DNA of 64,000 nucleotides from Streptomyces bohaiensis (lineage in GTDB: Bacteria > Actinomycetota > Actinomycetes > Streptomycetales > Streptomycetaceae): the NCBI RefSeq assembly GCF_012033785.1, contig NZ_JAAVJC010000001.1, positions 1 to 64,000 of the forward strand, in the 5' to 3' direction. A program made the translations under genes and the position numbers. Of the stretch, positions 1 through 64,000 are shown piece by piece. The notes under the pieces were generated by a model, which was not told the DNA's origin, ran no database searches, and saw only the letters and a program-made list of their open reading frames with translations. Positions within the stretch are counted from its first letter, which is position 1. Each line of letters starts with the position of its first letter.

Positions 1-151
1 GCGGTGGCCCGACCCGGGGCCGGCACGCCCCGGGGCCCGGCCTCGACGAGGTCGCAGGCGGAACCGGCGGAACCGGCAGCTCCGGCAGCTCCGGCACCTC
101 CGGCAGCACCGACGCCGCCGGAGCCGGCCCCGTCGCCCCGCGCCGCGCCGC
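1..151. other. Unresolved left edge, possibly the end or start of a truncated gene
   Basis: This stretch cannot be assigned. On the plus strand, frame 1 is open from base 1 to a TGA at 163-165 and would give an Ala/Pro-rich tail ending LKRA, overlapping the 3' end of sbnB convergently. On the minus strand a GTG-started frame reading LPEVPELPELP is also open to the edge and could be the next gene of the sbn operon, but it has no clear ribosome binding site. Sequence left of the window would decide. Confidence 0.3.
60..104. repeat. Five tandem 9-bp repeats (NNNNCCGGC)
   Basis: Five consecutive 9-base units each end in CCGGC: two GGAACCGGC, two AGCTCCGGC and one ACCTCCGGC. A 9-base period adds or removes three codons without shifting the frame, so this is probably an expanded low-complexity coding tail or linker. 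Confidence 0.75.
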
Positions 152-1168
152 TCAAACGGGCGTGACCGGCGGCGGGAGGAAATCCTCGACGCGGGTGCCC
201 ACACCCTCCGCCCGGGCTGCCCGCAGCACCAGGTCGGCCACGGCGAGGTCGAGGACGCCCAGGCCGAACGGCGAGAACAACGTGACGCGCTCCGGGTCGC
301 GCGGCAGCGAGGCACCGGCCGAGAGCAGACCGCCGAGCGTCGCGGAGACGAACCCCCGGCCACCGGTGGCCTGCTCGGCCAGGTGCACGGAGGTCTCCGC
401 GCGGCAGACGTGGTCGAGGTCGTCCACGATGTTCACCGCCGCCAGCACCGCGGGAACGGTCACGTCCCGCAGCGAGACATGGAGCACCAGCGTGCCCGGG
501 GCACACGCGGCCAGGTCCTGGTGGGGGACGGTCGCCGTCGTGGCGAGCGAGACCAGGCGGTGCGCGCCCAGCGCCTCCTCGATGTCGGAGGCGACACGTA
601 CCGTCCGCCCGTCGCCGGCCAGCTCCGCCGCACAGCGGTCGCGGAAACCGGCGGCGCGCTCGGCGTCCAGGTCGAAGACGGTGATCTCGGTGATCTCCGG
701 CCTGACCACCAGCAGGAACCGCAGCACCTCGTAGTTGATGACGCCGCAGCCCACGAGGGCCGCCCCCGTCTCCGCGCCGCCCCCCGGCGGCAGGGATCCG
801 GCGGCCAGCGCCGCGCTCGCCGCGGTACGGCGGGCCGAGATGGTCGATCCCTCGACCAACGCCTCCGGGACGCCGGTCTCCATCGAGTTCAGGATGATGG
901 CGGCCGAGGCCCGTTCCCGGCCCCGCGCGACGTTGCCGGGGAACGAGGAGATCCACTTGATGCCGGCCTTCGGCTCCTCCCCACCGAGGTGGGCGGGGAG
1001 CGCGATGATCCGGTTGCGGTCGTCACCGGGGAACCGCAGGAAGACGGAGTGCGGCAGCGCGCTGCGCCCCGCCTCGTGCTGCAGGTAGGCGTCGCGCACG
1101 GCGCTCAGGAGTTCCTTCTCCCTGCCGTCGAGGATCCGTCTCACATCCGCGTTGCCGAGCGTCAGCAT
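152..1168 (-). CDS. sbnB: N-(2-amino-2-carboxyethyl)-L-glutamate dehydrogenase, SbnB-like
   Basis: This 338-residue protein belongs to the ornithine cyclodeaminase/mu-crystallin family. In the staphyloferrin B pathway SbnB uses NAD+ to split the SbnA product into L-2,3-diaminopropionate and 2-oxoglutarate. Visible features are the substrate lysine in AGIKW (about K71), the ISARRTAA segment, and a Rossmann nucleotide site GCGVINYEVLRFL. The ATG at 1168 is chosen because it follows GGAG and overlaps the sbnA stop by 7 bases, which implies translational coupling; an upstream in-frame start at 1198 would only add a non-conserved decapeptide. With sbnA directly upstream, diaminopropionate synthesis is much more likely than ornithine cyclodeaminase activity. 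Confidence 0.85.
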   Translation of the reverse strand: MLTLGNADVRRILDGREKELLSAVRDAYLQHEAGRSALPHSVFLRFPGDDRNRIIALPAHLGGEEPKAGIKWISSFPGNVARGRERASAAIILNSMETGVPEALVEGSTISARRTAASAALAAGSLPPGGGAETGAALVGCGVINYEVLRFLLVVRPEITEITVFDLDAERAAGFRDRCAAELAGDGRTVRVASDIEEALGAHRLVSLATTATVPHQDLAACAPGTLVLHVSLRDVTVPAVLAAVNIVDDLDHVCRAETSVHLAEQATGGRGFVSATLGGLLSAGASLPRDPERVTLFSPFGLGVLDLAVADLVLRAARAEGVGTRVEDFLPPPVTPV

Positions 1169-2253
1169 CGCCCCGCTCCCGCCATCTCGTCCTTCCACAG
1201 GTGCGTCACCTCTCCGAACTGGGCCTTCACCCAGGCGTCGTCGTAGATCGTGTCCAGGTACCGCTCACCGCGGTCGGGCATCACCAGCACGCAGTCCGAG
1301 CCCTCCGGCACCCGGTCGCTCATCCGGTCGAGCGCGGTCGCCAGCGCACCGGAGGAGCCGCCGAGAAGCAGCCCCTCCGAAAGCGCGAGTCGGCGGCAGC
1401 CGACGACGCTGTCCAGGTCGCTGACGTGCATCACCTCGTCGGCGAGCCCGCTGCGGAACAGCGGCGGGCGGACGGCGGCGCCGTGACCGGGGAGCAGCCG
1501 TCGGCCCGTCGGCGGCCCGAAGATGGCGCTGCCCTCCGCATCCACGGTCACGACCCGCGTGGCGTGGCCCCGCTCGCGGATCCAGTCGGCGCAGCCGCGC
1601 AGCGTGCCGGAGGAGCTGATGGTGCACAGCAGGTGGTCGGGGGCGCGGCCGAGCTCGTCCTCGATCTCGCGCATGGTGACCCGGTGGGCCCAGCCGTTGC
1701 GGGGGTTGGCGTACTGGTTGGGCCAGTACGCCCCGGGCAGGGAGGCGACCAGCTCCCGGACCCGCTCGATCCGCACCGGCTGGTACTCGCCGGTGGCGGA
1801 GTCGCGTGCCGTCACCAGGTGCACGGCCGCGCCGAGTGCCCGCATGATCGCGATGTTCTGGGGGTTGGTGCGGGGGTCGACCACACAGACGAAACGCAGC
1901 CCGAGGGCGCGGCACGCCTGGGCCATGCCGATCCCGAGGTTGCCCGAACTCGACTCGACCACCGTCCCGCTGCCGGGCACGACCGCGCCGGTGGCGATCG
2001 CGTGGCTCAGCATCACGTACGCGGAACGGTCCTTGATGCTGCCGCCGGGGTTGGACGACTCGAGCTTGGCCCAGATCCGGAACCGGGCGCCGGGCAGCAG
2101 CCGGGTGAGCCGCACCAGCGGTGTCGACCCGACCGCGGTGAGGACCCCCGTGCGGTCGTCGCCGTAGCCGACGGCGACCGGGGTGTTCTCGTCGGCGGCG
2201 GCCACGGCCGCCACGGCGGTGGGTCGGGGCATGGTCTGGGAGATGATGGTCAT
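1162..2253 (-). CDS. sbnA: 2,3-diaminopropionate biosynthesis protein SbnA (PLP cysteine synthase fold)
   Basis: This 363-residue PLP enzyme has the cysteine synthase fold. SbnA condenses O-phospho-L-serine with L-glutamate to give the N-linked intermediate that SbnB cleaves. The PLP lysine lies in GGSIKDRSAY (K74), the substrate loop is SSSGNLGIG, and the phosphate-binding loop is GGSSGA. The ATG at 2253 follows GAGGAG by about 11 bases. It is second in an mbtH-sbnA-sbnB operon, 32 bases after mbtH. Its frame is open far upstream, right through mbtH into the ATPase-domain gene, so an automatic caller may predict a 750-residue protein. The MTIISQT start matches the length of the family. Confidence 0.85.
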   Translation of the reverse strand: MTIISQTMPRPTAVAAVAAADENTPVAVGYGDDRTGVLTAVGSTPLVRLTRLLPGARFRIWAKLESSNPGGSIKDRSAYVMLSHAIATGAVVPGSGTVVESSSGNLGIGMAQACRALGLRFVCVVDPRTNPQNIAIMRALGAAVHLVTARDSATGEYQPVRIERVRELVASLPGAYWPNQYANPRNGWAHRVTMREIEDELGRAPDHLLCTISSSGTLRGCADWIRERGHATRVVTVDAEGSAIFGPPTGRRLLPGHGAAVRPPLFRSGLADEVMHVSDLDSVVGCRRLALSEGLLLGGSSGALATALDRMSDRVPEGSDCVLVMPDRGERYLDTIYDDAWVKAQFGEVTHLWKDEMAGAGRC

Positions 2254-2285
2254 CGCGGGGCTTCTCCTCGGGTTGGCGACGCTGC

Positions 2286-2546
2286 TCAGACCGGGGTGCT
2301 CTCTCGGCCCTGCTCCGCGACCGCCCCGGCCGCCGCGCCCACGGCGCCGCTGTCGGACCGGCGGCGCAGGCTGGCGGGCCGCAGGTCCGTCCACACCCGC
2401 CCGATGTGGTCCAGGCACTCCTGCCGCGTGCCCTCCGTGCCCTCCGCGTACCACCCGGCGGGCAGGTCGCGGTCGGCCTGCCAGATCGAGTACTGCTCCT
2501 CGTCGTTGAGCACCACGCGGAACACGGTCTCGGGGTGTTCGGACAT
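2286..2546 (-). CDS. MbtH-family protein (NRPS adenylation partner)
   Basis: This 86-residue protein carries the MbtH signature: VVLNDEEQYSIW, then LPAGW, and a C-terminal IGRVWTDLRP. MbtH-like proteins bind adenylation domains of nonribosomal peptide synthetases and are needed for their folding or activity. The usual proline after the first signature tryptophan is glutamine here, and about 20 residues extend past the core. The ATG at 2546 follows GAGGAGG at good spacing. It heads the operon with the diaminopropionate genes, so the product is probably used by an NRPS encoded left of the window. Confidence 0.9.
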   Translation of the reverse strand: MSEHPETVFRVVLNDEEQYSIWQADRDLPAGWYAEGTEGTRQECLDHIGRVWTDLRPASLRRRSDSGAVGAAAGAVAEQGRESTPV

Positions 2547-2659
2547 GTCCGTCCCTCCTCGGTGTCGTCGGTCGCCGGACGGCCACCGGCGCTCCGCACG
2601 AGCGTGCCGTGGCGAGCGGATCGGACGTAGAGACAAACGGGCAGCCGTGAACGCCGCAC

Positions 2660-3230
2660 TCACCCGCCGTTCCTCCCCTGCCCGGGTGCTGTCCCCGGGC
2701 GGTCCGCGGCCGACTGGTCCGCTTCGTGGCCCCGGGCCCTCTCGGAGGGCGGGGCGCGGTGGCGCACTCGGCCCAGACGGTCTTGCCGGGGCTGCGGCGG
2801 CTGCGAACCCCCCAGGCGACGGTCAGCGCGTCGACCAGCAGCAGGCCGCGACCACCGCTGTCGCCCTCGCCGGGAGCTGCCCGTGCGGGCTGCGCCGGGT
2901 GGGTGTCGCTCACCTCGACGCGCATGACGCCCCGCGCCGTGTCGTGGTCGAGACGCAGCAGGAAGTCCCGCCCGGGGACGCGCCCGTGCAGCGCCGCGTT
3001 GGTGACCAGTTCGGCGACGACCAGGACGACGGTGTCGTGCAGCTCGCCGCCACGGGGGTGGCCCCACCTGCCGAGGTGGTGCCCGGTGAGCAACCGCGCG
3101 AGACGGGCGCCCCGCCGGGTCGCGGGGAAGCGCCGCGTGAACACGCCCGGCCGATCCGCCGGGGGCGCGGCGGCTACCGGCGCGAGGGGGCCGGAGTGAC
3201 GCCTGGGAGATGTGGTGCAGGTGCTGGCAT
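2660..3230 (-). pseudogene. Serine kinase-like ATPase domain protein, probably frameshifted
   Basis: The middle (about 3140-2745) encodes a GHKL ATPase domain like those of RsbW-type anti-sigma factors. An N box is visible (VAELVTNAALHG), then VSDTHPAQP and a GGRGLLLVDALT lid and G box. Streptomyces often pair such proteins with XRE regulators, and an XRE remnant lies just upstream on the other strand. The coding frame has no stop of its own; it runs through mbtH and sbnA to 1162. A neighbouring frame ends naturally at 2660 with a hydrophilic tail, so one indel near 2745 probably disrupted the gene. The 5' end is unclear: GTG 3144 is in frame, whereas ATG 3230 lies in a third frame that stops at 3174. 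Confidence 0.55.
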
Positions 3231-3431
3231 GACGGTCGCCCTGCCCAGGCGACCCTCCGCCGGGGAGGGCCACCGCTGGCACAGCGCACACTGTCCAGTC
3301 GACCCGTTGGACCGGGTCGATAGCTGTGCGTGATGATGTTCCGGTTCGCGCTGTGCGGGACGCCCAGCGGCGTCCGGCGGGCGCGGCGACGGAGCGGGCG
3401 TGGCCCGACAGCACAGGGGAAGACGGCTGCG

Positions 3432-3900
3432 GTGGCGACGGACAACGGGAACGGGGCGGAGGGCGTCGGCACCGGCGGGCGGCGCGGCGAGAGCGAACCA
3501 GTCTCCGACAGTCTCAAGACCTTCGGCGCGGTGCTGAAGGTGCTTCGCGAGGAAGCGCGCCTCACCCAGGAGCAGTTGGCTCCCATGGTGCGGTACTCCC
3601 CCGCGTAGGTCGCCGAGATCGAGCAAGGCCGCCGGTTCCCGCCGCGGGACCTGCTCGAACGGTCGGACGACGCCCTCGGATCGCCGGCCTCGAAGGTGCT
3701 CCACGCGGCGGCGAAGAGCCTCACCCGGAAGACGGGCCTGGCCTCGTGGTTCCTGGAATGGGCGGCCGTCGAGGAGTCCGCCATCTCTCTCTACTCGTAC
3801 GAGTGCACGGTCATCTCTGGTCTGCTGCAGCCCGAGCCCTGCATCCGCGCATTGTTCGACCAGCGACTACTGACGGAACGGCCCAACTGCGAGTTCGGCT
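3432..3900 (+). pseudogene. XRE/DUF5753-type regulator, nonsense codon and truncated
   Basis: The first segment encodes an XRE helix-turn-helix (LKVLREEARLTQEQLAPMV, then YSPA) and is cut by an in-frame TAG at 3606-3608. The same frame continues with VAEIEQGRRFPPRDLLERSD, the second half of the HTH. After that comes the start of a DUF5753-like region (WFLEWAAVEESA, then YECTVISGLLQPE). Relatives often have glutamine or a similar residue where the stop falls, so a CAG to TAG change is the simple explanation. Homology ends near NCEFG, where the sequence joins a reversed pglX fragment. The usual length is roughly 280 residues, so both the stop and the truncation make it non-functional. Confidence 0.8.
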
Positions 3901-4044
3901 CCGCCCCAGCTTCTTCGCCTGGTCGTACTCACCGCGCAGCCGTGCCCCGACCGCGGGAACGACCTTGACCTGTGCGTCCAGGTCGGTCTCTGCCGCCTTG
4001 AACTGCTTCTGCAGATCGCTGAGGAGGCTCTTGCGGTCGATCAC
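3901..4044 (-). pseudogene. pglX: 5' fragment of a BREX-2 adenine methyltransferase (PglX-like)
   Basis: Starting at ATG 4044 the frame encodes 48 residues, MIDRKSLLSDLQKQ to YDQAKKLGR. I recognise this as the N-terminus of PglX, the adenine-specific DNA methyltransferase of BREX type 2 / phage growth limitation systems, normally about 1200 residues long. After KKLGR homology stops abruptly and the frame runs antisense through the XRE remnant to 3811. Nothing of the methyltransferase domain remains. The fragment sits 77 bases downstream of another probable BREX remnant on the same strand. The identification rests on memory of the family N-terminus. Confidence 0.6.
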
Positions 4045-4121
4045 GAACTGCTCCCGAAGTGGTGACTAGAAGGCGATGCGAGAAGGAAAAGCGGAGAGAA
4101 GGGGCGGCGATCCGCCGTACG

Positions 4122-4673
4122 TCAGGCGGCGTCCGGCGGCAGATGTTTCCGCGCCACCCACGCGTCCGGCACGACGATCCACTCGTCGAACCCGGCCTGG
4201 TACAGCACGTTCTGCCCCGCCAGCCTCGGCGCCCGCGCCGGGTCGGACTGGGCGACCAGCAGCCACAGCGGGCTGCCGCCCTGCCGGGACTCCTCCGCGA
4301 GTGGGCCCAGAAGGTCGAAGGCGTCGTAACGGGCGAGCGCCGCGGTGTCGGTGAGCAGCAGCGGGCCGCCGGACTGGGCCAGACGCTCGCGAAGGAGCGG
4401 CTCGACGCGTCCCCACGCCTTGTCCGTACGGACCCGCAACTGCTGGTGGTGCCGGGGTGCCCGCCTCGGCGGCGTCGGCCTTGAGTACGGTCTCCCACGT
4501 CGGTTCGGCTTGGCCGCCTCGGCGATCACGGCGCGCAGCTCGGCCAGGAACAGCTCGGTCACCGAGACGACCGCCGCCCCGTAGGGCCGGTCGGCCAGCC
4601 GTCGTACCGCCGTCTCGGCGCCCTGCTGCGGCACGGTCAGGACCCGGAACCCGTCCTGCCCCGCCGAGTGCAC
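4122..4673 (-). pseudogene. 3' fragment of a probable BREX-associated gene with two compensating frameshifts
   Basis: The readable protein starts at the breakpoint (GQDGFRVLTVPQQ), includes AVVSVTELFLAELRAVIAEA, and ends with GGPLLLTDTAALARYD, LWLLVAQSDPA and FDEWIVVPDAWVARKHL. Between about 4500 and 4440 the coding sense moves into the neighbouring frame (TWETVLKADAAEAGTP) and then returns, so two opposite indels have accumulated. It lies immediately upstream of the pglX start on the same strand, where PglW would be expected. I suggest the C-terminus of PglW or another BREX-2 component but cannot confirm it. The 5' part is missing. Confidence 0.5.
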
Positions 4674-5614
4674 GAGTCGCTGCCCAGCAGCTGCTCGCGC
4701 TCACCCTGCGGGAACACCGCATCGGTGACCGGCTCTGGCCGGACCGGTGGAACGGCCTCGCGCCCTTCGACCGCTCGGCCGCACCGCTCCTGACGCACCT
4801 GATCGACGAGGGCTTCCTGGACAGCGACGACGGCATGCTCTTCATCGGCCCCGAGGCCGAGAAGCACTTCGGCCGCCGCCACTTCATGGAGCTCACCGCT
4901 TCCTTCACCGCGCCGCCCGAATTCACCGTCCTCGCCGGGCGCACCGAGATCGGCACCACCGACCCCACCGTGCTCACCGAGGAACGCCCCGGCCCGCGCC
5001 GCCTGCTGCTCGCCGGACGCAGCTGGCAGGTCACCTTCATCGACTGGGCCCGCCGCCGTGCCTTCGTCGAACCCGTCGAGGACGGCGGTGTGGCCAAATG
5101 GCAGGGCGGCGAGCCACGCGGCCTGTCGTTCACCCTCACCCGCGCCATGCGCGACGTCCTCCTCGGCACCGACCCGGACGTCCGGCTCACCCGCCGCGCC
5201 ACCGCCGCCCTCGCCGAGCTGCGCACCGATCGCGCCCCCCACGAGGTCCACCCCGCCGGCACTCTCGTGGTCCGCGAGGCCGATGCCACCCGCTGGTGGA
5301 CCTGGGCCGGCTACCGCGCCAACGCGACCCTCGCCGCGTCCCTCGGCAACCTGGCCGACCCCGTCCAGCGGCCCACCGACACCCATCTCCGCCTGCGCCA
5401 GGACCTCTCCCCTGCCGACTGGAAGTCCGCTCGCGCCGAACTCGGAGACGCTCTCACGCTGCCCACCGTCGACCCACGCGCCGTCCGCGGCCTGAAGTTC
5501 TCCGCTGCCCTCCCGCCGCGCGTGGCCACCGCCACCCTGGCCGAACGTCTCGCGGACTTCGACGGGGCACTGACCGCGGCGCGCGAGCCGGTACGGCTCG
5601 AATGGGGAATGTGA
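4671..5614 (+). pseudogene. 3' fragment of an Lhr-like DEAD/DEAH helicase (BREX-2 BrxHI-like)
   Basis: From about 4671 the plus strand encodes roughly 314 residues without a start codon at the homology boundary: VAAQQLLALTLREH, FIGPEAEKHFGRRHFMEL, then FTVLAGRTEIGTTDP, RRLLLAGRSWQVTFIDW and a C-terminus ending VRLEWGM. This matches the C-terminal part of Lhr-like (COG1201) helicases, a family that includes BrxHI of BREX type 2. The Walker A, DEAH and helicase-C motifs are absent, so it cannot be an active helicase. Its truncated 5' end meets the truncated 5' end of the minus-strand fragment, as expected if one deletion removed the divergent upstream halves of two genes. Confidence 0.6.
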
Positions 5615-5899
5615 ACTCGGTGCCCCGGTCCTGGCACTCCAGGTCCCTGCGCCTTCCTCCCGACGGTGCTGCCACATCCGCCCGGGCGGTGGCGGGCATC
5701 AGATCGTCGGGCGCGTGGAAGAGCGGAGACCGGAGCGCACGGAATCAAGCGACAGCGCCTGCAGATCGGCGCCTCCTCGTCGGCAGCCTGCAGGATCACC
5801 ACGCACTCCGGATGAGGAGTCGCCGGAACGGTGCCATCCCGGGCACGGTCCGGAGGTACGCCGGAAAAAATCATGCCTCGGGCGCATCACGCCCGGACG
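5615..5899. other. Gene-free 285 bases after the helicase remnant
   Basis: I see no coding frame I would defend here. Short open frames exist on both strands, but they are Arg/Pro/Ser-rich and lack ribosome binding sites. The A/T content is slightly above the surroundings near 5865-5880. It may be more decayed sequence from the lost locus. Confidence 0.4.
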
Positions 5900-6343
5900 T
5901 CAGAGCGGAAGATCGTCCGGGAGCAGCCGGAACGCCTTGTGGTGGCCCAGCGGGCGCACCGCGCGGAAGTCACGACGGTCGAGAGTGAGCACCGCGTCGG
6001 TGTCGAAGTCGGCGGCGAGGGCCACGTTCACCGCATCCGCCAGATCCAGGTCGAGGCCCCGGTAGCGGGCGCGCACGCTCTGGGCGGCCCCCAGGTGGTC
6101 CTCCGTGATCTCGGGGACTACGACACGGCCGCGACGCATCCAGTTCCGGATATCGTCGACAGCGCTGAGCGCGGCTTCACGACCGAGTTCGCGAGTGGCC
6201 ACGTGATCGATCTCCGCAAGAAGCAGCGGCGACATCACCAACAGACCGGCGGCCATGATCGCTACGTTCGACGCCTGGTGCTCGGGGTGGGTGGAGTCGA
6301 GCGCGGCGAGGAGCCCGGACGTATCCGCGATGACGATGATCAC
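5900..6343 (-). CDS. vapC: PIN-domain ribonuclease toxin, VapC family
   Basis: This 147-residue PIN-domain protein is the toxin of a type II toxin-antitoxin pair. Such proteins are Mg2+-dependent endoribonucleases that usually cut tRNA or rRNA until the antitoxin binds them. The acidic residues are visible: D7 in VIADTSGLLA, E44 in LLLAEIDHV, D103 in DLADAVNVA and D122 in LTLDRRDF. The GTG at 6343 overlaps the antitoxin stop as GTGA, so translation is coupled. It looks intact, unlike the genes to its left. Confidence 0.85.
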   Translation of the reverse strand: MIIVIADTSGLLAALDSTHPEHQASNVAIMAAGLLVMSPLLLAEIDHVATRELGREAALSAVDDIRNWMRRGRVVVPEITEDHLGAAQSVRARYRGLDLDLADAVNVALAADFDTDAVLTLDRRDFRAVRPLGHHKAFRLLPDDLPL

Positions 6344-6600
6344 GCAGCGGTGCCTGCTTCGGTCTCGTGACGTACAGCATCGGCCACCGTGTCACGCACC
6401 TCGCTCCTGTCCAGCGTGCGGCCGGCCCCCTCGAAAGTGCGGGAGAAGAGAGGCTCGTCCCAGACCCGGTTCGCCATGGCCGCGAGGTGGATGCCCTGCC
6501 GGATGATCTCGGCCTCACTGATGCCGCGCCGCTTGGCCGCCGCCTTGATGATGGCGAGGTCCTCCGGATCGGCATAGACATTGGTTCGCTTCATGGACAT
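6340..6600 (-). CDS. vapB: VapB-type antitoxin, ribbon-helix-helix
   Basis: This 86-residue protein begins MSMKRTNVYADPEDLAIIKAAAKRRGISEAEIIRQGI, the pattern of a ribbon-helix-helix DNA-binding domain (short strand, then two helices). The C-terminal half would wrap the toxin. ATG 6600 is chosen because a TATCGT -10 element ends six bases upstream and no Shine-Dalgarno is present; ATG 6594 is the alternative. It lies upstream of vapC with a 4-base overlap. Autorepression by the VapB-VapC complex is usual for the family. Confidence 0.8.
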   Translation of the reverse strand: MSMKRTNVYADPEDLAIIKAAAKRRGISEAEIIRQGIHLAAMANRVWDEPLFSRTFEGAGRTLDRSEVRDTVADAVRHETEAGTAA

Positions 6601-6640
6601 GTACCAACGATAACGTATGTACCAGGTTGATGTATAAGCG
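6598..6640 (-). promoter_or_regulatory. vapBC promoter with candidate operator repeats
   Basis: Reading toward vapB, a TATCGT hexamer (6612-6607) is followed by six bases and then ATG, so the transcript is predicted to be leaderless. The plus-strand heptamer TGTACCA occurs at 6600-6606 and again at 6618-6624, an 18-base spacing flanking the -10 element. Direct or inverted repeats here are typical sites for a VapB repressor. The segment is also A/T-rich against its surroundings. Confidence 0.5.
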
Positions 6641-7059
6641 GGAGTGAACCGGCTCCGACCAACCCCCACCCTGCTCGACGCCGGTCGCCGCCCACGGCGG
6701 ACGACGGGCCCGTGCCGCACGGTGCTGCCCGAAAGTGCCGCGCTGACGGCGTCTCGCGTGCCGGCACCCCGCGGGGGCGCGGTCTCTCAGGAGAGCAGTT
6801 CACGACGCTGGCAGCCGCCGGCCGCGAGCGCCCCCACCGTCACGCGCGCCCCTGGGCTCCGGCGACCTCCATCCCGGCCGGGACGGCGAAACTGTGGCGC
6901 GCGGGACCCGGAGAACCGGGTACCGTCATCGTCATGTTCTTCCAGACGCCGGTCTACGAGTGAGCGTGACGGGCCCCCGCTGACGTCCCCCGACGTCGCG
7001 TCGCCGCCCGTCCCCCCGATGAATCCGCAGATCACTTCACCTCACCACCGGGAGAACCC
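6641..7059. other. Gene-poor stretch with a possible leaderless micro-ORF
   Basis: No conventional gene is apparent. At 6934-6963 an ATG opens a nine-codon frame, MFFQTPVYE then TGA. A TACCGT hexamer sits seven bases before the ATG, the same geometry as the other leaderless starts in this window. About 97 bases separate it from the next gene, so it could be a leader peptide or chance. Confidence 0.3.
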
Positions 7060-7257
7060 GTGACCGACAGCAAGAACATCAACAATCCCGTGGGCCAGGG
7101 CGGCGGCCAGCGCAAGCGGCGGTCCCGCGCCGAGCAGCAGAACAACGGCCCGCACCGCAACCTCGACCGCCAGGGCGCCGCCGACCGCAAGGCGGAGCTG
7201 GTGCGCAAGATGCGCGAGAAGCTGAACACGGGCGAGAACGACACCGCGAAGAGCTGA
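7060..7257 (+). CDS. DUF6243 family protein
   Basis: This 65-residue hydrophilic, basic protein begins MTDSKNINNPVGQGGGQRKRRSRAEQ and continues NNGPHRNLDRQGAADRKAELVRKMREKLN. The sequence matches the small DUF6243 family found across Streptomyces, whose function is unknown. There is no signal peptide or membrane segment; the second half is a probable charged helix. GTG 7060 follows GGGAG by about five bases. Confidence 0.75.
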   Translation: MTDSKNINNPVGQGGGQRKRRSRAEQQNNGPHRNLDRQGAADRKAELVRKMREKLNTGENDTAKS

Positions 7258-7528
7258 CGCACCGCCGCCACTGGGCGGCACGTTCGACGTGCGGCGGGAG
7301 CGGAGTCCTACCTGGCCACCCGACGACACCGAGACGACCACGGACCCGGTCGACTGCCACCACGCCGAGAGAACGAGGCGCGGCCGGGGGCTCGTCTGCC
7401 CACCGGCCTCACCCCCGCCGCCGAAAGCGACGTCGACGCCCGGCCGCGCGAACGGCCACGCCGGCCCCGGCCCCACCCAGCCCCGGGAACGTGGTGCCCG
7501 ATTCACCCACCAGGCAGCACACCGCCGG
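7258..7528. other. Gene-free 271 bases
   Basis: Nothing coding is convincing here. The end of the stretch leads into the -10 element of the next toxin-antitoxin pair. Confidence 0.4.
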
Positions 7529-7541
7529 TAGGATGGGTCGC
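7529..7541 (+). promoter_or_regulatory. Leaderless-type -10 element of the second antitoxin gene
   Basis: TAGGAT at 7529-7534 is followed by seven bases and then ATG. No separate Shine-Dalgarno is present, so the transcript probably starts at or next to the start codon. Confidence 0.5.
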
Positions 7542-7805
7542 ATGAGTGAAGCCACCGGCAAGTACTCCATCACCATGCCGCAGGACATCGCCGAGGCAGC
7601 ACGCGCACGCAGCGGGCCGTCGGGCCTCTCCGCCTATGTCGCCGCAGCGGTCGCGCGTCAGATCGAGCGCGACAATCTCAACGAACTCATCGCGGTCGGT
7701 GAGGCGGAGCACGGCCCCGTCACCGAGGAGGAGATCCAGGCTCTGCGTGAGGAGCTCCACCGGGCCCGACTGCAGCAGGGTCCGGGCCGGGCGGATGCCG
7801 CGTGA
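7542..7805 (+). CDS. Antitoxin of a second VapBC-type module
   Basis: This 87-residue protein starts MSEATGKYSITMPQDIAEAARARSG and continues GLSAYVAAAVARQIERDNL. That is a strand followed by two helices, consistent with a ribbon-helix-helix antitoxin. The acidic C-terminus (PVTEEEIQALREELHRA) would contact the toxin. It overlaps the PIN gene by GTGA. The family name is inferred from the partner, because antitoxin sequences vary widely. Confidence 0.75.
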   Translation: MSEATGKYSITMPQDIAEAARARSGPSGLSAYVAAAVARQIERDNLNELIAVGEAEHGPVTEEEIQALREELHRARLQQGPGRADAA

Positions 7806-8218
7806 CCCGTGCTCCGACCGCGGTCCCGGGCGGCACTCTCGTACTGGACAGCGAAGGCCTGGCCAAGGCTGTCCAGCGTGACCGTGCCACCACCACCTGG
7901 CTCGCGCTCGCCAGAGCCGACGACCTCCGGGTCATCACCTCCGCGGCCACCTTGGTCGAGGTCGCGCACCCGCGGATCAACCGCCCCGCTCTGGAGTGGA
8001 CCCTCTCCCGGCTGGTCGTGGAGCCCGTCACCGACCCACTCGCCCGGCACGCCGCCGCGCTGCTCGCCGACGCCGGACTCCACGGCCACAAGCACGCGAT
8101 CGACGCCATGCTTGCCGCGACCGCGCTCGCCGCCCCCGGCCCTGCCACCGTGCTCACGTCCGACCCGGAGGACCTGACCGCTCTGTGCGGGACACGGGTC
8201 GCCGTGATCGCTGTCTGA
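7802..8218 (+). CDS. PIN-domain toxin of a second VapBC-type module
   Basis: This 138-residue PIN-domain protein carries D16 in TLVLDSEGLAK, E53 in ATLVEVAH, D101 in HAIDAMLAATAL and D121 in TSDPEDL. The predicted activity is RNA cleavage. Both this protein and its antitoxin are unrelated in detail to the first pair, so the two modules were acquired separately rather than duplicated. It is the last accessory gene before the conserved core. Confidence 0.8.
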   Translation: MTRAPTAVPGGTLVLDSEGLAKAVQRDRATTTWLALARADDLRVITSAATLVEVAHPRINRPALEWTLSRLVVEPVTDPLARHAAALLADAGLHGHKHAIDAMLAATALAAPGPATVLTSDPEDLTALCGTRVAVIAV

Positions 8219-8238
8219 CCGTCCCTCCGGGCCGGGCC

Positions 8239-8264
8239 GCGCGCCGCCGCCGGGCGACGGCGCG
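8239..8264. terminator. Hairpin between convergent genes
   Basis: A GC-rich stem of about nine pairs (CGCGCCGCCG against GACGGCGCG with one mismatch) lies between the PIN gene and the methyltransferase gene. There is no T-run, which is common for Streptomyces terminators. Confidence 0.4.
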
Positions 8265-8280
8265 TGGCGGGACAAGCCGC

Positions 8281-9645
8281 TCAGGCCTCCTTCTTGACCG
8301 GCTCCAGGATCGCCACGCACTCCAGGTGGTGGGTCATCGGGAAGAGGTCGAAGGCGCGGAGGAAGCGCGGCCGGTAGCCGGCGGTGCGGAAGTGGGCCAG
8401 GTCCCGGGAGAGCGCGGCCGGGTCGCAGGCGACGTAGGCGATGCGGCGCGGGCCGAGCGCCGCGACGCGCTCGACGGTGCGCTTCCCGGCACCGGCGCGC
8501 GGCGGGTCGAGGACGACGAGGTCCGCCTCGCTGATGCCGGTGCGCGGCAGGACCTTGTCGACCGTGCCGTGCTCGATGCGGACCCGCGGGTAGTCGGCCA
8601 GGTTGTGGCGGGCGTCCTCGACGGCGCGCTTGCCGGACTCGATGCCCAGCACGGCGCCCTCCTCGCCGACCCGGTCGGCGAGCGCCCCGGCGAAGAGGCC
8701 GACACCGCAGTAGAGGTCGAGGGCGCTCTCGCCCTTGCGCGGGGTGAGGCCGCGCATCACCGCGTCGATGAGCAGCTCGGCGGCCTGGGGGTGGACCTGC
8801 CAGAAGCCGCCGGCGCCGACACGCCAGGTGCGGTCGTCGGCACGCTCCCGGACGAAGCTGCGGCCGTGGACCGGCAGCACCTTCTTGTCCTTCTCGTTGA
8901 CGCGCATCACCGAGACGGGGCGGTCCAGCTCGACGATGGGCAGCCGCCCGCCGGGGCGGGGGGTGAGGACGACCTGGCGGTCCTGCGAACCGGTGGCCGC
9001 GATGGCGTCGACGGCGGCGATCTGCGGCCACTCCCGGGCCTCGATGCCGAGTTCGCTGACGCCCTCGGCGGCGATCAGGCAGCGGTCGATCGGTTCGACC
9101 TCGTGCGAGCGGTGGCGCCGGAGCCCGGCGCGGCCGTCGGCGTCGACCGCGTACTGGACGCGGGTGCGCCAGGCGGGGACCTCACCGGCGGGCAGCTTGT
9201 CACCGGGTGCCGGTTCGACGGTGCCGTCCCAACCGGCCTCCTCGGGGGTCATCCGCGCGAGGTGGCCGAGCTGCTCGGTGAGGACGTCGCCCTTCAGCCG
9301 CCGCTGGCGCCCGGGCTTCACGTGCTGCCAGTCGCAGCCGCCGCACCGCCCCGGCCCGGAGAACGGGCAGGGCGCCTCGATGCGGTCCTTGTCGGCCTCG
9401 ATGACCTCGACGGCGTCCGCCCGCAGGAAGCGGGAATCCTCCCGGCCGTCGGTGACCCGCACCCGGACGCGCTCACCGGGAAGGGTGTGCCGCACGAACA
9501 GCACCTGCCCGCCGGGGGTGCGGGCCACGCAGTGACCGCCGTGCGCGACCGGCCCGACCTCCACCTCGTACTCGGTGCCGACCAGGGACGCGGCCTGCTC
9601 GGCGGGCGTCACGGTGTCGGTGCCGGTGTCACGGTCGGAAGTCAT
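8281..9645 (-). CDS. TRAM-domain class I RNA m5U methyltransferase (RlmD/TrmA family)
   Basis: This 454-residue enzyme is predicted to transfer a methyl group from SAM to C5 of uridine in RNA, most likely 23S rRNA. A TRAM RNA-binding domain occupies about residues 20-80. Iron-sulfur cysteines follow (C93, C101, C104 in CPFSGPGRCGGC, plus one in IDRCL). The SAM site is ALDLYCGVGLFAG, the catalytic cysteine is C407 in YVACDPAALSRD, and the general base is E442 in HLECVAIL. ATG 9645 is chosen because upstream residues are not conserved. The exact target uridine cannot be told from sequence. Confidence 0.85.
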   Translation of the reverse strand: MTSDRDTGTDTVTPAEQAASLVGTEYEVEVGPVAHGGHCVARTPGGQVLFVRHTLPGERVRVRVTDGREDSRFLRADAVEVIEADKDRIEAPCPFSGPGRCGGCDWQHVKPGRQRRLKGDVLTEQLGHLARMTPEEAGWDGTVEPAPGDKLPAGEVPAWRTRVQYAVDADGRAGLRRHRSHEVEPIDRCLIAAEGVSELGIEAREWPQIAAVDAIAATGSQDRQVVLTPRPGGRLPIVELDRPVSVMRVNEKDKKVLPVHGRSFVRERADDRTWRVGAGGFWQVHPQAAELLIDAVMRGLTPRKGESALDLYCGVGLFAGALADRVGEEGAVLGIESGKRAVEDARHNLADYPRVRIEHGTVDKVLPRTGISEADLVVLDPPRAGAGKRTVERVAALGPRRIAYVACDPAALSRDLAHFRTAGYRPRFLRAFDLFPMTHHLECVAILEPVKKEA

Positions 9646-10040
9646 CGGAAGGGGCTCCGTTGCGTCGGCCCCGACCGGCGCGGTGCGCGCTGCGCGCTGC
9701 GGGCGCGCGCACGGCACGGCGTTCGCCGGTGGCGGGGTGCGGTGTGTGGGTGGTTCCGCCCGGCGTCGCGGTGGCTCGCGGCCGGTCCGGACCCGGGGGA
9801 CGCTTCAGTCTAGGGCCTCGCCGGGCGCGACCGACCGGCGCGGCCCCGTGCCGCCCGGGCCCTCGGCGCGGTCGGTGCGGACCGTTCGACACACCGCGGG
9901 GGCGGCGGGCCCGCGGTCACCGGGGCGGACGCGGGCACCGGGGCGCGCCGCCGGGCGGAAGGGAGTGGCGGGGCGGCGACGGTCCCTGCCGAGGCTTACC
10001 GTGTGCTTGCTGGGATCGGACCATCGGCCACGGGGGTCAC
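9646..10040. promoter_or_regulatory. Divergent promoter region, methyltransferase and trk genes
   Basis: This 395-base stretch is very G/C-rich and holds no credible gene. A TAGACT -10-like hexamer on the minus strand (9812-9807) could serve the methyltransferase. The methyltransferase and the K+ regulator genes diverge from here. Confidence 0.35.
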
Positions 10041-10709
10041 GTGCACATCGTCATCATGGGGTGCGGACGGGTGGGTGCCTCGCTGGCGCCCGCCCTGGAG
10101 GACCTCGGGCACTCGGTGGCGGTCGTCGACCGCGACCCTGCCGCCTTCCGGCGGTTGGGCTCCGGCTTCACCGGCCGCACGGTGACCGGTCCCGGGTTCG
10201 ACCGCGCGACCCTCCTCGCGGCGGGGGTCGCCGAGGCCGGGGCGTTCGCGGCGGTCAGCAGCGGCGACAACTCCAACATCATCGCCGCGCGGGTGGCGCG
10301 GGAGATCTTCGGTGTGGAGAACGTCGCCGCCCGGGTGTACGACATACGGCGCGCGGAGATCTACGAGCGGCTGGGCATCCCGACCGTGGCCACCGTCCGC
10401 TGGACCACCGACCAGATGCTGCGCAGGCTGGTGCCCTCCGGCGCGGAGCCGCTGTGGCGCCACGCGGGCGGCTCGCTGGAGCTGGCGGAGCTTCCCGTCG
10501 CGGACTCGTGGTTCGGCCGGCGGGTCAGCGAGTTCCAGGAGCGAACGGGCGTGCGGGTCGCGTTTCTCACCCGTCTGGGGGAGCCGATGCTGCCGCACTC
10601 CCGGACCGTGCTGCAGGACGGCGACCTCGTGCACGTGCTGATGCACTCCGACCGGGTGGCCGAGGTGGAGGCCGCCGCGCTGAGCGGGCCGAAGGAGGAC
10701 GCACGATGA
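10041..10709 (+). CDS. TrkA/KtrA-type potassium channel regulatory subunit
   Basis: This 222-residue protein has an N-terminal RCK/TrkA-N Rossmann domain (VIMGCGRVGASLAPALEDLGHSV) that binds NAD(H) or ATP/ADP. A TrkA-C domain follows (about 130-215). Such proteins sit on the cytoplasmic face of K+ uptake channels and gate them in response to ligand. GTG 10041 is chosen because it begins the first Rossmann strand; the ribosome binding site is weak. It overlaps the next gene by ATGA, and that gene is a paralogue. No K+-translocating Trk/Ktr membrane subunit is in the window. Confidence 0.8.
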   Translation: MHIVIMGCGRVGASLAPALEDLGHSVAVVDRDPAAFRRLGSGFTGRTVTGPGFDRATLLAAGVAEAGAFAAVSSGDNSNIIAARVAREIFGVENVAARVYDIRRAEIYERLGIPTVATVRWTTDQMLRRLVPSGAEPLWRHAGGSLELAELPVADSWFGRRVSEFQERTGVRVAFLTRLGEPMLPHSRTVLQDGDLVHVLMHSDRVAEVEAAALSGPKEDAR

Positions 10710-11566
10710 GGGTCATGATCGCCGGGGCGGGCGCGGTCGGCGTCTCGATCGCCTCCGAGCTCTCCGACAACGGCCACCGGGTCCTGCTGGTGGACCACTC
10801 CCCCGACGCGGTGCAGGTGGAGCGGGAGCCGCGCGCGGAGTGGCTGCTCGCCGACGCCTGCGAGATCGCCACCCTGGACGACGCGGGGCTGGAACGGTAC
10901 GACGCGGTGATCGCGGCGACCGGCGACGACAAGGTCAACCTGGTCGTCTCGCTGCTCTCCCGGACCGAGTTCGGGGTCGGCCGCGTCGTGGCGCGCGTCA
11001 ACGACCCGCGGAACGAGTGGCTCTTCAACGAGGGATGGGGCGTCGATGTCGCCGTCTCCACGCCCCGCCTGATGTCGGCGCTGGTCGAGGAGGCCGTCAG
11101 CGTCGGGGACCCGGTCCGGTTGCTCCGGTTCAGCCAGGGCGACGCCGGCCTGGTCGAGGTGACCCTGCCGGCGGACGCCGCGCTGGTGGGGTCGGGGGTC
11201 GGCGAGGTGGCGTGGCCGCGCGACGTGGCGCTGGTCGCCATCGTCCGCGGCTCCCGGGTCCTGGTGCCGGAGCGGGACGAACGCCTCGCGGCCGGCGACG
11301 AGCTGCTGCTGGTGGCGACCACCAGCGGTGAGCAGCTGATCGCCGGGCTGTTCGCCCCGCCGCGCCACACCACGGGCGCGCGCCATGCGGCGGCGGCGAA
11401 ACCGGAGGACGTCGCGGACGGCCCGGGCCCGGCGGGTGACCGGGCGCGGGAGCCCGCGGCGGGGGTCGCCGGCCCCGATCGGGTGGCCGAGCCCGGTCCG
11501 GTGGACGAGCCCGCCGCGGGCGGCGAGACCGGGGAGGAACGAGGGAACGACCGAGCGCCGGACTGA
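10706..11566 (+). CDS. Second TrkA-type potassium uptake regulatory subunit with a long tail
   Basis: This 286-residue paralogue has its own Rossmann site (MIAGAGAVGVSIASELSDNGH), a TrkA-N domain to about 120 and a TrkA-C domain to about 215. A low-complexity Gly/Pro/Glu tail of roughly 60 residues follows and is unlikely to fold. A strong AAGGAGGA ribosome binding site precedes ATG 10706 inside the end of the previous gene. The two subunits probably form a hetero-oligomeric gating ring. The channel subunit must be encoded elsewhere. Confidence 0.8.
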   Translation: MRVMIAGAGAVGVSIASELSDNGHRVLLVDHSPDAVQVEREPRAEWLLADACEIATLDDAGLERYDAVIAATGDDKVNLVVSLLSRTEFGVGRVVARVNDPRNEWLFNEGWGVDVAVSTPRLMSALVEEAVSVGDPVRLLRFSQGDAGLVEVTLPADAALVGSGVGEVAWPRDVALVAIVRGSRVLVPERDERLAAGDELLLVATTSGEQLIAGLFAPPRHTTGARHAAAAKPEDVADGPGPAGDRAREPAAGVAGPDRVAEPGPVDEPAAGGETGEERGNDRAPD

Positions 11567-11663
11567 TCGCCCGGAGCTCCGGTGTGCAGGCCGCCACCCG
11601 GCGGCGGCGAACCGGTGCGTCGCACCCCGCGCCGCGCGTGCCGGTCCCGCCCGCGGACAGACC

Positions 11664-11693
11664 GACGGCCGGGGCCCCTGGGCCCCGGCCGTC
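11664..11693. terminator. Strong bidirectional hairpin terminator
   Basis: A perfect 14-base stem, GACGGCCGGGGCCC against its complement, lies between the convergent trk pair and the DUF3159 gene. No T-run follows on either strand. Confidence 0.7.
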
Positions 11694-11760
11694 AATGGTT
11701 CGCAGACCGGCCTCGCGCGCCGCCGTCCGCGCCCCGGCGTTCCGTCCTGTCCGGCCCCGG

Positions 11761-12648
11761 CTACCCCTGGTGTCCGTGGCCCGGCGGCGGCCCGGGGCGG
11801 TGCTCGGGTCCGCCTGTGACCGGACCGTCGGCGGCGGGCCCCTCGACGGGGCCCGTCTCGCCGGACTGGGCCGTCGCGGCTGCGCGCTGCGCCGCCTGCT
11901 CCTTGGCGGTCGCCGCCTCCGCGGCCTCCTCCGCCTCCATCTCGGCGATGACGTCGATGGGCGGCGGCGCCTTCACCAGGATCACCCAGGTGAAGTACAC
12001 GGCGACGAGGAAGGGCGGGATGCCGAGTGCCACCCGGAGCCAGCCGAGCTGGGTGGCGTCGCCCCAGAAGTAGATCGGGAAGGTAATGGCCGACTTGGCC
12101 AGCAGGATGCCGCCCCAGACGTAGCTGGCCTTGACGTAGGCCTGCTTGCGGCCCGGGTTCCTGGTCCGCCAGGAGAGGTTCTCCTTGAAGACCGGACCGA
12201 GGACGAGCCCGAGCAGCGGCACGCCGCTGGCGGCGGTCACCACGTAGGCGATGCCGAGGCCGAGCGTGTAGACCATTCCCGGCAGGTAGAAGTTCTTCGC
12301 GTCGCCGGTCATCATCGCGAAGACCGCGCCGAAGACCACGCCGAAGACGCCGGTGAAGGCGTGCTTGGTGGGGCCCCGCTGTACCAGGCGGGCCAGGAAC
12401 ATGACGCCGGTGATGGCGAGCGCCAGGATCGCGGAGAGCTGGATGTCGCGGGTGATGGTGTAGCAGAGCACGAACACCAGGCCGGGGACGGTGGTCTCCA
12501 CCATCCCCCGCACGCCGCCGAAGGCGTCGAAGAACGCCGCCTTGGTGGCCTGCTCGTCGGCGACGGGCGGCCCGTCCGTCCGCGCGGCGTCCGGAAGTCC
12601 CTGGGCCAGGGTCTCGTTGGCCTGCTTGTCGAGTGAGGTCACCCGCAC
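11761..12648 (-). CDS. DUF3159 integral membrane protein
   Basis: This 295-residue protein has about six hydrophobic segments between residues 50 and 235 (for example GLVFVLCYTITRDIQLSAILALAIT and IPPFLVAVYFTWVILV). A C-terminal cytoplasmic Ala/Glu-rich tail ends in a Gly/Pro/His run. It matches the actinobacterial DUF3159 family, whose function is unknown. GTG 12648 overlaps the upstream OB-fold gene by 10 bases, so the two are co-translated; an in-frame GTG at 12642 is an alternative start. Confidence 0.75.
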   Translation of the reverse strand: MRVTSLDKQANETLAQGLPDAARTDGPPVADEQATKAAFFDAFGGVRGMVETTVPGLVFVLCYTITRDIQLSAILALAITGVMFLARLVQRGPTKHAFTGVFGVVFGAVFAMMTGDAKNFYLPGMVYTLGLGIAYVVTAASGVPLLGLVLGPVFKENLSWRTRNPGRKQAYVKASYVWGGILLAKSAITFPIYFWGDATQLGWLRVALGIPPFLVAVYFTWVILVKAPPPIDVIAEMEAEEAAEAATAKEQAAQRAAATAQSGETGPVEGPAADGPVTGGPEHRPGPPPGHGHQG

Positions 12649-13052
12649 TTCTCCGTTCCGGGAGGTCGTAGCTCGTATCGGGGGTTGAAGAGCACCGGGT
12701 GCCCGTCGAGGTTCGCCATCCGACCGGACGCGGTCAGGAGACGCCCGGGCACCACCCCGGAGAGTCGGTCACGGCCCAGCCACACCACGTCCAGCGACGC
12801 GGTCCCGTCGTCGAGCTCGGCCCGCAGCGCGGGAGCTCCGCCGACGGGTTGCGTGCCGACCGCACGCAGCGTACCGCTCACGGTGACGACGGGGCGGCCC
12901 GCAGCGGTGGCCCGGCATTCGGATATCCGCCGCCGGTCGGCCTCCGAGAGGCCGTCGCCCTGCGGGGGCAGACCTTCGGGGGTGGGGTCCGGCCGAGCCG
13001 GCAGCCACCACTTCCAGCCGGGCCGGGCAGGGTGCCGACCGTCGCGCGTCAT
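12639..13052 (-). CDS. OB-fold nucleic acid-binding protein
   Basis: This 137-residue protein has an OB-fold like those of tRNA-anticodon/RecG wedge domains: PVVTVSGTLRAVG, ALRAELDDGTASLDVVWLGR, then GRLLTASGRMANLDGHPVLFNPRYEL. It probably binds single-stranded nucleic acid. A TACGCT hexamer ends six bases before ATG 13052 and no Shine-Dalgarno is present, predicting a leaderless message. It is followed by the overlapping DUF3159 gene and lies downstream of dut and DUF3710 on the same strand. Confidence 0.7.
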   Translation of the reverse strand: MTRDGRHPARPGWKWWLPARPDPTPEGLPPQGDGLSEADRRRISECRATAAGRPVVTVSGTLRAVGTQPVGGAPALRAELDDGTASLDVVWLGRDRLSGVVPGRLLTASGRMANLDGHPVLFNPRYELRPPGTEKCG

Positions 13053-13236
13053 ACGTTCAGCGTAACCGTCCCGCCCTGTTCACGGGCGCCCGACGCGACG
13101 CGGCGGCAGCGCGGCCCGCCCGACCCGGCAGCCGGCGCGCGGGGCACCCGGCGCCGGCCGTCGGCACACGCGTGCCAGGGGTGAACCACCCGCCACGGCC
13201 GGCCGCGCCCCGCGCACCCGCGCTGTGCCGCACGGC

Positions 13237-13998
13237 TCAGCGGACCTCGCTGATCTCCGGTCCGCGCCGCAGCTTGTCCATGCCTCCGGCGAACCGGGAC
13301 GGGGCGGCGTCCTCGGAGTCCGCCTGCTGCTGCCGCACGCCGTCCGGCACCATCTTGGCGTCCTCGGGCAGCTTCAGGACGATCGGATCACGCGGCGCCA
13401 TCGGGCTGTCCCCGCGCACCACCACGGTGTCCTTGAAGATCTGCTCCAGCAGCCCGGCGGCCTGCGGCTGCACCGCGCCCTGGCCGGAGATCACACCGCG
13501 CAGGAACCAGCGCGGACCGTCGACACCGATGAACCGCACCACCTGCATGCCGCGCTTGCCGTCCGGCAGCTGCACCGGCACCTGCGCCCGCAGCTCCCAG
13601 CCCAGCGGGCCCTCGGTCTCGTCGATGACACCACCCTGCTGGGTGATCCCGGCGCCGATCTCCTCGCGGACCTCGCCCCAGATGCCCTCGCGCTTGGGCG
13701 CGGCGAACGCCTGGAGCTGGATCGCGCTGTCCTTCAGGACGAGGGTGGCGGCGACGATCGAGTCACCGGCGACCTCGACCCGCAGTTCCATGCCCTGCAC
13801 GCCGGGCACGTACAGCCCGCCGAGGTCGACCCGGCCCTTGCGGGGCTCGCTCAGCTCGCTGACGTCCCAGGGGCCGTCGGGCCGCGGGGCGGGTTCCAGC
13901 TTGACGCGACGCAGTTCGGCCTCGTCCGGGGCCTCCTGCGCGGTGGGGTCGATGCCCTCTTCGGGCTCCGCGTTCCGCTTCTGGCGACGTCCGAACAC
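13237..13998 (-). CDS. DUF3710 family protein
   Basis: This 253-residue soluble protein has an acidic N-terminus (MFGRRQKRNAEPEEGID) and a conserved core (GPWDVSELSEP, VDLGGLYVPGVQGMELRVE, then VRFIGVDGPRWFLRGVISG). It matches DUF3710, an actinobacterial family of unknown function. GTG 13998 follows AAAGGA, which lies inside the end of dut; only one base separates the two genes, so they form an operon. No signal peptide or membrane segment is visible. Confidence 0.8.
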   Translation of the reverse strand: MFGRRQKRNAEPEEGIDPTAQEAPDEAELRRVKLEPAPRPDGPWDVSELSEPRKGRVDLGGLYVPGVQGMELRVEVAGDSIVAATLVLKDSAIQLQAFAAPKREGIWGEVREEIGAGITQQGGVIDETEGPLGWELRAQVPVQLPDGKRGMQVVRFIGVDGPRWFLRGVISGQGAVQPQAAGLLEQIFKDTVVVRGDSPMAPRDPIVLKLPEDAKMVPDGVRQQQADSEDAAPSRFAGGMDKLRRGPEISEVR

Positions 13999-13999
13999 G

Positions 14000-14485
14000 T
14001 CACTGTCCTTTCAGGGCGTAGGAGTTGTGCTCACCGGCGTGGCCACCGGTGGAGCCGAACCCCCCGGTGTCACGCGCGGAACCGGGCAGCTGCGCCACCT
14101 CGTGGAACCGCACGGCCTCGACCCGCTGGACGACCAGCTGTGCGATCCGGTCGAACCGCTCGAAGCGCACGTTCTTCCGGGGGTCGAGGTTGACGACGAT
14201 GACCTTGATCTCTCCACGGTACCCGGCGTCGACCGTGCCCGGGGCGTTCACGAGCGCGACTCCGCAGCGGGCGGCCAGACCCGACCGGGGGTGGACGAAC
14301 GCCGCGTAACCGTCGGGGAGGGCGATGGACACCCCCGTCGGCAGGACCGCCCGCTCGCCCGGTTCGAGCTCCGCGGCCTCGGTGGTCACCAGGTCGCAGC
14401 CGGCGTCGCCGGGATGGGCCCGCGCGGGCAGGGGGACGTCGGGATCGGTCCGGCGGATGAGGACATCCACAGGCGCGTGGTCCAC
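14000..14485 (-). CDS. dut: Deoxyuridine 5'-triphosphate nucleotidohydrolase
   Basis: This 161-residue trimeric dUTPase hydrolyses dUTP to dUMP and pyrophosphate, which keeps uracil out of DNA and feeds dTMP synthesis. All motifs are visible: HPGDAGCDL, the RSGLAARCGV phosphate loop, VNAPGTVDAGYRGEIKV with the catalytic aspartate, a FDRIAQLV motif and the C-terminal GGFGSTGGH lid. GTG 14485 (VDHAPVDVLIRR) follows GAGGTG and fits the family length better than the upstream start at 14518. Neighbouring DUF3710 is co-transcribed. Confidence 0.95.
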   Translation of the reverse strand: MDHAPVDVLIRRTDPDVPLPARAHPGDAGCDLVTTEAAELEPGERAVLPTGVSIALPDGYAAFVHPRSGLAARCGVALVNAPGTVDAGYRGEIKVIVVNLDPRKNVRFERFDRIAQLVVQRVEAVRFHEVAQLPGSARDTGGFGSTGGHAGEHNSYALKGQ

Positions 14486-14580
14486 TCTCAGGTCACCTCG
14501 ATGGCTTCCGGTCAGCACTCACGGTGCAGACCATACCGCCGCGCGGTGCCCGGCGTGTCCCGCCTGCCATGCTTGGTCCC

Positions 14581-15063
14581 ATGCAGCAGTACGACGAACG
14601 ACTCCACGTCCCCCGCAGCTGGTGGCTGCTCGGTCTGCTCAGCTCGGCGCTGGTGGGGGTGACGCTGCTGCCCCTGGGGGTGATCCCGCTGCTCGCGGGC
14701 ACGGCGGCTGCCGCCGCGGCCGCCGCCGCTGCGCTCAGCTCCTACGGCTCCGCCCGGATCCGGATCGTCGGGGACGTGCTCGTGGCGGGCTCGGCGCGGC
14801 TGCCGCTGAGCGCCCTCGGTGAGGCGTACGCCCTGGACGCGGACGAGGCGCGGGCCTGGCGCACGCACCGGGCCGACGCCCGGGCGCACCTGCTGCTGCG
14901 GGGCTACATCGCCACCGCGGTACGGGTGGAGGTCACCGACCCGCAGGACCCCACACCGTATCTGTACCTCTCCACGCGCCACCCGCTGCGGCTGGCGCGT
15001 GCGCTGTCGGCCGTTCCCGCCGGTGAGGCGGCCCGGCCGGAGGTCCGGGAGGCGGAGCGCTGA
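14581..15063 (+). CDS. DUF3093 membrane protein
   Basis: This 160-residue protein has two closely spaced hydrophobic helices (SWWLLGLLSSALVGVTLL and GVIPLLAGTAAAAAAAAAAL) followed by a soluble domain (RIRIVGDVLVAGSARLPLSALGE, then RPYLYLSTRHP-like strands). It matches the DUF3093 family, of unknown function. ATG 14581 has no Shine-Dalgarno; a CATGCT hexamer seven bases upstream may make it leaderless. It diverges from dut. Confidence 0.75.
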   Translation: MQQYDERLHVPRSWWLLGLLSSALVGVTLLPLGVIPLLAGTAAAAAAAAAALSSYGSARIRIVGDVLVAGSARLPLSALGEAYALDADEARAWRTHRADARAHLLLRGYIATAVRVEVTDPQDPTPYLYLSTRHPLRLARALSAVPAGEAARPEVREAER

Positions 15064-15072
15064 CGAGCGTCC

Positions 15073-15098
15073 GGGCGAGACCCCTGTGGGTCCCGCCC
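15073..15098. terminator. Hairpin terminator between convergent genes
   Basis: GGGCGAGACCC and GGGTCCCGCCC pair with a single A-C mismatch around a four-base loop. It lies between DUF3093 and DUF4193, which converge. Confidence 0.55.
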
Positions 15099-15133
15099 GC
15101 CGTTCCTCTGTCGTGTGGTTCCGCCGCCCGGCC

Positions 15134-15433
15134 TCACGCCGCGCAGTCGCGGCAGATCGGGTGCCCGTTCTTCTCGGCGGCCAGCTGCGACCGGTGGTGA
15201 ACGAGGAAGCAGCTCATGCAGGTGAACTCGTCGGCCTGCCGCGGGAGCACCCGCACCGAGAGCTCCTCGTTGGACAGGTCCGCGCCGGGAAGCTCCAGCC
15301 CCTCGGCCTGCTCGAACTCGTCGACGTCGACGTTGGAGGCCGACTTGTCGTTCCGCCGGGCCTTGAGCTCCTCGATGCTGTCCTCGTTGACATCATCTTC
15401 GGTCTTGCGTGGAGTGTCGTAATCCGTAGCCAT
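15134..15433 (-). CDS. DUF4193 zinc-ribbon-like protein
   Basis: This 99-residue acidic protein has a disordered N-terminal half (MATDYDTPRKTEDDVNEDS) and a C-terminal putative zinc site, CMSC...ICRDC with HHRSQL between. It matches DUF4193, a small actinobacterial family of unknown function. ATG 15433 follows GGGGGAG at a normal distance. No operon partner is evident; the next gene upstream is the histidine kinase. Confidence 0.85.
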   Translation of the reverse strand: MATDYDTPRKTEDDVNEDSIEELKARRNDKSASNVDVDEFEQAEGLELPGADLSNEELSVRVLPRQADEFTCMSCFLVHHRSQLAAEKNGHPICRDCAA

Positions 15434-15702
15434 GTCTGTTCTCCCCCTCTGGGTGTCTGGTGTCTCCAGCGCGGTCAACGCGCGAGAGGCCGGTCTTGTG
15501 CCCGACCTGAGGCGGAGATTTTGCCTCACTTCAAGCCCTGTTATTCAACCGACACGTAGCCGGACGCCTGAAGAGGTGATGATCCGGGCCACCGGCCGGG
15601 CGGCGCACAGGCAGAACGGCCGGTCGGGGCCGTCCCGTGCCGCCCTCGAAGGGGCGGAGTATGGGATTGGTCACATCTGCCGGTTCCTGCCGCTACATCA
15701 TC

Positions 15703-16950
15703 TCAGACCGGCAGAAAGACCCGCATCGTGAGCCCCCCGTTCTCGCGCGGCTCCGCCGTGACGGAACCGCCGTGAGCACGGGCGACGGACCGGACGATCG
15801 AGAGCCCCAGCCCGACTCCCTTGTCACTGCCCGTGCGCTCGGTGCGCAAGCGTCGGAACGGCTCGAACATCGTGTCCACCTCGTAGGCGGGCACCACCGG
15901 TCCGGTGTTGGTGACCACCAGCTCGGCGACGCCGTCGCGCACCTCCGTTCGGACCTCGACCCAGCCGTCGGTCCCCACGTTGTAGCGGACGGCGTTCTGC
16001 ACGAGGTTGAGGGCGATGCGCTCCAGCAGCACCCCGTTGCCCCGGACGCAGGCCGCCCTGCGCACACCGCGCAGCTCGACGCGGGCCTCTGCGGCCTCGG
16101 CACGGGTCTGTTCCACCGCACGATCGGCCACCTCCGCGAGGTCCACCGGCTTGCGGTCGACGATCTCGTTCTCACTGCGTGCGAGCAGCAACAGGCCCTC
16201 GACCAGTTGCTCGCTGCGCTCGTTGGTCGCCAGAAGGGTACGCCCCAACTGGGTGAGCTCCGGCGACGCCTGCGGGTCGGAGAGCTGCACCTCCAGCAGC
16301 GTCCGGTTGATGGCCAGCGGGGTGCGCAGCTCGTGGGAGGCGTTGGCGACGAAGCGCTGCTGGGCGGTGAAGGCCCGGTCGATGCGGTCCAGCATCTCGT
16401 CGAAGGTGTCCGCGAGCTCCTTCAGCTCGTCGTCGGGGCCGTCCAGCTCGATCCGGCGGTGCAGGTCGGAGCCGGCGACGCGGCGGGCGGTGCGGGTGAT
16501 GCGACCCAGCGGCGACAGCACGCGGCCCGCCATGACATACCCCAGCGCGAAGGCGGCCACCGCCAGACCCAGCAGCGCCAGCAGCGACCGGCTCAGCAGG
16601 ACGTCCAGTGCGGCGGCGCGCTGCAGGTCGGCGCATTGCGCGTACCAGATGCGGAAGGTCTCGGCGTCGACCGGACCGCTGATGCTCGGGCAGGCGTCGG
16701 AGGTGATCTGCACCTCCGCCTGGCTGGCGAAGCGGAACGGGACGGCGCTGCCGTCGTGGAGCGCGTTGGCGGCGAGCAGGTAGATGATGGCGAGCAGCAC
16801 GATCCCGGCCATCAGGAACATCCCGCCGTAGAGCAGGGTGAGGCGGATCCGGATCGTCGGCCGCAGCCACGGCGTGCGTCTGGTGGGCTGCGGGTCCCAG
16901 TGCGGTTTCGGGGGCGCCGTCGGACGCGGGGGCGGCGGGGCGGAGCTCAC
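15703..16950 (-). CDS. Two-component sensor histidine kinase
   Basis: This 415-residue kinase has a Pro-rich cytoplasmic start, a first membrane helix (about 45-70, MFLMAGIVLLAIIYLLAA), an extracytoplasmic loop with cysteines in DACPSI and YAQCADL, and a second helix (LLALLGLAVAAFALGYVMAG). HAMP, HisKA (FVANASHELRTPLA, phosphorylated His) and HATPase domains follow, the last with NLVQNAVRYN and GVGLGLSIVRS. It probably autophosphorylates and passes phosphate to the regulator encoded just upstream, with which it overlaps by GTGA. The paired extracytoplasmic cysteines suggest a disulfide-held sensor loop. The signal is unknown. Confidence 0.85.
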   Translation of the reverse strand: MSSAPPPPRPTAPPKPHWDPQPTRRTPWLRPTIRIRLTLLYGGMFLMAGIVLLAIIYLLAANALHDGSAVPFRFASQAEVQITSDACPSISGPVDAETFRIWYAQCADLQRAAALDVLLSRSLLALLGLAVAAFALGYVMAGRVLSPLGRITRTARRVAGSDLHRRIELDGPDDELKELADTFDEMLDRIDRAFTAQQRFVANASHELRTPLAINRTLLEVQLSDPQASPELTQLGRTLLATNERSEQLVEGLLLLARSENEIVDRKPVDLAEVADRAVEQTRAEAAEARVELRGVRRAACVRGNGVLLERIALNLVQNAVRYNVGTDGWVEVRTEVRDGVAELVVTNTGPVVPAYEVDTMFEPFRRLRTERTGSDKGVGLGLSIVRSVARAHGGSVTAEPRENGGLTMRVFLPV

Positions 16951-17606
16951 TGGCCGATCCGGTACCCGGAACCGGGCACGGTCGTGATCACGGGCGGCTC
17001 CCCGAGCTTGCGGCGCAGCGTCATGACGGTGACGCGCACCACGTTGGTGAAGGGGTCGGTGTTCTCGTCCCAGGCCTTCTCCAGCAGCTGCTCTGCGGAG
17101 ACGACCGCCCCCTCGGCACGCATGAGCACTTCCAGGACGGCGAACTCCTTCGGGGCCAGCTGCACCGGGCGCTCCTCGCGGAAGACCTCGCGCCGGTTGG
17201 GGTCGAGCCGGATGCCGGCGCGCTCCAGCACGGGGGGCAGCGCGGTGGTGGCACGGCGGCCGAGGGCGCGCACCCGGGCGACCAGTTCGGCGAAGGCGAA
17301 GGGCTTGGGGAGGTAGTCGTCGGCGCCGATCTCCAGTCCCTCGACCCGGTCGCTGACGTCGCCGGACGCGGTCAGCATCAGCACGCGGGTGGGCAGGCCC
17401 AGCTCGACGATGTGTCGGCAGACGTCGTCCCCGTGCAGGAGGGGGAGGTCCCGGTCGAGGACGACCACGTCGTACTCGTTGACGTCGACGCGCTCGCGGG
17501 CCGCGGCACCGTCGTAGACGACGTCCACGGCCATCGCCTCGCGGCGCAGCCCGGTGGCGACGGCGTCCGCGAGCAGTTCCTCGTCCTCGACGACGAGTAC
17601 GCGCAC
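16947..17606 (-). CDS. OmpR/PhoB-family response regulator
   Basis: This 219-residue regulator has an N-terminal receiver domain with acidic pocket VVEDEEL, phosphoacceptor aspartate in VVVLDRDLPLLHG, and conserved Thr and Lys in LMLTASG and DYLPKPFAF. The C-terminal winged helix (about 125-219) ends with PPVITTVPGSGYRIG. It binds DNA after phosphorylation by the adjacent kinase. GTG 17606 follows GGAGGAGG. It is the first gene of the two-gene operon. Confidence 0.88.
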   Translation of the reverse strand: MRVLVVEDEELLADAVATGLRREAMAVDVVYDGAAARERVDVNEYDVVVLDRDLPLLHGDDVCRHIVELGLPTRVLMLTASGDVSDRVEGLEIGADDYLPKPFAFAELVARVRALGRRATTALPPVLERAGIRLDPNRREVFREERPVQLAPKEFAVLEVLMRAEGAVVSAEQLLEKAWDENTDPFTNVVRVTVMTLRRKLGEPPVITTVPGSGYRIGQ

Positions 17607-18038
17607 TGTGCTCCTCCTCCGTTACGGCAGCCGCGGCGCGGCTGCCGGCGTCATCCTCTCGCGCCATCGGTAAACCGGCGGTTAGCGTCGGCGCGGCGGC
17701 GGGGGCGTGCCCCCGGCCGGGGGTGGCGCGCAGTGCCGCACCGCGCAACGTCGTGGCGGCCCGGCCGGGCGCGACGGCCCGCTCGGCGGTGAGGGCGGGG
17801 CCGGTCGGACGTGGCGGGAGGGTGGCCGTCCGGTGGTGGTCCGGTGACCGTCGGAGACGGTGGGATTTCCGTGGCGTGGCGAGGTTTCCCGCTTTCACGG
17901 CGGGGGGAAGACCCCTGGACACCCCACGATCGGCCGTTCCGGGCGGCAAGCCGTGTCGCTGCCGACCCGCCGGACCCGACCGTGGCCGCACATCCACCGG
18001 CACTCAGTGCCGCCGACCCGAGAGTAGGGGGCACCCCC
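17607..18038. other. Intergenic region upstream of the two-component operon
   Basis: No gene is evident in these 432 bases. The segment next to the regulator start holds the inverted repeat AACCG-G-CGGTT near 17670, which could be part of a promoter or autoregulatory site. The rest is low-information GC-rich sequence. Confidence 0.35.
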
Positions 18039-18209
18039 ATGGACGCGTTCACCACCGGCATCCTCCAGCGCATACGGCACGCCGAATCGAGCCTGCACGA
18101 GGCACGGGAGACGGGCGACATGTACACCGTGGACGTCGAACAGGCGGAGCTCGACGACCTGCGCCGGATCGCGGCCGATCACGGTGTCGAGGTCGGGACC
18201 CCCGCCTGA
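18039..18209 (+). CDS. Small conserved actinobacterial protein, function unknown
   Basis: This 56-residue protein (MDAFTTGILQRIRHAES, then GDMYTVDVEQAELDDLRRIAADHGVEV) is predicted to be almost entirely helical, with an acidic middle. AGGGGG precedes the ATG. The third-position GC bias supports coding, and a strong terminator follows. I do not recognise a function. Confidence 0.65.
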   Translation: MDAFTTGILQRIRHAESSLHEARETGDMYTVDVEQAELDDLRRIAADHGVEVGTPA

Positions 18210-18260
18210 CCCCCGCCTGACGCACTCCGCGGCCCGCTCCGCGATCCACCGATCCACGCC

Positions 18261-18297
18261 CGATGTGCCCCGGACCTCCGCGGTCCGGGGCACATCG
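18261..18297. terminator. Strong bidirectional hairpin terminator
   Basis: A perfect 16-base stem, CGATGTGCCCCGGACC, pairs with its complement around a five-base loop (TCCGC). It separates the small plus-strand gene from the convergent inositol monophosphatase gene. Confidence 0.85.
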
Positions 18298-18316
18298 GTG
18301 TGCGGGTGGGCACCGC

Positions 18317-19147
18317 TCAGTCGTGCCAGGCTCCGAGCTCCTCCAGCAGGGGCTGGAGGAGCGGGAACACGCCGGGCGAGGCGGCGACGGTGAGGTCCCC
18401 GTCGGGGCGGGTGCCGGGGCGGCCGCCGGTGAGTGCGCCGCCCTCGCGGGCGATGAGGTCACCCGCGGCGAGGTCCCAGGGGGCGAGCCCGCGCTCGTAG
18501 AAGGCGTCCAGCCGCCCGCCGCCGACGTCGCAGAGGTCGATCGCGGCGGAGCCGGAGCGCCGGATGTCACGGACGGCGGGGATCAGCCGCTGCGCGACGG
18601 CGGCCTGATGGGTCTTGACCGCGGTGACGTAGTTGAAACCGGTGCCGACGAGGGCGTGCTCCAGCGGAGGCGAGGGCCGCGCCGTCATCCGCTCCGCGGG
18701 CCCGTCGCCCCCGGTCCGCCAGGCACCGCCGCCGATGGTCGCGTGGTAGCTCTCCCGCCGCAGGGGGGCCTCGACCACCGCGGCGACGGTCTCCCCGTCC
18801 TGCTGCACGGCGATGGAGACGGCCCAGTTCGGCAGCCCGTAGAGGTAGTTCACCGTCCCGTCGAGGGGGTCGATCACCCAGCGGACGCCGCTGGTGCCCT
18901 CGGTGGTGCCGCCCTCCTCGCCGAGGATCGCGTCGTCGGGCCGGTGCTCCGCGATGTACTCGCAGATGAGCTTCTCGGCGGCGAGGTCCATCTCGGTGAC
19001 GACGTCGATGGGACTGGACTTGGTGGCGGCGACGCCGAGGTCGGCGGGGCGGCCGTCGCGCAGCAGCGCGCCGGCCCGGGCGGCCGCCTCTCGGGCGAGT
19101 GCGAGCAGTGGCGCGTGGGTGTCGGTGTGCTCGTCGGCTGGGGTCAC
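18317..19147 (-). CDS. Inositol monophosphatase family phosphatase
   Basis: This 276-residue Mg2+-dependent phosphatase belongs to the IMPase/SuhB/CysQ family. Metal ligands are visible in ILGEEGG, in WVIDPLDGTVNYLYGLP and in the second metal motif APWDLAAGDLIAREGG. Substrates in this family include myo-inositol 1-phosphate, histidinol phosphate, NADP(H) and fructose 1,6-bisphosphate; the sequence does not decide between them. GTG 19147 follows GGAGGAG closely. Confidence 0.85.
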   Translation of the reverse strand: MTPADEHTDTHAPLLALAREAAARAGALLRDGRPADLGVAATKSSPIDVVTEMDLAAEKLICEYIAEHRPDDAILGEEGGTTEGTSGVRWVIDPLDGTVNYLYGLPNWAVSIAVQQDGETVAAVVEAPLRRESYHATIGGGAWRTGGDGPAERMTARPSPPLEHALVGTGFNYVTAVKTHQAAVAQRLIPAVRDIRRSGSAAIDLCDVGGGRLDAFYERGLAPWDLAAGDLIAREGGALTGGRPGTRPDGDLTVAASPGVFPLLQPLLEELGAWHD

Positions 19148-19271
19148 GGGGCTCCTCCGGGTTGTCGTGCGGTGACGGCCGGCCCGCTGCCGCGCGGCGA
19201 GGTACCGGCGGCGGCCGGTGGGGACGGCGCGGGCGGGCCGGTCCGGCGTCGGGTGGTGAGGGGCGAGCGGC

Positions 19272-20396
19272 TCAGGAGCCGTCGGCGCCCGCGGCTGCGG
19301 GGCGGGGCGTCCTGCCGGGGCAGCAGCCGACGGGGCACACGTCGTGCCAGGGGCCCGACTCCCCGAGGGCGCACCGGACGGGGTGCTCCTCCCGGGCGGT
19401 CGCGGCGCGCTCCAGCACGAGGTCGCGGACGGCGGCGACGAAGCGCGGGTCGGTGCCGACGGTGGCGGAGCGCACGGCGGGCAGCCCCAGTTCGGCGGCG
19501 ACGGCCATGGCCTCGGTGTCGAGGTCGTAGCGGACCTCCATGTGGTCGGAGACGAAGCCGACCGGGACCATGACGACGGCCGGGGTCTCCTGCTCGCGGA
19601 GCGTCCGCAGGTGGTCGCAGATGTCGGGCTCCAGCCACGGGATGTGGGGCGGGCCGCTGCGGGACTGGTAGACGAGTTCCCACGGGTGGCGGGTGCCGGT
19701 GGCGGTGGCGACCGCCTCCGCGATGTGGCGCGCCGCCTCCAGGTGCTGGGCGACGTAGGCGCCGCCGGCGCCGTGGCCGGCGGGCGGGCCCGAGGTGTCG
19801 GCCGCGTTGGTCGGGATGGAGTGGGTGCAGAAGGCGAGGTGGGCGTGGTCCCGCACCTCGGCCGGGAGTTCCGCCAGCGCGGCGAGGACGCCGTCGGTCA
19901 TGGTGTCGAGGAACCCGGGGTGGTCGTAGTAGACGCGCAGCTTGTCGGTCCGCGGCGGGCGGAGCCCCTCGGCGAGCAGGGTGTCGCGTGCCGCCGCGAG
20001 GTCCTCGCGGTACTGGCGGCAGCCGGAGTAGGAGGAGTAGGCGGAGGTGACGAGGGTCAGCACGCGGCGGTGGCCGGCCTCGGTGATCTCCCGGAGCGTG
20101 TCGGTGACGTACGGCGGCCAGTTCCGGTTGCCCCAGTACACGGGGAGGCCGACGCCGTGGTCGTCGAGGTCGGTCCGGATGGCGTCGAGCAGCCGGCGGT
20201 TCTGCTCGTTGATGGGGCTCACACCGTCGAAGAGGTAGTAGTGCTCGCCCACCTCTTCGAGACGCTCGCGCGGGATGCCGCGTCCCCGGGTCACGTTCTC
20301 CAGGAAGGGGACGACGTCGTCGGGGCCCTCGGGCCCTCCGAAGGAGAGCAGCAGGAGCGCGTCGTAGGGGGCGGGGTCGGTCGGGTGCTGCGACAT
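19272..20396 (-). CDS. hemH: Coproporphyrin/protoporphyrin ferrochelatase
   Basis: This 374-residue enzyme inserts Fe2+ into a porphyrin at the end of haem synthesis; in actinobacteria the substrate is coproporphyrin III. The N-terminus is [15 protein letters not shown], the metal-site histidine lies in FCTHSIP, and [16 protein letters not shown] and [16 protein letters not shown] are conserved. Cysteines in [19 protein letters not shown] near the C-terminus fit the [2Fe-2S] cluster known in actinobacterial members. ATG 20396 follows GGGAGGA; an ATG at 20405 lies too close to that site. Confidence 0.92.
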
Positions 20397-20811
20397 ACCG
20401 GCCATCCTCCCACCCGCTCGCGCGGCGTCGGCGGCGACCGGCGGACCGCCGCGCTCCGCGGCCGGGCGGGTCGGCGGACAGGGGCGCGGCGCGACACGCC
20501 GAGGAATGCGGCGGGGTGTCAACTCGCGTCGGGGCGGTGAAGTCCGTTGGCTCGCTTCCGCGCTCCGATGGCCCTAATGGAGTAGTCTGTCAACTCCTGG
20601 CTGCGGCCCGCCGACCAGCGTTTCGGGCCCTCGTTCGCGCCGGTCACCGCATGTGGCCGGGTTGCCACCGTGTCACAGCGGTGGTTGTGGGCGCGGCCCG
20701 ACACACCGGCTGGGTCGGAGTGGTTGTGGCAGGCTGCACCCGGGCAGGAGACATTCGCCCAACTGGGGCAGCGACGGGGAGTCGTCGGCCGGCACCACCC
20801 GGGAGGTTCAC
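20397..20811. promoter_or_regulatory. Divergent hemH/sepH control region
   Basis: The 415 bases hold no gene. The nonamer TGTCAACTC occurs twice (20517-20525 and 20588-20596). The second copy overlaps the inverted repeat GGAGT...ACTCC (20579-20597), whose centre contains TAGTCT, a plausible -10 element for sepH. This could be an operator. Confidence 0.4.
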
Positions 20812-21801
20812 GTGCCCGAACTGCGTGTCGTGGCCGTCAGCAACGACGGCACACGACTGGTGCTGAAGGCTGCCGACAACACGGAGTACACACTCCCGAT
20901 CGACGAGAGACTTCGCGCCGCGGTCCGCAACGACCGCGCTCGCCTGGGGCAGATCGAGGTCGAGAACAACCTCCGGCCCCGTGACATCCAGGCGCGCATA
21001 CGGGGCGGGGCGACAGCGGAGGAGGTCGCGGATCTCGCCGGCATCCCGGTGGACCGCGTCCGACGGTTCGAGGGCCCCGTGCTGGCGGAGCGCGCCTTCA
21101 TGGCGGAACGCGCCCGCAAGACGGCGGTCCGGCGCCCCGGCGAGTCCACGGGTCCGATGCTCGGCGAGGCGGTGGCGGAGCGGCTCATCTCCCGTGGCGC
21201 CGCCAAGGAGTCGGTGCGTTGGGACAGTTGGCGCCGGGAGGACGGCACCTGGGAGGTGCTGCTGGTGTTCATGGCCGGCGGTGAGCCCCAGTCGGCGACC
21301 TGGACGTTCGACCCCCCGCGACGGCTGGTGCAGGCCGCTGACGACGGGGCGCGCTCGCTGCTGGGCGACACCGACGAACCGCCGGAGCCCAGTACGCCGT
21401 TCGTGCCGCGGATCGCCCGGCTCCCCCGGGACGGCGACGGCGCCCGGCAGCGGGTCGGCCGCGCGCCGGGGGACGGATTGAGCGCGCCGGCGGAGCCGGA
21501 TTCCCTGACCAGCCTGTTGGAGGCGGTCCCCTCGTTCCGGGGCGATCTCGTCGCCCCGGCGGCGGAGGTGGTCCCGTCGGAGGAGGCGGAGCTGCTGCCC
21601 GCCGAGGAGCGGCCCGCCGCGGGGGCCGGTTCGGCCTATGCCGACGTCCTGATGCCGCGGGCGGTGGCGGGCCACCGCGACCGGCTGACGGGTACCACGG
21701 ACCGGCAGGCCGAGGCGGACGGTGTGCGGCCGGGGAGGCGGGCCGCGGTGCCCAGTTGGGACGAGATCGTGTTCGGCACCCGGCGTTCCAAACCCGAGTA
21801 G
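20812..21801 (+). CDS. sepH: Cell division regulator SepH
   Basis: This 329-residue protein opens with PELRVVAVSNDGTRLVLKAA and carries a DUF3071 helix-turn-helix-like domain (RPRDIQARIRGGATAEEVADLAGIPVDRVRRFEGP). In Streptomyces, SepH stimulates FtsZ assembly and is needed for sporulation septation. The second conserved block is VRWDSWRREDGTWEVLLVF. The long acidic middle is probably disordered, and the C-terminal PSWDEIVFGTRR is a conserved end motif. GTG 20812 follows GGGAGG; the longer open frame from 20653 has no family support. Confidence 0.9.
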   Translation: MPELRVVAVSNDGTRLVLKAADNTEYTLPIDERLRAAVRNDRARLGQIEVENNLRPRDIQARIRGGATAEEVADLAGIPVDRVRRFEGPVLAERAFMAERARKTAVRRPGESTGPMLGEAVAERLISRGAAKESVRWDSWRREDGTWEVLLVFMAGGEPQSATWTFDPPRRLVQAADDGARSLLGDTDEPPEPSTPFVPRIARLPRDGDGARQRVGRAPGDGLSAPAEPDSLTSLLEAVPSFRGDLVAPAAEVVPSEEAELLPAEERPAAGAGSAYADVLMPRAVAGHRDRLTGTTDRQAEADGVRPGRRAAVPSWDEIVFGTRRSKPE

Positions 21802-21843
21802 CCCCGGGCCCGCGCTGTTGTGGGCGCACGGACCCGGGGACCG

Positions 21844-21874
21844 GCGCGGCGCGACCGTTGTGGTCGCGCCGCGC
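21844..21874. terminator. Bidirectional hairpin terminator
   Basis: A perfect 13-base stem, GCGCGGCGCGACC with its complement and a GTTGT loop, lies between the convergent sepH and sulfurtransferase genes. Confidence 0.8.
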
Positions 21875-21896
21875 TGTCGTGTCCGCGGGTCGGCTC

Positions 21897-22724
21897 TCAA
21901 CCGGGGTGGGGACCGGTGGCCACGGGGCGGCCGGGGTCGGCGGTCCACTCGCTCCAGGAGCCGGGGTAGAGAGCGGCCTCGTATCCCGCGACGGCCAGGG
22001 CGAGCGCCTGGTGGGCGCCGGAGACGCCCGAACCGCAGTAGACACCCGCCGGGGCGCCCTCCGTGACCCCCAGTTCGGCGAAGCGCGCGCGGAGTTCCGC
22101 GGCCGGGCGGAGGAGCCCGTCCTCGCCGGTGTTGCCGGCGGTGGGTGCGGACAGCGCGCCGGGGATGTGGCCCCCCACGGGATCGATGGGCTCCACCTCA
22201 CCGCGGTAGCGCTCGCCCGCGCGGGCGTCGAGCAGCACGCCGGAGCGGGCGAGTTCGGCGGCGGCCTCGGCGTCCAGCGTGGGCAGCGAGCCGGGCCGGG
22301 GGTGGAAGTCGCCGGGTTCGGGGTGCGGTTCCTCGGTGGTGAGCTCGCCGCTCCAGGAGGCCATCCCGCCGTCCAGGACCCGCACGTTCCCGTGTCCGGC
22401 CCACCGCAGCAGCCACCAGGCACGGGCCGCCCCCCAGCCGGGGCCGCCGTCGAGCGTGACGACGGGCGTCCCCTGGTCGACACCGGCGCGGCGCATCGCC
22501 GCGCCGAACTCCGCCGGGTCGGGCAGGGGGTGACGGCCCGCGGGTCCCGAGGGTCCTGCCAGCTCCGTGTCCAGGTCGACGTAGACGGCGCCCGGGATGT
22601 GGCCCTGCTCGTAGACGGGGCGGCCGGGCGGGCCGCCCAGCTGCCAGCGGACGTCGAGCAGCGTGAGCGGCTGCCGCGTGTCCAGCTCGCTGATGAGGTC
22701 GGCTGCGGAGATGATGGCTGTCAT
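21897..22724 (-). CDS. Tandem-rhodanese sulfurtransferase
   Basis: This 275-residue protein has two rhodanese domains (about 5-125 and 150-265). The active-site cysteine lies in the second, VYCGSGVSGAH; CGSGV loops are typical of 3-mercaptopyruvate sulfurtransferases, while CRKG(V/K)T marks thiosulfate enzymes, so mercaptopyruvate is the likelier donor. The first domain has GGPGWGAARAWW where the cysteine loop would be and is catalytically silent. ATG 22724 has no Shine-Dalgarno; GACAAT ends six bases upstream, predicting a leaderless message. Confidence 0.85.
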   Translation of the reverse strand: MTAIISAADLISELDTRQPLTLLDVRWQLGGPPGRPVYEQGHIPGAVYVDLDTELAGPSGPAGRHPLPDPAEFGAAMRRAGVDQGTPVVTLDGGPGWGAARAWWLLRWAGHGNVRVLDGGMASWSGELTTEEPHPEPGDFHPRPGSLPTLDAEAAAELARSGVLLDARAGERYRGEVEPIDPVGGHIPGALSAPTAGNTGEDGLLRPAAELRARFAELGVTEGAPAGVYCGSGVSGAHQALALAVAGYEAALYPGSWSEWTADPGRPVATGPHPG

Positions 22725-22879
22725 GGGCCCATTGTCGGCCGTCCGGCGCACGCCCGGCGACAGCGTCTCCCGCACACTCGTTTACCGGGGGTCACCGGGG
22801 GCAGGAGTGACACCGAGTGCCTTGGGCTCCGTGGACGACGGCGGCCGGGGCCCCTCAGGCTTGGCGAGGAGAGGCGACG

Positions 22880-23662
22880 ATGACCGACGCAACGACCCGG
22901 CCGGGGCCCGGGATGCCCTGCTGGGCGAGTCTCATGGCCCACGATCTTCCGGCCGCGCAGCGGTTCTACGGTGAGATCTTCGGCTGGGAGTACGAACCGG
23001 GACCGGGAACTCTCGGCCCGTACGTTCGCGCGCTGCGCGACGGTGTTCCGGTGGCCGGGCTCAACGCCACGGCCAGACGGCTGGACGGGCCCGCGGCCTG
23101 GCTGCCCCATGTCGCGGCACTCGATGCCGACCTGACGGCCAACACGGTGCGGGAGTGCGGCGGCACGGTCGCGGTCGGTCCGCTCGACGCGGCGGAGGAC
23201 GGGCGGACCGCGATCGCCGCGGACATCGCCGGCGCCGGCTTCGGCATCTGGCAGCTGGCCGAGACCGGGCGCGGCGTCACCTTCGGGCAGTCGCCCGGGG
23301 CGCCGGTCTGGACGGAGCTGATCACCTCGGACGCCACCTGGGCGAGCAAGTTCTACCAGATGGTCTTCGGTTACGAGGCCCGCACCGCCCGAACCGTCCC
23401 CGGCGCGGACCGGCTGACGCTCTACCTCGGCGACCGCCCGGTGTGCGGCATCCGCGGCGTCGACGGCCGGCTGCCGCACGACCGCGGCTCGTTCTGGCTG
23501 GTGTACTTCTCGGTGCCGGACGCCGACGCGGCAGCCGCGCGGGTGCGGGAGTTGGGCGGCGAGACGGCAGAGCCGGACGAGACGCCCATCGGCCGGTTCG
23601 TCCGGGCGACGGACCCCGAGGGCGCGCCGTTCGCCCTGCTCCAACTGCGTACCGAGGGCTGA
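22880..23662 (+). CDS. VOC superfamily protein with two glyoxalase-like domains
   Basis: This 260-residue protein has two vicinal oxygen chelate modules (MPCWASLMAHDLPAAQRFYGEIFGW and APVWTELITSDATWASKFYQMVFGY), each beginning a beta-alpha-beta unit. Family members bind metals or small hydrophobic ligands; some are dioxygenases or resistance proteins, and no substrate can be named here. ATG 22880 follows GGAGAGG. The upstream in-frame ATG at 22817 adds an unconserved tail. It is monocistronic, with a hairpin after it. Confidence 0.75.
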   Translation: MTDATTRPGPGMPCWASLMAHDLPAAQRFYGEIFGWEYEPGPGTLGPYVRALRDGVPVAGLNATARRLDGPAAWLPHVAALDADLTANTVRECGGTVAVGPLDAAEDGRTAIAADIAGAGFGIWQLAETGRGVTFGQSPGAPVWTELITSDATWASKFYQMVFGYEARTARTVPGADRLTLYLGDRPVCGIRGVDGRLPHDRGSFWLVYFSVPDADAAAARVRELGGETAEPDETPIGRFVRATDPEGAPFALLQLRTEG

Positions 23663-23679
23663 CGCCCCTCACGGGCGGC

Positions 23680-23723
23680 GGGCCCGGCATCCGGTCGTGA
23701 CGACCGGGGTGCCGGGCCCGCGC
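23680..23723. terminator. Long bidirectional hairpin terminator
   Basis: A stem of about 20 pairs, GCGGGCCCGGCA then CCGGTCGT with a small internal mismatch, separates the VOC gene from the convergent thymidine kinase gene. Confidence 0.8.
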
Positions 23724-23762
23724 TGTGTCCCGGCGCCGACGCACCGAGGGGTGGCGACCGCG

Positions 23763-24440
23763 TCAGGGACGGGGGCCGGGCACCGCGGCGTCGAGCGGCA
23801 GCGTGTCGTGGGCGATGCCCCCGGTGCCGGCGGAGGCAGCGGTGAGCCGGCGGCGGTGGTGGCGTCGGCAGAGCACCTCGTACCCGGTCTCGCTGACGCC
23901 CTCGGGGCCCTGCCCGATGTCCCCGATGACCACCTGCGCGCCCTCCACCACCATGCGGCCGTCCACCGTCCGTGCGTTGTGCGTGGCGCGGGCACCGCAC
24001 CAGCACAACGCCTCGACCTGCAACGTCTCGACCCGGTCCGCGAGCTCGATGAGCCGCTGCGACCCGGGGAAGAGCCGGGTCCGGAAGTCGGTGGTGATGC
24101 CGAACGCGTAGACGTCGACGGACAGGTCGTCGACGATGCGTGCCAGTTGGTCGACCTGCTCCGAGGAGAGGAACTGCGACTCGTCGGTGATCACGTAGTC
24201 GACCCGGCCGCCGGCGGTCAGGTGGCGCACCAGGTGCCGGTGGAAGTCGAAGCCCTCACCGGCCTCGACCGCCTCGCTGACCAGCCCGAGCCGGGAGGAG
24301 ATCCGTCCCTCCCCCGCCCGGTCGTTGCGGGTGAAGATCAGGCCCGCCAGCCCGCGGGCCGACCGGTTGTGCTGGATCTGGAGCGCGAGGGTGCTCTTGC
24401 CGCAGTCCATCGTGCCGGAGAAGAAGGCGAGTTCAGCCAT
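23763..24440 (-). CDS. tdk: Thymidine kinase (type II)
   Basis: This 225-residue kinase salvages thymidine to dTMP using ATP. The P-loop is SGTMDCGKST (residues 8-17), the Walker B/lid region has TDESQFLSSEQVD, and zinc-ribbon cysteines appear in CWCGARATHNAR and CRRHH. ATG 24440 follows GGAG. It lies 12 bases after the phosphodiesterase gene and is the third gene of the DUF5998 operon. Together with dut in the same window it feeds the dTTP pool. Confidence 0.9.
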   Translation of the reverse strand: MAELAFFSGTMDCGKSTLALQIQHNRSARGLAGLIFTRNDRAGEGRISSRLGLVSEAVEAGEGFDFHRHLVRHLTAGGRVDYVITDESQFLSSEQVDQLARIVDDLSVDVYAFGITTDFRTRLFPGSQRLIELADRVETLQVEALCWCGARATHNARTVDGRMVVEGAQVVIGDIGQGPEGVSETGYEVLCRRHHRRRLTAASAGTGGIAHDTLPLDAAVPGPRP

Positions 24441-24452
24441 GGATCGGCTCCG

Positions 24453-25658
24453 TCACGTGCGTACCTCCAGGAGCGGGACGAGCTGTTCGGCCGGTGTCAC
24501 CGACCCGTGCATGCCGACCAGGGCCGACTCGTTGGGCTCGGTGCGGGTGGCGACGACCGCCGCGTCCCCGGTCATGGCGACGACGACGTCCCCGATCCGG
24601 GGCAGCACCCGGGCCTCGACCATGGCGGGCGGGCCGAACCAGCCGAGGGAGACGGCCTCCTCCCGAGTCGCGACGTAGGCGGTGTCGGCGAGCACCTCAC
24701 GCCAGACGGCGTGGACGTCGACAGCCGCACCGGGAACCGCGTAGACGTGGCGGGCGCGCCCCTCGCCGCCGAGGTGCGCCACCCCCGCGCCGAGTTCCCA
24801 GTCCTCGTCGAAGTCGAACCGCGCCTCCTCCGTGAACGGCACGTCGACCATTCCGTGGTCACCGGTGACGTACAGGGCGGAGCGGGGCGGCAGTTGCTCG
24901 GCGAGGCGGCGGGCGAGACTGTCGACGCGCCGCAGCTGCTCGCGCCACTGCTGCGAGTCGACGCCGTAGCGGTGGCCGTTGCCGTCGAGGTCGGCGTAGT
25001 AGGTGTACACCAGCGCGCGGTCGGCCTCGGCCAGCCGGGCGGCGGCCGCGTCCATCCGCGCCTCCGGGTCCTCACGCCCGGTCCACAGGCCGCCCGTCAG
25101 GGCGACCTGGGTGAGCGGGGTCCGCTCGAACCGCGGCCCGGAGACGTGGGCGGTGCGCACCCCGGCGGCGTGGGCACGGGCGAAGACCGTGGGGTGGGGC
25201 TGCCAGCTGCGCGGTTCCACCCACGGCTCCCAGCGGAGCTGGTTCATCAGCGCCCCGGAGTCGGGGGCGAGCACCTTGTACCCGGCCAGGCCGTGGAGAC
25301 CGGGCGGCAGTCCGGTGCCCACCGACGCCAGGGACGCGGCGGTGGTGGAGGGGAAACCCGTGGTCAACGGCGTGCCGGTGCCCGCGCGGGAGCTCGGCAG
25401 CAGCGAGGTGAGGAACGGCGCCAGGTGCGGGTGGTCGCGCAGGGCGTGCCAGCCGAGCCCGTCCACGAGGAAGACGCAGACGCGGTCCGCGGGCGGCAGG
25501 ACCAGGTCGGTTCCGGCGGGCATGCCGAACCCCGCGGTGATCGCCGGCAGCAGGTCGGAGAGCGACCCGGAGCCGTACTCCGGTACCGGGGCATCCCTGG
25601 GGTCCAGCGGTACCGGATCGAAGGATCCCAGCGCCGCCGCCGAGGGGTGGTGACTCAC
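24453..25658 (-). CDS. Alkaline phosphatase superfamily protein (nucleotide pyrophosphatase/phosphodiesterase-like)
   Basis: This 401-residue protein has the alkaline phosphatase superfamily core. VCVFLVDGLGWHAL supplies the first metal ligand, TTGFPSTTAASLASVGTG the nucleophilic Thr/Ser region, YYADLDGNGHRYG a metal site and YVTGDHGMVDVP another. No signal peptide is seen, so it probably acts in the cytoplasm. The product overlaps DUF5998 upstream by GTGA and is followed by tdk. The substrate is unknown; the neighbour suggests nucleotides, but that is inference only. Confidence 0.8.
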   Translation of the reverse strand: MSHHPSAAALGSFDPVPLDPRDAPVPEYGSGSLSDLLPAITAGFGMPAGTDLVLPPADRVCVFLVDGLGWHALRDHPHLAPFLTSLLPSSRAGTGTPLTTGFPSTTAASLASVGTGLPPGLHGLAGYKVLAPDSGALMNQLRWEPWVEPRSWQPHPTVFARAHAAGVRTAHVSGPRFERTPLTQVALTGGLWTGREDPEARMDAAAARLAEADRALVYTYYADLDGNGHRYGVDSQQWREQLRRVDSLARRLAEQLPPRSALYVTGDHGMVDVPFTEEARFDFDEDWELGAGVAHLGGEGRARHVYAVPGAAVDVHAVWREVLADTAYVATREEAVSLGWFGPPAMVEARVLPRIGDVVVAMTGDAAVVATRTEPNESALVGMHGSVTPAEQLVPLLEVRT

Positions 25659-26242
25659 CTGGAGGACACCGCCGTGGCCTCGGAGAGCGACTGGGCGAAC
25701 CGCAGCGTCTGCTGCACGGTCTCTGGGCCGTCGCCCGCCTCGCTGATGCGCAGCGAGAGGTCGTCGGCGGTGGTGGAACCGGTGTAGCCGTGATCGGCCT
25801 CGCAGTTGGGGTCGCCGCAGCTCGCCGGCTCCATGTCGATCCGGGAGAGCGCGCCCCAGCCGACGGTCAGCACGACCTCGTGGGGCGGGGTCCCGGGCCG
25901 GTAGGACTCGGGGTCGGCGACCACCCGGCTGACCACGACGGACGAGATGCGCGACAGGCGCACCGACTCCGTGGAGGTCGAGGCGTAGGAGGCGGGCGCG
26001 GTGGAGTCGGCCGGCTGCTCGTCGGTGTGGCTGACGATGAACCGCGTGCCGGTGAGGACCAGCACGGTGATGTGGCGCCGCACCTCGTCGCTGTCGAAGG
26101 TCGTCTCCTGGTGGACCAGGTAGGAGACCACGGCCTCCCGGCCGATGGCGGCCTCGACGGCGTCGGCGACCAACGCCGGGTAGTAACCACTGCGCTCGAT
26201 CGCCGCCCGCAGCCCCTGAGTGGTGGTACCGGTCTTCGCCAT
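25655..26242 (-). CDS. DUF5998 family protein
   Basis: This 195-residue protein (MAKTGTTTQGLRAAIERSGYYPALVADAVEAA, ending FAQSLSEATA) matches DUF5998, an actinobacterial family of unknown function. A CGDPNCEADHGYTG segment may bind metal. ATG 26242 is preferred because TAGGAT lies seven bases upstream; an ATG at 26251 overlaps that hexamer. It leads the DUF5998-phosphodiesterase-tdk operon. Confidence 0.75.
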   Translation of the reverse strand: MAKTGTTTQGLRAAIERSGYYPALVADAVEAAIGREAVVSYLVHQETTFDSDEVRRHITVLVLTGTRFIVSHTDEQPADSTAPASYASTSTESVRLSRISSVVVSRVVADPESYRPGTPPHEVVLTVGWGALSRIDMEPASCGDPNCEADHGYTGSTTADDLSLRISEAGDGPETVQQTLRFAQSLSEATAVSSR

Positions 26243-26323
26243 GCGCACCATCCTAAAGGGCCACCGGGCCCGCCATGCCCCGGACGGCGGGGGCGGTGCG
26301 CTGCTCGCGGTGCCCGCAGGCCC

Positions 26324-29089
26324 TCAGTACGCGGGCAGGCGGCGCGGACCGTAGCCGGAGCGGGGCGGGGGCGGCGCGGCACGGACAGCGGCGCCCAGCA
26401 CGTGCACGCCGTGCGTGGCGACCACCACCGGTTCCAGCTCGACAGCCGCGATCTGCGGGTGGTCGTCGAGCAGCCGGCCGAGCCGGGTGAGCAGTTCCTC
26501 CAGGGCGTCGGTGTCGACGGGCTGCGCACCGCGCCAGCCGAAGAGCATGGGTGCGGCGCCGATGGAGCGGATCAGCTCACGCGCGCCGCGGTCGGTGACG
26601 GGCAGCAGCCGGTGCGCCACGTCCCCGAGGAGTTCCGATGCCGGGCCCGCGAGCCCGAAGGAGAGCACAGCACCGGTGAGCGGGTCGGTGCTGGCGCGCA
26701 CCACGGTGTCGACACCGCGGGCGGTCATGGGCTGGACCACGGGCAGCAGCTGCGCCGGGTCGCCGAGTTGCTCGGCGAGTTCTGCGTGGGCCCGGAGCAG
26801 CTCCTCCTCCGAGGCCAGGCCGAGGCGGACCCCGCCGAGGTCGGGGCGGTGCCGCAGGTGCGGCGCGGTGGTCTTCAGCGCCACGGGGTAGCCCAGGCGG
26901 CGGGCGGCGGTGCGGGCGGTCTCCGCGTCGGGCGCCGGCAGGGTGGGGACGACGGAGATGCCGTAGGCGCCGAGAAGGGCCTGGGCATCGGCGGCCGGCA
27001 GCTCGACCGCGCCGGACGCGGCGTCGGCGGGGCCGCTGGGGGCGGGACGTCCGACGAGGGCGGCGTTGAGGACGGCGGTGGCCACCGGGGCGTCCAGGTC
27101 GTCGAACTCCGGGACCCGGCCGGAGTCCCCGGCGGACCGCACCCAGTCGGCGTGGCGTGCCGCCTGCGCGAGCGCGCGGACGGCGCGCTCGGCGGAGGGG
27201 TAGGCGGGGATGCCGTGGGTGGCGAGTTCGGTGGCGAGCCCGTCCAGCGCCAGGTGGGCGACGAGGACCGGTTTTCCGACCGCGGCGTCGGCGACGGCGG
27301 CGCGCAGTGCCTCACTGAGCGCCGCCACGTGCTCCGCGCGCCCTGAGCGGGTGGCGTCGGTGGCGGTGTCCTCGGAGACGGTGGGGATCGCGGTGACCAG
27401 GACGGCGTCGCTCCCGGGATCGGCGAGCGCCTCGGCCACGGCGGCCCGGAAGTCCTCGGGGCGGGCGGCCGGCCCGAGGCCGCGGGAGGGCAGGGGCTGC
27501 AGGTGGTGGGCGCGGCAGGCGTCGTGCGCCACCAGCCCGAGCGACTCGGCGTTGCCGACCACCGCGACCCGGTCGCCGGGGGGCAGCGGCTGTCGGGCGA
27601 GGAGCAGACCGGTGTCGACGAGGTCGGTGACGGTGTCGGCCTCGACGACACCGGCCTGCCGCAGCAGTGCGGAGACCGTGGCGTGCGGGGTCCGTCCGAC
27701 GGGGACGGTGTGGCCGCGCGGTGGGGCGCCCCCGCTGTGGCGACCGCCGCGGACGACGACGACCGGGCGCCCGGCGAGCGCCGCACGGCGGGCGAGGCGG
27801 GTGAACTTCCGTGGGTTGCCGAGCGATTCGAGGTACATCAGCGCGACGGAGGTGCGCTCGTCCTCGTACCAGTGCTGGAGCAGGTCGTTGCCGGAGACGT
27901 CGGCGCGGTCGCCCGCCGAGACGAAGTCGCTCAGCCCGGCCCCGCACTGGTCGAGCTCCTCCAGCACGGCGATCCCGATCGCCGCCGACTGGGTGAAGAG
28001 GCCGATGCCGCCCCGGCGGGGCAGGTAGGGCCCCAGGCTGGCGTTCAACCGGACCGCGGGATCGGTGTTGATGATCCCGAAGGCCCCGGGGCCGATGAGC
28101 CGCATGCCGTGCGCGCGGGCGAGCTGTACCAGGTACCGCTGGCGCTGCGCGGAGTGCTCGGTGGCGAGGACGACCAGGCCGCGTACTCCGTGCTCGCCGC
28201 ATTCGGCCACGACGTCGGGGAGTTGGTCGGCGGGGACGGCGAGCACCGCGAGGTCGACCGGGCCGGGGACGTCGGCGATGCGGCGGTGGGCCGGTGCGCC
28301 GCCGAGTTCGGTGGTCTCCTCGGGCAGGGCGTTGTTGACGGCGTGGACCGTGCCGGTGAAGCCGGCGGCGCGGAGCCGCTCCACGACCGTCCGGCCGGCC
28401 CCGCCGGGGCGGCGACCGACCCCGACCACGGCGACGCTGCCGGGGGCGAGCAGCCGGCCGACCGACCGGGCCTCGGCGCGCTGCTCACGCGCCTGCATGA
28501 CCTCCAGCGAGGCGGCGGTCGGTTCGAGGTCCAGGGTGAGGTGGACCGACCCGTCGGTGAAGCTGCGGCGCTGCGAGTACCCCGCATCGGTGAAGACCTT
28601 GATCATCTTGCTGTTGGCCGGGAGGACCTCCGCGGCGAACCGGCGGATCCCGCGTTCCCGCGCGCATGCGGCGATGTGCTCCAGCATGGCCGAGGCGAGG
28701 CCCCTGCCCTGGTGGGCGTCCTCGACCAGGAAGGCCACCTCCGCGCGGTCGGCGTCCCCGGAGGCGGCCCGGCCGCGTTCGTCGATCCGGTCGTAGCGGA
28801 CCGTGGCGATGAACTCCCCGGCGACGGTCGCCGCGAGCCCGACCCGGTCGACGAAGTCGTGGTGGGTGAACCGGTGCACGTCGCGCGCCGACAACCGCGG
28901 GTAGGGGGCGAAGAACCGGTAGTACTTCGACTCCTCGGAGACCCTCTCGAAGAAGCTCACCAACCGGTCGGCGTCGTCGGCCGTGATGGGGCGCAGCCGG
29001 GCGGTGCCACCGTCGCGCAGCACGATGTCCGCCTCCCAGTGGTCCGGGTAGGACGGTGCGGGACTCTCGGGCTCCGTGAGCGGGCGCAT
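26324..29089 (-). CDS. Pat-type protein acetyltransferase: GNAT fused to ADP-forming acyl-CoA synthetase domains
   Basis: This 921-residue protein has an N-terminal GNAT domain (about 20-185; acetyl-CoA loop in VEDAHQGRGLASAM). A CoA-binding domain, a succinyl-CoA ligase-like domain (GLFTQSAAIGIAVLEE, VSAGDRADVSGNDLL) and a C-terminal ATP-grasp domain (GVRLGLASEEELL, VDTVVRASTDP) follow. Related Pat enzymes acetylate acyl-CoA synthetases and other proteins on lysine. The N-terminal GNAT order resembles the streptomycete form rather than Salmonella Pat. The loop where active synthetases carry the phosphohistidine reads RGHTVPVG, so a histidine is present. A TACGCT hexamer ends six bases before ATG 29089, predicting a leaderless message. 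Confidence 0.85.
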   Translation of the reverse strand: MRPLTEPESPAPSYPDHWEADIVLRDGGTARLRPITADDADRLVSFFERVSEESKYYRFFAPYPRLSARDVHRFTHHDFVDRVGLAATVAGEFIATVRYDRIDERGRAASGDADRAEVAFLVEDAHQGRGLASAMLEHIAACARERGIRRFAAEVLPANSKMIKVFTDAGYSQRRSFTDGSVHLTLDLEPTAASLEVMQAREQRAEARSVGRLLAPGSVAVVGVGRRPGGAGRTVVERLRAAGFTGTVHAVNNALPEETTELGGAPAHRRIADVPGPVDLAVLAVPADQLPDVVAECGEHGVRGLVVLATEHSAQRQRYLVQLARAHGMRLIGPGAFGIINTDPAVRLNASLGPYLPRRGGIGLFTQSAAIGIAVLEELDQCGAGLSDFVSAGDRADVSGNDLLQHWYEDERTSVALMYLESLGNPRKFTRLARRAALAGRPVVVVRGGRHSGGAPPRGHTVPVGRTPHATVSALLRQAGVVEADTVTDLVDTGLLLARQPLPPGDRVAVVGNAESLGLVAHDACRAHHLQPLPSRGLGPAARPEDFRAAVAEALADPGSDAVLVTAIPTVSEDTATDATRSGRAEHVAALSEALRAAVADAAVGKPVLVAHLALDGLATELATHGIPAYPSAERAVRALAQAARHADWVRSAGDSGRVPEFDDLDAPVATAVLNAALVGRPAPSGPADAASGAVELPAADAQALLGAYGISVVPTLPAPDAETARTAARRLGYPVALKTTAPHLRHRPDLGGVRLGLASEEELLRAHAELAEQLGDPAQLLPVVQPMTARGVDTVVRASTDPLTGAVLSFGLAGPASELLGDVAHRLLPVTDRGARELIRSIGAAPMLFGWRGAQPVDTDALEELLTRLGRLLDDHPQIAAVELEPVVVATHGVHVLGAAVRAAPPPPRSGYGPRRLPAY

Positions 29090-29307
29090 GGGGTCAGCGT
29101 ACGGCGCACGGCGGGTGGGGCGCCCGCCGTGCGACCCGGCCGGGCGGCTCGCCGTCGTGGCCCGCCGTCGCGGCCAGGCAGTGGCGCGTGACCGCCCGGG
29201 CGGAGGCGGACGCGCTCGGCGTGCGAGAGTGGCAGCGGACGAATCGCCCGAACCCGCGTGCGGACCTGCTCACACGCGATCCCCACTCGAACCGGAGGAC
29301 ACAGATC

Positions 29308-29589
29308 ATGGCTGAGCGCCACGTCACCATCGGCTGGCCCGAGGGCCTGCACGCCCGTCCCGCTTCGGTCTTCGTGCGCGCCGTCACCGCGTCCGGCGCG
29401 GCGGTGACCATCGCCAAGGGCGACAATCCGCCGGTGAACGCCGCCTCGATGCTGGCGGTGCTCGGGCTGGGCGCCGAGGCGGGCCAGGAAGTGGTGCTGG
29501 CCTCGAACGACGAGGGTGCCGAGGTGGCACTGGACCGGCTGGCGAGGCTGGTGTCGGAGGGCCTGGAGGAGCTGCCCGAGGCGGTCTGA
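29308..29589 (+). CDS. ptsH: Phosphocarrier protein HPr
   Basis: This 93-residue HPr relays phosphate from Enzyme I to sugar-specific EIIA domains of the phosphotransferase system. H15 sits in the canonical GLHARPAS motif. The Ser-46-type regulatory site is VNAASMLAVLGLG (S47), but the residue before it is alanine where Gram-positive HPr kinase targets usually have lysine. ATG 29308 follows GGAGGA. No other PTS gene is in the window. A strong hairpin follows. Confidence 0.92.
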   Translation: MAERHVTIGWPEGLHARPASVFVRAVTASGAAVTIAKGDNPPVNAASMLAVLGLGAEAGQEVVLASNDEGAEVALDRLARLVSEGLEELPEAV

Positions 29590-29610
29590 CCCCCGGCACC
29601 CGCGCCATCG

Positions 29611-29658
29611 ACGACGGCGGCCGGCCCCGCGCATCCCGCGGTGGCCGGCCGCCGTCGT
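29611..29658. terminator. Large hairpin terminator after ptsH
   Basis: A 16-base stem (ACGACGGCGGCCGGCC with its complement) encloses an inner CCGCG/CGCGG stem. No T-run follows on the plus strand. Confidence 0.8.
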
Positions 29659-29857
29659 GCCGACCGGCCTGCGCGGTGACCGCCGGTGAGGCGGAGCGGA
29701 GGCGAGAGCGGGCTGGCGCCGGAAAAGCTTCCCTGCGGCGGGGAGGACGACGGCTCAACACCGCTCGGGAATGCATTCACCGGAGGGTCGGAGGGCGGAG
29801 GACATGGAATACCCGGCGCGGATCACCCCGAATTCGCGAGAGGCGCCGGACGCCGCC

Positions 29858-29888
29858 AAAAAAAACGGAATGAGGGCGGCCCTTTCCG
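29858..29888 (-). terminator. Intrinsic terminator with T8 tract after gntR
   Basis: On the minus strand the stem CGGAA-AGG...CCT...TTCCG is followed directly by eight T residues. This is a classical Rho-independent terminator, rare in such GC-rich DNA, 35 bases past the GntR stop. Confidence 0.65.
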
Positions 29889-29922
29889 ATGAGCGCTCCG
29901 ACGAAATGCTAGGCCCAGCGCG

Positions 29923-30621
29923 TTACGAACGCGCGCGCCCCGTGTTGACGGGAGGTTTCCTGGGAGCCGGTGCCCGACCGGCCCGCATCGCCGCCTCCAG
30001 CCCGCCCCGGTCGGCCTGACCGGGCGCGCGGTCCAACTGGGCCAGCACCACGCCGCGCGCCCGTTCCGCGTCCCCGCGGGCGATCGCGTCCACCAGCGCG
30101 CCCCGCTCCTGCCACGTCTCCGCGTCGCGCGCGGCCGCGTCCAGGGGGTGCAGCCAGGCGATCTTCCGCCGGGTCTGCACGAGCAGGGCCGCCAGCGGCG
30201 GGCTTCCGGTGGCCTGGGCGACCGTCTCGTGGAACCACTCCCCCAAGGAGCGCAGGTCGTTGTCCTGGCCCTGCTCCGCGCGCTGCCGCCCCAGGCGCAC
30301 CAGCCCGCGCATGACCTTCAGGTGGGCCTCGGTGCGGCGTTGCGCCGCCCGGGCGGCGCCCAGGGGTTCCAGCAGGGCGCGGATGTCCAGCAGGTCGGCC
30401 GCCTCGCGATCGTCGGGCCGGGCCACGCAGGCCCCGGCGTGCCGACGGGAGACGACGAACCCCTCGGACTCCAGCGTCCGCAGCGCCTCGCGGACGGGCA
30501 CGCGGGACACGCCGTAGCGCTGGGCGAGCTGCTCCTCCGCCAATCTCGCCCCCCGCGGCAGAGCGCCCGCGACGATGTCGTCGCGAATCGCCGCACACAC
30601 CGACTGCGCCGAAATCCGCAT
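29923..30621 (-). CDS. GntR-family transcriptional regulator, FadR/FCD type
   Basis: This 232-residue regulator has an N-terminal winged helix (IRDDIVAGALPRGARLAEEQLAQRYGVSRVPVREALRTLESEGFV). The C-terminal all-helical FCD ligand domain carries HLKVMRGL, EWFHETVAQATGSPPL and a later acidic helix. FCD domains often bind a metal and small organic acids. ATG 30621 follows GGGGG; two TTG codons immediately upstream are weaker alternatives. It is monocistronic, and a candidate operator lies upstream. Confidence 0.85.
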   Translation of the reverse strand: MRISAQSVCAAIRDDIVAGALPRGARLAEEQLAQRYGVSRVPVREALRTLESEGFVVSRRHAGACVARPDDREAADLLDIRALLEPLGAARAAQRRTEAHLKVMRGLVRLGRQRAEQGQDNDLRSLGEWFHETVAQATGSPPLAALLVQTRRKIAWLHPLDAAARDAETWQERGALVDAIARGDAERARGVVLAQLDRAPGQADRGGLEAAMRAGRAPAPRKPPVNTGRARS

Positions 30622-30994
30622 CAACAACCCCCATGGCCGGGACGTCCCGGCGCAGCAATTACCGCCGAGTCACTCCCGAACTGTATGACATTCATTCGGG
30701 AATTCCGACCGGGCCGCCCTGCGACCACGTTCTTTTCGGACTCGTGACCCCACGGGGCGCGAAAGGGGCGCGCCGCCCCGGCGGCAGGGCGCGGCGGACG
30801 CCCCGAAGCGCCCGGGCGCAGCGGCGCGGCAGCCCGCGGCACGGACGCGGAACGGCTGGTTCCGTTCAGCGGCCGGCAGCGGCGCCGGCCCCCGCTCCCC
30901 GTCGGAGGAGGCCGACCCCCGGGCCCGCGCGTTGACCGGACGAGACACGGAGGGGGCCCGGGGGCGTATCGGTGCCTTCGTTGGTGACCGGCCG
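30622..30994. other. Intergenic region between gntR and the M16 peptidase genes
   Basis: Apart from the palindrome described separately, I see nothing in this stretch. It contains an A/T-richer segment from 30655 to 30740 near the gntR start and a GC-rich remainder. Confidence 0.4.
30674..30701. promoter_or_regulatory. Inverted repeat, candidate gntR operator
   Basis: TCCCGAA at 30674-30680 and TTCGGGA at 30695-30701 form a perfect 7-base inverted repeat around 14 A/T-rich bases. It lies about 53 bases upstream of the GntR start codon, a usual place for autoregulation. Confidence 0.45.
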
Positions 30995-32386
30995 TCAGGC
31001 CGTCACCACCGTGACCTCGCCGATACCCAGCTCCTTCATCGGTCCGGCGATCTGGTCGGCGTCACCGACCAGGACCGTGACCAGACGGTCCGCGGGGAAC
31101 GCGTTCACCGCGGCGGCTGTAGCCTCCACGGTCCCGGTCTCCGCGAGCCGCGCGTACAGCTGCGCCTGGAAGTCGTCCGGCAGCTGCTGGTCGACCTGGT
31201 CGGCGACGGTGGACGCCACCGCCGCCGCGGTCTCGAACCGCAGCGGCGCCACACCGACCAGGTTGCGGACCGCGACATCCCTCTCGTCGTCGGTCAGCCC
31301 CGACTCCGCAAGGGTACGCAGTACCTGCCAGAGATCGGCCATCGCCGGGCCGGTGACGTCCGTGGCGACGGAGCCGCTGATGGCGAGCATCGCCGCACCG
31401 TCACCGGCCGCCGAGGACCGCAGCACCTGGGCGAACGCCCGCATGCCGTAGGTGTAGCCCTTCTCCTCGCGCAGCACCCGGTCGATCCGGGAGGTGAGCG
31501 TACCGCCGAGGCAGTACACCCCGAGCGTCTGGGCCGGCCACACCGAGTCGTGGCGGTCGGGACCGACCCGGCCGATCAGCACCTGCGTCTGCACCGAGCC
31601 CGGGCGGTCGACGATCACCACCCGGCCGGTGTCGTCCGCGACCACCGGCGGCAGCGGGGCGGCGGCCGCCGCCTCGCCCGTCCATCGGCCCAGGGTGTCG
31701 GCCAGCAGGGCCTCGAGGTCGACGCCGGTGAGGTCCCCGACCACCACGACGGAGCCACCGGTCGGGTGGATCCAGGCGTCGTAGTAGGCGCGGACGGCGG
31801 CGGGGTCGATCCGGGCGACGGACTCCGCCGAGCCCTGGCGGGGGCGGGAGAGCCGGGAGTTCGCCGGGAACAGCTCCGCGGAGAGGGCCATCGCGGCCCG
31901 GCGGCCCGGACTGGCCAGTTCGTGCGGAATCTCGTCGAGCCGGTTCCGGACCAGCCGTTCCACCTCCGCGTCGGCGAGGGCGGGCGACGCCAGGGACTCG
32001 GCGAGGAGTTCGAGGCCGCGCTCCAACCGCGAGGCGGGCACCTCCAGCGAGACCCGGATCGAGTCATGGTCGGCGTGCGCGTCCAGGTTGGCACCGCAGC
32101 GCTCCAGCTCGGCGGCGAACTCCTCGGCGGGGTGGTTCTCCGTCCCCTCGCCCAGCGCACGGGCCATCAGGGCGGCGATGCCCTCCAGGTGCTCGGGCTC
32201 CGCCGTCAGCGGCACCGGCAGGCACACCTCGACCGCGATGACCTGCTGCCCCGGCCGGTCGATCCGCAGCAGCCGCAGGCCGTTGGGCAGTTCGGAGCGC
32301 TCCGGCGCGGGGAAGGCCCACGGCACGGGCTCCCCGCCGACCGGGCGGGGGTGGAGGTCCATGGCGGGGGTGAGGGCGTCGGTCAC
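30995..32386 (-). CDS. M16 family peptidase-like protein, non-catalytic partner
   Basis: This 463-residue protein has the two M16 domains (ELPNGLRLLRIDRPGQQ near 45, then HPTGGSVVVVGDLTG). Where active members carry HxxEH it has EGIAALMARALGEGT, so the zinc site is missing. M16 enzymes commonly work as an active and an inactive subunit, and the second contributes substrate binding (RVLREEKGYTYGMRAF). GTG 32386 overlaps the catalytic partner's stop by GTGA. Both are predicted to be cytoplasmic. Confidence 0.82.
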   Translation of the reverse strand: MTDALTPAMDLHPRPVGGEPVPWAFPAPERSELPNGLRLLRIDRPGQQVIAVEVCLPVPLTAEPEHLEGIAALMARALGEGTENHPAEEFAAELERCGANLDAHADHDSIRVSLEVPASRLERGLELLAESLASPALADAEVERLVRNRLDEIPHELASPGRRAAMALSAELFPANSRLSRPRQGSAESVARIDPAAVRAYYDAWIHPTGGSVVVVGDLTGVDLEALLADTLGRWTGEAAAAAPLPPVVADDTGRVVIVDRPGSVQTQVLIGRVGPDRHDSVWPAQTLGVYCLGGTLTSRIDRVLREEKGYTYGMRAFAQVLRSSAAGDGAAMLAISGSVATDVTGPAMADLWQVLRTLAESGLTDDERDVAVRNLVGVAPLRFETAAAVASTVADQVDQQLPDDFQAQLYARLAETGTVEATAAAVNAFPADRLVTVLVGDADQIAGPMKELGIGEVTVVTA

Positions 32387-33747
32387 AGCTGCTCCTTCGC
32401 GTCGTCGCCGGCCTCGGCACCGTCCGCGCCGCCGGTGGGCTCGTACACCAGCGCGGCACGGTTGTCGGACCGCAGCCGGGCCGCGGCGATCTGCCGCACC
32501 TCCTCGGCCGTGACCTCCAACAGCCGGTCCACGGCGGTCAGGGCCAGCTTCGGGTCCCCGAAGAGAACGGCGTACCGGCAGAACTCGTCGGCGCGGCCGG
32601 CGGTGGTGGAGAGCCGGTCCAGCCACTCGCGCTCCAACTGCGCCTGGGCACGCTCCATCTCGCGCTCGGTCGGCCCTTCCTCGGCGAACCGGGCCAGCTC
32701 CTCGGCGACGGCCGCCTCGATCGCGGGGATCTCGGCGTCGCCGGAGGCCTTGACGTCCAGGAACGCGAAGGACGGGGCGCCCGCCAGCCGCATCATGCCG
32801 AAGCCCGCGGTGACCGCGGTGCCGTCGCGGCGGACCAGGCGGTTGTAGAGGCGGGAGGACTCCCCGCCGCCGAGGACGGTGAGCGCCACATCGGCGGCGT
32901 CGGCTTCCCGGGTGCCGTCGTGCGGCAGCCGGTAGGCGGCGACCAGCGCGCGGGAGGGGACGTCCTCCTCGACGACCTCGCGGAGGTCCGCGCCGATGAC
33001 GTCGGGCAGGGCCCCGTCGCGGGGCGGCTGCTTGCCGTCGTGGGCGGGGATCGAACCGAAGTACTTCTCGATCCAGGCCAGCGTCCGCTCGGTGTCGATG
33101 TCGCCGACGACCGAGAGGACGGCGTTGCCCGGAGCGTAGTAGGTGCGGAAGAACGCGCGGGCGTCCTCCAGCGAGGCCGCGTCCAGGTCGGCCATGGAGC
33201 CGATCGGCGTGTGGTGGTACGGGTGGCCGTCGGGGTAGACCATGGCGGTCAGCCGCTCGAAGGCGGTGCCGTAGGGCACGTTGTCGTACCGCTGGCGCCG
33301 CTCGTTCTTGACGACGTCGCGCTGGTTCTCCATGGACTCGTCGTCCAGCGCCGTCAGCAGCGTCCCCATGCGGTCCGCCTCCAGCCAGAGCGCGAGCTCC
33401 AGCTCGTGGGCGGGCATGGTCTCGAAGTAGTTGGTGCGCTCGAAGCTCGTGGTGCCGTTCAGGGAACCGCCCGCGGACTGCACCAGTTCGAAGTGCCCGT
33501 TGCCGGGGACCTGCGCCGACCCCTGGAACATCAGGTGCTCGAAGAGGTGCGCGAGGCCGGTGCGGCCGGGGACCTCGTGGCGGGAGCCGACGTCGTACCA
33601 GAGGCAGACCGCGGCGACCGGGGTCTGGTGGTCCTCGGAGAGGACCACCCGGAGACCGTTGGCGAGCCGGTGCTCGGTCACCGTCGGCGGCGTGGCGGTG
33701 TTCTCCCGCCCGGCCGCGGCGGGTTGGTCGGTGGCCGTGTGGCCCAT
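32383..33747 (-). CDS. M16 zinc peptidase, catalytic subunit
   Basis: This 454-residue peptidase has the inverted zinc motif HxxEH in TGLAHLFEHLMFQGS, with a downstream glutamate in ENQRDVVKNERRQRYDN. The second M16 domain includes GGGESSRLYNRLVRR. Related proteins process peptides or degrade short proteins inside a clamshell chamber. ATG 33747 starts MGHTATDQPAA; the AAGGGA site is weak. It is first in the pair with the inactive M16 subunit and diverges from parC. Confidence 0.85.
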   Translation of the reverse strand: MGHTATDQPAAAGRENTATPPTVTEHRLANGLRVVLSEDHQTPVAAVCLWYDVGSRHEVPGRTGLAHLFEHLMFQGSAQVPGNGHFELVQSAGGSLNGTTSFERTNYFETMPAHELELALWLEADRMGTLLTALDDESMENQRDVVKNERRQRYDNVPYGTAFERLTAMVYPDGHPYHHTPIGSMADLDAASLEDARAFFRTYYAPGNAVLSVVGDIDTERTLAWIEKYFGSIPAHDGKQPPRDGALPDVIGADLREVVEEDVPSRALVAAYRLPHDGTREADAADVALTVLGGGESSRLYNRLVRRDGTAVTAGFGMMRLAGAPSFAFLDVKASGDAEIPAIEAAVAEELARFAEEGPTEREMERAQAQLEREWLDRLSTTAGRADEFCRYAVLFGDPKLALTAVDRLLEVTAEEVRQIAAARLRSDNRAALVYEPTGGADGAEAGDDAKEQL

Positions 33748-33984
33748 AGGTGTGGGGTCCCTTCGTTCGGTCGATCCTCCTGGCTCGCAGTCACTGTATG
33801 CGTGCCGACGGCCGATGTGGGCCACGTCGCGGTACCCGCCGACCCGCCGTGGGAAACCCGCGCAACCGGGTCCCGGCGCCCCGCTGTCCGCGCGGCGGTC
33901 CACAATGGTCCGCAGCACCGCGCCGGTCGACGGGCCGGAGTCGGTGCGCCCGCCCACCCATGCCCCCGAAGGAGCCGCGCCGCG

Positions 33985-36426
33985 ATGGCCCGCCGCAGCA
34001 CGAAGACCCCGCCCGCAGACGACTTCGACGAGCGCATCCTCGACATCGACGTCGTCGACGAGATGCAGGGCTCCTTCCTGGAGTACGCCTACTCGGTGAT
34101 CTACTCGCGCGCGCTGCCCGACGCCCGCGACGGTCTGAAGCCGGTGCACCGACGCATCCTGTACCAGATGCACGACATGGGGTTGCGCCCGGAGCGCGCG
34201 CACGTGAAGTGCGCGCGGGTGGTCGGCGAGGTGATGGGCAAGCTCCACCCGCACGGCGACGGCGCCATCTACGACGCCCTGGTGCGCATGGCCCAGCCGT
34301 TCTCGATGCGGGTGCCGCTGGTCGACGGCCACGGCAACTTCGGCTCGCTCGGCAACGACGACCCGCCGGCGGCGATGCGGTACACCGAGTGCCGGTCGAC
34401 CCCGGTGGCCGGGTTGATGGTGGCCTCCATCGACGAGGACACGGTCGACTTCGCGCCCAACTACGACGGCAGCGAGCAGGAGCCGGTCACCCTGCCGGCG
34501 GCCTACCCGAACCTGCTGGTCAACGGCGCCTCCGGGATCGCCGTCGGCATGGCCACGAACATGCCGCCGCACAACCTCACCGAGGTGATCGCGGCCGCCA
34601 AGCACCTCATCAAGCACCCGGGCGCCGACCTGGCGACCCTGATGCGCTTCGTGCCGGGCCCCGACCTCCCCACCGGCGGGCAGATCGTCGGCCTCGACGG
34701 CATCCGCGACGCCTACACCAAGGGCCGCGGCACCTTCCGGATCCGTGCCACCGTGGCGGTGGAACAGGTGACCCCGCGCCGCAAGGGCCTGGTGGTCACC
34801 GAGCTGCCGTTCGCCGTGGGCCCGGAGAAGGTCGTCTCCAAGATCAAGGACCTGGTCAACGCCAAGAAGCTCCAGGGCATCGCCGACGTCAAGGACCTCA
34901 CCGACCGCTCGCACGGCCTGCGGCTGGTCATCGAGGTGAAGAACGGGTTCCACCCCGAGGCGATCCTGGCGCAGCTGTACAAGCTGACGCCGATGGAGGA
35001 GTCGTTCGGCGTCAACAACGTGGCCCTCGTCGACGGGCAGCCGCTCACCCTCGGGCTGAAGGAACTGCTGCAGGTCTACCTCGACCACCGGTTCGAGGTG
35101 GTACGGCGACGGAGCGAGTTCCGCCGCACCCGCCGCCGGAACCGGCTCCACCTCGTCGAGGGGCTCCTCGTCGCGCTGGTGGACATCGACGAGGTGATCC
35201 GGATCATCCGCGCCAGCGACAACGCGGCCGCGGCGAAGGACGGACTGATCGAACGGTTCGGCCTCTCGGAGATCCAGACCCAGTACATCCTGGACACGCC
35301 GCTGCGGCGGCTGACCCGGTTCGACCGCATCGAGCTGGAGAACGAACGGGACCAGCTCACCGCGGAAATCGCCGAACTGACGGGGATCCTGGAGTCCGAC
35401 GCCGAACTGCGCAAGCTCGTCTCCTCCGAACTCACCGAGATCTCCCGCAAGTACGGCACCCCCCGGCGCAGCGTCCTGGCCGACGCCGACGGCGCGGTGG
35501 TCGCCGACGTGCCGCTGGAGGTGCCGGACGACCCCTGCCGCGTGCTGCTCTCCTCGACGGGCCTGGTCGCGCGGACCGTCGACCCCGCCGTCGTCCTCCG
35601 GGACGGCGGGCGCCGCGTCAAGCACGACGTGGTCGCCTCGGCCGTCCTCGCCACGGTCCGCGGCGAGGTGGGCGCCGTCACCTCCACCGGGCGGCTGCTG
35701 CGGCTGTCGGTCGTCGACCTGCCGCTGCTGCCCGCGGAGGGCTTCAGCGACCTCTCGGCCGGTGCGCCCCTGGCGGAGTTCCTGTCGCTGGCGGACGGGG
35801 AGCGCATCGTCTGCCTGACCACCCTCTCGGAGTCCTCTCCCGGCCTCGCGCTCGGGACCGAGCAGGGCGTCGTCAAGCGGGTCGTGCCCGACTACCCGCT
35901 CACCAAGGACGAGTTGGAGGTCATCACCCTCAAGGAGGGCGACCGCATCGTCGGCGGCGCGGAGTTGCGGACCGGCGAGGAGGACCTCGTCTTCATCACG
36001 GAGGAGGCGCAGTTGCTGCGCTTCCAGGCCGGGCAGGTCCGCCCGCAGGGGCGGCCCGCCGCCGGCATGGCGGGCATCAAGCTCGCCGACGACGTGAAGG
36101 TGCTCTCGTTCACCGCCGTGGACCCGGGGTCCGAGGCGGTGGTGGTGACGGTCGCGAACAGCGACGGGACCCTCGACGAGGGGGGCGGCGCGAAGATGAC
36201 GCCCTTCGACCAGTTCCCCCGCAAGGGTCGGGCGACCGGCGGGGTGCGCTGCCAGCGATTCCTCAAGGGCGAGAGCCGACTGGAGTTCGCCTGGGCGGGT
36301 TCACTGCCGGCGCGGGCGGCCGGCCCCGGCGGGGTGGCGGCGGCGCTGCCCGCCGAGGACCCGCGGCGCGACGGCTCGGGCACACCGCTGTCGAAGCCGA
36401 TCGAGGTCATCGGCGGCACTTCCTAG
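33985..36426 (+). CDS. parC: DNA topoisomerase IV subunit A
   Basis: This 813-residue type IIA subunit cuts and rejoins DNA; with ParE it decatenates chromosomes. The catalytic tyrosine is Y133 in AAMRYTECR. The breakage-reunion core occupies about 1-500 and a beta-pinwheel C-terminal domain the rest. The classical GyrA box QRRGGKG is not seen; the nearest stretch is [12 protein letters not shown], which favours topoisomerase IV over gyrase. ATG 33985 follows GAAGGAG by about ten bases. The partner parE lies 5 kb away on the other strand. Confidence 0.88.
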
Positions 36427-36435
36427 CAGTCTGCC

Positions 36436-36475
36436 GGCCGGGGGGGGGCGGGCTGTGAGGTCCGCTCCCCCGGCC
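36436..36475. terminator. Hairpin with poly-G tract between parC and the CobW gene
   Basis: GGCCGGGGG pairs with CCCCCGGCC around a 22-base loop between the convergent genes. The left arm is part of an uninterrupted G9 run (36440-36448), a likely slippage site. Confidence 0.5.
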
Positions 36476-36488
36476 GAGGCGTGCCGGG

Positions 36489-37787
36489 CTACGCCGGTGA
36501 GCTCCCGACCGGGTGGCCCGCGTGGGCGGGCGGGTCCTCGATCTCCGGCAGGTCCGAGTAGGCGGGCGGATCCTCGATCTCCGGCAGATCGGCGAGCTCC
36601 GGCAGATCGGCGAGCTCCGGGCCGGTCGGCGCGGATGCCGGAGCTCCGACGTCCGCCGGCTGCCCGTCGTCTCCCGGTCCGGTCGCCGGGTCGTCGGTGA
36701 ACCGGAGCACCCCGTAGAGCGCCGCAGGGCCGGTCTCGTCCGGGTCGGGGCCGACGCAGGCGGCCAGTTCGGCCCGCAGCGCCACTGCGTCGAGGCCGCT
36801 CCCGATCATCACCAGTCGGGTGCCGACTGCCTCGTCCCTCCGCCACGGCAGCGGCTGGAAGCGCAGGAAGCCGCCGACGGAGTGGACGTCCCAGCGCCGG
36901 TCCTCGCCGCCCGCGCCCAGGTGCACCGCCCCCTTGAGGCGGTAGAGCCCCGCCGGTCGGCGGTCCAGGAACGCCATCAGCCGGCGTGGGCTCAACGGCG
37001 CGTCGGCCGTGAACTCCACGCTCTGGTAGGAGGCGTGGGGATGCGCCGTACGGTCGGCCGGTGCGAGGAGGTCCTCGAAGGAGAGTTGGCCGTCGTGGTG
37101 GCTGCGGGCCCGGCTCGCGTCGCGGTCGAAGAACAGGCCGGGGTCGACGCGTGCGTGCTGCGTCTCGACGACAGGGGCCGTCCCGGCCAACCCGCCCACC
37201 AGCCGCCGCAGTTTCTCCCGTTCCCCGGGCGGCGTGCGGTCGGTCTTGTTGAGCACCACCAGGTCCGCCACCGCCAGGTGCCGGTCCAGTTCCGGGTGAC
37301 GACGGCGGGTGTCGGCGAACTCGGCGCCGTCGACGACCTCGACCAGGCCGCCGTAGACGATGCGCCGGTCCGCGCTGGCGAGGATGGTGCGGATGAGCGT
37401 CTGCGGCTCGGCGAGCCCGCTCGCCTCCACGACCACGAGGTCGATGCGGGCGGCGGGGTCGGCGAGCCGCGCGAGCGCGGTGTCCAGCTCCGCCGGGTCG
37501 ACCGCGCAGCACAGGCAGCCGTTGCCGAAGGAGACCATCGCGTCGACCTGGCCGGCCACCGCCATCGCGTCGACCTCGATGGCACCGAAGTCGTTGACCA
37601 CGGCGCCGATACGAACGCCCTCGCGGTTGTGCAGCAGGTGGTTGAGGAGCGTCGTCTTGCCGGCTCCGAGGAAGCCGGCGAGCACCAGGACCGGGATCCG
37701 CCCGCCGGCGGTGGCACCGGCCGGGCCGGCGGCCGCGGTCTCGTCCCGGTCGTCCTCGGCGCGGTGATGGGGGCCGTGCTGCGGCAC
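36489..37787 (-). CDS. CobW/COG0523 metal-chaperone GTPase with repetitive tail
   Basis: This 432-residue G3E GTPase has Walker A LAGFLGAGKTTLLNH, the metal-binding GCLCC motif, the switch region VVVEASGLAEP and NKTD for guanine recognition. The CobW C-terminal domain starts near YQSVEFTADAPLS. An HGPHH segment at the start may also bind metal. The last 60 residues are acidic and repetitive (two DLPEIEDPPA and two ELADLP units). Members carry zinc or cobalt to client enzymes. GTG 37787 follows AAGGA. No Zur box was identified. Confidence 0.82.
   Translation of the reverse strand: MPQHGPHHRAEDDRDETAAAGPAGATAGGRIPVLVLAGFLGAGKTTLLNHLLHNREGVRIGAVVNDFGAIEVDAMAVAGQVDAMVSFGNGCLCCAVDPAELDTALARLADPAARIDLVVVEASGLAEPQTLIRTILASADRRIVYGGLVEVVDGAEFADTRRRHPELDRHLAVADLVVLNKTDRTPPGEREKLRRLVGGLAGTAPVVETQHARVDPGLFFDRDASRARSHHDGQLSFEDLLAPADRTAHPHASYQSVEFTADAPLSPRRLMAFLDRRPAGLYRLKGAVHLGAGGEDRRWDVHSVGGFLRFQPLPWRRDEAVGTRLVMIGSGLDAVALRAELAACVGPDPDETGPAALYGVLRFTDDPATGPGDDGQPADVGAPASAPTGPELADLPELADLPEIEDPPAYSDLPEIEDPPAHAGHPVGSSPA
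36531..36620. repeat. Tandem in-frame repeats in the 3' end of the CobW gene
   Basis: Two near-identical copies of CTCGATCTCCGGCAG-centred units 36 bases apart are followed by two copies of an 18-base CGGCGAGCTCCGGCAGAT unit. All lengths are multiples of three, so the protein tail keeps its frame when copy number changes. Confidence 0.75.
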
Positions 37788-37909
37788 GTGGCGTCCTTCC
37801 TCGACGGGCCGCGGCCCGGCCTCGGACGGCGGGCCGCGGCGGCGGGCGGGGTCCAGCTTAGGCAACCCGCCCGGTCCGCGTCGGCCACCCGCAGGCGACG
37901 GCCCAGGGC

Positions 37910-39052
37910 TCAGAGCGCGGGCACGGGACGGGGCGGGGTGGGCCCGGTGTAGCGCGCCGCCGGCCGGATGATCTTCCCGTCCTGCGCCTGCTCCAGCACG
38001 TTGGCGCTCCACCCGACCACCCGGGCGGTCGCGAAGGTGGGGGTGAACATCTCCCGCGGCAGGCCGCAGAGTTCCATCACGACCCCCGCGTAGTACTCGA
38101 CGTTGGTGTGCAGGGCGCGTCCGGGCTTGAGCTCGGCGAGCACCGCCTCGACCCGCTGCTCCACGGCCACCGCGAGGTCCACGAGGTCGCCCCCGAACCC
38201 CTGCGCGATCTCCCGCAGCATCCGCGACCGGGGGTCCTCGGTGCGGTAGACGGGGTGGCCGAACCCCATGATGCGCGCCCCGGCGAGCACCTGTTCGCGG
38301 ACCCAGGAGTCGGCGCGGCCGGGGTCTGCGATGGCGTCCAGGGTGTCCAGGGCCCGGCTCGGCGCGCCGCCGTGCAGGGGGCCCGAGAGCGCCCCGACGG
38401 CGCCGGTCAGGCAGGCGGCGAGGTCGGCGCCGGTGGAGGCGATGACCCGCCCGGTGAACGTCGAGGCGTTGAAGCCGTGGTCGATGGTCGAGACGAGGTA
38501 CTGCTCGACCGCTCGGGCGTGGCGCGGGTCCGGCTCCTGGCCGCTGAGCATGTACAGGTAGTTCGCCGCGTGGGAGAGGTCGGAGCGGGGGGCGACCGGT
38601 TCGAGGCCGTGCTGGAGCCGGTGGAGCGCGGTGAGCAGCGTGGGCACCACCGCGCACAGGCGCAGCGCGTCCTCGGCGCGCTCCTCGGGGGCGAGGTCGT
38701 AGACCGGGCGCAGCCCGAGGGCGGCGCCGGTGGCGGAGAGCGCGGTACGGAGCCCGGCGAGCGGCCCGCCGCCCGTCGCGGCCAGGGCCGGCAGCAGTCC
38801 CCGGACCGCCTCCGGGACCTCGCGCGCGGCCGCGGTGCGGCGGGCGAACGCGGCGGAGCGTGGGGCGTCGGGCAGGTCGCCGTGGACCATCAGGTACCAG
38901 ACGTCCTCGAAGCTCCGGGTCCGGGCGAGGTCGACCGCCGAGTACTGCCGGTAGTGGTAGAAGCCCTCGGCTCCCCGGACGTCGCCGATGGACGTCTCCG
39001 TGACGACGACTCCTGCCAGTCCTCGGGGGACGTCGGTGCGTGGGGTGGTCAT
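37910..39052 (-). CDS. Citrate synthase / 2-methylcitrate synthase paralogue
   Basis: This 380-residue enzyme condenses oxaloacetate with acetyl-CoA or propionyl-CoA. The first catalytic histidine lies in SGPLHGGAPS, the second in GFGHPVYRTEDPR. The acidic catalytic position reads LPREMFTPTFATARVVGW, with glutamate where the classical enzymes have aspartate. ATG 39052 follows GGGAG. It diverges from a DNA-binding citrate synthase homologue across a palindromic control region, so the two probably share regulation. Confidence 0.85.
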   Translation of the reverse strand: MTTPRTDVPRGLAGVVVTETSIGDVRGAEGFYHYRQYSAVDLARTRSFEDVWYLMVHGDLPDAPRSAAFARRTAAAREVPEAVRGLLPALAATGGGPLAGLRTALSATGAALGLRPVYDLAPEERAEDALRLCAVVPTLLTALHRLQHGLEPVAPRSDLSHAANYLYMLSGQEPDPRHARAVEQYLVSTIDHGFNASTFTGRVIASTGADLAACLTGAVGALSGPLHGGAPSRALDTLDAIADPGRADSWVREQVLAGARIMGFGHPVYRTEDPRSRMLREIAQGFGGDLVDLAVAVEQRVEAVLAELKPGRALHTNVEYYAGVVMELCGLPREMFTPTFATARVVGWSANVLEQAQDGKIIRPAARYTGPTPPRPVPAL

Positions 39053-39196
39053 GGCTGCTCCCGGCGGTGGATGGGGGTGGTGGGTGGGTGTCATGCCGCG
39101 TCGGCCGGTGGAGCCGGCCGCAGGGCGGGGCCGGTCCGGCGGCGGCCTCGGGGGCCCGGCGTTCCGGCCTCGGCCTTCGTGATCCGACTGTCAACC

Positions 39197-39235
39197 ATTG
39201 ATCAATAGATGTCAATGTTGATTGAATCAACATTG
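39197..39235. promoter_or_regulatory. Perfect palindromes in the divergent citrate synthase control region
   Basis: CAATGTTGATT at 39213-39223 and AATCAACATTG at 39225-39235 form a perfect 11-base inverted repeat with one central base. Just upstream, ATTGATCAAT (39197-39206) is another perfect palindrome sharing the TTGAT core. The stretch is strikingly A/T-rich against its surroundings. Its right end touches the GAGAGGA ribosome binding site of the HTH-citrate synthase gene, so bound protein would block expression. Confidence 0.7.
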
Positions 39236-39248
39236 AGAGGATGATGTC

Positions 39249-40493
39249 ATGACCGATGACCCGGAGACCGAGCGACTCACCACGCAGCAGGCCGCGGAGC
39301 GGCTGGGGGTGAAGCCCGAGACCGTCTACGCCTACGTCAGCCGGGGCCTGCTCCGGCGGCACCGTTCGGGCCACGGCCGCGGCAGCACCTTCGACGCGGC
39401 GGAGGTCGACGGCCTCTCCCGGCGGTCGGGCCGGCGGTCGGCGCCCGTCGGCCCGCAGCACGCGCCCCTCGTCACCGGCGTGACGCTGATCGAGGACGAC
39501 CGCTGCTACTACCGCGGCGTGGACAGCTCCGCCCTCGCCCTCCGCCACGGCTACGAGGAGGTCGCGCACTGGCTGTGGACCGGTGAGCTGGTCCCGGGCA
39601 CCCGGTTCGACGCACCCGCCGGCCAGGTGGCCGCCGCCCGCGCGGCGGTCGAGGCACTTCCGGCGACCAGGACCGCGGAGGACCGCCTGCACGCCGCCAC
39701 GGTCGCCGCCTCCGCGGGTGACCCGCTGCGCTCCGACCTGACGCCCGCCACCGTCCACGCCACGGCACGCGCCCTCGTCGCCACCCTGGTGGAGGCGCAC
39801 CCCCTCGTGGGTCCGCCGCCGCCGGACGGCGCACCGCTGGCCGGCCGGCTCTGGCCGCGGCTCACCGCCCGTCCGGCGTCCGACGCGGGCCTGCGTGCCC
39901 TGGACGCCGCGCTGGTGCTGCTGCTGGACCACGACATGGCCGTCTCCACGCTCGCCGCGCGCGTCGCGGCCACCGCCCGCGCGCACCCCTACGCCGTCAC
40001 GCTCGCCGGGCTGGGCGCCCTGGACGGCCCGCTCCACGGTGCGGCCGCGGCGCCCGCCCACCGGATGGTCCGCGAGGCGTTGGAACGCGACGCCACCGGG
40101 GACGGCGCAGCGGCCGTGGTGGGCGCCCGGCTGCGCGAGGGCGCACGTGTCCCCGGCGTCGGCCACCTGCTCTACACGGGCGACGACCCCCGTGCCACCA
40201 CGTTGTTCGCGCTGCTGGAGGACGTGCCGGGTGCCGGGCCGGCCGTGGGCGCCGCACGCCGGATCGTGGCCGCGGCCGGCCGTCACCGGCCGACCTTCGG
40301 CAACGTGGATTTGGCCCTGGCCGCGCTCTCCGTCGGCTGCGGTATGGAGTCGGAGGCGGGGCAGGTCGTCTTCGCGGTCGCCCGCACCAGCGGCTGGGTG
40401 GCGCACGCGCTGGAGGAGTACGCCGAGCCGGCCATGCGGCTGCGCCCGAGCGGCCGCTACCGGGGCCCCCGTCCGCCGCGCCCGGTGCCGTGA
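39249..40493 (+). CDS. Citrate synthase homologue fused to an N-terminal HTH DNA-binding domain
   Basis: Residues 1-60 of this 414-residue protein are a MerR/excisionase-like helix-turn-helix (LTTQQAAERLGVKPETVYAYVSRGLLRRH). Residues 75-414 are a citrate synthase fold. Catalytic-type histidines remain in DGPLHGAAAAPAH and GVGHLLYTGDDPR, and arginine in FAVARTSGWVAH; the acidic position is GMESEAGQ. It may be an enzyme with a DNA-binding role or a regulator using the synthase fold to sense CoA thioesters or oxaloacetate. ATG 39249 follows GAGAGGA. It diverges from an ordinary paralogue. Confidence 0.85.
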   Translation: MTDDPETERLTTQQAAERLGVKPETVYAYVSRGLLRRHRSGHGRGSTFDAAEVDGLSRRSGRRSAPVGPQHAPLVTGVTLIEDDRCYYRGVDSSALALRHGYEEVAHWLWTGELVPGTRFDAPAGQVAAARAAVEALPATRTAEDRLHAATVAASAGDPLRSDLTPATVHATARALVATLVEAHPLVGPPPPDGAPLAGRLWPRLTARPASDAGLRALDAALVLLLDHDMAVSTLAARVAATARAHPYAVTLAGLGALDGPLHGAAAAPAHRMVREALERDATGDGAAAVVGARLREGARVPGVGHLLYTGDDPRATTLFALLEDVPGAGPAVGAARRIVAAAGRHRPTFGNVDLALAALSVGCGMESEAGQVVFAVARTSGWVAHALEEYAEPAMRLRPSGRYRGPRPPRPVP

Positions 40494-40557
40494 CCGGTCG
40501 GATTCGCCACCGGGACGGGCGGACGGGTGCGGCCGGGCCCCGCCGCCCGGGCCGGTC

Positions 40558-40563
40558 TAGGCT
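40558..40563 (+). promoter_or_regulatory. Candidate -10 element for the sucrase/ferredoxin-like gene
   Basis: TAGGCT matches the streptomycete housekeeping -10 consensus and lies 40 bases before the GTG start. No good -35 hexamer is visible in the GC-rich sequence upstream. Confidence 0.4.
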
Positions 40564-40603
40564 CGACGGTGTACCACCCCCGTACTGACAGGCGGCCCCT
40601 TTC

Positions 40604-41551
40604 GTGACCCTCTGTTCCGGCGCCTCACGCGACCAGGCCGAGTCCCTCGCCGGGACCGCCGCGACCGCCCGAACCTGGCTGCTGCTGGAGCAGCCCGGCC
40701 CCTGGGGCTCCAAGGCCCTCACCGGGAGCCGTCTCGACCCCGTGCTCGGGGAGCACCTGGAGGCGGCCGCAGCGCTGGGGGTGCGCGCCGCACTGATCCG
40801 GCGGCCCGGCCGCACCGGAGCCGGGGGTGCGGCCCGCCGTGTCCTGCTGGCCCATACCGCGCCCGGCGACTCCTGGGTCCGCACCGCGTCGACGGACGAC
40901 CCGCGGGAACTGCTCGACCTGGACCTGGCGGCACTGGCCGGCGGCGACCACGGCGGTTTCGGGGCGGCCCACACGGCGGGGCCCGTCGCGCTGGTGTGCA
41001 CCAACGGACGGCGGGACCGGTGCTGCGCCGTGCTGGGCAGGCCGCTCGCCGGGGAGTTGGCGGCCGCCGGCCACGACACCTGGGAGACCACGCACATCGG
41101 CGGCCACCGCTTCTCCCCCACCATGCTGACGCTGCCCCACGGCTACGCCTGGGGGCGGATGTCGGCGGGAACCGCCGGGCACGTACTGGCCGAACTGGCA
41201 CGGGGCCGCACCGTCGTCGACGGCTGCCGTGGCCGGTCCTGCTGGCAACGGCCGGAGCAGGCAGCCGAGTTGGCCGTCCGGCAGTTCACTGCCGAGGCGG
41301 ACGTCGACGCACTGGAGGTCATCGGGACGACCGCCGTCGATGCGGCCGTCGGCAGCACCACCGCCGCGCTGCCGACACCCGGGTGGCTCGTGACGGTCGC
41401 ACGGCGCGACAGCCGGCGCCACTGGGAGGTGACGGTGGCGGAGGGGGTCAGCCTGCCCGCCTCCCCGGCGAGCTGCGGCGCCGCCGCGCTGCCGCAGTCC
41501 CGCATGGCAGTGCTCGCCGTCCGGCCGCTCCTTGCGGCCGGAACCCGCTGA
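40604..41551 (+). CDS. Sucrase/ferredoxin-like family protein
   Basis: This 315-residue protein matches the Suc_Fer-like (thioredoxin-like ferredoxin) family. Cysteines in VCTNGRRDRCCAVLG and the histidines in TTHIGGHRFSPTML are in the positions expected to hold a [2Fe-2S] cluster. A C-terminal region has DGCRGRSCWQRPEQAAELAVRQ. It is probably an electron-transfer protein; the biological partner is unknown. GTG 40604 has a weak ribosome binding site. Confidence 0.75.
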   Translation: MTLCSGASRDQAESLAGTAATARTWLLLEQPGPWGSKALTGSRLDPVLGEHLEAAAALGVRAALIRRPGRTGAGGAARRVLLAHTAPGDSWVRTASTDDPRELLDLDLAALAGGDHGGFGAAHTAGPVALVCTNGRRDRCCAVLGRPLAGELAAAGHDTWETTHIGGHRFSPTMLTLPHGYAWGRMSAGTAGHVLAELARGRTVVDGCRGRSCWQRPEQAAELAVRQFTAEADVDALEVIGTTAVDAAVGSTTAALPTPGWLVTVARRDSRRHWEVTVAEGVSLPASPASCGAAALPQSRMAVLAVRPLLAAGTR

Positions 41552-41630
41552 CGGCCGGAACCCGCGGACGGCACTGCGGCGCCCGGTTCGGTCACGGCAC
41601 CCGGCAGCCACCGCCGCCGGATGCCGACCG

Positions 41631-43754
<2,124 letters not shown>

Positions 43755-44251
43755 GCAGTTCGCTCCTCGCTGAATTCTGCTGGGGTGGCGGGTTCGCCGC
43801 TCAGAGGGTACCGAGGCTTGGTAGCGCTGGTGAGCAGGCCACCCGCGAGCGCGATCAGGGTACCCCAGAGTGGTACAGGCGTTCGAAAACTCGATCGGGT
43901 GACGTGGACATCGCGTTCCCTTCGAGGCATGAACCATTTAGGCTCCGGGCACGTCCTTGTTCACGAGGACGATGTCGGCGGCAGCCACCACGGGGCAGGC
44001 CGGCATCAGCACCGCAGGACCGAAAGACCCGGAAGACCGGAAAGACCCTCTCACCGTGTTTCGACACGGCTGACACGGAGCACCCAACGCACATACGGCT
44101 CTTTCGCCGCCACCCGGCAGCGTTCAGCCGCTTCGGGAGGTATCAGTCGATGCGAGAACTTCCTGAGGAATAAGCCGCGAGCGGGAACGTTTTCGGCCTG
44201 GTTGGATGTTGACCCTGGTACGACAGCTCGTCGAGCTAGAGAAGAGGCGAC
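43755..44251. promoter_or_regulatory. Divergent parE/DUF7455 control region
   Basis: No gene is credible in these 497 bases. TAGGCT at 43939-43944 on the plus strand is a good -10 match, but it would leave a leader of about 300 bases. Closer to DUF7455, AGCTC-GTC-GAGCT forms a small palindrome and GGAAC...GTT resembles an alternative sigma motif. A leader RNA or unannotated transcript is possible. Confidence 0.35.
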
Positions 44252-44482
44252 GTGACTACTGTTCTGACACCCGCGACCCCGCTGACGGCCGCTGACCGCT
44301 GCGACCGCTGCGGCGCCCAGGCGTACCTGCGCGTCGTGCTCGTGAGCGGCGGGGAGCTGCTGTTCTGCGCTCACCACGGCCGTAAGTTCTCCCCCGAGCT
44401 CCAGAAGATCGCCGCGGAGATACAGGATGAGACGGAGAAGCTCACCGCGACTCCCGAGACCGCGAACGACGAGGAGCGCTGA
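44252..44482 (+). CDS. DUF7455 small zinc-binding protein
   Basis: This 76-residue protein has the probable zinc site DRCDRCGAQAYLRVVL...LFCAHHGRKFSPEL, then an acidic helix (AEIQDETEKLTATPE). It matches the DUF7455 family, conserved next to parE and the principal sigma factor in actinobacteria; function unknown. GTG 44252 follows AGAGGCGAC at acceptable spacing. A hairpin follows. Confidence 0.8.
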   Translation: MTTVLTPATPLTAADRCDRCGAQAYLRVVLVSGGELLFCAHHGRKFSPELQKIAAEIQDETEKLTATPETANDEER

Positions 44483-44552
44483 TCCGGCGGCCTGCCGCAC
44501 CAACGGGAACGACGCGACGCGTCCCGACCCACCCGACGGGCTGAGCAGCACA

Positions 44553-44592
44553 GCGGGCGGTGGCATCCCTTTCGAGGGTGGCCGCCGCCCGC
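44553..44592. terminator. Hairpin terminator after DUF7455
   Basis: GCGGGCGG-T-GGC pairs with GCC-G-CCGCCCGC around a loop with a further CCT/AGG stem. It lies between convergent DUF7455 and the protease gene. Confidence 0.7.
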
Positions 44593-44686
44593 TTCCGCGT
44601 GCCCTGCGGGCATGGCGGGCGTCATGCCCCGACACCGGTGACCACGGCACCGGACCCCGCCCACCCCGCCGCTGCACTCCGCTTCC

Positions 44687-45523
44687 TCAGGCCACAGCGG
44701 CCGCCTGCCGGTCCGCCAGGGCGTCCGCCACCAGCGACCCCCTGGTGTACACGCCGGGCCGCTCCGGGAGCGCACAGCCGCTCCCCCAGGAGACCAGCCC
44801 CACCAGGAGCCCATCGGCCACGAGCGGTCCGCCGCTGTCCCCCTGACAGGCGTCGGAGCCACCCTCCGCCAGCCCCGCGCAGACCATCACCGAGCTCTCG
44901 AACCGCGGGCTGCCCGAGGGGTACGCGGCGGCGCACTCCTCGTCCGAGACCATCAGCACGTCGGCGCCGAGCAGATGGCGCGAGTAGTCGCCCTCCCCGC
45001 TGGTGTCACCCCAGCCGTAGACCTGGGCGTCATTCCCGGGCAGGTACGCCTCGTGACCCTGCGGAGCGGGGCGGATCACATACGACTCGGGCAGGTCGGA
45101 CTCCAGTGTGAGCAGTGCCATGTCGTGCGTCTGCCGGTTGTCGTCGTACTCGGGATGAACCCAGGCCGAGGCGACCGCCACCTCCTCGCCGACCGCGTCC
45201 CCGCCGCGGCCGAGATCACTGCGGCCGGCGATCACCGTGAGATCGGCCGGCAACTCCGGCTCCGCCTGCCCGCCCGCCCCCAGGCAGTGCGCGGCGGTGG
45301 CGACGGTGCGGGGGGCGACCACCACACCTCCGCAGAACTGGCCGGACCGATCCGGGCCGAACTGGTCACGGCTGCTGAGCGCCACCGTCCACGGGTGGTC
45401 CTCGGCGCGGACGGGCTGACCGCCCACGACCAGCTCCCCCGCGGAGACCGGGGCCCCCGGGAGCAGGGTGAGCGGCAACGACAGCGCGGACGCGGCGAGT
45501 AGCAGTCTGGGCAGACGACGCAT
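44687..45523 (-). CDS. Secreted trypsin-like serine protease (S1 family)
   Basis: This 278-residue S1 protease has a Sec signal peptide (residues 1-28, cleavage after PVSA). The mature start LVVGGQPVRAEDHPW replaces the usual IVGG. The catalytic triad is H79 (TAAHC), D134 (HDMALL) and S230 (GDSGGP). D224, six residues before the serine, predicts cleavage after Lys or Arg. Six cysteines allow three disulfides. ATG 45523 follows AGGAG. Confidence 0.9.
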   Translation of the reverse strand: MRRLPRLLLAASALSLPLTLLPGAPVSAGELVVGGQPVRAEDHPWTVALSSRDQFGPDRSGQFCGGVVVAPRTVATAAHCLGAGGQAEPELPADLTVIAGRSDLGRGGDAVGEEVAVASAWVHPEYDDNRQTHDMALLTLESDLPESYVIRPAPQGHEAYLPGNDAQVYGWGDTSGEGDYSRHLLGADVLMVSDEECAAAYPSGSPRFESSVMVCAGLAEGGSDACQGDSGGPLVADGLLVGLVSWGSGCALPERPGVYTRGSLVADALADRQAAAVA

Positions 45524-45916
45524 GCAATCTCCTGACCGAGCGGGTTTGTCTGATCACCCAGGGTCGTTCACTGCTCGGTGCGTCGCATCCCGGGTACCCG
45601 ATCGGGCGAACTCCGGTGGAAGCGCGGAGCCCTTCGTCGGCAGTTCCCCGCGCGCCGCCGGGCGCGACGGCGCGCGCCCTGTCCTCCGTCCCGCCCGAGG
45701 GCCTCGCACCGCCCCTCGACCGCGGCGGGCGCGGCCGTCGTCACCCGTTCGACGCAGCGGCCCCCGCTCCCGGCTCGCCCCACCCGTACGGCGCAACGAG
45801 GGGCTGGGCCGGCCCACGCTCTCTCCATCACGCCGGCACGGCGAAGGCCGCCGCACCGGGTTCCGGTGCGGCGGCCTTCACGCCGACGTGGCCCCCGCAG
45901 GGCCCGACGTCAGGCG
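45524..45916. other. Intergenic region between the protease and hrdB genes
   Basis: No coding frame is convincing in these 393 bases; open frames here are Arg/Pro-rich shadows. The hrdB terminator lies at its right end. Confidence 0.4.
45843..45879 (-). terminator. Strong hairpin terminator of hrdB
   Basis: A perfect 17-base stem, GAAGGCCGCCGCACCGG with its complement and a three-base loop, lies about 38 bases past the hrdB stop. Confidence 0.85.
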
Positions 45917-47461
<1,545 letters not shown>

Positions 47462-47752
47462 GAACAACCTCTCGGAACTTTGGGAACGGCTTCGGCGCCG
47501 CCCGGGAGAGCGACACCGCGACCGGCAGGCCGGACGGCCACCGGATTCGGTGAGCGGCTCGGGCGGCGGCGTCGGAGCGGCTCCGGCGCCGGTCGTCCCG
47601 GCAGCTACCTAAGAGTCATCGCGCTGCTCCCCGAAGTGTTACGCCGCATTTCGCGTGTCCCGAGTCACACCGCTCCTTCGACTGTAGCGGGCGGGCGGCA
47701 GGTGTGGCGGGTACCGGTCCCGCGACCGGCCACCCGCCGCCCCGGCGGCGCC
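47462..47752. promoter_or_regulatory. hrdB upstream region
   Basis: The hrdB promoter must lie here. On the minus strand an A/T-richer segment around 47590-47680 contains ACTCTTAGGTAG with TTAGGT as a possible -10 element, and CGTAACAC farther upstream. I cannot assign a sigma factor to it. Confidence 0.35.
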
Positions 47753-48655
47753 TCAGTGCTCACGCGGGGCGGGCACCACGTGCTCGGGACCCGCTCCCGT
47801 GAACGCCACCTCGGGGCTCGGCGCCAGCAACTGCCGGACCGCGAGCTCCGCCGCGGCCGGCTCGGCGGCGCCGACGGCGTCCACGATCCGCTGGTGGTGG
47901 CCGACCGAGATCTCGGTCGGGTGCTCGCAGGCGGCAGGACCGCCGCCGGAGACCTGGAGGGCGGAGCCGACGATGCCGGAGAGGTGCTCGAGCATCTTGT
48001 TGCCGGCGGCCTGCAGCAGCAGGGTGTGGAACTCGGCGTCCGCACGGGAGAAGGTGAGGCCGTCCCCCTGGGCGAGGGCGTGGTTCATGATGTCGACCAT
48101 GTCGCCGAGGCGCTGCCGCACCTCCTCGTCGCTGTGCCCGGCCGCCAGGCGGGCCGCGAGAGGTTCGATCGTCCAGCGGAGTTCGCAGAGCTCGCGCCGC
48201 TGGTCCTCCCGCTGCGGCCCGAAGGCACGCCACTCGATGATGTCGGGGTCGAGCAGGTTCCAGTCGGCCACGGGGCGGACCCTGGTGCCGACGTTGGGCC
48301 GGGCACTCACCAGCCCCTTCGCCTCCAGCACCCGCAGCGACTCGCGGACCACGGTGCGGGAGACCTCGAAACGCTGGCCGATCTCCTCGGGCACCAGCGG
48401 ACGGTCGGCACCGAGGTCACCGGAGACGATCATCTGCCCCAACTGCTGGACCAGCTGACCGTGCAGTCCGCGCCCCCGGTTCCCCGGCGCGCGCCGCCCC
48501 ATCCGCCCCATGTCCGAGTCGGTGCCGTCCCAGACGGGGGCGCTGGTGGTGCGTGCGGAGCCGGTGGACTCGGCGTAGGAGTAGCGGTCGTACTCACCCG
48601 AACCGGCGACGGAGGGGCGAGCGGCGTTCATCATGGTCTGCGCAAGGGTAGTCAC
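47753..48655 (-). CDS. FadR-family GntR transcriptional regulator
   Basis: This 300-residue regulator has a disordered N-terminus of about 70 residues, then a winged helix (GLHGQLVQQLGQMIVSGDL, VPEEIGQRFEVSRTVVRESLRVLEAKGLVSARPNVGTRV). The FCD domain follows, with metal-type residues (DAEFHTLLLQAAGN, VGHHQRIVDAV). GTG 48655 follows AAAGGA. Sugar-acid and organic-acid sensing is common in the family; the target is unknown. It is monocistronic and directly upstream of hrdB on the same strand. Confidence 0.85.
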   Translation of the reverse strand: MTTLAQTMMNAARPSVAGSGEYDRYSYAESTGSARTTSAPVWDGTDSDMGRMGRRAPGNRGRGLHGQLVQQLGQMIVSGDLGADRPLVPEEIGQRFEVSRTVVRESLRVLEAKGLVSARPNVGTRVRPVADWNLLDPDIIEWRAFGPQREDQRRELCELRWTIEPLAARLAAGHSDEEVRQRLGDMVDIMNHALAQGDGLTFSRADAEFHTLLLQAAGNKMLEHLSGIVGSALQVSGGGPAACEHPTEISVGHHQRIVDAVGAAEPAAAELAVRQLLAPSPEVAFTGAGPEHVVPAPREH

Positions 48656-49003
48656 GCATCCTTTGTCGGCGGTGCTCGGCACTCGCTTGAGGTCTTTGGT
48701 GAAAAGCACACGAAAGGGTGATGTTCACCGACCGTATAATTGACGACTAATTACCGCAAAGCGGACAAATATTGCGTGGTGAGCGGCAGTTGCCGTCGCC
48801 GATCGACGGATCGAGGGCGGTCCCGGTCGGCGGGCCGTCCCGAGCGGGCCTGCGGCGCTCCCGCAGGCGGCGGGGGGAGGGCGCCCGGACGCCGTGGCCA
48901 CGCGGCGCGCGTCCGCACCGCGCCCGCCGCGCCGGGACGGGGACGTGCCGGACGCACCCGGTGCCGCGGCCCGACGCGCCCCTCGACGTCCGCGGTCGGT
49001 GCG
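48656..49003. promoter_or_regulatory. Upstream region of the FadR-type gene with A/T-rich operator candidate
   Basis: No gene is seen. At 48737-48753 TAATT and AATTA form an inverted repeat around GACGACT, inside an A/T-rich patch (48730-48775) about 80 bases upstream of the regulator start. This is the most likely promoter and autoregulatory site. The rest is GC-rich and featureless. Confidence 0.45.
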
Positions 49004-49759
49004 TCAGACCTCCGGACGCAGCATCGGGGGGTTGAGGACCGTTGCGGCGCCGGCCCGGAAGAGCTGCGCCGGCCGGCCGCCCTGCCGCGTGGTGGTGCCC
49101 CCGGTGGGCACGAGGAAGCCGGGGGTCCCCGTGACCTTGCGGTGGAAGTTCCGAGGGTCGAGCACGACGCCCCAGACCGCCTCGTAGACGCGGCGCAGCT
49201 CCCCCACGGTGAACTCGGGTCCGCAGAACGCGGCCGCCAGCGCGCTGTACTCGAGCTTGGCACGTGCCCGTTCCACGCCGTCCGCGAGGATGCGGTCGTG
49301 GTCGAAGGCGAGCGGCTCCCGGCCCGTGCGGCCGTTGACCGCGTCGGCGTCCCCGTCGAGCAACTGGTCGACGCGCATCCACGAGGCCCCACCCGCGTCG
49401 CCGCCCGCGACGGGCGCCGGCAGGTCCGGCGCGAGCACGAGGTGCGCGACACTGACCACCCGCATCCGCGGGTCGCGGCCGGGCTCGCCGTAGGTCGCCA
49501 GCTGTTCGAGGTGGACCCCGGCGTCACCGCTGCCCGGCCCGTACGCCTGCAGCCCCGTCTCCTCGGCGAGTTCCCTCGCCGCCGCCGTGGAGAGGTCCTC
49601 GTCCCGGAGGACGAACCCCCCGGGCAGTCCCCACCACCCCCGGTACGGCTCCTCGCCCCGTCGGACGACCAGCGCGGAGAGCGCGTGGCGCCGCACGGTG
49701 AGCACGACCAGATCCACGGTGACAGCGAACGGCGGATAGTCTGACGGCTCGTAGGGCAT
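49004..49759 (-). CDS. Nudix-HTH protein, NrtR-type
   Basis: The Nudix domain of this 251-residue protein has an intact Nudix box (GGFVLRDEDL, then RELAEETGL), with all the glutamates needed for hydrolysis. A C-terminal winged helix (YSALAAAFCGPEFTVGELRRVYEAVWG, DPRNFHRKV) follows. NrtR proteins sense ADP-ribose and control NAD metabolism or sugar genes; the intact box suggests it may also be an active hydrolase. TATGAT ends six bases before ATG 49759, with CTGACA 16 bases further upstream, so the message is probably leaderless and independent of the upstream DUF4192 gene. Confidence 0.82.
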   Translation of the reverse strand: MPYEPSDYPPFAVTVDLVVLTVRRHALSALVVRRGEEPYRGWWGLPGGFVLRDEDLSTAAARELAEETGLQAYGPGSGDAGVHLEQLATYGEPGRDPRMRVVSVAHLVLAPDLPAPVAGGDAGGASWMRVDQLLDGDADAVNGRTGREPLAFDHDRILADGVERARAKLEYSALAAAFCGPEFTVGELRRVYEAVWGVVLDPRNFHRKVTGTPGFLVPTGGTTTRQGGRPAQLFRAGAATVLNPPMLRPEV

Positions 49760-49789
49760 GCGGTGATCATAGTTGTCCGCCGGGCTCTG

Positions 49790-51043
49790 TCAGGGCGTCG
49801 CGGAGGTTCCCCCGTTCCGCATGCAGCGGCGCAGCGGCTCCGGGTCCATGCCGTCGTTGACCGCGTGGTGCAGGAGTCGCGCGAAGGTGTAGTCGGGGTC
49901 GAGGTCGAGCGCCCGGCCGATCGCGACCCGGGCGGCGGCGTCCTCCCCGAGGGACCACATCGTCCACCCGGCCAGGGCCAGTGGGGAGGGTGCGTGGCCT
50001 TCGAACGCGCCCACGCAGCGGCGTGCCAGCGCACGCCAGAGCCGCGCCGCCTCCCGACCGCGGTCCCCCTCCATCCACTGGGCGGCGCGGTCCCGGGTGA
50101 CCCGGTCCTGCAGGCCGAGCACGAGCGCGGCGGCCTCGTGGGAGGTGAGCAGGGAGTCGTCCCGGGCGTCGGCGGCGCCCTGATCCGCCTCCGGGAGGCC
50201 GCCGCGGCGGTAGCGGGCCAGTACCCGCTCCGCGGCTGCGAGGGTCTCGACGCGCACCGACTCCGCCGAGCCGCCGCGTCCGAGCATGCGCGGGACGAGG
50301 GCGCGGGCGGTCACGTCGAAGGCGTGCAGCTGCCGGCCGGCCACCGGCTCTCCCAGGGGCAGGACGCGGCGCTGCAACTCCTTCAGTGAGCCCTGCACCC
50401 GGACGCCCGCGTACGCCGCCGCGGCCGCGATCGTCGGGGTCGCGCCCTCCCGCAGCGGGGAGCCGTCGGGCGGGCAGCAGGCCCCCTGCGGGCAGCAGTA
50501 GGAGAAGTACCGCCCCCCGCTGACGCACAGCGCCTCCAGAACGGGGACGTCGCGGCCGCCGCAGGTGGTCCGGACGAGCTGTGCGAGCGGGCGCAGGCGT
50601 TCCATGACCGCGGCCGGGGTCTCGCCGCCGCGCGGTTCCTGGCAGAGGTAGAGCACCATCGCGGCGGGCGGCCCGGTGCGGGCGGCGCTCCCCTCCGACA
50701 GGCAGGTCACCATCTCGCGCACCGTGTCCTCCCAGGTCTCGGGCGACTGCGGCAGCGCGGTCCGGACCCGGCCGCCCACGCGGTACCGCGTCCCGTGGAG
50801 CGCGACGAGCACGATCGAGTCGTCCGGGTAGTACCCGAGGAGGTAGGGCAGGGCGTCGGCGAGTTCGCCGGGGCCGCGCAGGGTGACGCGACTGTCGTCG
50901 GCCGGGCCGGCCACGGACTCGGCCTGCGGTCCGGGCGGGTCGTCGGACGTTCCGGAAGTACGGGAAAGGGCGCTGGTGGGGCCGTGGACGACGGTGGCTT
51001 CGGTCTCGGCGGAGCTGGGCTCGGTGGCCTCGTTGCGATGCAT
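49790..51043 (-). CDS. DUF4192 family protein
   Basis: This 417-residue protein has the DUF4192 pattern (VTLRGPGELADALPYLLGYYPDDSIVLVALHG near 50-80, then FSYCCPQGACCPPDGSPL). The cysteine-rich CC...CC loop may bind metal. The C-terminal part contains a TPR-like helix pair (PLALAGWTMWSLGEDAAARVAIGRALDLDPDYTFARLL). Function unknown. ATG 51043 has CACGGT six bases upstream and may be leaderless; the longer frame to 51406 overlaps recQ and is rejected. It diverges from recQ. Confidence 0.8.
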   Translation of the reverse strand: MHRNEATEPSSAETEATVVHGPTSALSRTSGTSDDPPGPQAESVAGPADDSRVTLRGPGELADALPYLLGYYPDDSIVLVALHGTRYRVGGRVRTALPQSPETWEDTVREMVTCLSEGSAARTGPPAAMVLYLCQEPRGGETPAAVMERLRPLAQLVRTTCGGRDVPVLEALCVSGGRYFSYCCPQGACCPPDGSPLREGATPTIAAAAAYAGVRVQGSLKELQRRVLPLGEPVAGRQLHAFDVTARALVPRMLGRGGSAESVRVETLAAAERVLARYRRGGLPEADQGAADARDDSLLTSHEAAALVLGLQDRVTRDRAAQWMEGDRGREAARLWRALARRCVGAFEGHAPSPLALAGWTMWSLGEDAAARVAIGRALDLDPDYTFARLLHHAVNDGMDPEPLRRCMRNGGTSATP

Positions 51044-51177
51044 GCCGCCACCGTGCCCGTTCGCCCCGCCGGGGTGCCGAGCGTTGTCCACAGGGGGCGT
51101 CGATGGTCGTACCGGTGTGATGAGATGCCGCGTCGTCCACAGGGTCGGTTGGCGTTCCACCGGGTGGATCGGCTTGC

Positions 51178-53361
51178 ATGGGACCCATGGACGCTCCCCA
51201 GCCAGACCACGCCGCCGCCCCGCCCTCCGGAGAGCTGCGCGAGGCCGCCGACGCAGTCCTCGCCCGCCTGGTGGGCGCGGAGGGAGCCGCGCTCCGCGAG
51301 GACCAGTGGCGAGCCGTCGAGGCGCTCGTCGCCGATCGGCGTCGCGCCCTGGTGGTGCAGCGCACCGGGTGGGGCAAGTCGGCGGTCTACTTCGTGGCGA
51401 CCTCACTGCTGCGCGCCCGCGGCGGCGGGCCGACCGTGATCGTCTCCCCGCTGCTGGCCCTCATGCGCAACCAGATCGCCGCCGCCCGCCAGGCCGGCAT
51501 CACCGCGCGGACGATCAACTCCGCCAACCCCGAGGAGTGGGGCGCGATCCAGCAGGAAGTCACCGAGGGCCTGGTCGACGTCCTGCTGGTCAGCCCGGAG
51601 CGACTGAACAACCCGGACTTCCGCGACAACGTCCTGCCCAGCCTGACGGCCGCCACCGGCCTGCTCGTGGTGGACGAGGCGCACTGCATCTCCGACTGGG
51701 GGCACGACTTCCGCCCCGACTACCGGCGGCTGCGCACCATGCTGCGCGAGCTGCCCACCGGCGTGCCGGTCCTCGCGACCACCGCGACCGCCAACGCCCG
51801 GGTGACCGCCGACATCGCCGAGCAGCTGGGCACCCACGAGGCGGGCAGCGCGCTGGTGCTGCGGGGCACCCTGGACCGGGAGAGCCTGCGGCTGTCGGTG
51901 CTCGGGCTTCCCGATGCCGCACATCGGCTGGCGTGGCTGGACAACCACCTCGCGGAGCTCCCCGGGTCCGGGATCGTCTACGCGCTGACCGTCGCCGCGG
52001 CCGAGGAGGTCACCTCCTACCTGCGGGAGCGCGGGCACACCGTGCTGTCCTACACCGGCCGCACCGAGAACGCCGACCGCGAGGCGGCGGAGGCGGACCT
52101 GCTGGCCAACCGGGTCAAGGCACTGGTGGCGACCTCCGCGCTCGGCATGGGGTTCGACAAGCCCGACCTGGGGTTCGTGGTGCACCTCGGGTCCCCCTCC
52201 TCGCCGATCGCGTACTACCAGCAGATCGGCCGCGCCGGTCGCGGGGTGGCGCACGCGGAGGTGCTGCTGCTGCCCGGCCGGGAGGACGAGGCCATCTGGA
52301 GCTACTTCGCCTCGCTGGCCTTCCCCTCCGAGGAGCAGGTCCGTCGCACGCTCGCCGTGCTGGCGGAGGCGGGTCGTCCGCTGTCGCTGCCCGCCCTGGA
52401 GCCCCTGGTCGACCTGCGGCGGAACCGACTGGAGATGATGCTCAAGGTGCTGGACGTCGACGGCGCGGTCCGACGCGTCCGCGGCGGGTGGGAGTCGACC
52501 GGTGAGCCGTGGGAGTACGACCACGAGCGCTACGCGTGGGTGGCCCGGCAGCGGAAGGCCGAGCAGCAGGCCATGCGCGACTACGCCGCGACCGAGGGCT
52601 GCCGGATGGAGTTCCTCCGGTGCCAGCTGGACGACACAGGCGCGGGACCGTGCGGCCGCTGCGACCGGTGCAGCGGGCACGGCTTCTCCGCCGACGTCTC
52701 GGACCAGGCGCTCGACGCCGCACGCCAGGACCTCGGACGTCCCGGAGTCACCGTCGAGCCCCGCAAGATGTGGCCGACGGGACTGGGCGCGGTCGGACTG
52801 GAGCTCAAGGGCAAGATCCCGGCCGGTGAGCAGACCGCGCCCGGACGGGCCCTCGGCCGGCTCTCCGACATCGGCTGGGGCAACCGTCTGCGGCCCTTGC
52901 TGGCGCCGCAGGCGCCGGACCAGGAGGTCCCGGACGACGTGGCCCGCGCCGTGGTCACCGTACTCACCGACTGGGCGCGGGGGCCCGGCGGCTGGGCCGC
53001 GGGAGAGGGGGCGGTGGCCCGCCCGGTCGGCGTCGTCACCGTCGCCTCGCACACCCGGCCGCGGTTGGTGGGGTCGCTCGGTGCCCGCATCGCCGAGGTC
53101 GGACGGTTGCCGCTGCTCGGGGCGGTGGAGGCCGGCCAGCGGCCCGGCCCCCGGAGCAACAGCGCGCAGCGGCTGCGCGGTCTGCACGACTCGCTGACCG
53201 TCGGCCCCGGCCTCGCCAAGGCGTTGGCGGAGACGGCCGGGCCCGTCCTGCTGGTGGACGACTTCACCGACACCGGCTGGACCCTCGCCGTCGCGGGACG
53301 CCTTCTGCTGCGGGCGGGCGCGACGGCGGTCCTGCCGCTGGTGCTGGCCGCCCAGAACTGA
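51178..53361 (+). CDS. RecQ-family helicase with C-terminal phosphoribosyltransferase-like domain
   Basis: This 727-residue protein has helicase domain 1 (LVVQRTGWGKSAVYF, LLVVDEAHCISDWGHDFRPDY), domain 2 (SYTGRTENADREAAEADL, YYQQIGRAGRG) and the RecQ zinc site (GCRMEFLRC...CGRCDRC). A C-terminal region (about 590-727) follows. It ends with GPVLLVDDFTDTGWTLAVAGRLLLRAGA, which has the PRPP-binding loop pattern of type I phosphoribosyltransferases. ATG 51178 or 51187 could be used; neither has a good ribosome binding site. The protein unwinds 3'-5' in repair; the role of the tail is unknown. Confidence 0.85.
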   Translation: MGPMDAPQPDHAAAPPSGELREAADAVLARLVGAEGAALREDQWRAVEALVADRRRALVVQRTGWGKSAVYFVATSLLRARGGGPTVIVSPLLALMRNQIAAARQAGITARTINSANPEEWGAIQQEVTEGLVDVLLVSPERLNNPDFRDNVLPSLTAATGLLVVDEAHCISDWGHDFRPDYRRLRTMLRELPTGVPVLATTATANARVTADIAEQLGTHEAGSALVLRGTLDRESLRLSVLGLPDAAHRLAWLDNHLAELPGSGIVYALTVAAAEEVTSYLRERGHTVLSYTGRTENADREAAEADLLANRVKALVATSALGMGFDKPDLGFVVHLGSPSSPIAYYQQIGRAGRGVAHAEVLLLPGREDEAIWSYFASLAFPSEEQVRRTLAVLAEAGRPLSLPALEPLVDLRRNRLEMMLKVLDVDGAVRRVRGGWESTGEPWEYDHERYAWVARQRKAEQQAMRDYAATEGCRMEFLRCQLDDTGAGPCGRCDRCSGHGFSADVSDQALDAARQDLGRPGVTVEPRKMWPTGLGAVGLELKGKIPAGEQTAPGRALGRLSDIGWGNRLRPLLAPQAPDQEVPDDVARAVVTVLTDWARGPGGWAAGEGAVARPVGVVTVASHTRPRLVGSLGARIAEVGRLPLLGAVEAGQRPGPRSNSAQRLRGLHDSLTVGPGLAKALAETAGPVLLVDDFTDTGWTLAVAGRLLLRAGATAVLPLVLAAQN

Positions 53362-53400
53362 CCGGGCCCGCCGCTCGGTCAGGCGTCTCGCCCGGCGGGA

Positions 53401-53426
53401 ACGGCGCGGCGCACGGGGCGCGCCGT
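53401..53426. terminator. Hairpin between recQ and rnhB
   Basis: ACGGCGCG pairs with CGCGCCGT around a ten-base loop between the two convergent genes. Confidence 0.5.
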
Positions 53427-53442
53427 CGCCGGCGGAGCGCGG

Positions 53443-54156
53443 TCAGAAGAAGCCGAGCTGCCCGCCGTCGTCGCCCGCCGGCTCCGGCGTGCGCGCAGCG
53501 GCGCCGCGCGGCGCCGGCAGACGGAGGTGGCGCCAGCGCGGCAGCGCGTCGAGGTAGGCCCAACTCATGCGGTGGTGCTCGGTCGGGCCGTGCTCCTCCA
53601 GCGCCTGCCGGTGGATCGGCGCCGGGTACCCGGCGTTGCCCTCGAAGCCGAACTCCGGGTGCCGGGCGCCCAACTCCGCGAGGTGCGCGTCGCGGTGGAC
53701 CTTGGCGATCACCGACGCGGCCGCGACCGACACGCAGGACTGGTCTCCCTTGATCACCGTCCGCACCTGCCAGGGCCGGCCGAGATAGTCGTGCTTGCCG
53801 TCGAGAATCACGGCGTCGGGCCGCTGCGGCAGCGCCTCCAGGGCGCGAACCGCCGCGAGACGGAGCGCGGCCGTCATCCCGAGGGTGTCGATCTCCTGCG
53901 GCGAGGCATGGCCGAGTCCGAACGCGGTCACCCAGTCGGCCAGTTCCGCCGCAAGGGCGGTGCGCCGGTTGACGGTGAGGAGCTTGGAGTCGGTCAGCCC
54001 CTCGGGCGGTCGGCGCAGGCCGGTGACGGCGGCGCAGACGGTGACCGGGCCGGCCCAGGCTCCGCGGCCGACCTCGTCCACCCCCGCGACCGTGCGGGCG
54101 CCGGTGGTGGCGCGCAGGGATCGTTCGACCGTGTGCGTGGGCGGTTCGTATGGCAT
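53443..54156 (-). CDS. rnhB: Ribonuclease HII
   Basis: This 237-residue enzyme removes misincorporated ribonucleotides and RNA in RNA-DNA hybrids. The acidic residues appear in [26 protein letters not shown] and [11 protein letters not shown], and the C-terminal QxGFF-like motif QLGFF could bind the sliding clamp. ATG 54156 has TAGGGT nine bases upstream and no clear Shine-Dalgarno. Confidence 0.92.
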
Positions 54157-54181
54157 GGCGTCCCCACCCTACGCGCGGGTC

Positions 54182-54223
54182 ACGGCTCCGCCCGCCCGGG
54201 CGGGCGGGTGGGCGGTGAGCCGT
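54182..54223 (-). terminator. Long hairpin after the YdbC-like gene
   Basis: ACGGCTC and GAGCCGT enclose a further CCGCCC/GGGCGG stem, giving about 16 pairs. It lies downstream of the minus-strand YdbC-like gene and upstream of rnhB. Confidence 0.65.
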
Positions 54224-54270
54224 CCCGGGAGCAACGGGAACGGCGGCGCGGTCCGGGCAGGCCGGGCGGT

Positions 54271-54879
54271 TCAGACCGTCCACCGGGGCTCGACGTCGAT
54301 GACGTCCCCCGCTATCCCCTCGACATCGGCACAGGTACCGGCGCGCGAGGCCAGCCGTTCGATGCGGTCGCGGCGGTACTTGGCCCGTTCGGCGGCACTG
54401 TCCCACATGGAGAGCACGAGGAACTCCCGCACCCGCTCGGCGCCGGCGAAGGCTCCGCGGAGCATGCCGGGCGACCCCGCCATCGCCGGGTTCCACACCT
54501 TCGCCTGCATGTGCGCGAAGTGCTCGCCGCGGTCCTCGCGCACGAGGCAGTGGGCGACCCGCAGCACGTCGGCGTCGTCGAACCGCGGCTCGAAGCCCAG
54601 TTTCACGTCGAAGCGGTACTCGAAGAGCCGGACCTCGGCGTCCCGGAAGCTTCCGCCCTGCGAGGCCGCGAGCCGGTCGTGGGAGCGCGCCATGAACGAG
54701 TCGTAGAGCGCACGGCTCTCCCAGAACCCGAAGAGGTGCGCGGTGTCCGGGGCGCCTCGACCCCAGCCGCCGCCCTGGCTGCGGAATCCGGGCTCACCGG
54801 GCAGAGAGGCCCACCTGCGCTGACCGCGCTCGAAGCGGTCCCGGTCGACCACCGCGCATCTCATCCATCTGACCAGCAC
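54271..54879 (-). CDS. DUF4937/YdbC-like protein, function unknown
   Basis: This 202-residue protein appears to have two related ferredoxin-like halves (VRWMRCAVVDRDRFERGQRRW... and VLRVAHCLVREDRGEHFAHMQAKVW), each with FWESRALYDSFM or LVLSMWDSAAERAKY, as in antibiotic biosynthesis monooxygenase-type domains. YdbC-like DUF4937 proteins resemble it. No catalytic residue can be named. GTG 54879 has TAGGAT six bases upstream and no Shine-Dalgarno, so it is predicted to be leaderless. Confidence 0.65.
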   Translation of the reverse strand: MLVRWMRCAVVDRDRFERGQRRWASLPGEPGFRSQGGGWGRGAPDTAHLFGFWESRALYDSFMARSHDRLAASQGGSFRDAEVRLFEYRFDVKLGFEPRFDDADVLRVAHCLVREDRGEHFAHMQAKVWNPAMAGSPGMLRGAFAGAERVREFLVLSMWDSAAERAKYRRDRIERLASRAGTCADVEGIAGDVIDVEPRWTV

Positions 54880-55046
54880 CGCGCCATCCTATGACCGCCG
54901 GCACCCCGCCGGTACGGGCCGTCCGGAGCCCGCCGGCACCGTGCGGGCCCGGCCGCAGGAGGAGCAGCACGGTGTCGTGGGACGGCGAACCGCCGTGGCA
55001 GCCGGGCCCCGAGGGGCGCGACCGCCACGGCGGTGAGCCGCGCCGG

Positions 55047-57935
55047 TCAGCTGCAGCCGCTGGTGGACCCGCAGCCCTCGCAGAGGTAGCAGCTCCCCGC
55101 GCGCCGCATCTTCGTCCCGCAGGAGAAGCACAGCGGAGCGTCGGCGCTCAGCCCGAGCTGGATCTCCGCCAGCTCCGTCGAGTTGTGTGCCGCCTGCGGC
55201 GCGGGAGCGGGCTCCGCCGCCTTTCGAGCCGCGGCGCTCGGCCGGCCGGGCGCCGTCGGCGCGGACTGGGACAGCGACTCCACGTCGACCTCCTCCACGC
55301 CCGGCTCGTACGAACCGGTGTCGAGGTGGCGCTGGCGCTCCTCCGCCGAGTGGATCCCGAGCGCTGAACGCGTCTCGAACGGCAGGAAGTCCAGCGCGAG
55401 GCGGCGGAAGATGTAGTCGACGATCGACTGGGCCATCCGCACGTCGGGGTCGTCGGTCATACCGGCCGGCTCGAAGCGCATGTTGGTGAACTTGGAGACG
55501 TAGGTCTCCAGCGGCACCCCGTACTGCAGACCGACGGAGACCGCGATGGAGAAGGCGTCCATCATCCCGGCGAGCGTCGAGCCCTGCTTGGACATCTTCA
55601 GGAAGACCTCGCCCAGCCCGTCGTCCGGGTAGGAGTTGGCCGTCATGTACCCCTCGGCGCCGCCGACCGTGAAGGAGGTCGTGATCCCCGGGCGTCCCTT
55701 CGGCAGCCGGCGCCGGATCGGCCGGTACTCGATGACCTTCTCCGGTGCGGGCGCCGCTGCGGTCGCATCGCCGTCGGCCTTCGCGCCGTCCTTCTGCTTC
55801 GCGGACAGCGGCTGACCGACCTTGCTGTTCTCCACGTAGACGGCCAGCGCCTTGACGCCCAGCTCCCAGCCCTTGACGTAGATCTCCTCCACGTCGTCGA
55901 CGGTCGAGGAGGCCGGCATGTTGACGGTCTTGGAGATGGCCCCGGAGAGGAACGGCTGCGCGGCCGCCATCATCCGCACGTGCCCCATCGGCGAGATGGA
56001 GCGCTCGCCCATCGCACAGTCGAACACCTCGTAGTGCTCCGGCTTGAGACCGGGCGCGTCGACCACGTTGCCGTGGTCGGCGATGTGGGCGACGATCGCC
56101 TCGACCTGCTCGTCCTGGTATCCCAGCCGCTTCAGGGCCTTCGGCACGGTGTTGTTGACGATCTGCATCGAGCCGCCGCCGACCAGCTTCTTGAACTTCA
56201 CCAGCGCGAGGTCCGGCTCGACCCCCGTGGTGTCGCAGTCCATCATCAGGCCGATCGTTCCGGTGGGCGCCAGCACGCTGGCCTGCGCGTTGCGGAACCC
56301 GTGCTCCTCGCCGAGCCGCAGCACGTCCGCCCATGCCTCGGTGGCGGCGGCCCAGACCGGGGTGTCGAGGTCGTCACCGCGCGGCGCGGTGCCGTTGGCG
56401 TCGGCGTGCTGGGCCATGACGCGGCGGTGCGCCTCGCTGTTGCGGTCGTACCCGTCGTAGGGGCCGACGACCCCGGCGAGCTCGGCCGAACGCCGGTAGG
56501 CGGTGCCGGTCATCAGCGAGGTGATGGAGCCGGCCAGTGCCCGGCCGCCGTCGGAGTCGTACGCGTGCCCGGTGGCCATCAGCAGGGCGCCGAGGTTGGC
56601 GTAGCCGATGCCCAGCTGGCGGAAGGCACGGGTGTTCTCGGCGATCTTCTCCGTCGGGAAGTCGGCGAAGCAGATGGAGATGTCCATCGCGGTGATGATC
56701 AGCTCGGTGACCCGCGCGAACCGTTCGGCGTCGAAGGACTGGTTGCCCTCGTCGTCGTCGCGGAGGAACTTGAGGAGGTTGATCGACGCCAGGTTGCAGG
56801 AGGTGTCGTCCAGGTGCATGTACTCGCTGCACGGGTTGGACGCGCTGATGCGGCCCGATTCCGGGCAGGTGTGCCACCGGTTGATGGTGTCGTCGTACTG
56901 GATCCCGGGGTCGGCGCAGACGTGGGCGGCCTCCGCCATGCGGCGCAGCAGCCCGCGGGCGTCCACCTCCTCGATGACCTCGCCCGTCATCCGGGCGCGG
57001 AGGCCGAAACGACCGCCGTCGCGGGCGGCGCGCATGAAGGTGTCGTTGACGCGGACGGAGTTGTTGGCGTTCTGGTACTGCACGGAGGTGATGTCGTCGC
57101 CGCCGAGGTCCATGTCGAACCCGGCGTCGCGCAGGGCGCGGATCTTCTCCTCCTCCTTCACCTTGGTGTCGATGAAGGCCTCGATGTCGGGGTGGTCGAC
57201 GTCGAGGACGACCATCTTCGCGGCACGCCGGGTGGCGCCGCCGGACTTGATCGTCCCGGCGGAGGCGTCGGCGCCGCGCATGAAGGAGACCGGACCGGAG
57301 GCGTTCCCGCCGGAGGAGAGGAGTTCCCGCGAGGAGCGGATGCGGGAGAGGTTCAGCCCGGCGCCCGACCCCCCCTTGAAGATCATCCCCTCCTCCTTGT
57401 ACCAGTCGAGGATCGACTCCATGGAGTCGTCGACCGAGAGGATGAAGCAGGCACTGACCTGCTGGGGCTGACGGGTGCCGACGTTGAACCAGACCGGCGA
57501 GTTGAACGCGAAGATCTGGTGGAGCACGGCGTACGCGAGCTCGTGCTCGAAGACCTCGGCGTCCTCCGCGCTCGCGAAGTAGCCGTGCTGCTCGCCCGCC
57601 GCGCGGTAGGTGGTGACGACGCGGTCGATCAGCTGCCGCAGGCTGGTCTCCCGCTGCGGGGTGCCGACGGCGCCGCGGAAGTACTTGCTGGTGACGATGT
57701 TGACCGCGTTGACCGACCAGAAGTCGGGGAACTCCACCCCGCGCTGCTCGAAGTTGACGCTGCCGTCGCGCCAGTTGGTCATCACGACGTCCCGGCGCTG
57801 CCAGGTGACCTCGTCGTAGGGGTGCACGCCGGGGGTGGTGTGGACGCGTTCGATCCGCAGGCCCTTGCCCGGCTTGGCCTTCTTGCCGCCCTTGGTACGG
57901 GATCCCCGTGCCGGACCGCTCGTCGTCTCTGTCAT
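55047..57935 (-). CDS. nrdJ: Adenosylcobalamin-dependent (class II) ribonucleoside-diphosphate reductase
   Basis: This 962-residue enzyme reduces ribonucleotides using a radical from adenosylcobalamin. Visible motifs are FNSPVWFNVG, NPCSEYMHLDDTSCNLASINL with active-site residues, PTGTIGLMMDCDTTG and a C-terminal CYLCEGCGSTSGC cysteine cluster thought to relay electrons or hold zinc. A disordered linker spans about 880-915. ATG 57935 follows GGGAGG. It follows nrdR, 143 bases downstream, and the two form the oxygen-independent nrdRJ operon. I saw no cobalamin riboswitch fold in the gap. Confidence 0.92.
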   Translation of the reverse strand: MTETTSGPARGSRTKGGKKAKPGKGLRIERVHTTPGVHPYDEVTWQRRDVVMTNWRDGSVNFEQRGVEFPDFWSVNAVNIVTSKYFRGAVGTPQRETSLRQLIDRVVTTYRAAGEQHGYFASAEDAEVFEHELAYAVLHQIFAFNSPVWFNVGTRQPQQVSACFILSVDDSMESILDWYKEEGMIFKGGSGAGLNLSRIRSSRELLSSGGNASGPVSFMRGADASAGTIKSGGATRRAAKMVVLDVDHPDIEAFIDTKVKEEEKIRALRDAGFDMDLGGDDITSVQYQNANNSVRVNDTFMRAARDGGRFGLRARMTGEVIEEVDARGLLRRMAEAAHVCADPGIQYDDTINRWHTCPESGRISASNPCSEYMHLDDTSCNLASINLLKFLRDDDEGNQSFDAERFARVTELIITAMDISICFADFPTEKIAENTRAFRQLGIGYANLGALLMATGHAYDSDGGRALAGSITSLMTGTAYRRSAELAGVVGPYDGYDRNSEAHRRVMAQHADANGTAPRGDDLDTPVWAAATEAWADVLRLGEEHGFRNAQASVLAPTGTIGLMMDCDTTGVEPDLALVKFKKLVGGGSMQIVNNTVPKALKRLGYQDEQVEAIVAHIADHGNVVDAPGLKPEHYEVFDCAMGERSISPMGHVRMMAAAQPFLSGAISKTVNMPASSTVDDVEEIYVKGWELGVKALAVYVENSKVGQPLSAKQKDGAKADGDATAAAPAPEKVIEYRPIRRRLPKGRPGITTSFTVGGAEGYMTANSYPDDGLGEVFLKMSKQGSTLAGMMDAFSIAVSVGLQYGVPLETYVSKFTNMRFEPAGMTDDPDVRMAQSIVDYIFRRLALDFLPFETRSALGIHSAEERQRHLDTGSYEPGVEEVDVESLSQSAPTAPGRPSAAARKAAEPAPAPQAAHNSTELAEIQLGLSADAPLCFSCGTKMRRAGSCYLCEGCGSTSGCS

Positions 57936-58078
57936 GCCGCCTCCCAATCGGGCGTGGAACGCCCCGATGTGCCCCGTGCGCCGCGTGGGACGGGCGGGGC
58001 ACCGCTCTGTTCTGTCAGCGCGCCGCAGCCGCGGGGCCGGGGCGCCGTTGTGTGGTGTGCCGGGTGGTGGGCGCCGGC

Positions 58079-58591
58079 TCAGCCGGCCCCGCCGGAGCGC
58101 GCCTCGCACTCCTCGGCGTCGCGCGCCTCGCCCCCGGGCGCCTCGGCCCGGGAGGAACGCAGTTCCGCGACCGCCGCCTCGAAGTCCTCCAGCGTGTCGA
58201 ACGCGCGGTAGACGGAGGCGAAGCGCAGGTAGGCCACCAGGTCGAGCTCCCGCAGCGGGCCCAGTATCGCCAGGCCGACGTCGTGAGCGGAGAGCTCGGC
58301 ACTCCCGGTGGCCCGCAGCGCCTCCTCCACGCGCTGCCCGAGCAGCGCGAGGGCGTCCTCGGTGACGGGTCGGCCCTGGCACGCCTTGCGCACGCCGGCG
58401 ATGACCTTGTCGCGGCTGAAGGGCTCGGTGACCCCGCTGCGCTTGATCACCATCAGTGCGGCGGTCTCCAGGGTCGTGAAGCGCCGGGAGCAGTGCGGGC
58501 ACTGCCGGCGGCGGCGGATGGTGGTGCCGTCGTCGGCCGTGCGGCTGTCCACGACCCGGCTGTCGCTGTGCCGGCAGAAGGGACAGTGCAT
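58079..58591 (-). CDS. nrdR: Transcriptional repressor NrdR
   Basis: This 170-residue repressor has an N-terminal zinc ribbon (MHCPFCRH...[11 protein letters not shown]) and an ATP-cone domain (about 48-140; [24 protein letters not shown]) that senses ATP/dATP. It controls ribonucleotide reductase genes through NrdR boxes, two of which lie upstream. The acidic C-terminal tail ([15 protein letters not shown]) is longer than in E. coli. ATG 58591 follows GGAGG. First gene of nrdRJ. Confidence 0.94.
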
Positions 58592-58704
58592 GGGTCCGGC
58601 CTCCTCGGTTCGGAGCGGCCGTTCCGGTGCCGACCCGTGTCGGCCGCGGGGCCGCCGCGCTCGCTCCCAGCATAGGCGATCGACCGGGGCACCGAACCCC
58701 GGGG

Positions 58705-58720
58705 ACCACTAATTGTGGGT
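58705..58720 (-). promoter_or_regulatory. NrdR box 1
   Basis: ACCACTAATTGTGGGT contains the partial palindrome CCAC-N5-GTGG typical of NrdR sites. It lies 114 bases upstream of the nrdR start. Confidence 0.75.
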
Positions 58721-58736
58721 GACACCTCCCCGATCG

Positions 58737-58752
58737 ACCACTAGATCTTGGG
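58737..58752 (-). promoter_or_regulatory. NrdR box 2
   Basis: ACCACTAGATCTTGGG resembles box 1 and contains the palindrome AGATCT. The boxes start 32 bases apart, about three helical turns, so two NrdR units could bind the same face of the DNA. Confidence 0.75.
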
Positions 58753-58917
58753 TCGAGCCACCGAATGAGCACAGAGAGCACCGGACCGGGGCAGCGGGCG
58801 CCGTGCCGAGCATAGAGGAGGGGGCCCCGACGGCGGCGCGGGCCTCGCCCGGGCGCGCCGGATCAGCACCAATACACCGACCGGCATGATCAAATGAGCA
58901 GATCAATGAAATATCAC

Positions 58918-58933
58918 TCGAACGTGTGTTTGG
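58918..58933 (+). promoter_or_regulatory. LexA (SOS) box upstream of lexA
   Basis: TCGAACGTGTGTTTGG is a close match to the actinobacterial SOS box TCGAAC-N4-GTTCGA. It lies 61 bases upstream of the lexA start and implies autorepression. No second copy was noticed near dinG. Confidence 0.8.
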
Positions 58934-58994
58934 CGCAACCTTTCGATAGCAACTACCGTTGTCTGGCCAGGGAGTACCAGTCGAGAGGGGCGAG

Positions 58995-59744
58995 ATGACC
59001 ACCGCAGCAGAAGACACGATCACGGCTCCGCTGGCACGCAGCGGCGGCGCACACGCGGGCGACCCGCCCGCGACACGTTCGATGCCCGGGCGACCTCCCG
59101 GCATCCGGGCCGACAGCTCCGGTCTCACCGACCGCCAGCGCCGCGTGATCGAGGTCATCCGCGACTCCGTCCAGCGCCGCGGGTACCCCCCGTCGATGCG
59201 CGAGATCGGTCAGGCGGTCGGGCTCTCCTCCACCTCCTCCGTCGCCCATCAGCTGATGGCCCTGGAACGTAAGGGGTTCCTGCGGCGCGACCCGCACCGG
59301 CCGCGCGCCTACGAGGTGCGCGGCGCGGAGACACCGACGCCGCAGCCGGCCGACGCGGGCGGCAAGCCTGCCGCCTCCTACGTCCCCCTCGTCGGCCGGA
59401 TCGCCGCCGGCGGCCCGATCCTCGCGGAGGAGTCGGTCGAGGACGTCTTCCCGCTGCCGCGTCAGCTCGTCGGCGACGGGGAGCTCTTCGTCCTCAAGGT
59501 CGTGGGCGACTCCATGATCGAGGCGGCCATCTGCGACGGCGACTGGGTCACTGTCCGCAGGCAGCCGGTTGCGGAAAACGGCGACATCGTCGCCGCGATG
59601 CTCGACGGCGAGGCAACCGTCAAGCGGTTCAAGCGCGAGGACGGCCAGATCTGGCTGCTCCCCCACAACTCCGCCTACCAGCCGATCCCGGGCGGCGACG
59701 CCACGATCCTCGGCAAGGTCGTCGCGGTCATGCGCCGCATCTGA
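58995..59744 (+). CDS. lexA: SOS repressor LexA
   Basis: This 249-residue repressor cleaves itself with RecA after DNA damage. The winged helix is [24 protein letters not shown] (about 63-86). The cleavage site is A138-G139 in RIAAGGP, the catalytic serine S173 in VGDSMIEA, and the general base K210 in ATVKRFK. The disordered N-terminal extension of about 45 residues is typical of Streptomyces. ATG 58995 follows GAGAGGGG; a longer frame from 58959 reads into non-conserved sequence. Confidence 0.94.
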
Positions 59745-59756
59745 GGGACGTCATGG

Positions 59757-59791
59757 GCGGGCGCGCCCGGGCCCCACGGCCCGGCGCCCGC
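59757..59791. terminator. Bidirectional hairpin between lexA and dinG
   Basis: GCGGGCG and CCGGGCC on the left pair with GGCCCGG and CGCCCGC on the right, with a three-base bulge and a CCAC loop. Confidence 0.7.
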
Positions 59792-59886
59792 ACGCGTCCC
59801 GTCACAGGCGTCCCGTCGCAGGCGTCGGCAGGACGGGGGCGCCGTACGACACGCCCACCGCCCCGTTCACCCCCGGGGCGCCCGCG

Positions 59887-61947
59887 TCAGCCTCCCGCGT
59901 CGGCCGAGGTGTTGATGGCCGCCAACGAGCGGCGCACGACGGCACCGTCCGCGGTGAACCAGAAGTCCGGCATCGAGGCACGCAGGAAGCTCCCGTAGCG
60001 AGCTGTCGCCACCCGCGGGTCAAGGACGGCGACGACACCGCGGTCCCCCGTGGCCCGCACCAGCCTGCCCGCCCCCTGCGCCATCAGCAGTGCCGCGTGT
60101 GTGGCGGCCACCGCCATGAAGCCGTTGCCGCCCGCCTTCTCCACCGCGCGCTGGCGCGCGCTCATCAACGGGTCGTCCGGGCGGGGGAACGGCACCCGGT
60201 CCATCACCACCAACTGGCAGGCCGGTCCCGGTACGTCGACGCCCTGCCAGAGCGAGAGCGTGCCGAAGAGACAGGTCGCCTCGTCGTCCGCGAAGGCGCG
60301 GATCAGCTCACCCAGGGTGTCCTCACCCTGCAGCAGCACGGGAACGTCGAGCCGACCGCGCATCGCCTCGGCGGCCGCGCGCGCCCCGCGCATCGACGAG
60401 AACAGACCCAGGGTGCGGCCACCGGCCGCCTCGATGAGCCCGGCAAGTTCGTCCAGCATGTCGCCGCGGTCGCCCTCCCGCCCGGGGGGCGAGAGCGTGC
60501 GGGCAACGTAGAGGATGCCCTGCTTGCGGTAGTCGAACGGGGAGCCGACGTCCAGGCCGCGCCATCGCGGCAGCTCCGCGGCCTCCGCGCAGCTCTCGGG
60601 GGGCTCCGCGGCGGGCGGCGGACCCGAGTCCGCCCCGCCGCTCTCCGGCAGGATCGCCTCCCGGCGCAGTCCCACGGAAGCGGCGACACCGTGGAAGTCG
60701 CCGCCGAGCTTCAGCGTCGCCGAGGTCAGGACCACCGACCGCTCGGCGAAGAGCTTCTCCCCCAGCTGCTGCGAGACGTTGAGCGGTGCGACCCGGAGCG
60801 AGGCCCCGTACCGGTCGTGGCGCTCGTACCAGACGACGTCGTACTCGGAGCCTGCGAGGACCCGCTCCGCGACGTCGTGCACGGTCTCGATGGAGGCGCG
60901 GGCCTGGCGGCGCACGGCGTCCTCGTCCGAGGTCGAGGCGTCGCGCGACCCCCCGAGCTCGGTGACGGCGGCGCGCGCCGCGTCCCGCAGCAGGGCGAGC
61001 GCGTGGGCCAACTCCTCCGGGATCTCCTCCAGCCGGCCGGGAAGGGCCAGCTCCATGACGCGTTCGAACTCCTCACCCGCCACCACGAGCTGGTCGGCGG
61101 CCTTCTCGTCGATCAGTTTCGACGACCGTCGCACCGCGCGGGAGACCCCGCCCGGGGAGAGTTCACCGGTGGCGACCCCGGTCACGCGGGAGACCAGTTC
61201 GTGCGCCTCGTCCACGATGAGGACCTCGTGCTCCGGAAGCACCGGCGCCCCCTCCAGGGCGTCGATCGCGAGCAGCGCGTGGTTGGTGACGATGACGTCG
61301 CTGAGCTTGGCGCGCTCGCGCGCCGCCTCGGCGAAGCATTCCTGCCCGTACGCGCACCGCGTGGCACCCAGGCATTCGCGGGAGGAGACGGAGACCTGCG
61401 ACCACGCCCGGTCGGAGACGCCGGGGGTGAGGGCGTCGCGGTCGCCGGTCTCGGTCTCGTCGGCCCAGTCGCGCATGCGGAGCAGGTCCTTGCCGAGCTT
61501 GCTGGACGGCCCCGACCCCGCCTCGGCCGCCGCCTCCAACGGGTCGAAGAGGGCGTCCTCGTCGTCGGAGGGGACGCCCTCGTGCAGCCGGTGCAGGCAA
61601 AGGTAGTTGGAGCGCCCCTTGAGCGTCGCGAACTCGGGACGGCGGCGCAGCAGCGGGTGCAGCGCGTCGGTCAGCCGGGGCAGGTCCCGCTCGACCAGCT
61701 GGCGCTGGAGCGCCAGCGTCGCCGTGGCGACGACCACGCGCTCGCCCTGCGCCAGCGCCGGCACCAGGTAGCCGAGCGACTTCCCGGTGCCGGTGCCGGC
61801 CTGGGCCAGCAGATGGGTGCCGTCCGCGATGGCCTCCGCGACGGCGCCGGCCATCGCGGTCTGGCCGGGCCGTTCGGTGCCGCCGACGGCGCCGACGGCG
61901 GCGTTCAGCAGGTCGGAGAGGCTGGGATCGCCCGATGGTGCGCTCAT
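59887..61947 (-). CDS. dinG: DinG/XPD-type iron-sulfur DNA helicase
   Basis: This 686-residue superfamily 2 helicase has Walker A LLAQAGTGTGKSLGYL and Walker B LIVDEAHEL. Between them lie four cysteines (YLCLHR, then REC, RCAYGQEC) that probably hold a [4Fe-4S] cluster. Motif VI reads QGAGRLVRATGDRG. XPD/DinG helicases unwind 5'-3' and act on R-loops, G-quadruplexes or damaged forks. ATG 61947 has TAGGGT nine bases upstream. Convergent with lexA; no SOS box was noticed at its own start. Confidence 0.85.
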   Translation of the reverse strand: MSAPSGDPSLSDLLNAAVGAVGGTERPGQTAMAGAVAEAIADGTHLLAQAGTGTGKSLGYLVPALAQGERVVVATATLALQRQLVERDLPRLTDALHPLLRRRPEFATLKGRSNYLCLHRLHEGVPSDDEDALFDPLEAAAEAGSGPSSKLGKDLLRMRDWADETETGDRDALTPGVSDRAWSQVSVSSRECLGATRCAYGQECFAEAARERAKLSDVIVTNHALLAIDALEGAPVLPEHEVLIVDEAHELVSRVTGVATGELSPGGVSRAVRRSSKLIDEKAADQLVVAGEEFERVMELALPGRLEEIPEELAHALALLRDAARAAVTELGGSRDASTSDEDAVRRQARASIETVHDVAERVLAGSEYDVVWYERHDRYGASLRVAPLNVSQQLGEKLFAERSVVLTSATLKLGGDFHGVAASVGLRREAILPESGGADSGPPPAAEPPESCAEAAELPRWRGLDVGSPFDYRKQGILYVARTLSPPGREGDRGDMLDELAGLIEAAGGRTLGLFSSMRGARAAAEAMRGRLDVPVLLQGEDTLGELIRAFADDEATCLFGTLSLWQGVDVPGPACQLVVMDRVPFPRPDDPLMSARQRAVEKAGGNGFMAVAATHAALLMAQGAGRLVRATGDRGVVAVLDPRVATARYGSFLRASMPDFWFTADGAVVRRSLAAINTSADAGG

Positions 61948-62021
61948 AGGGCAGCCACCCTAACCGCTGCCGCCGACACTCCCCCGCCGTCCGTCGCCGC
62001 GCTCGGCCCCGCCTGCTCCGC

Positions 62022-63836
62022 TCAGCCGTGCAGCGGGTTGGGCACGGTGCCGTGGACCGCGGCGTGAGGGCGTGCGGACCGGTCGCGGTAGCCGTCGAGA
62101 TGCAGCCGGTTGCGGTTGAGGCAGAGGCGGTCGATCCGTGCGGTGAGCATGTCGAACGTGTCGTAGCGGTCCTTGAGTTCGGGGAACCGCTGCTGGTAGC
62201 GGAGGATCTCCGCACGCACCTGCGCCCAGAAGTCGTCCTCGCGCACCCCGAGATGCTCCTCGCACAGCGGAGCGAGGTAGCGGTAGACACCGACGAACAG
62301 CCCGGAGTGGATGAACTGGGTGAGGAAGCCGGGCGGTTCGGTCAGCAGGACCTCGCGGACGTCGTCGGGCATGTGGGCGAGTTCGGGCAGCGCCTCGGCG
62401 CTGATGTTGACGTCGTCGACGAAGTCCTTCACCGCCAGCCGCACGGGGATGTCGTCGGAGTCGAAGACGACGATGGTGTTCTCGCCGTGCGGGGAGAACA
62501 CGGTGCCGTAGCGGTAGAGGAAGTGCAGCAGCGGCGGGAGCAGTGCGGCCTGCAACCGGGCGAGCCACTCCGCGGCGCTCAGCCCGGAGCGGCGGACGAG
62601 TTCGGCCGTGAGGGAGGCGCCGTGGACATCGGTCGAGAGCAGCGACGCCAGCGTCCGGGCCCGCTCCCCCGGCTCCAGGTACTGCGCGACGGGTTCGCGC
62701 CAGATGGCGCCGAGCAGCTCGCGGTACTGGTAGGGGACGCCGGGGAGCGCGTCGTACAGCGGGTGCCGGACGGCGACGGACGCGGTCTCGCCGAGCAGGA
62801 CCGGACGGGTCTCCTCCGCGAGGAAGGGGTCCTCGTCGCGGAGCCGGTGCATCCACGCGGTGACTGCGGGTGCCGCGAGGGTGCGCTCGGTGGGCAGTCC
62901 GCGCCAGACGAGGGTGTTGAGGATCGACAGCGGCAACTTGACGCTGCGCCCGGTGGGACGGTCGGCGTTGACGAACGTCCGGATGGACTGCTGTGCCAGG
63001 CGGCGGACGCCGTCGCTGGGGAGGGGGATCAGCAGCCCCTCGGCTATCTGTCCGGCGAAGAGCGGGGCGATCGTGTTGTCCCACTGCCAGGGGTGGACCG
63101 GCAGCCAGAGGTAGTCGTCCGGCTCCGCGCCCGCGGCGCGCACGGTGTCGGCGAAGAGCGCCCGAGTCTCCTTTGGCAGTTCGTCGGCGTAGAGGCGGGC
63201 GGGGTCCGCCAGCGCGGTGACGCCGCGGTAGGTGGCGAGGTCCCGGTGGACCGCCAGCCAGGGCAGCCGGTGTGCGCGGCGCGACTCGGGTGCCCACTGC
63301 GCCGCGTCGTCGGCGGAGAAGCCGACGCGTCCCTTGTTGGCGACGAGCCAGGGGTGGCCGCTCTGATGGCCCTCCAACTCCCCGTAGCCCAGGTCGGCGA
63401 GGTCCGCGACGGTGGTGGCGTCGGCGGCCATCGCGGCGTCGGCGCTGAGGGTCGCCGTCAGTTCGCGGATGAGGTGGCCGGTGGTGTCGCCGGTCAGGTC
63501 GAGGAGGGAGTCGTGGGTGCGGGCGACGAAAGCGAGCGGGTCGGCGTCGCCGGTGACGGACCCCGGGTCGACCGACCAGTGGCCGTAGGCGCCGCGGCGG
63601 GCGCGGAACCGGTAGGCGGGGCCCCCGTCGGGGACCTGCAGTTCGTACCGGTCCCCGCCCAGGGCCACGGGGGTGAGGACCTCCTCGTAGGAGAGCTCGC
63701 CCAGCATCTTGGCGAAGAGCCGACGGGATGCGGCCTGCCAGGAGGCCGCGGCGGCGGCGGCCGGCGGTGCGGCGGGGGCGGCGGGCTCCGTGGCTGCGGT
63801 GGCTGCGGTGGCTGCGGGGACGGGATCGGGGGGCAC
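62022..63836 (-). CDS. IucA/IucC-family NRPS-independent siderophore synthetase
   Basis: This 604-residue enzyme adenylates a carboxylate (often citrate or succinyl hydroxamate) and condenses it with an amine or alcohol. ATP-site motifs are GHQSGHPWLVANKGRVGF, then VHPWQWDN and SPHGENTIVVFDSDD, and the C-terminal FhuF-like part has a conserved RDRSA...TVPNPLHG end. It resembles DesD but differs from it enough that the product cannot be named. GTG 63836 follows AAGGAG. The N-terminus contains an ATA/PA repeat. Its upstream neighbour looks like an acetyltransferase, as in hydroxamate pathways. Confidence 0.85.
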   Translation of the reverse strand: MPPDPVPAATAATAATEPAAPAAPPAAAAAASWQAASRRLFAKMLGELSYEEVLTPVALGGDRYELQVPDGGPAYRFRARRGAYGHWSVDPGSVTGDADPLAFVARTHDSLLDLTGDTTGHLIRELTATLSADAAMAADATTVADLADLGYGELEGHQSGHPWLVANKGRVGFSADDAAQWAPESRRAHRLPWLAVHRDLATYRGVTALADPARLYADELPKETRALFADTVRAAGAEPDDYLWLPVHPWQWDNTIAPLFAGQIAEGLLIPLPSDGVRRLAQQSIRTFVNADRPTGRSVKLPLSILNTLVWRGLPTERTLAAPAVTAWMHRLRDEDPFLAEETRPVLLGETASVAVRHPLYDALPGVPYQYRELLGAIWREPVAQYLEPGERARTLASLLSTDVHGASLTAELVRRSGLSAAEWLARLQAALLPPLLHFLYRYGTVFSPHGENTIVVFDSDDIPVRLAVKDFVDDVNISAEALPELAHMPDDVREVLLTEPPGFLTQFIHSGLFVGVYRYLAPLCEEHLGVREDDFWAQVRAEILRYQQRFPELKDRYDTFDMLTARIDRLCLNRNRLHLDGYRDRSARPHAAVHGTVPNPLHG

Positions 63837-63958
63837 GGGCGCTCCTTGGGGGAGGTGGGCGATGGCGTCGGGCGGCCGGTGGCGACGCGTCCGCGGCGCC
63901 CCGTCGCCGGGGAGCCGGCGGCGGGGCGCGGTGCGCGAGGTCGGGAGGGTCGAGGGAG

Positions 63959-64000
63959 TCAGTGGTCGCGGTCCCGCACCACGATCGCTGCTCGTTTGTC
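63959..64000 (-). CDS. 3' end of a probable GNAT acetyltransferase, cut by the window edge
   Basis: Only 13 codons are visible: DKRAAIVVRDRDH then stop. The DKRAA(L/I)V pattern resembles the C-terminus of IucB/DesC-type N-acyltransferases that lie beside siderophore synthetases. If so, it would acylate an N-hydroxylated amine to give the hydroxamate used by the synthetase. The gap to the synthetase is 122 bases. The identification is tentative and rests on very little sequence. Confidence 0.45.
   Translation of the reverse strand, partial: DKRAAIVVRDRDH

Follow-up and report, generated by a model that had tools for sequence, protein, structure and literature searches.

We use "the window" for the whole stretch of DNA analysed here, the 64,000 nucleotides at positions 1 to 64,000 of Streptomyces bohaiensis contig NZ_JAAVJC010000001.1. 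Towards its left end, pieces of three genes of a BREX type 2 (Pgl) defence locus lie between flanks that are shared with two close relatives, S. lonarensis NCL716 and S. spiramenti, referred to below as the sisters. The features of the region are as follows; J1 to J3 are junctions.

26-2731: left flank, common to both sisters; includes ornithine-cyclodeaminase-family and MbtH-like genes (Pfam OCD_Mu_crystall, MbtH)
2725-3123, (-): HATPase (anti-sigma-like ATPase) gene with its 3' end at J3; probably part of the remnant (Pfam HATPase_c_2, E 6.6e-10)
about 2731/2732: J3, left junction, at the end of the flank shared with the sisters and at the 3' end of the HATPase gene
3432-3869, (+): 5' part of an XRE-DUF5753 regulator gene, with an in-frame stop at 3606-3608 and the 3' end lost; probably part of the remnant (HTH_31 and the start of DUF5753)
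3870-3899: J2, about 30 bases matching neither XRE nor pglX (alignments and k-mer search)
3898-4044, (-): first 49 codons of pglX (PADLOC and NCBIfam matches; DNA match to S. lonarensis)
4122-4683, (-): 3' end of pglW, last ~185 codons, with two compensating indels (PADLOC, NCBIfam, alignment to the sisters)
4682-4683: J1, pglW and brxHI joined head to head with an overlap of at most 2-3 bp (base-by-base comparison with both sisters)
4682-5614, (+): last ~310 codons of brxHI, frame still open (PADLOC; collinear with S. lonarensis 32511-35089)
5900-6720, (-): right flank, PIN-domain toxin and RHH partner, VapBC-like (Pfam PIN, RHH_1)
7491-8218, (+): right flank, second PIN-domain gene and its partner (Pfam PIN for 7802-8218; occurs in S. 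spiramenti)

A sequence-only reading had taken 3901-5614 for the remains of a BREX type 2 locus, made up of the first 48 codons of a PglX-like methyltransferase, a probable second BREX gene with two compensating indels and the C-terminal third of an Lhr/BrxHI-like helicase. The first of these pieces was recognized by PADLOC, which aligned 3811-4044(-) to PglX residues 1-49 of 1189 (E 3.2e-7), and by NCBIfam model NF033451 (E 1.6e-6, 26 bits); the score is far below the whole-protein cut-off of 400, as expected because the piece has only 49 residues. The second gene proved to be pglW, with 4122-4673(-) corresponding to PglW residues 1227-1396 of 1403 (PADLOC, E 3.5e-26; NCBIfam NF033442, E 3.4e-33), and the two indels are 5 bases and 1 base in excess of S. 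lonarensis and S. spiramenti, leaving the piece net in frame. The helicase is indeed the C-terminal part of BrxHI (4661-5614(+), residues 384-694 of 698, PADLOC E 3.7e-101), but somewhat more than a third survives, namely ~43% of the gene (310/715 codons, with the S. lonarensis gene as reference). Pfam gave no match for any of the three BREX pieces, and NCBIfam none for the BrxHI piece. At the DNA level the pglX5'-pglW3' stretch (3900-4683) is 92% identical to S. lonarensis in inverted orientation, and the brxHI piece shows 24 differences from S. lonarensis, 18 of them at third codon positions. The open frame of the brxHI piece has no start of its own and begins within the reversed pglW.

Comparison with relatives confirmed that the window holds a relic of a BREX type 2 locus, with its pieces at the site where relatives keep the whole locus. 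We searched 392 Streptomyces genomes with window positions 3901-5614, and 99 matched at E <= 1e-40; a single match running through both parts occurred solely in the window's own genome. (For S. lonarensis NCL716, entries G137 and G416 are the same record.) Alignment to related strains with an intact locus, the check proposed with the sequence-only reading, showed that both sisters carry a six-gene BREX-2 locus at the orthologous site, between the same flanks as in the window. In S. lonarensis the left flank lies at 84-2709, pglW-pglX at 16646-17434, inverted with respect to the window, and brxHI with the right flank at 32511-35089, oriented as in the window. Its six genes match PglW, PglX, BrxC/PglY, PglZ, BrxD and BrxHI (PADLOC; family models were applied to the S. 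lonarensis genes only). The S. spiramenti genes are arranged likewise, and in most 500-base steps the two sister operons share 95-99% identity. The left flank of the window is 95% identical to the start of the S. lonarensis contig (up to 2688) and 96% identical to S. spiramenti (up to 2731). Thus the sister loci are like the window in site and flanks, and the pieces are 92-97% identical to them in DNA; the window differs in having no pglY, pglZ or brxD, in lacking most of pglW, pglX and brxHI, and in the inversion of pglX5'-pglW3'. The length between the shared flanks is ~1.95 kb in the window versus ~29.8 kb in S. lonarensis and ~38.4 kb in S. spiramenti, although part of this difference may consist of gains in the sisters. 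Beside pglW, S. lonarensis carries a large helicase-nuclease gene (L125:5147-10363) that is absent from the window and matches PADLOC models PDC-S37 (E 8.6e-51) and MkoC (E 1e-38).

The two toxin-antitoxin pairs said to remain beside the lost system are there, but as flanking genes: both also stand beside the S. spiramenti BREX locus, and the first also beside that of S. lonarensis. The PIN/RHH pair falls within 4682-7277, a stretch collinear with S. lonarensis. The gene at 7491-7805, which is paired with the second PIN gene, had no Pfam family match. Next to these genes is one at 8281-9717, presumably an RNA methyltransferase; the orientation of the BREX-2 locus relative to this gene is opposite between two other genomes, G035 and G031 (L021-L022 versus L023-L024).

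The remnant probably reaches left beyond 3901, to about 2732, and the broken HATPase/XRE pair at 2725-3896 probably belongs to it, since 25 of 43 usable Streptomyces loci have such regulators in the pglX-pglY gap (see below). Both sisters carry an XRE-DUF5753 gene in this gap, on the strand opposite to the operon, and the window XRE is 72% identical in nucleotides to that of S. lonarensis. The same gap holds an XRE gene and a partial HATPase match in S. tardus, and a HATPase gene with an XRE 3' remnant in S. longispororuber. The closest relatives of the window HATPase in other genomes adjoin an XRE gene.

The frequency of such regulators comes from a survey of 76 further loci, picked solely by a brxHI match and leaving out 7 of the 99 matched genomes (G028, G109, G162, G173, G265, G284, G299). 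Only 43 of the 76 loci were usable, with pglX and pglY both in view and in order, because the 20-kb regions miss pglX where the insert is long. An XRE match was present in the pglX-pglY gap of 25 of these 43, and 17 of the 25 also had a HATPase match on the opposite strand, the two possible orientations accounting for 9 and 8 loci; no regulator was seen in the remaining 18, 11 of which have a gap below 800 bases and 7 a larger one. An earlier, partly XRE-selected set had given a regulator in the gap in 11 of 16 loci. Loci with XRE-DUF5753 in this position include L126:1184-2068 (S. lonarensis), L153-L228, G013, G016, G127 and G184. Pfam returned nothing for the one neighbouring HATPase stretch tried (G013, L149:5400-5723), so that for the surveyed neighbours the label HATPase denotes tblastn similarity only.

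The regulator gene also diverges fast. Compared sister to sister (S. lonarensis 17290-22068), identity across the BREX locus is 95-99%, with three exceptions: central pglX, where two 500-base steps drop to 61-69% and those flanking them to 84-85%; the DUF5753 half of the XRE gene, at 76%; and the first pglW step, at 87%. Among pairs of BREX-embedded XRE genes with PglY at least 91% identical and a measurable XRE, the DUF5753 half was less alike than the HTH half in 8 of 8; in less similar pairs the HTH half can be the more diverged one, as in G306/G335, where it is 79% identical versus 87%. The HATPase/XRE-DUF5753 pair, divergent and set between pglX and pglY, may truly belong to Streptomyces BREX-2 as an accessory that modulates the toxic PglX or detects infection, its DUF5753 half diversifying together with the target-recognition region of PglX; we hold this tentatively, at somewhat less than even odds. 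XRE-DUF397 pairs are known regulators in Streptomyces (PMC10364602). The words XRE, DUF5753 and HATPase are absent from the main text of a recent BREX survey (PMC12839542, NAR 2026), and our literature search found no paper joining DUF5753 and BREX.

The arrangement of the genes in relatives bears on how the relic arose. In both sisters pglW, pglX and brxHI occupy one strand, with pglY, pglZ and brxD in between, and these three genes also share a strand in G031, G035, G388, S. longispororuber and S. tardus, as do pglW and brxHI in G236. Four genes separate pglW from brxHI in both sisters, G031, G035, G236, G388 and S. tardus, and the spacing is ~13-15 kb or more in the intact relatives mapped with a complete locus and both genes in view. 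The pglX5'-pglW3' stretch of the window matches on the (-) strand, and brxHI with the right flank on the (+) strand, in both sisters, G031, G035, G236 and G388. Because pglW, pglX and brxHI share one strand in relatives, an inversion is needed in the window lineage. One intact-looking locus elsewhere has a nearly complete pglW-pglX-pglY-pglZ block inverted relative to brxD-brxHI (L172, G207:C1:1817300-1837250).

The shared breakpoint at which pglW and brxHI both lose their 5' ends, earlier put near 4672, is real and lies at 4682/4683. In alignments to both sisters and S. longispororuber, the match to pglW stops at 4683 and that to brxHI starts at 4682; the corresponding positions are 4682/4682 with G031 and 4683/4685 with G035. 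The overlap of at most 2-3 bases at J1 suggests end joining as the mechanism of the pglW/brxHI join. An inverted repeat at the pglW/brxHI breakpoints was considered as a driver and rejected, about 130 bases having been compared with an overlap of 2-3 bp at most. Around J2, 14- to 20-mers of 3866-3899 were absent from the four closest loci.

We propose, with a probability of roughly 0.9, that the window carries a dead BREX type 2 locus, produced by inversion and deletions from a sister-like ancestor. The ancestor would have had pglW-pglX-(regulator)-pglY-pglZ-brxD-brxHI on one strand at the same site, as the sisters do today. Inversion would have brought the 3' portions of pglW and brxHI together head to head at 4682/4683, with almost no sequence in common, and deletions would have taken most of pglX, the whole of pglY, pglZ and brxD, and the 5' end of both pglW and brxHI; the order of these events is one that we infer. 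Inverting the window order HATPase-XRE-pglX-pglW yields exactly pglW-pglX-XRE-HATPase, which favours a single inverted segment, 2732-4683, with an inner deletion at 3870-3899.

A different placement of the regulators would alter the extent of the inversion. If the HATPase/XRE pair had stood upstream of pglW, a single event would have inverted only pglX5'-pglW3' (3898-4683) while deleting sequence on both sides of it. This route takes fewer steps, and G007 does carry such a pair just upstream of pglW in matching orientation; moreover, the pglX-pglY gap of the sisters has no HATPase match, and the window XRE shows the low identity to the sisters' XRE given above, versus 92% for pglW-pglX. However, in both sisters and S. 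tardus the XRE gene occupies the pglX-pglY gap, where S. longispororuber has both a HATPase gene and an XRE 3' remnant. The low XRE identity is not decisive, because XRE and the pglX middle diverge fast even between the sisters (85.5% and 83.7%, versus 97.0% for pglW). We consider this route possible but rather unlikely. The route in the sequence-only reading, a single deletion that removed both 5' ends of a divergent pglW/brxHI pair, would leave the same head-to-head junction, but it is scarcely credible given that the two genes share a strand, separated by four others, in both sisters, G031, G035, G236, G388 and S. tardus; inversion plus deletions are needed.

Two further explanations were weighed. 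The assembly is a draft of 547 contigs and the left flank lies 2.7 kb from a contig end, so an intact locus could have been misassembled into a chimera; this is very unlikely, since no other piece of the locus occurs in the rest of the genome (40 of 1230 candidates scored; stated completeness 99.23%) and the pieces carry frameshifts and an in-frame stop. The brxHI piece, open in frame and differing from S. lonarensis mostly at third positions, is not pseudogene-like by itself, which counts against a dead locus, and it might still be used, for example as a free C-terminal domain. Such use is highly improbable: the piece has no start of its own, its frame beginning inside the reversed pglW, second-position changes amount to 2/10 in the window lineage versus 0/8 and 0/8 in the sisters, and its conservation can be put down to the recency of the loss.

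The genes missing from this relic were not found elsewhere in the genome. A 19-kb S. lonarensis DNA query (14001-33000, starting inside pglW) gave, at E <= 1e-6 and with 40 of 1230 first-look candidates scored, three matches, all within the relic. At this sensitivity there is no second copy of the lost genes, and a second complete BREX-2 locus elsewhere in the genome, considered as a candidate, was rejected. In the same search PglY/BrxC ATPase, PglZ and BrxD had no match, no pglX was found beyond the 49 codons, and of pglW and brxHI no more than the last ~185 and ~310 codons are left. In a PglW profile search of the genome the relic fragment was the best of 20 matches, and the 19 others aligned to the profile's kinase region. 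Absent from the relic are the PglX body, both kinase regions of PglW and its nuclease part, the BrxHI helicase core, PglY, PglZ and BrxD; other helicase families match S. lonarensis BrxHI only to about residue 411, and the window piece starts at about 405. Because of these missing domains and genes, we infer that the relic cannot protect against phage.

Lineage-specific substitutions in the three pieces were counted with S. longispororuber as outgroup, with small numbers and a rough model. The window lineage has 25 (3, 6 and 16 at first, second and third codon positions), the S. lonarensis lineage 20 (5, 0, 15) and the S. spiramenti lineage 20 (6, 0, 14), so that second-position changes are in excess in the window (6/25 versus 0/40 in the sister lineages, Fisher p 0.002). 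A simple, rough mixture puts the share of window substitutions that postdate the loss at 0.5 (0.2-0.9). The loss came after the window lineage had separated from the two sisters, yet it is not very recent. The earlier claim that it is not recent thus holds only in part: an estimated half of the substitutions postdate it, but the sisters keep the locus and 16 of the 25 changes are at third positions.

Similar relics may exist in other species. Of the 76 surveyed loci, 8 had brxHI less than 75% covered and neither pglY nor pglZ seen; these are uncurated candidates and may include divergent helicases instead of relics. G387 was dropped as a ninth because the surveyed region ended inside brxHI. 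On this uncurated 8 of 76, with shortened brxHI and no core genes, BREX-2 relics and BREX-2 loss in Streptomyces look frequent. A further candidate came from an earlier fetch (L140, G067:C5:312001-331000), where truncated pglX and brxHI lie beside XRE and HATPase genes. It resembles the window in this, and in having no pglY, pglZ or brxD in 19 kb. In contrast to the window, native order and orientation are kept, as a plain deletion would leave them, and the surviving part of pglX is residues 958-1176.

The loss event itself is ordinary; its value lies in the well-placed sisters and the embedded regulator pair, the latter being the newest by-product of the analysis. In the literature on BREX relics or inversions in Streptomyces, no description of this locus was found by title or abstract start. 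In S. coelicolor, PglX is reported to be toxic when PglZ is absent (PMC4365076). The window relic has lost both the pglX body and pglZ, and does not resolve the order of their loss; given this toxicity, however, relics could reveal the permissible order of gene loss. With intact sisters at the same site, the relic documents a defence locus of ~20 kb lost by inversion and deletion within a small clade, and BREX-2 loss in Streptomyces could be counted and dated.
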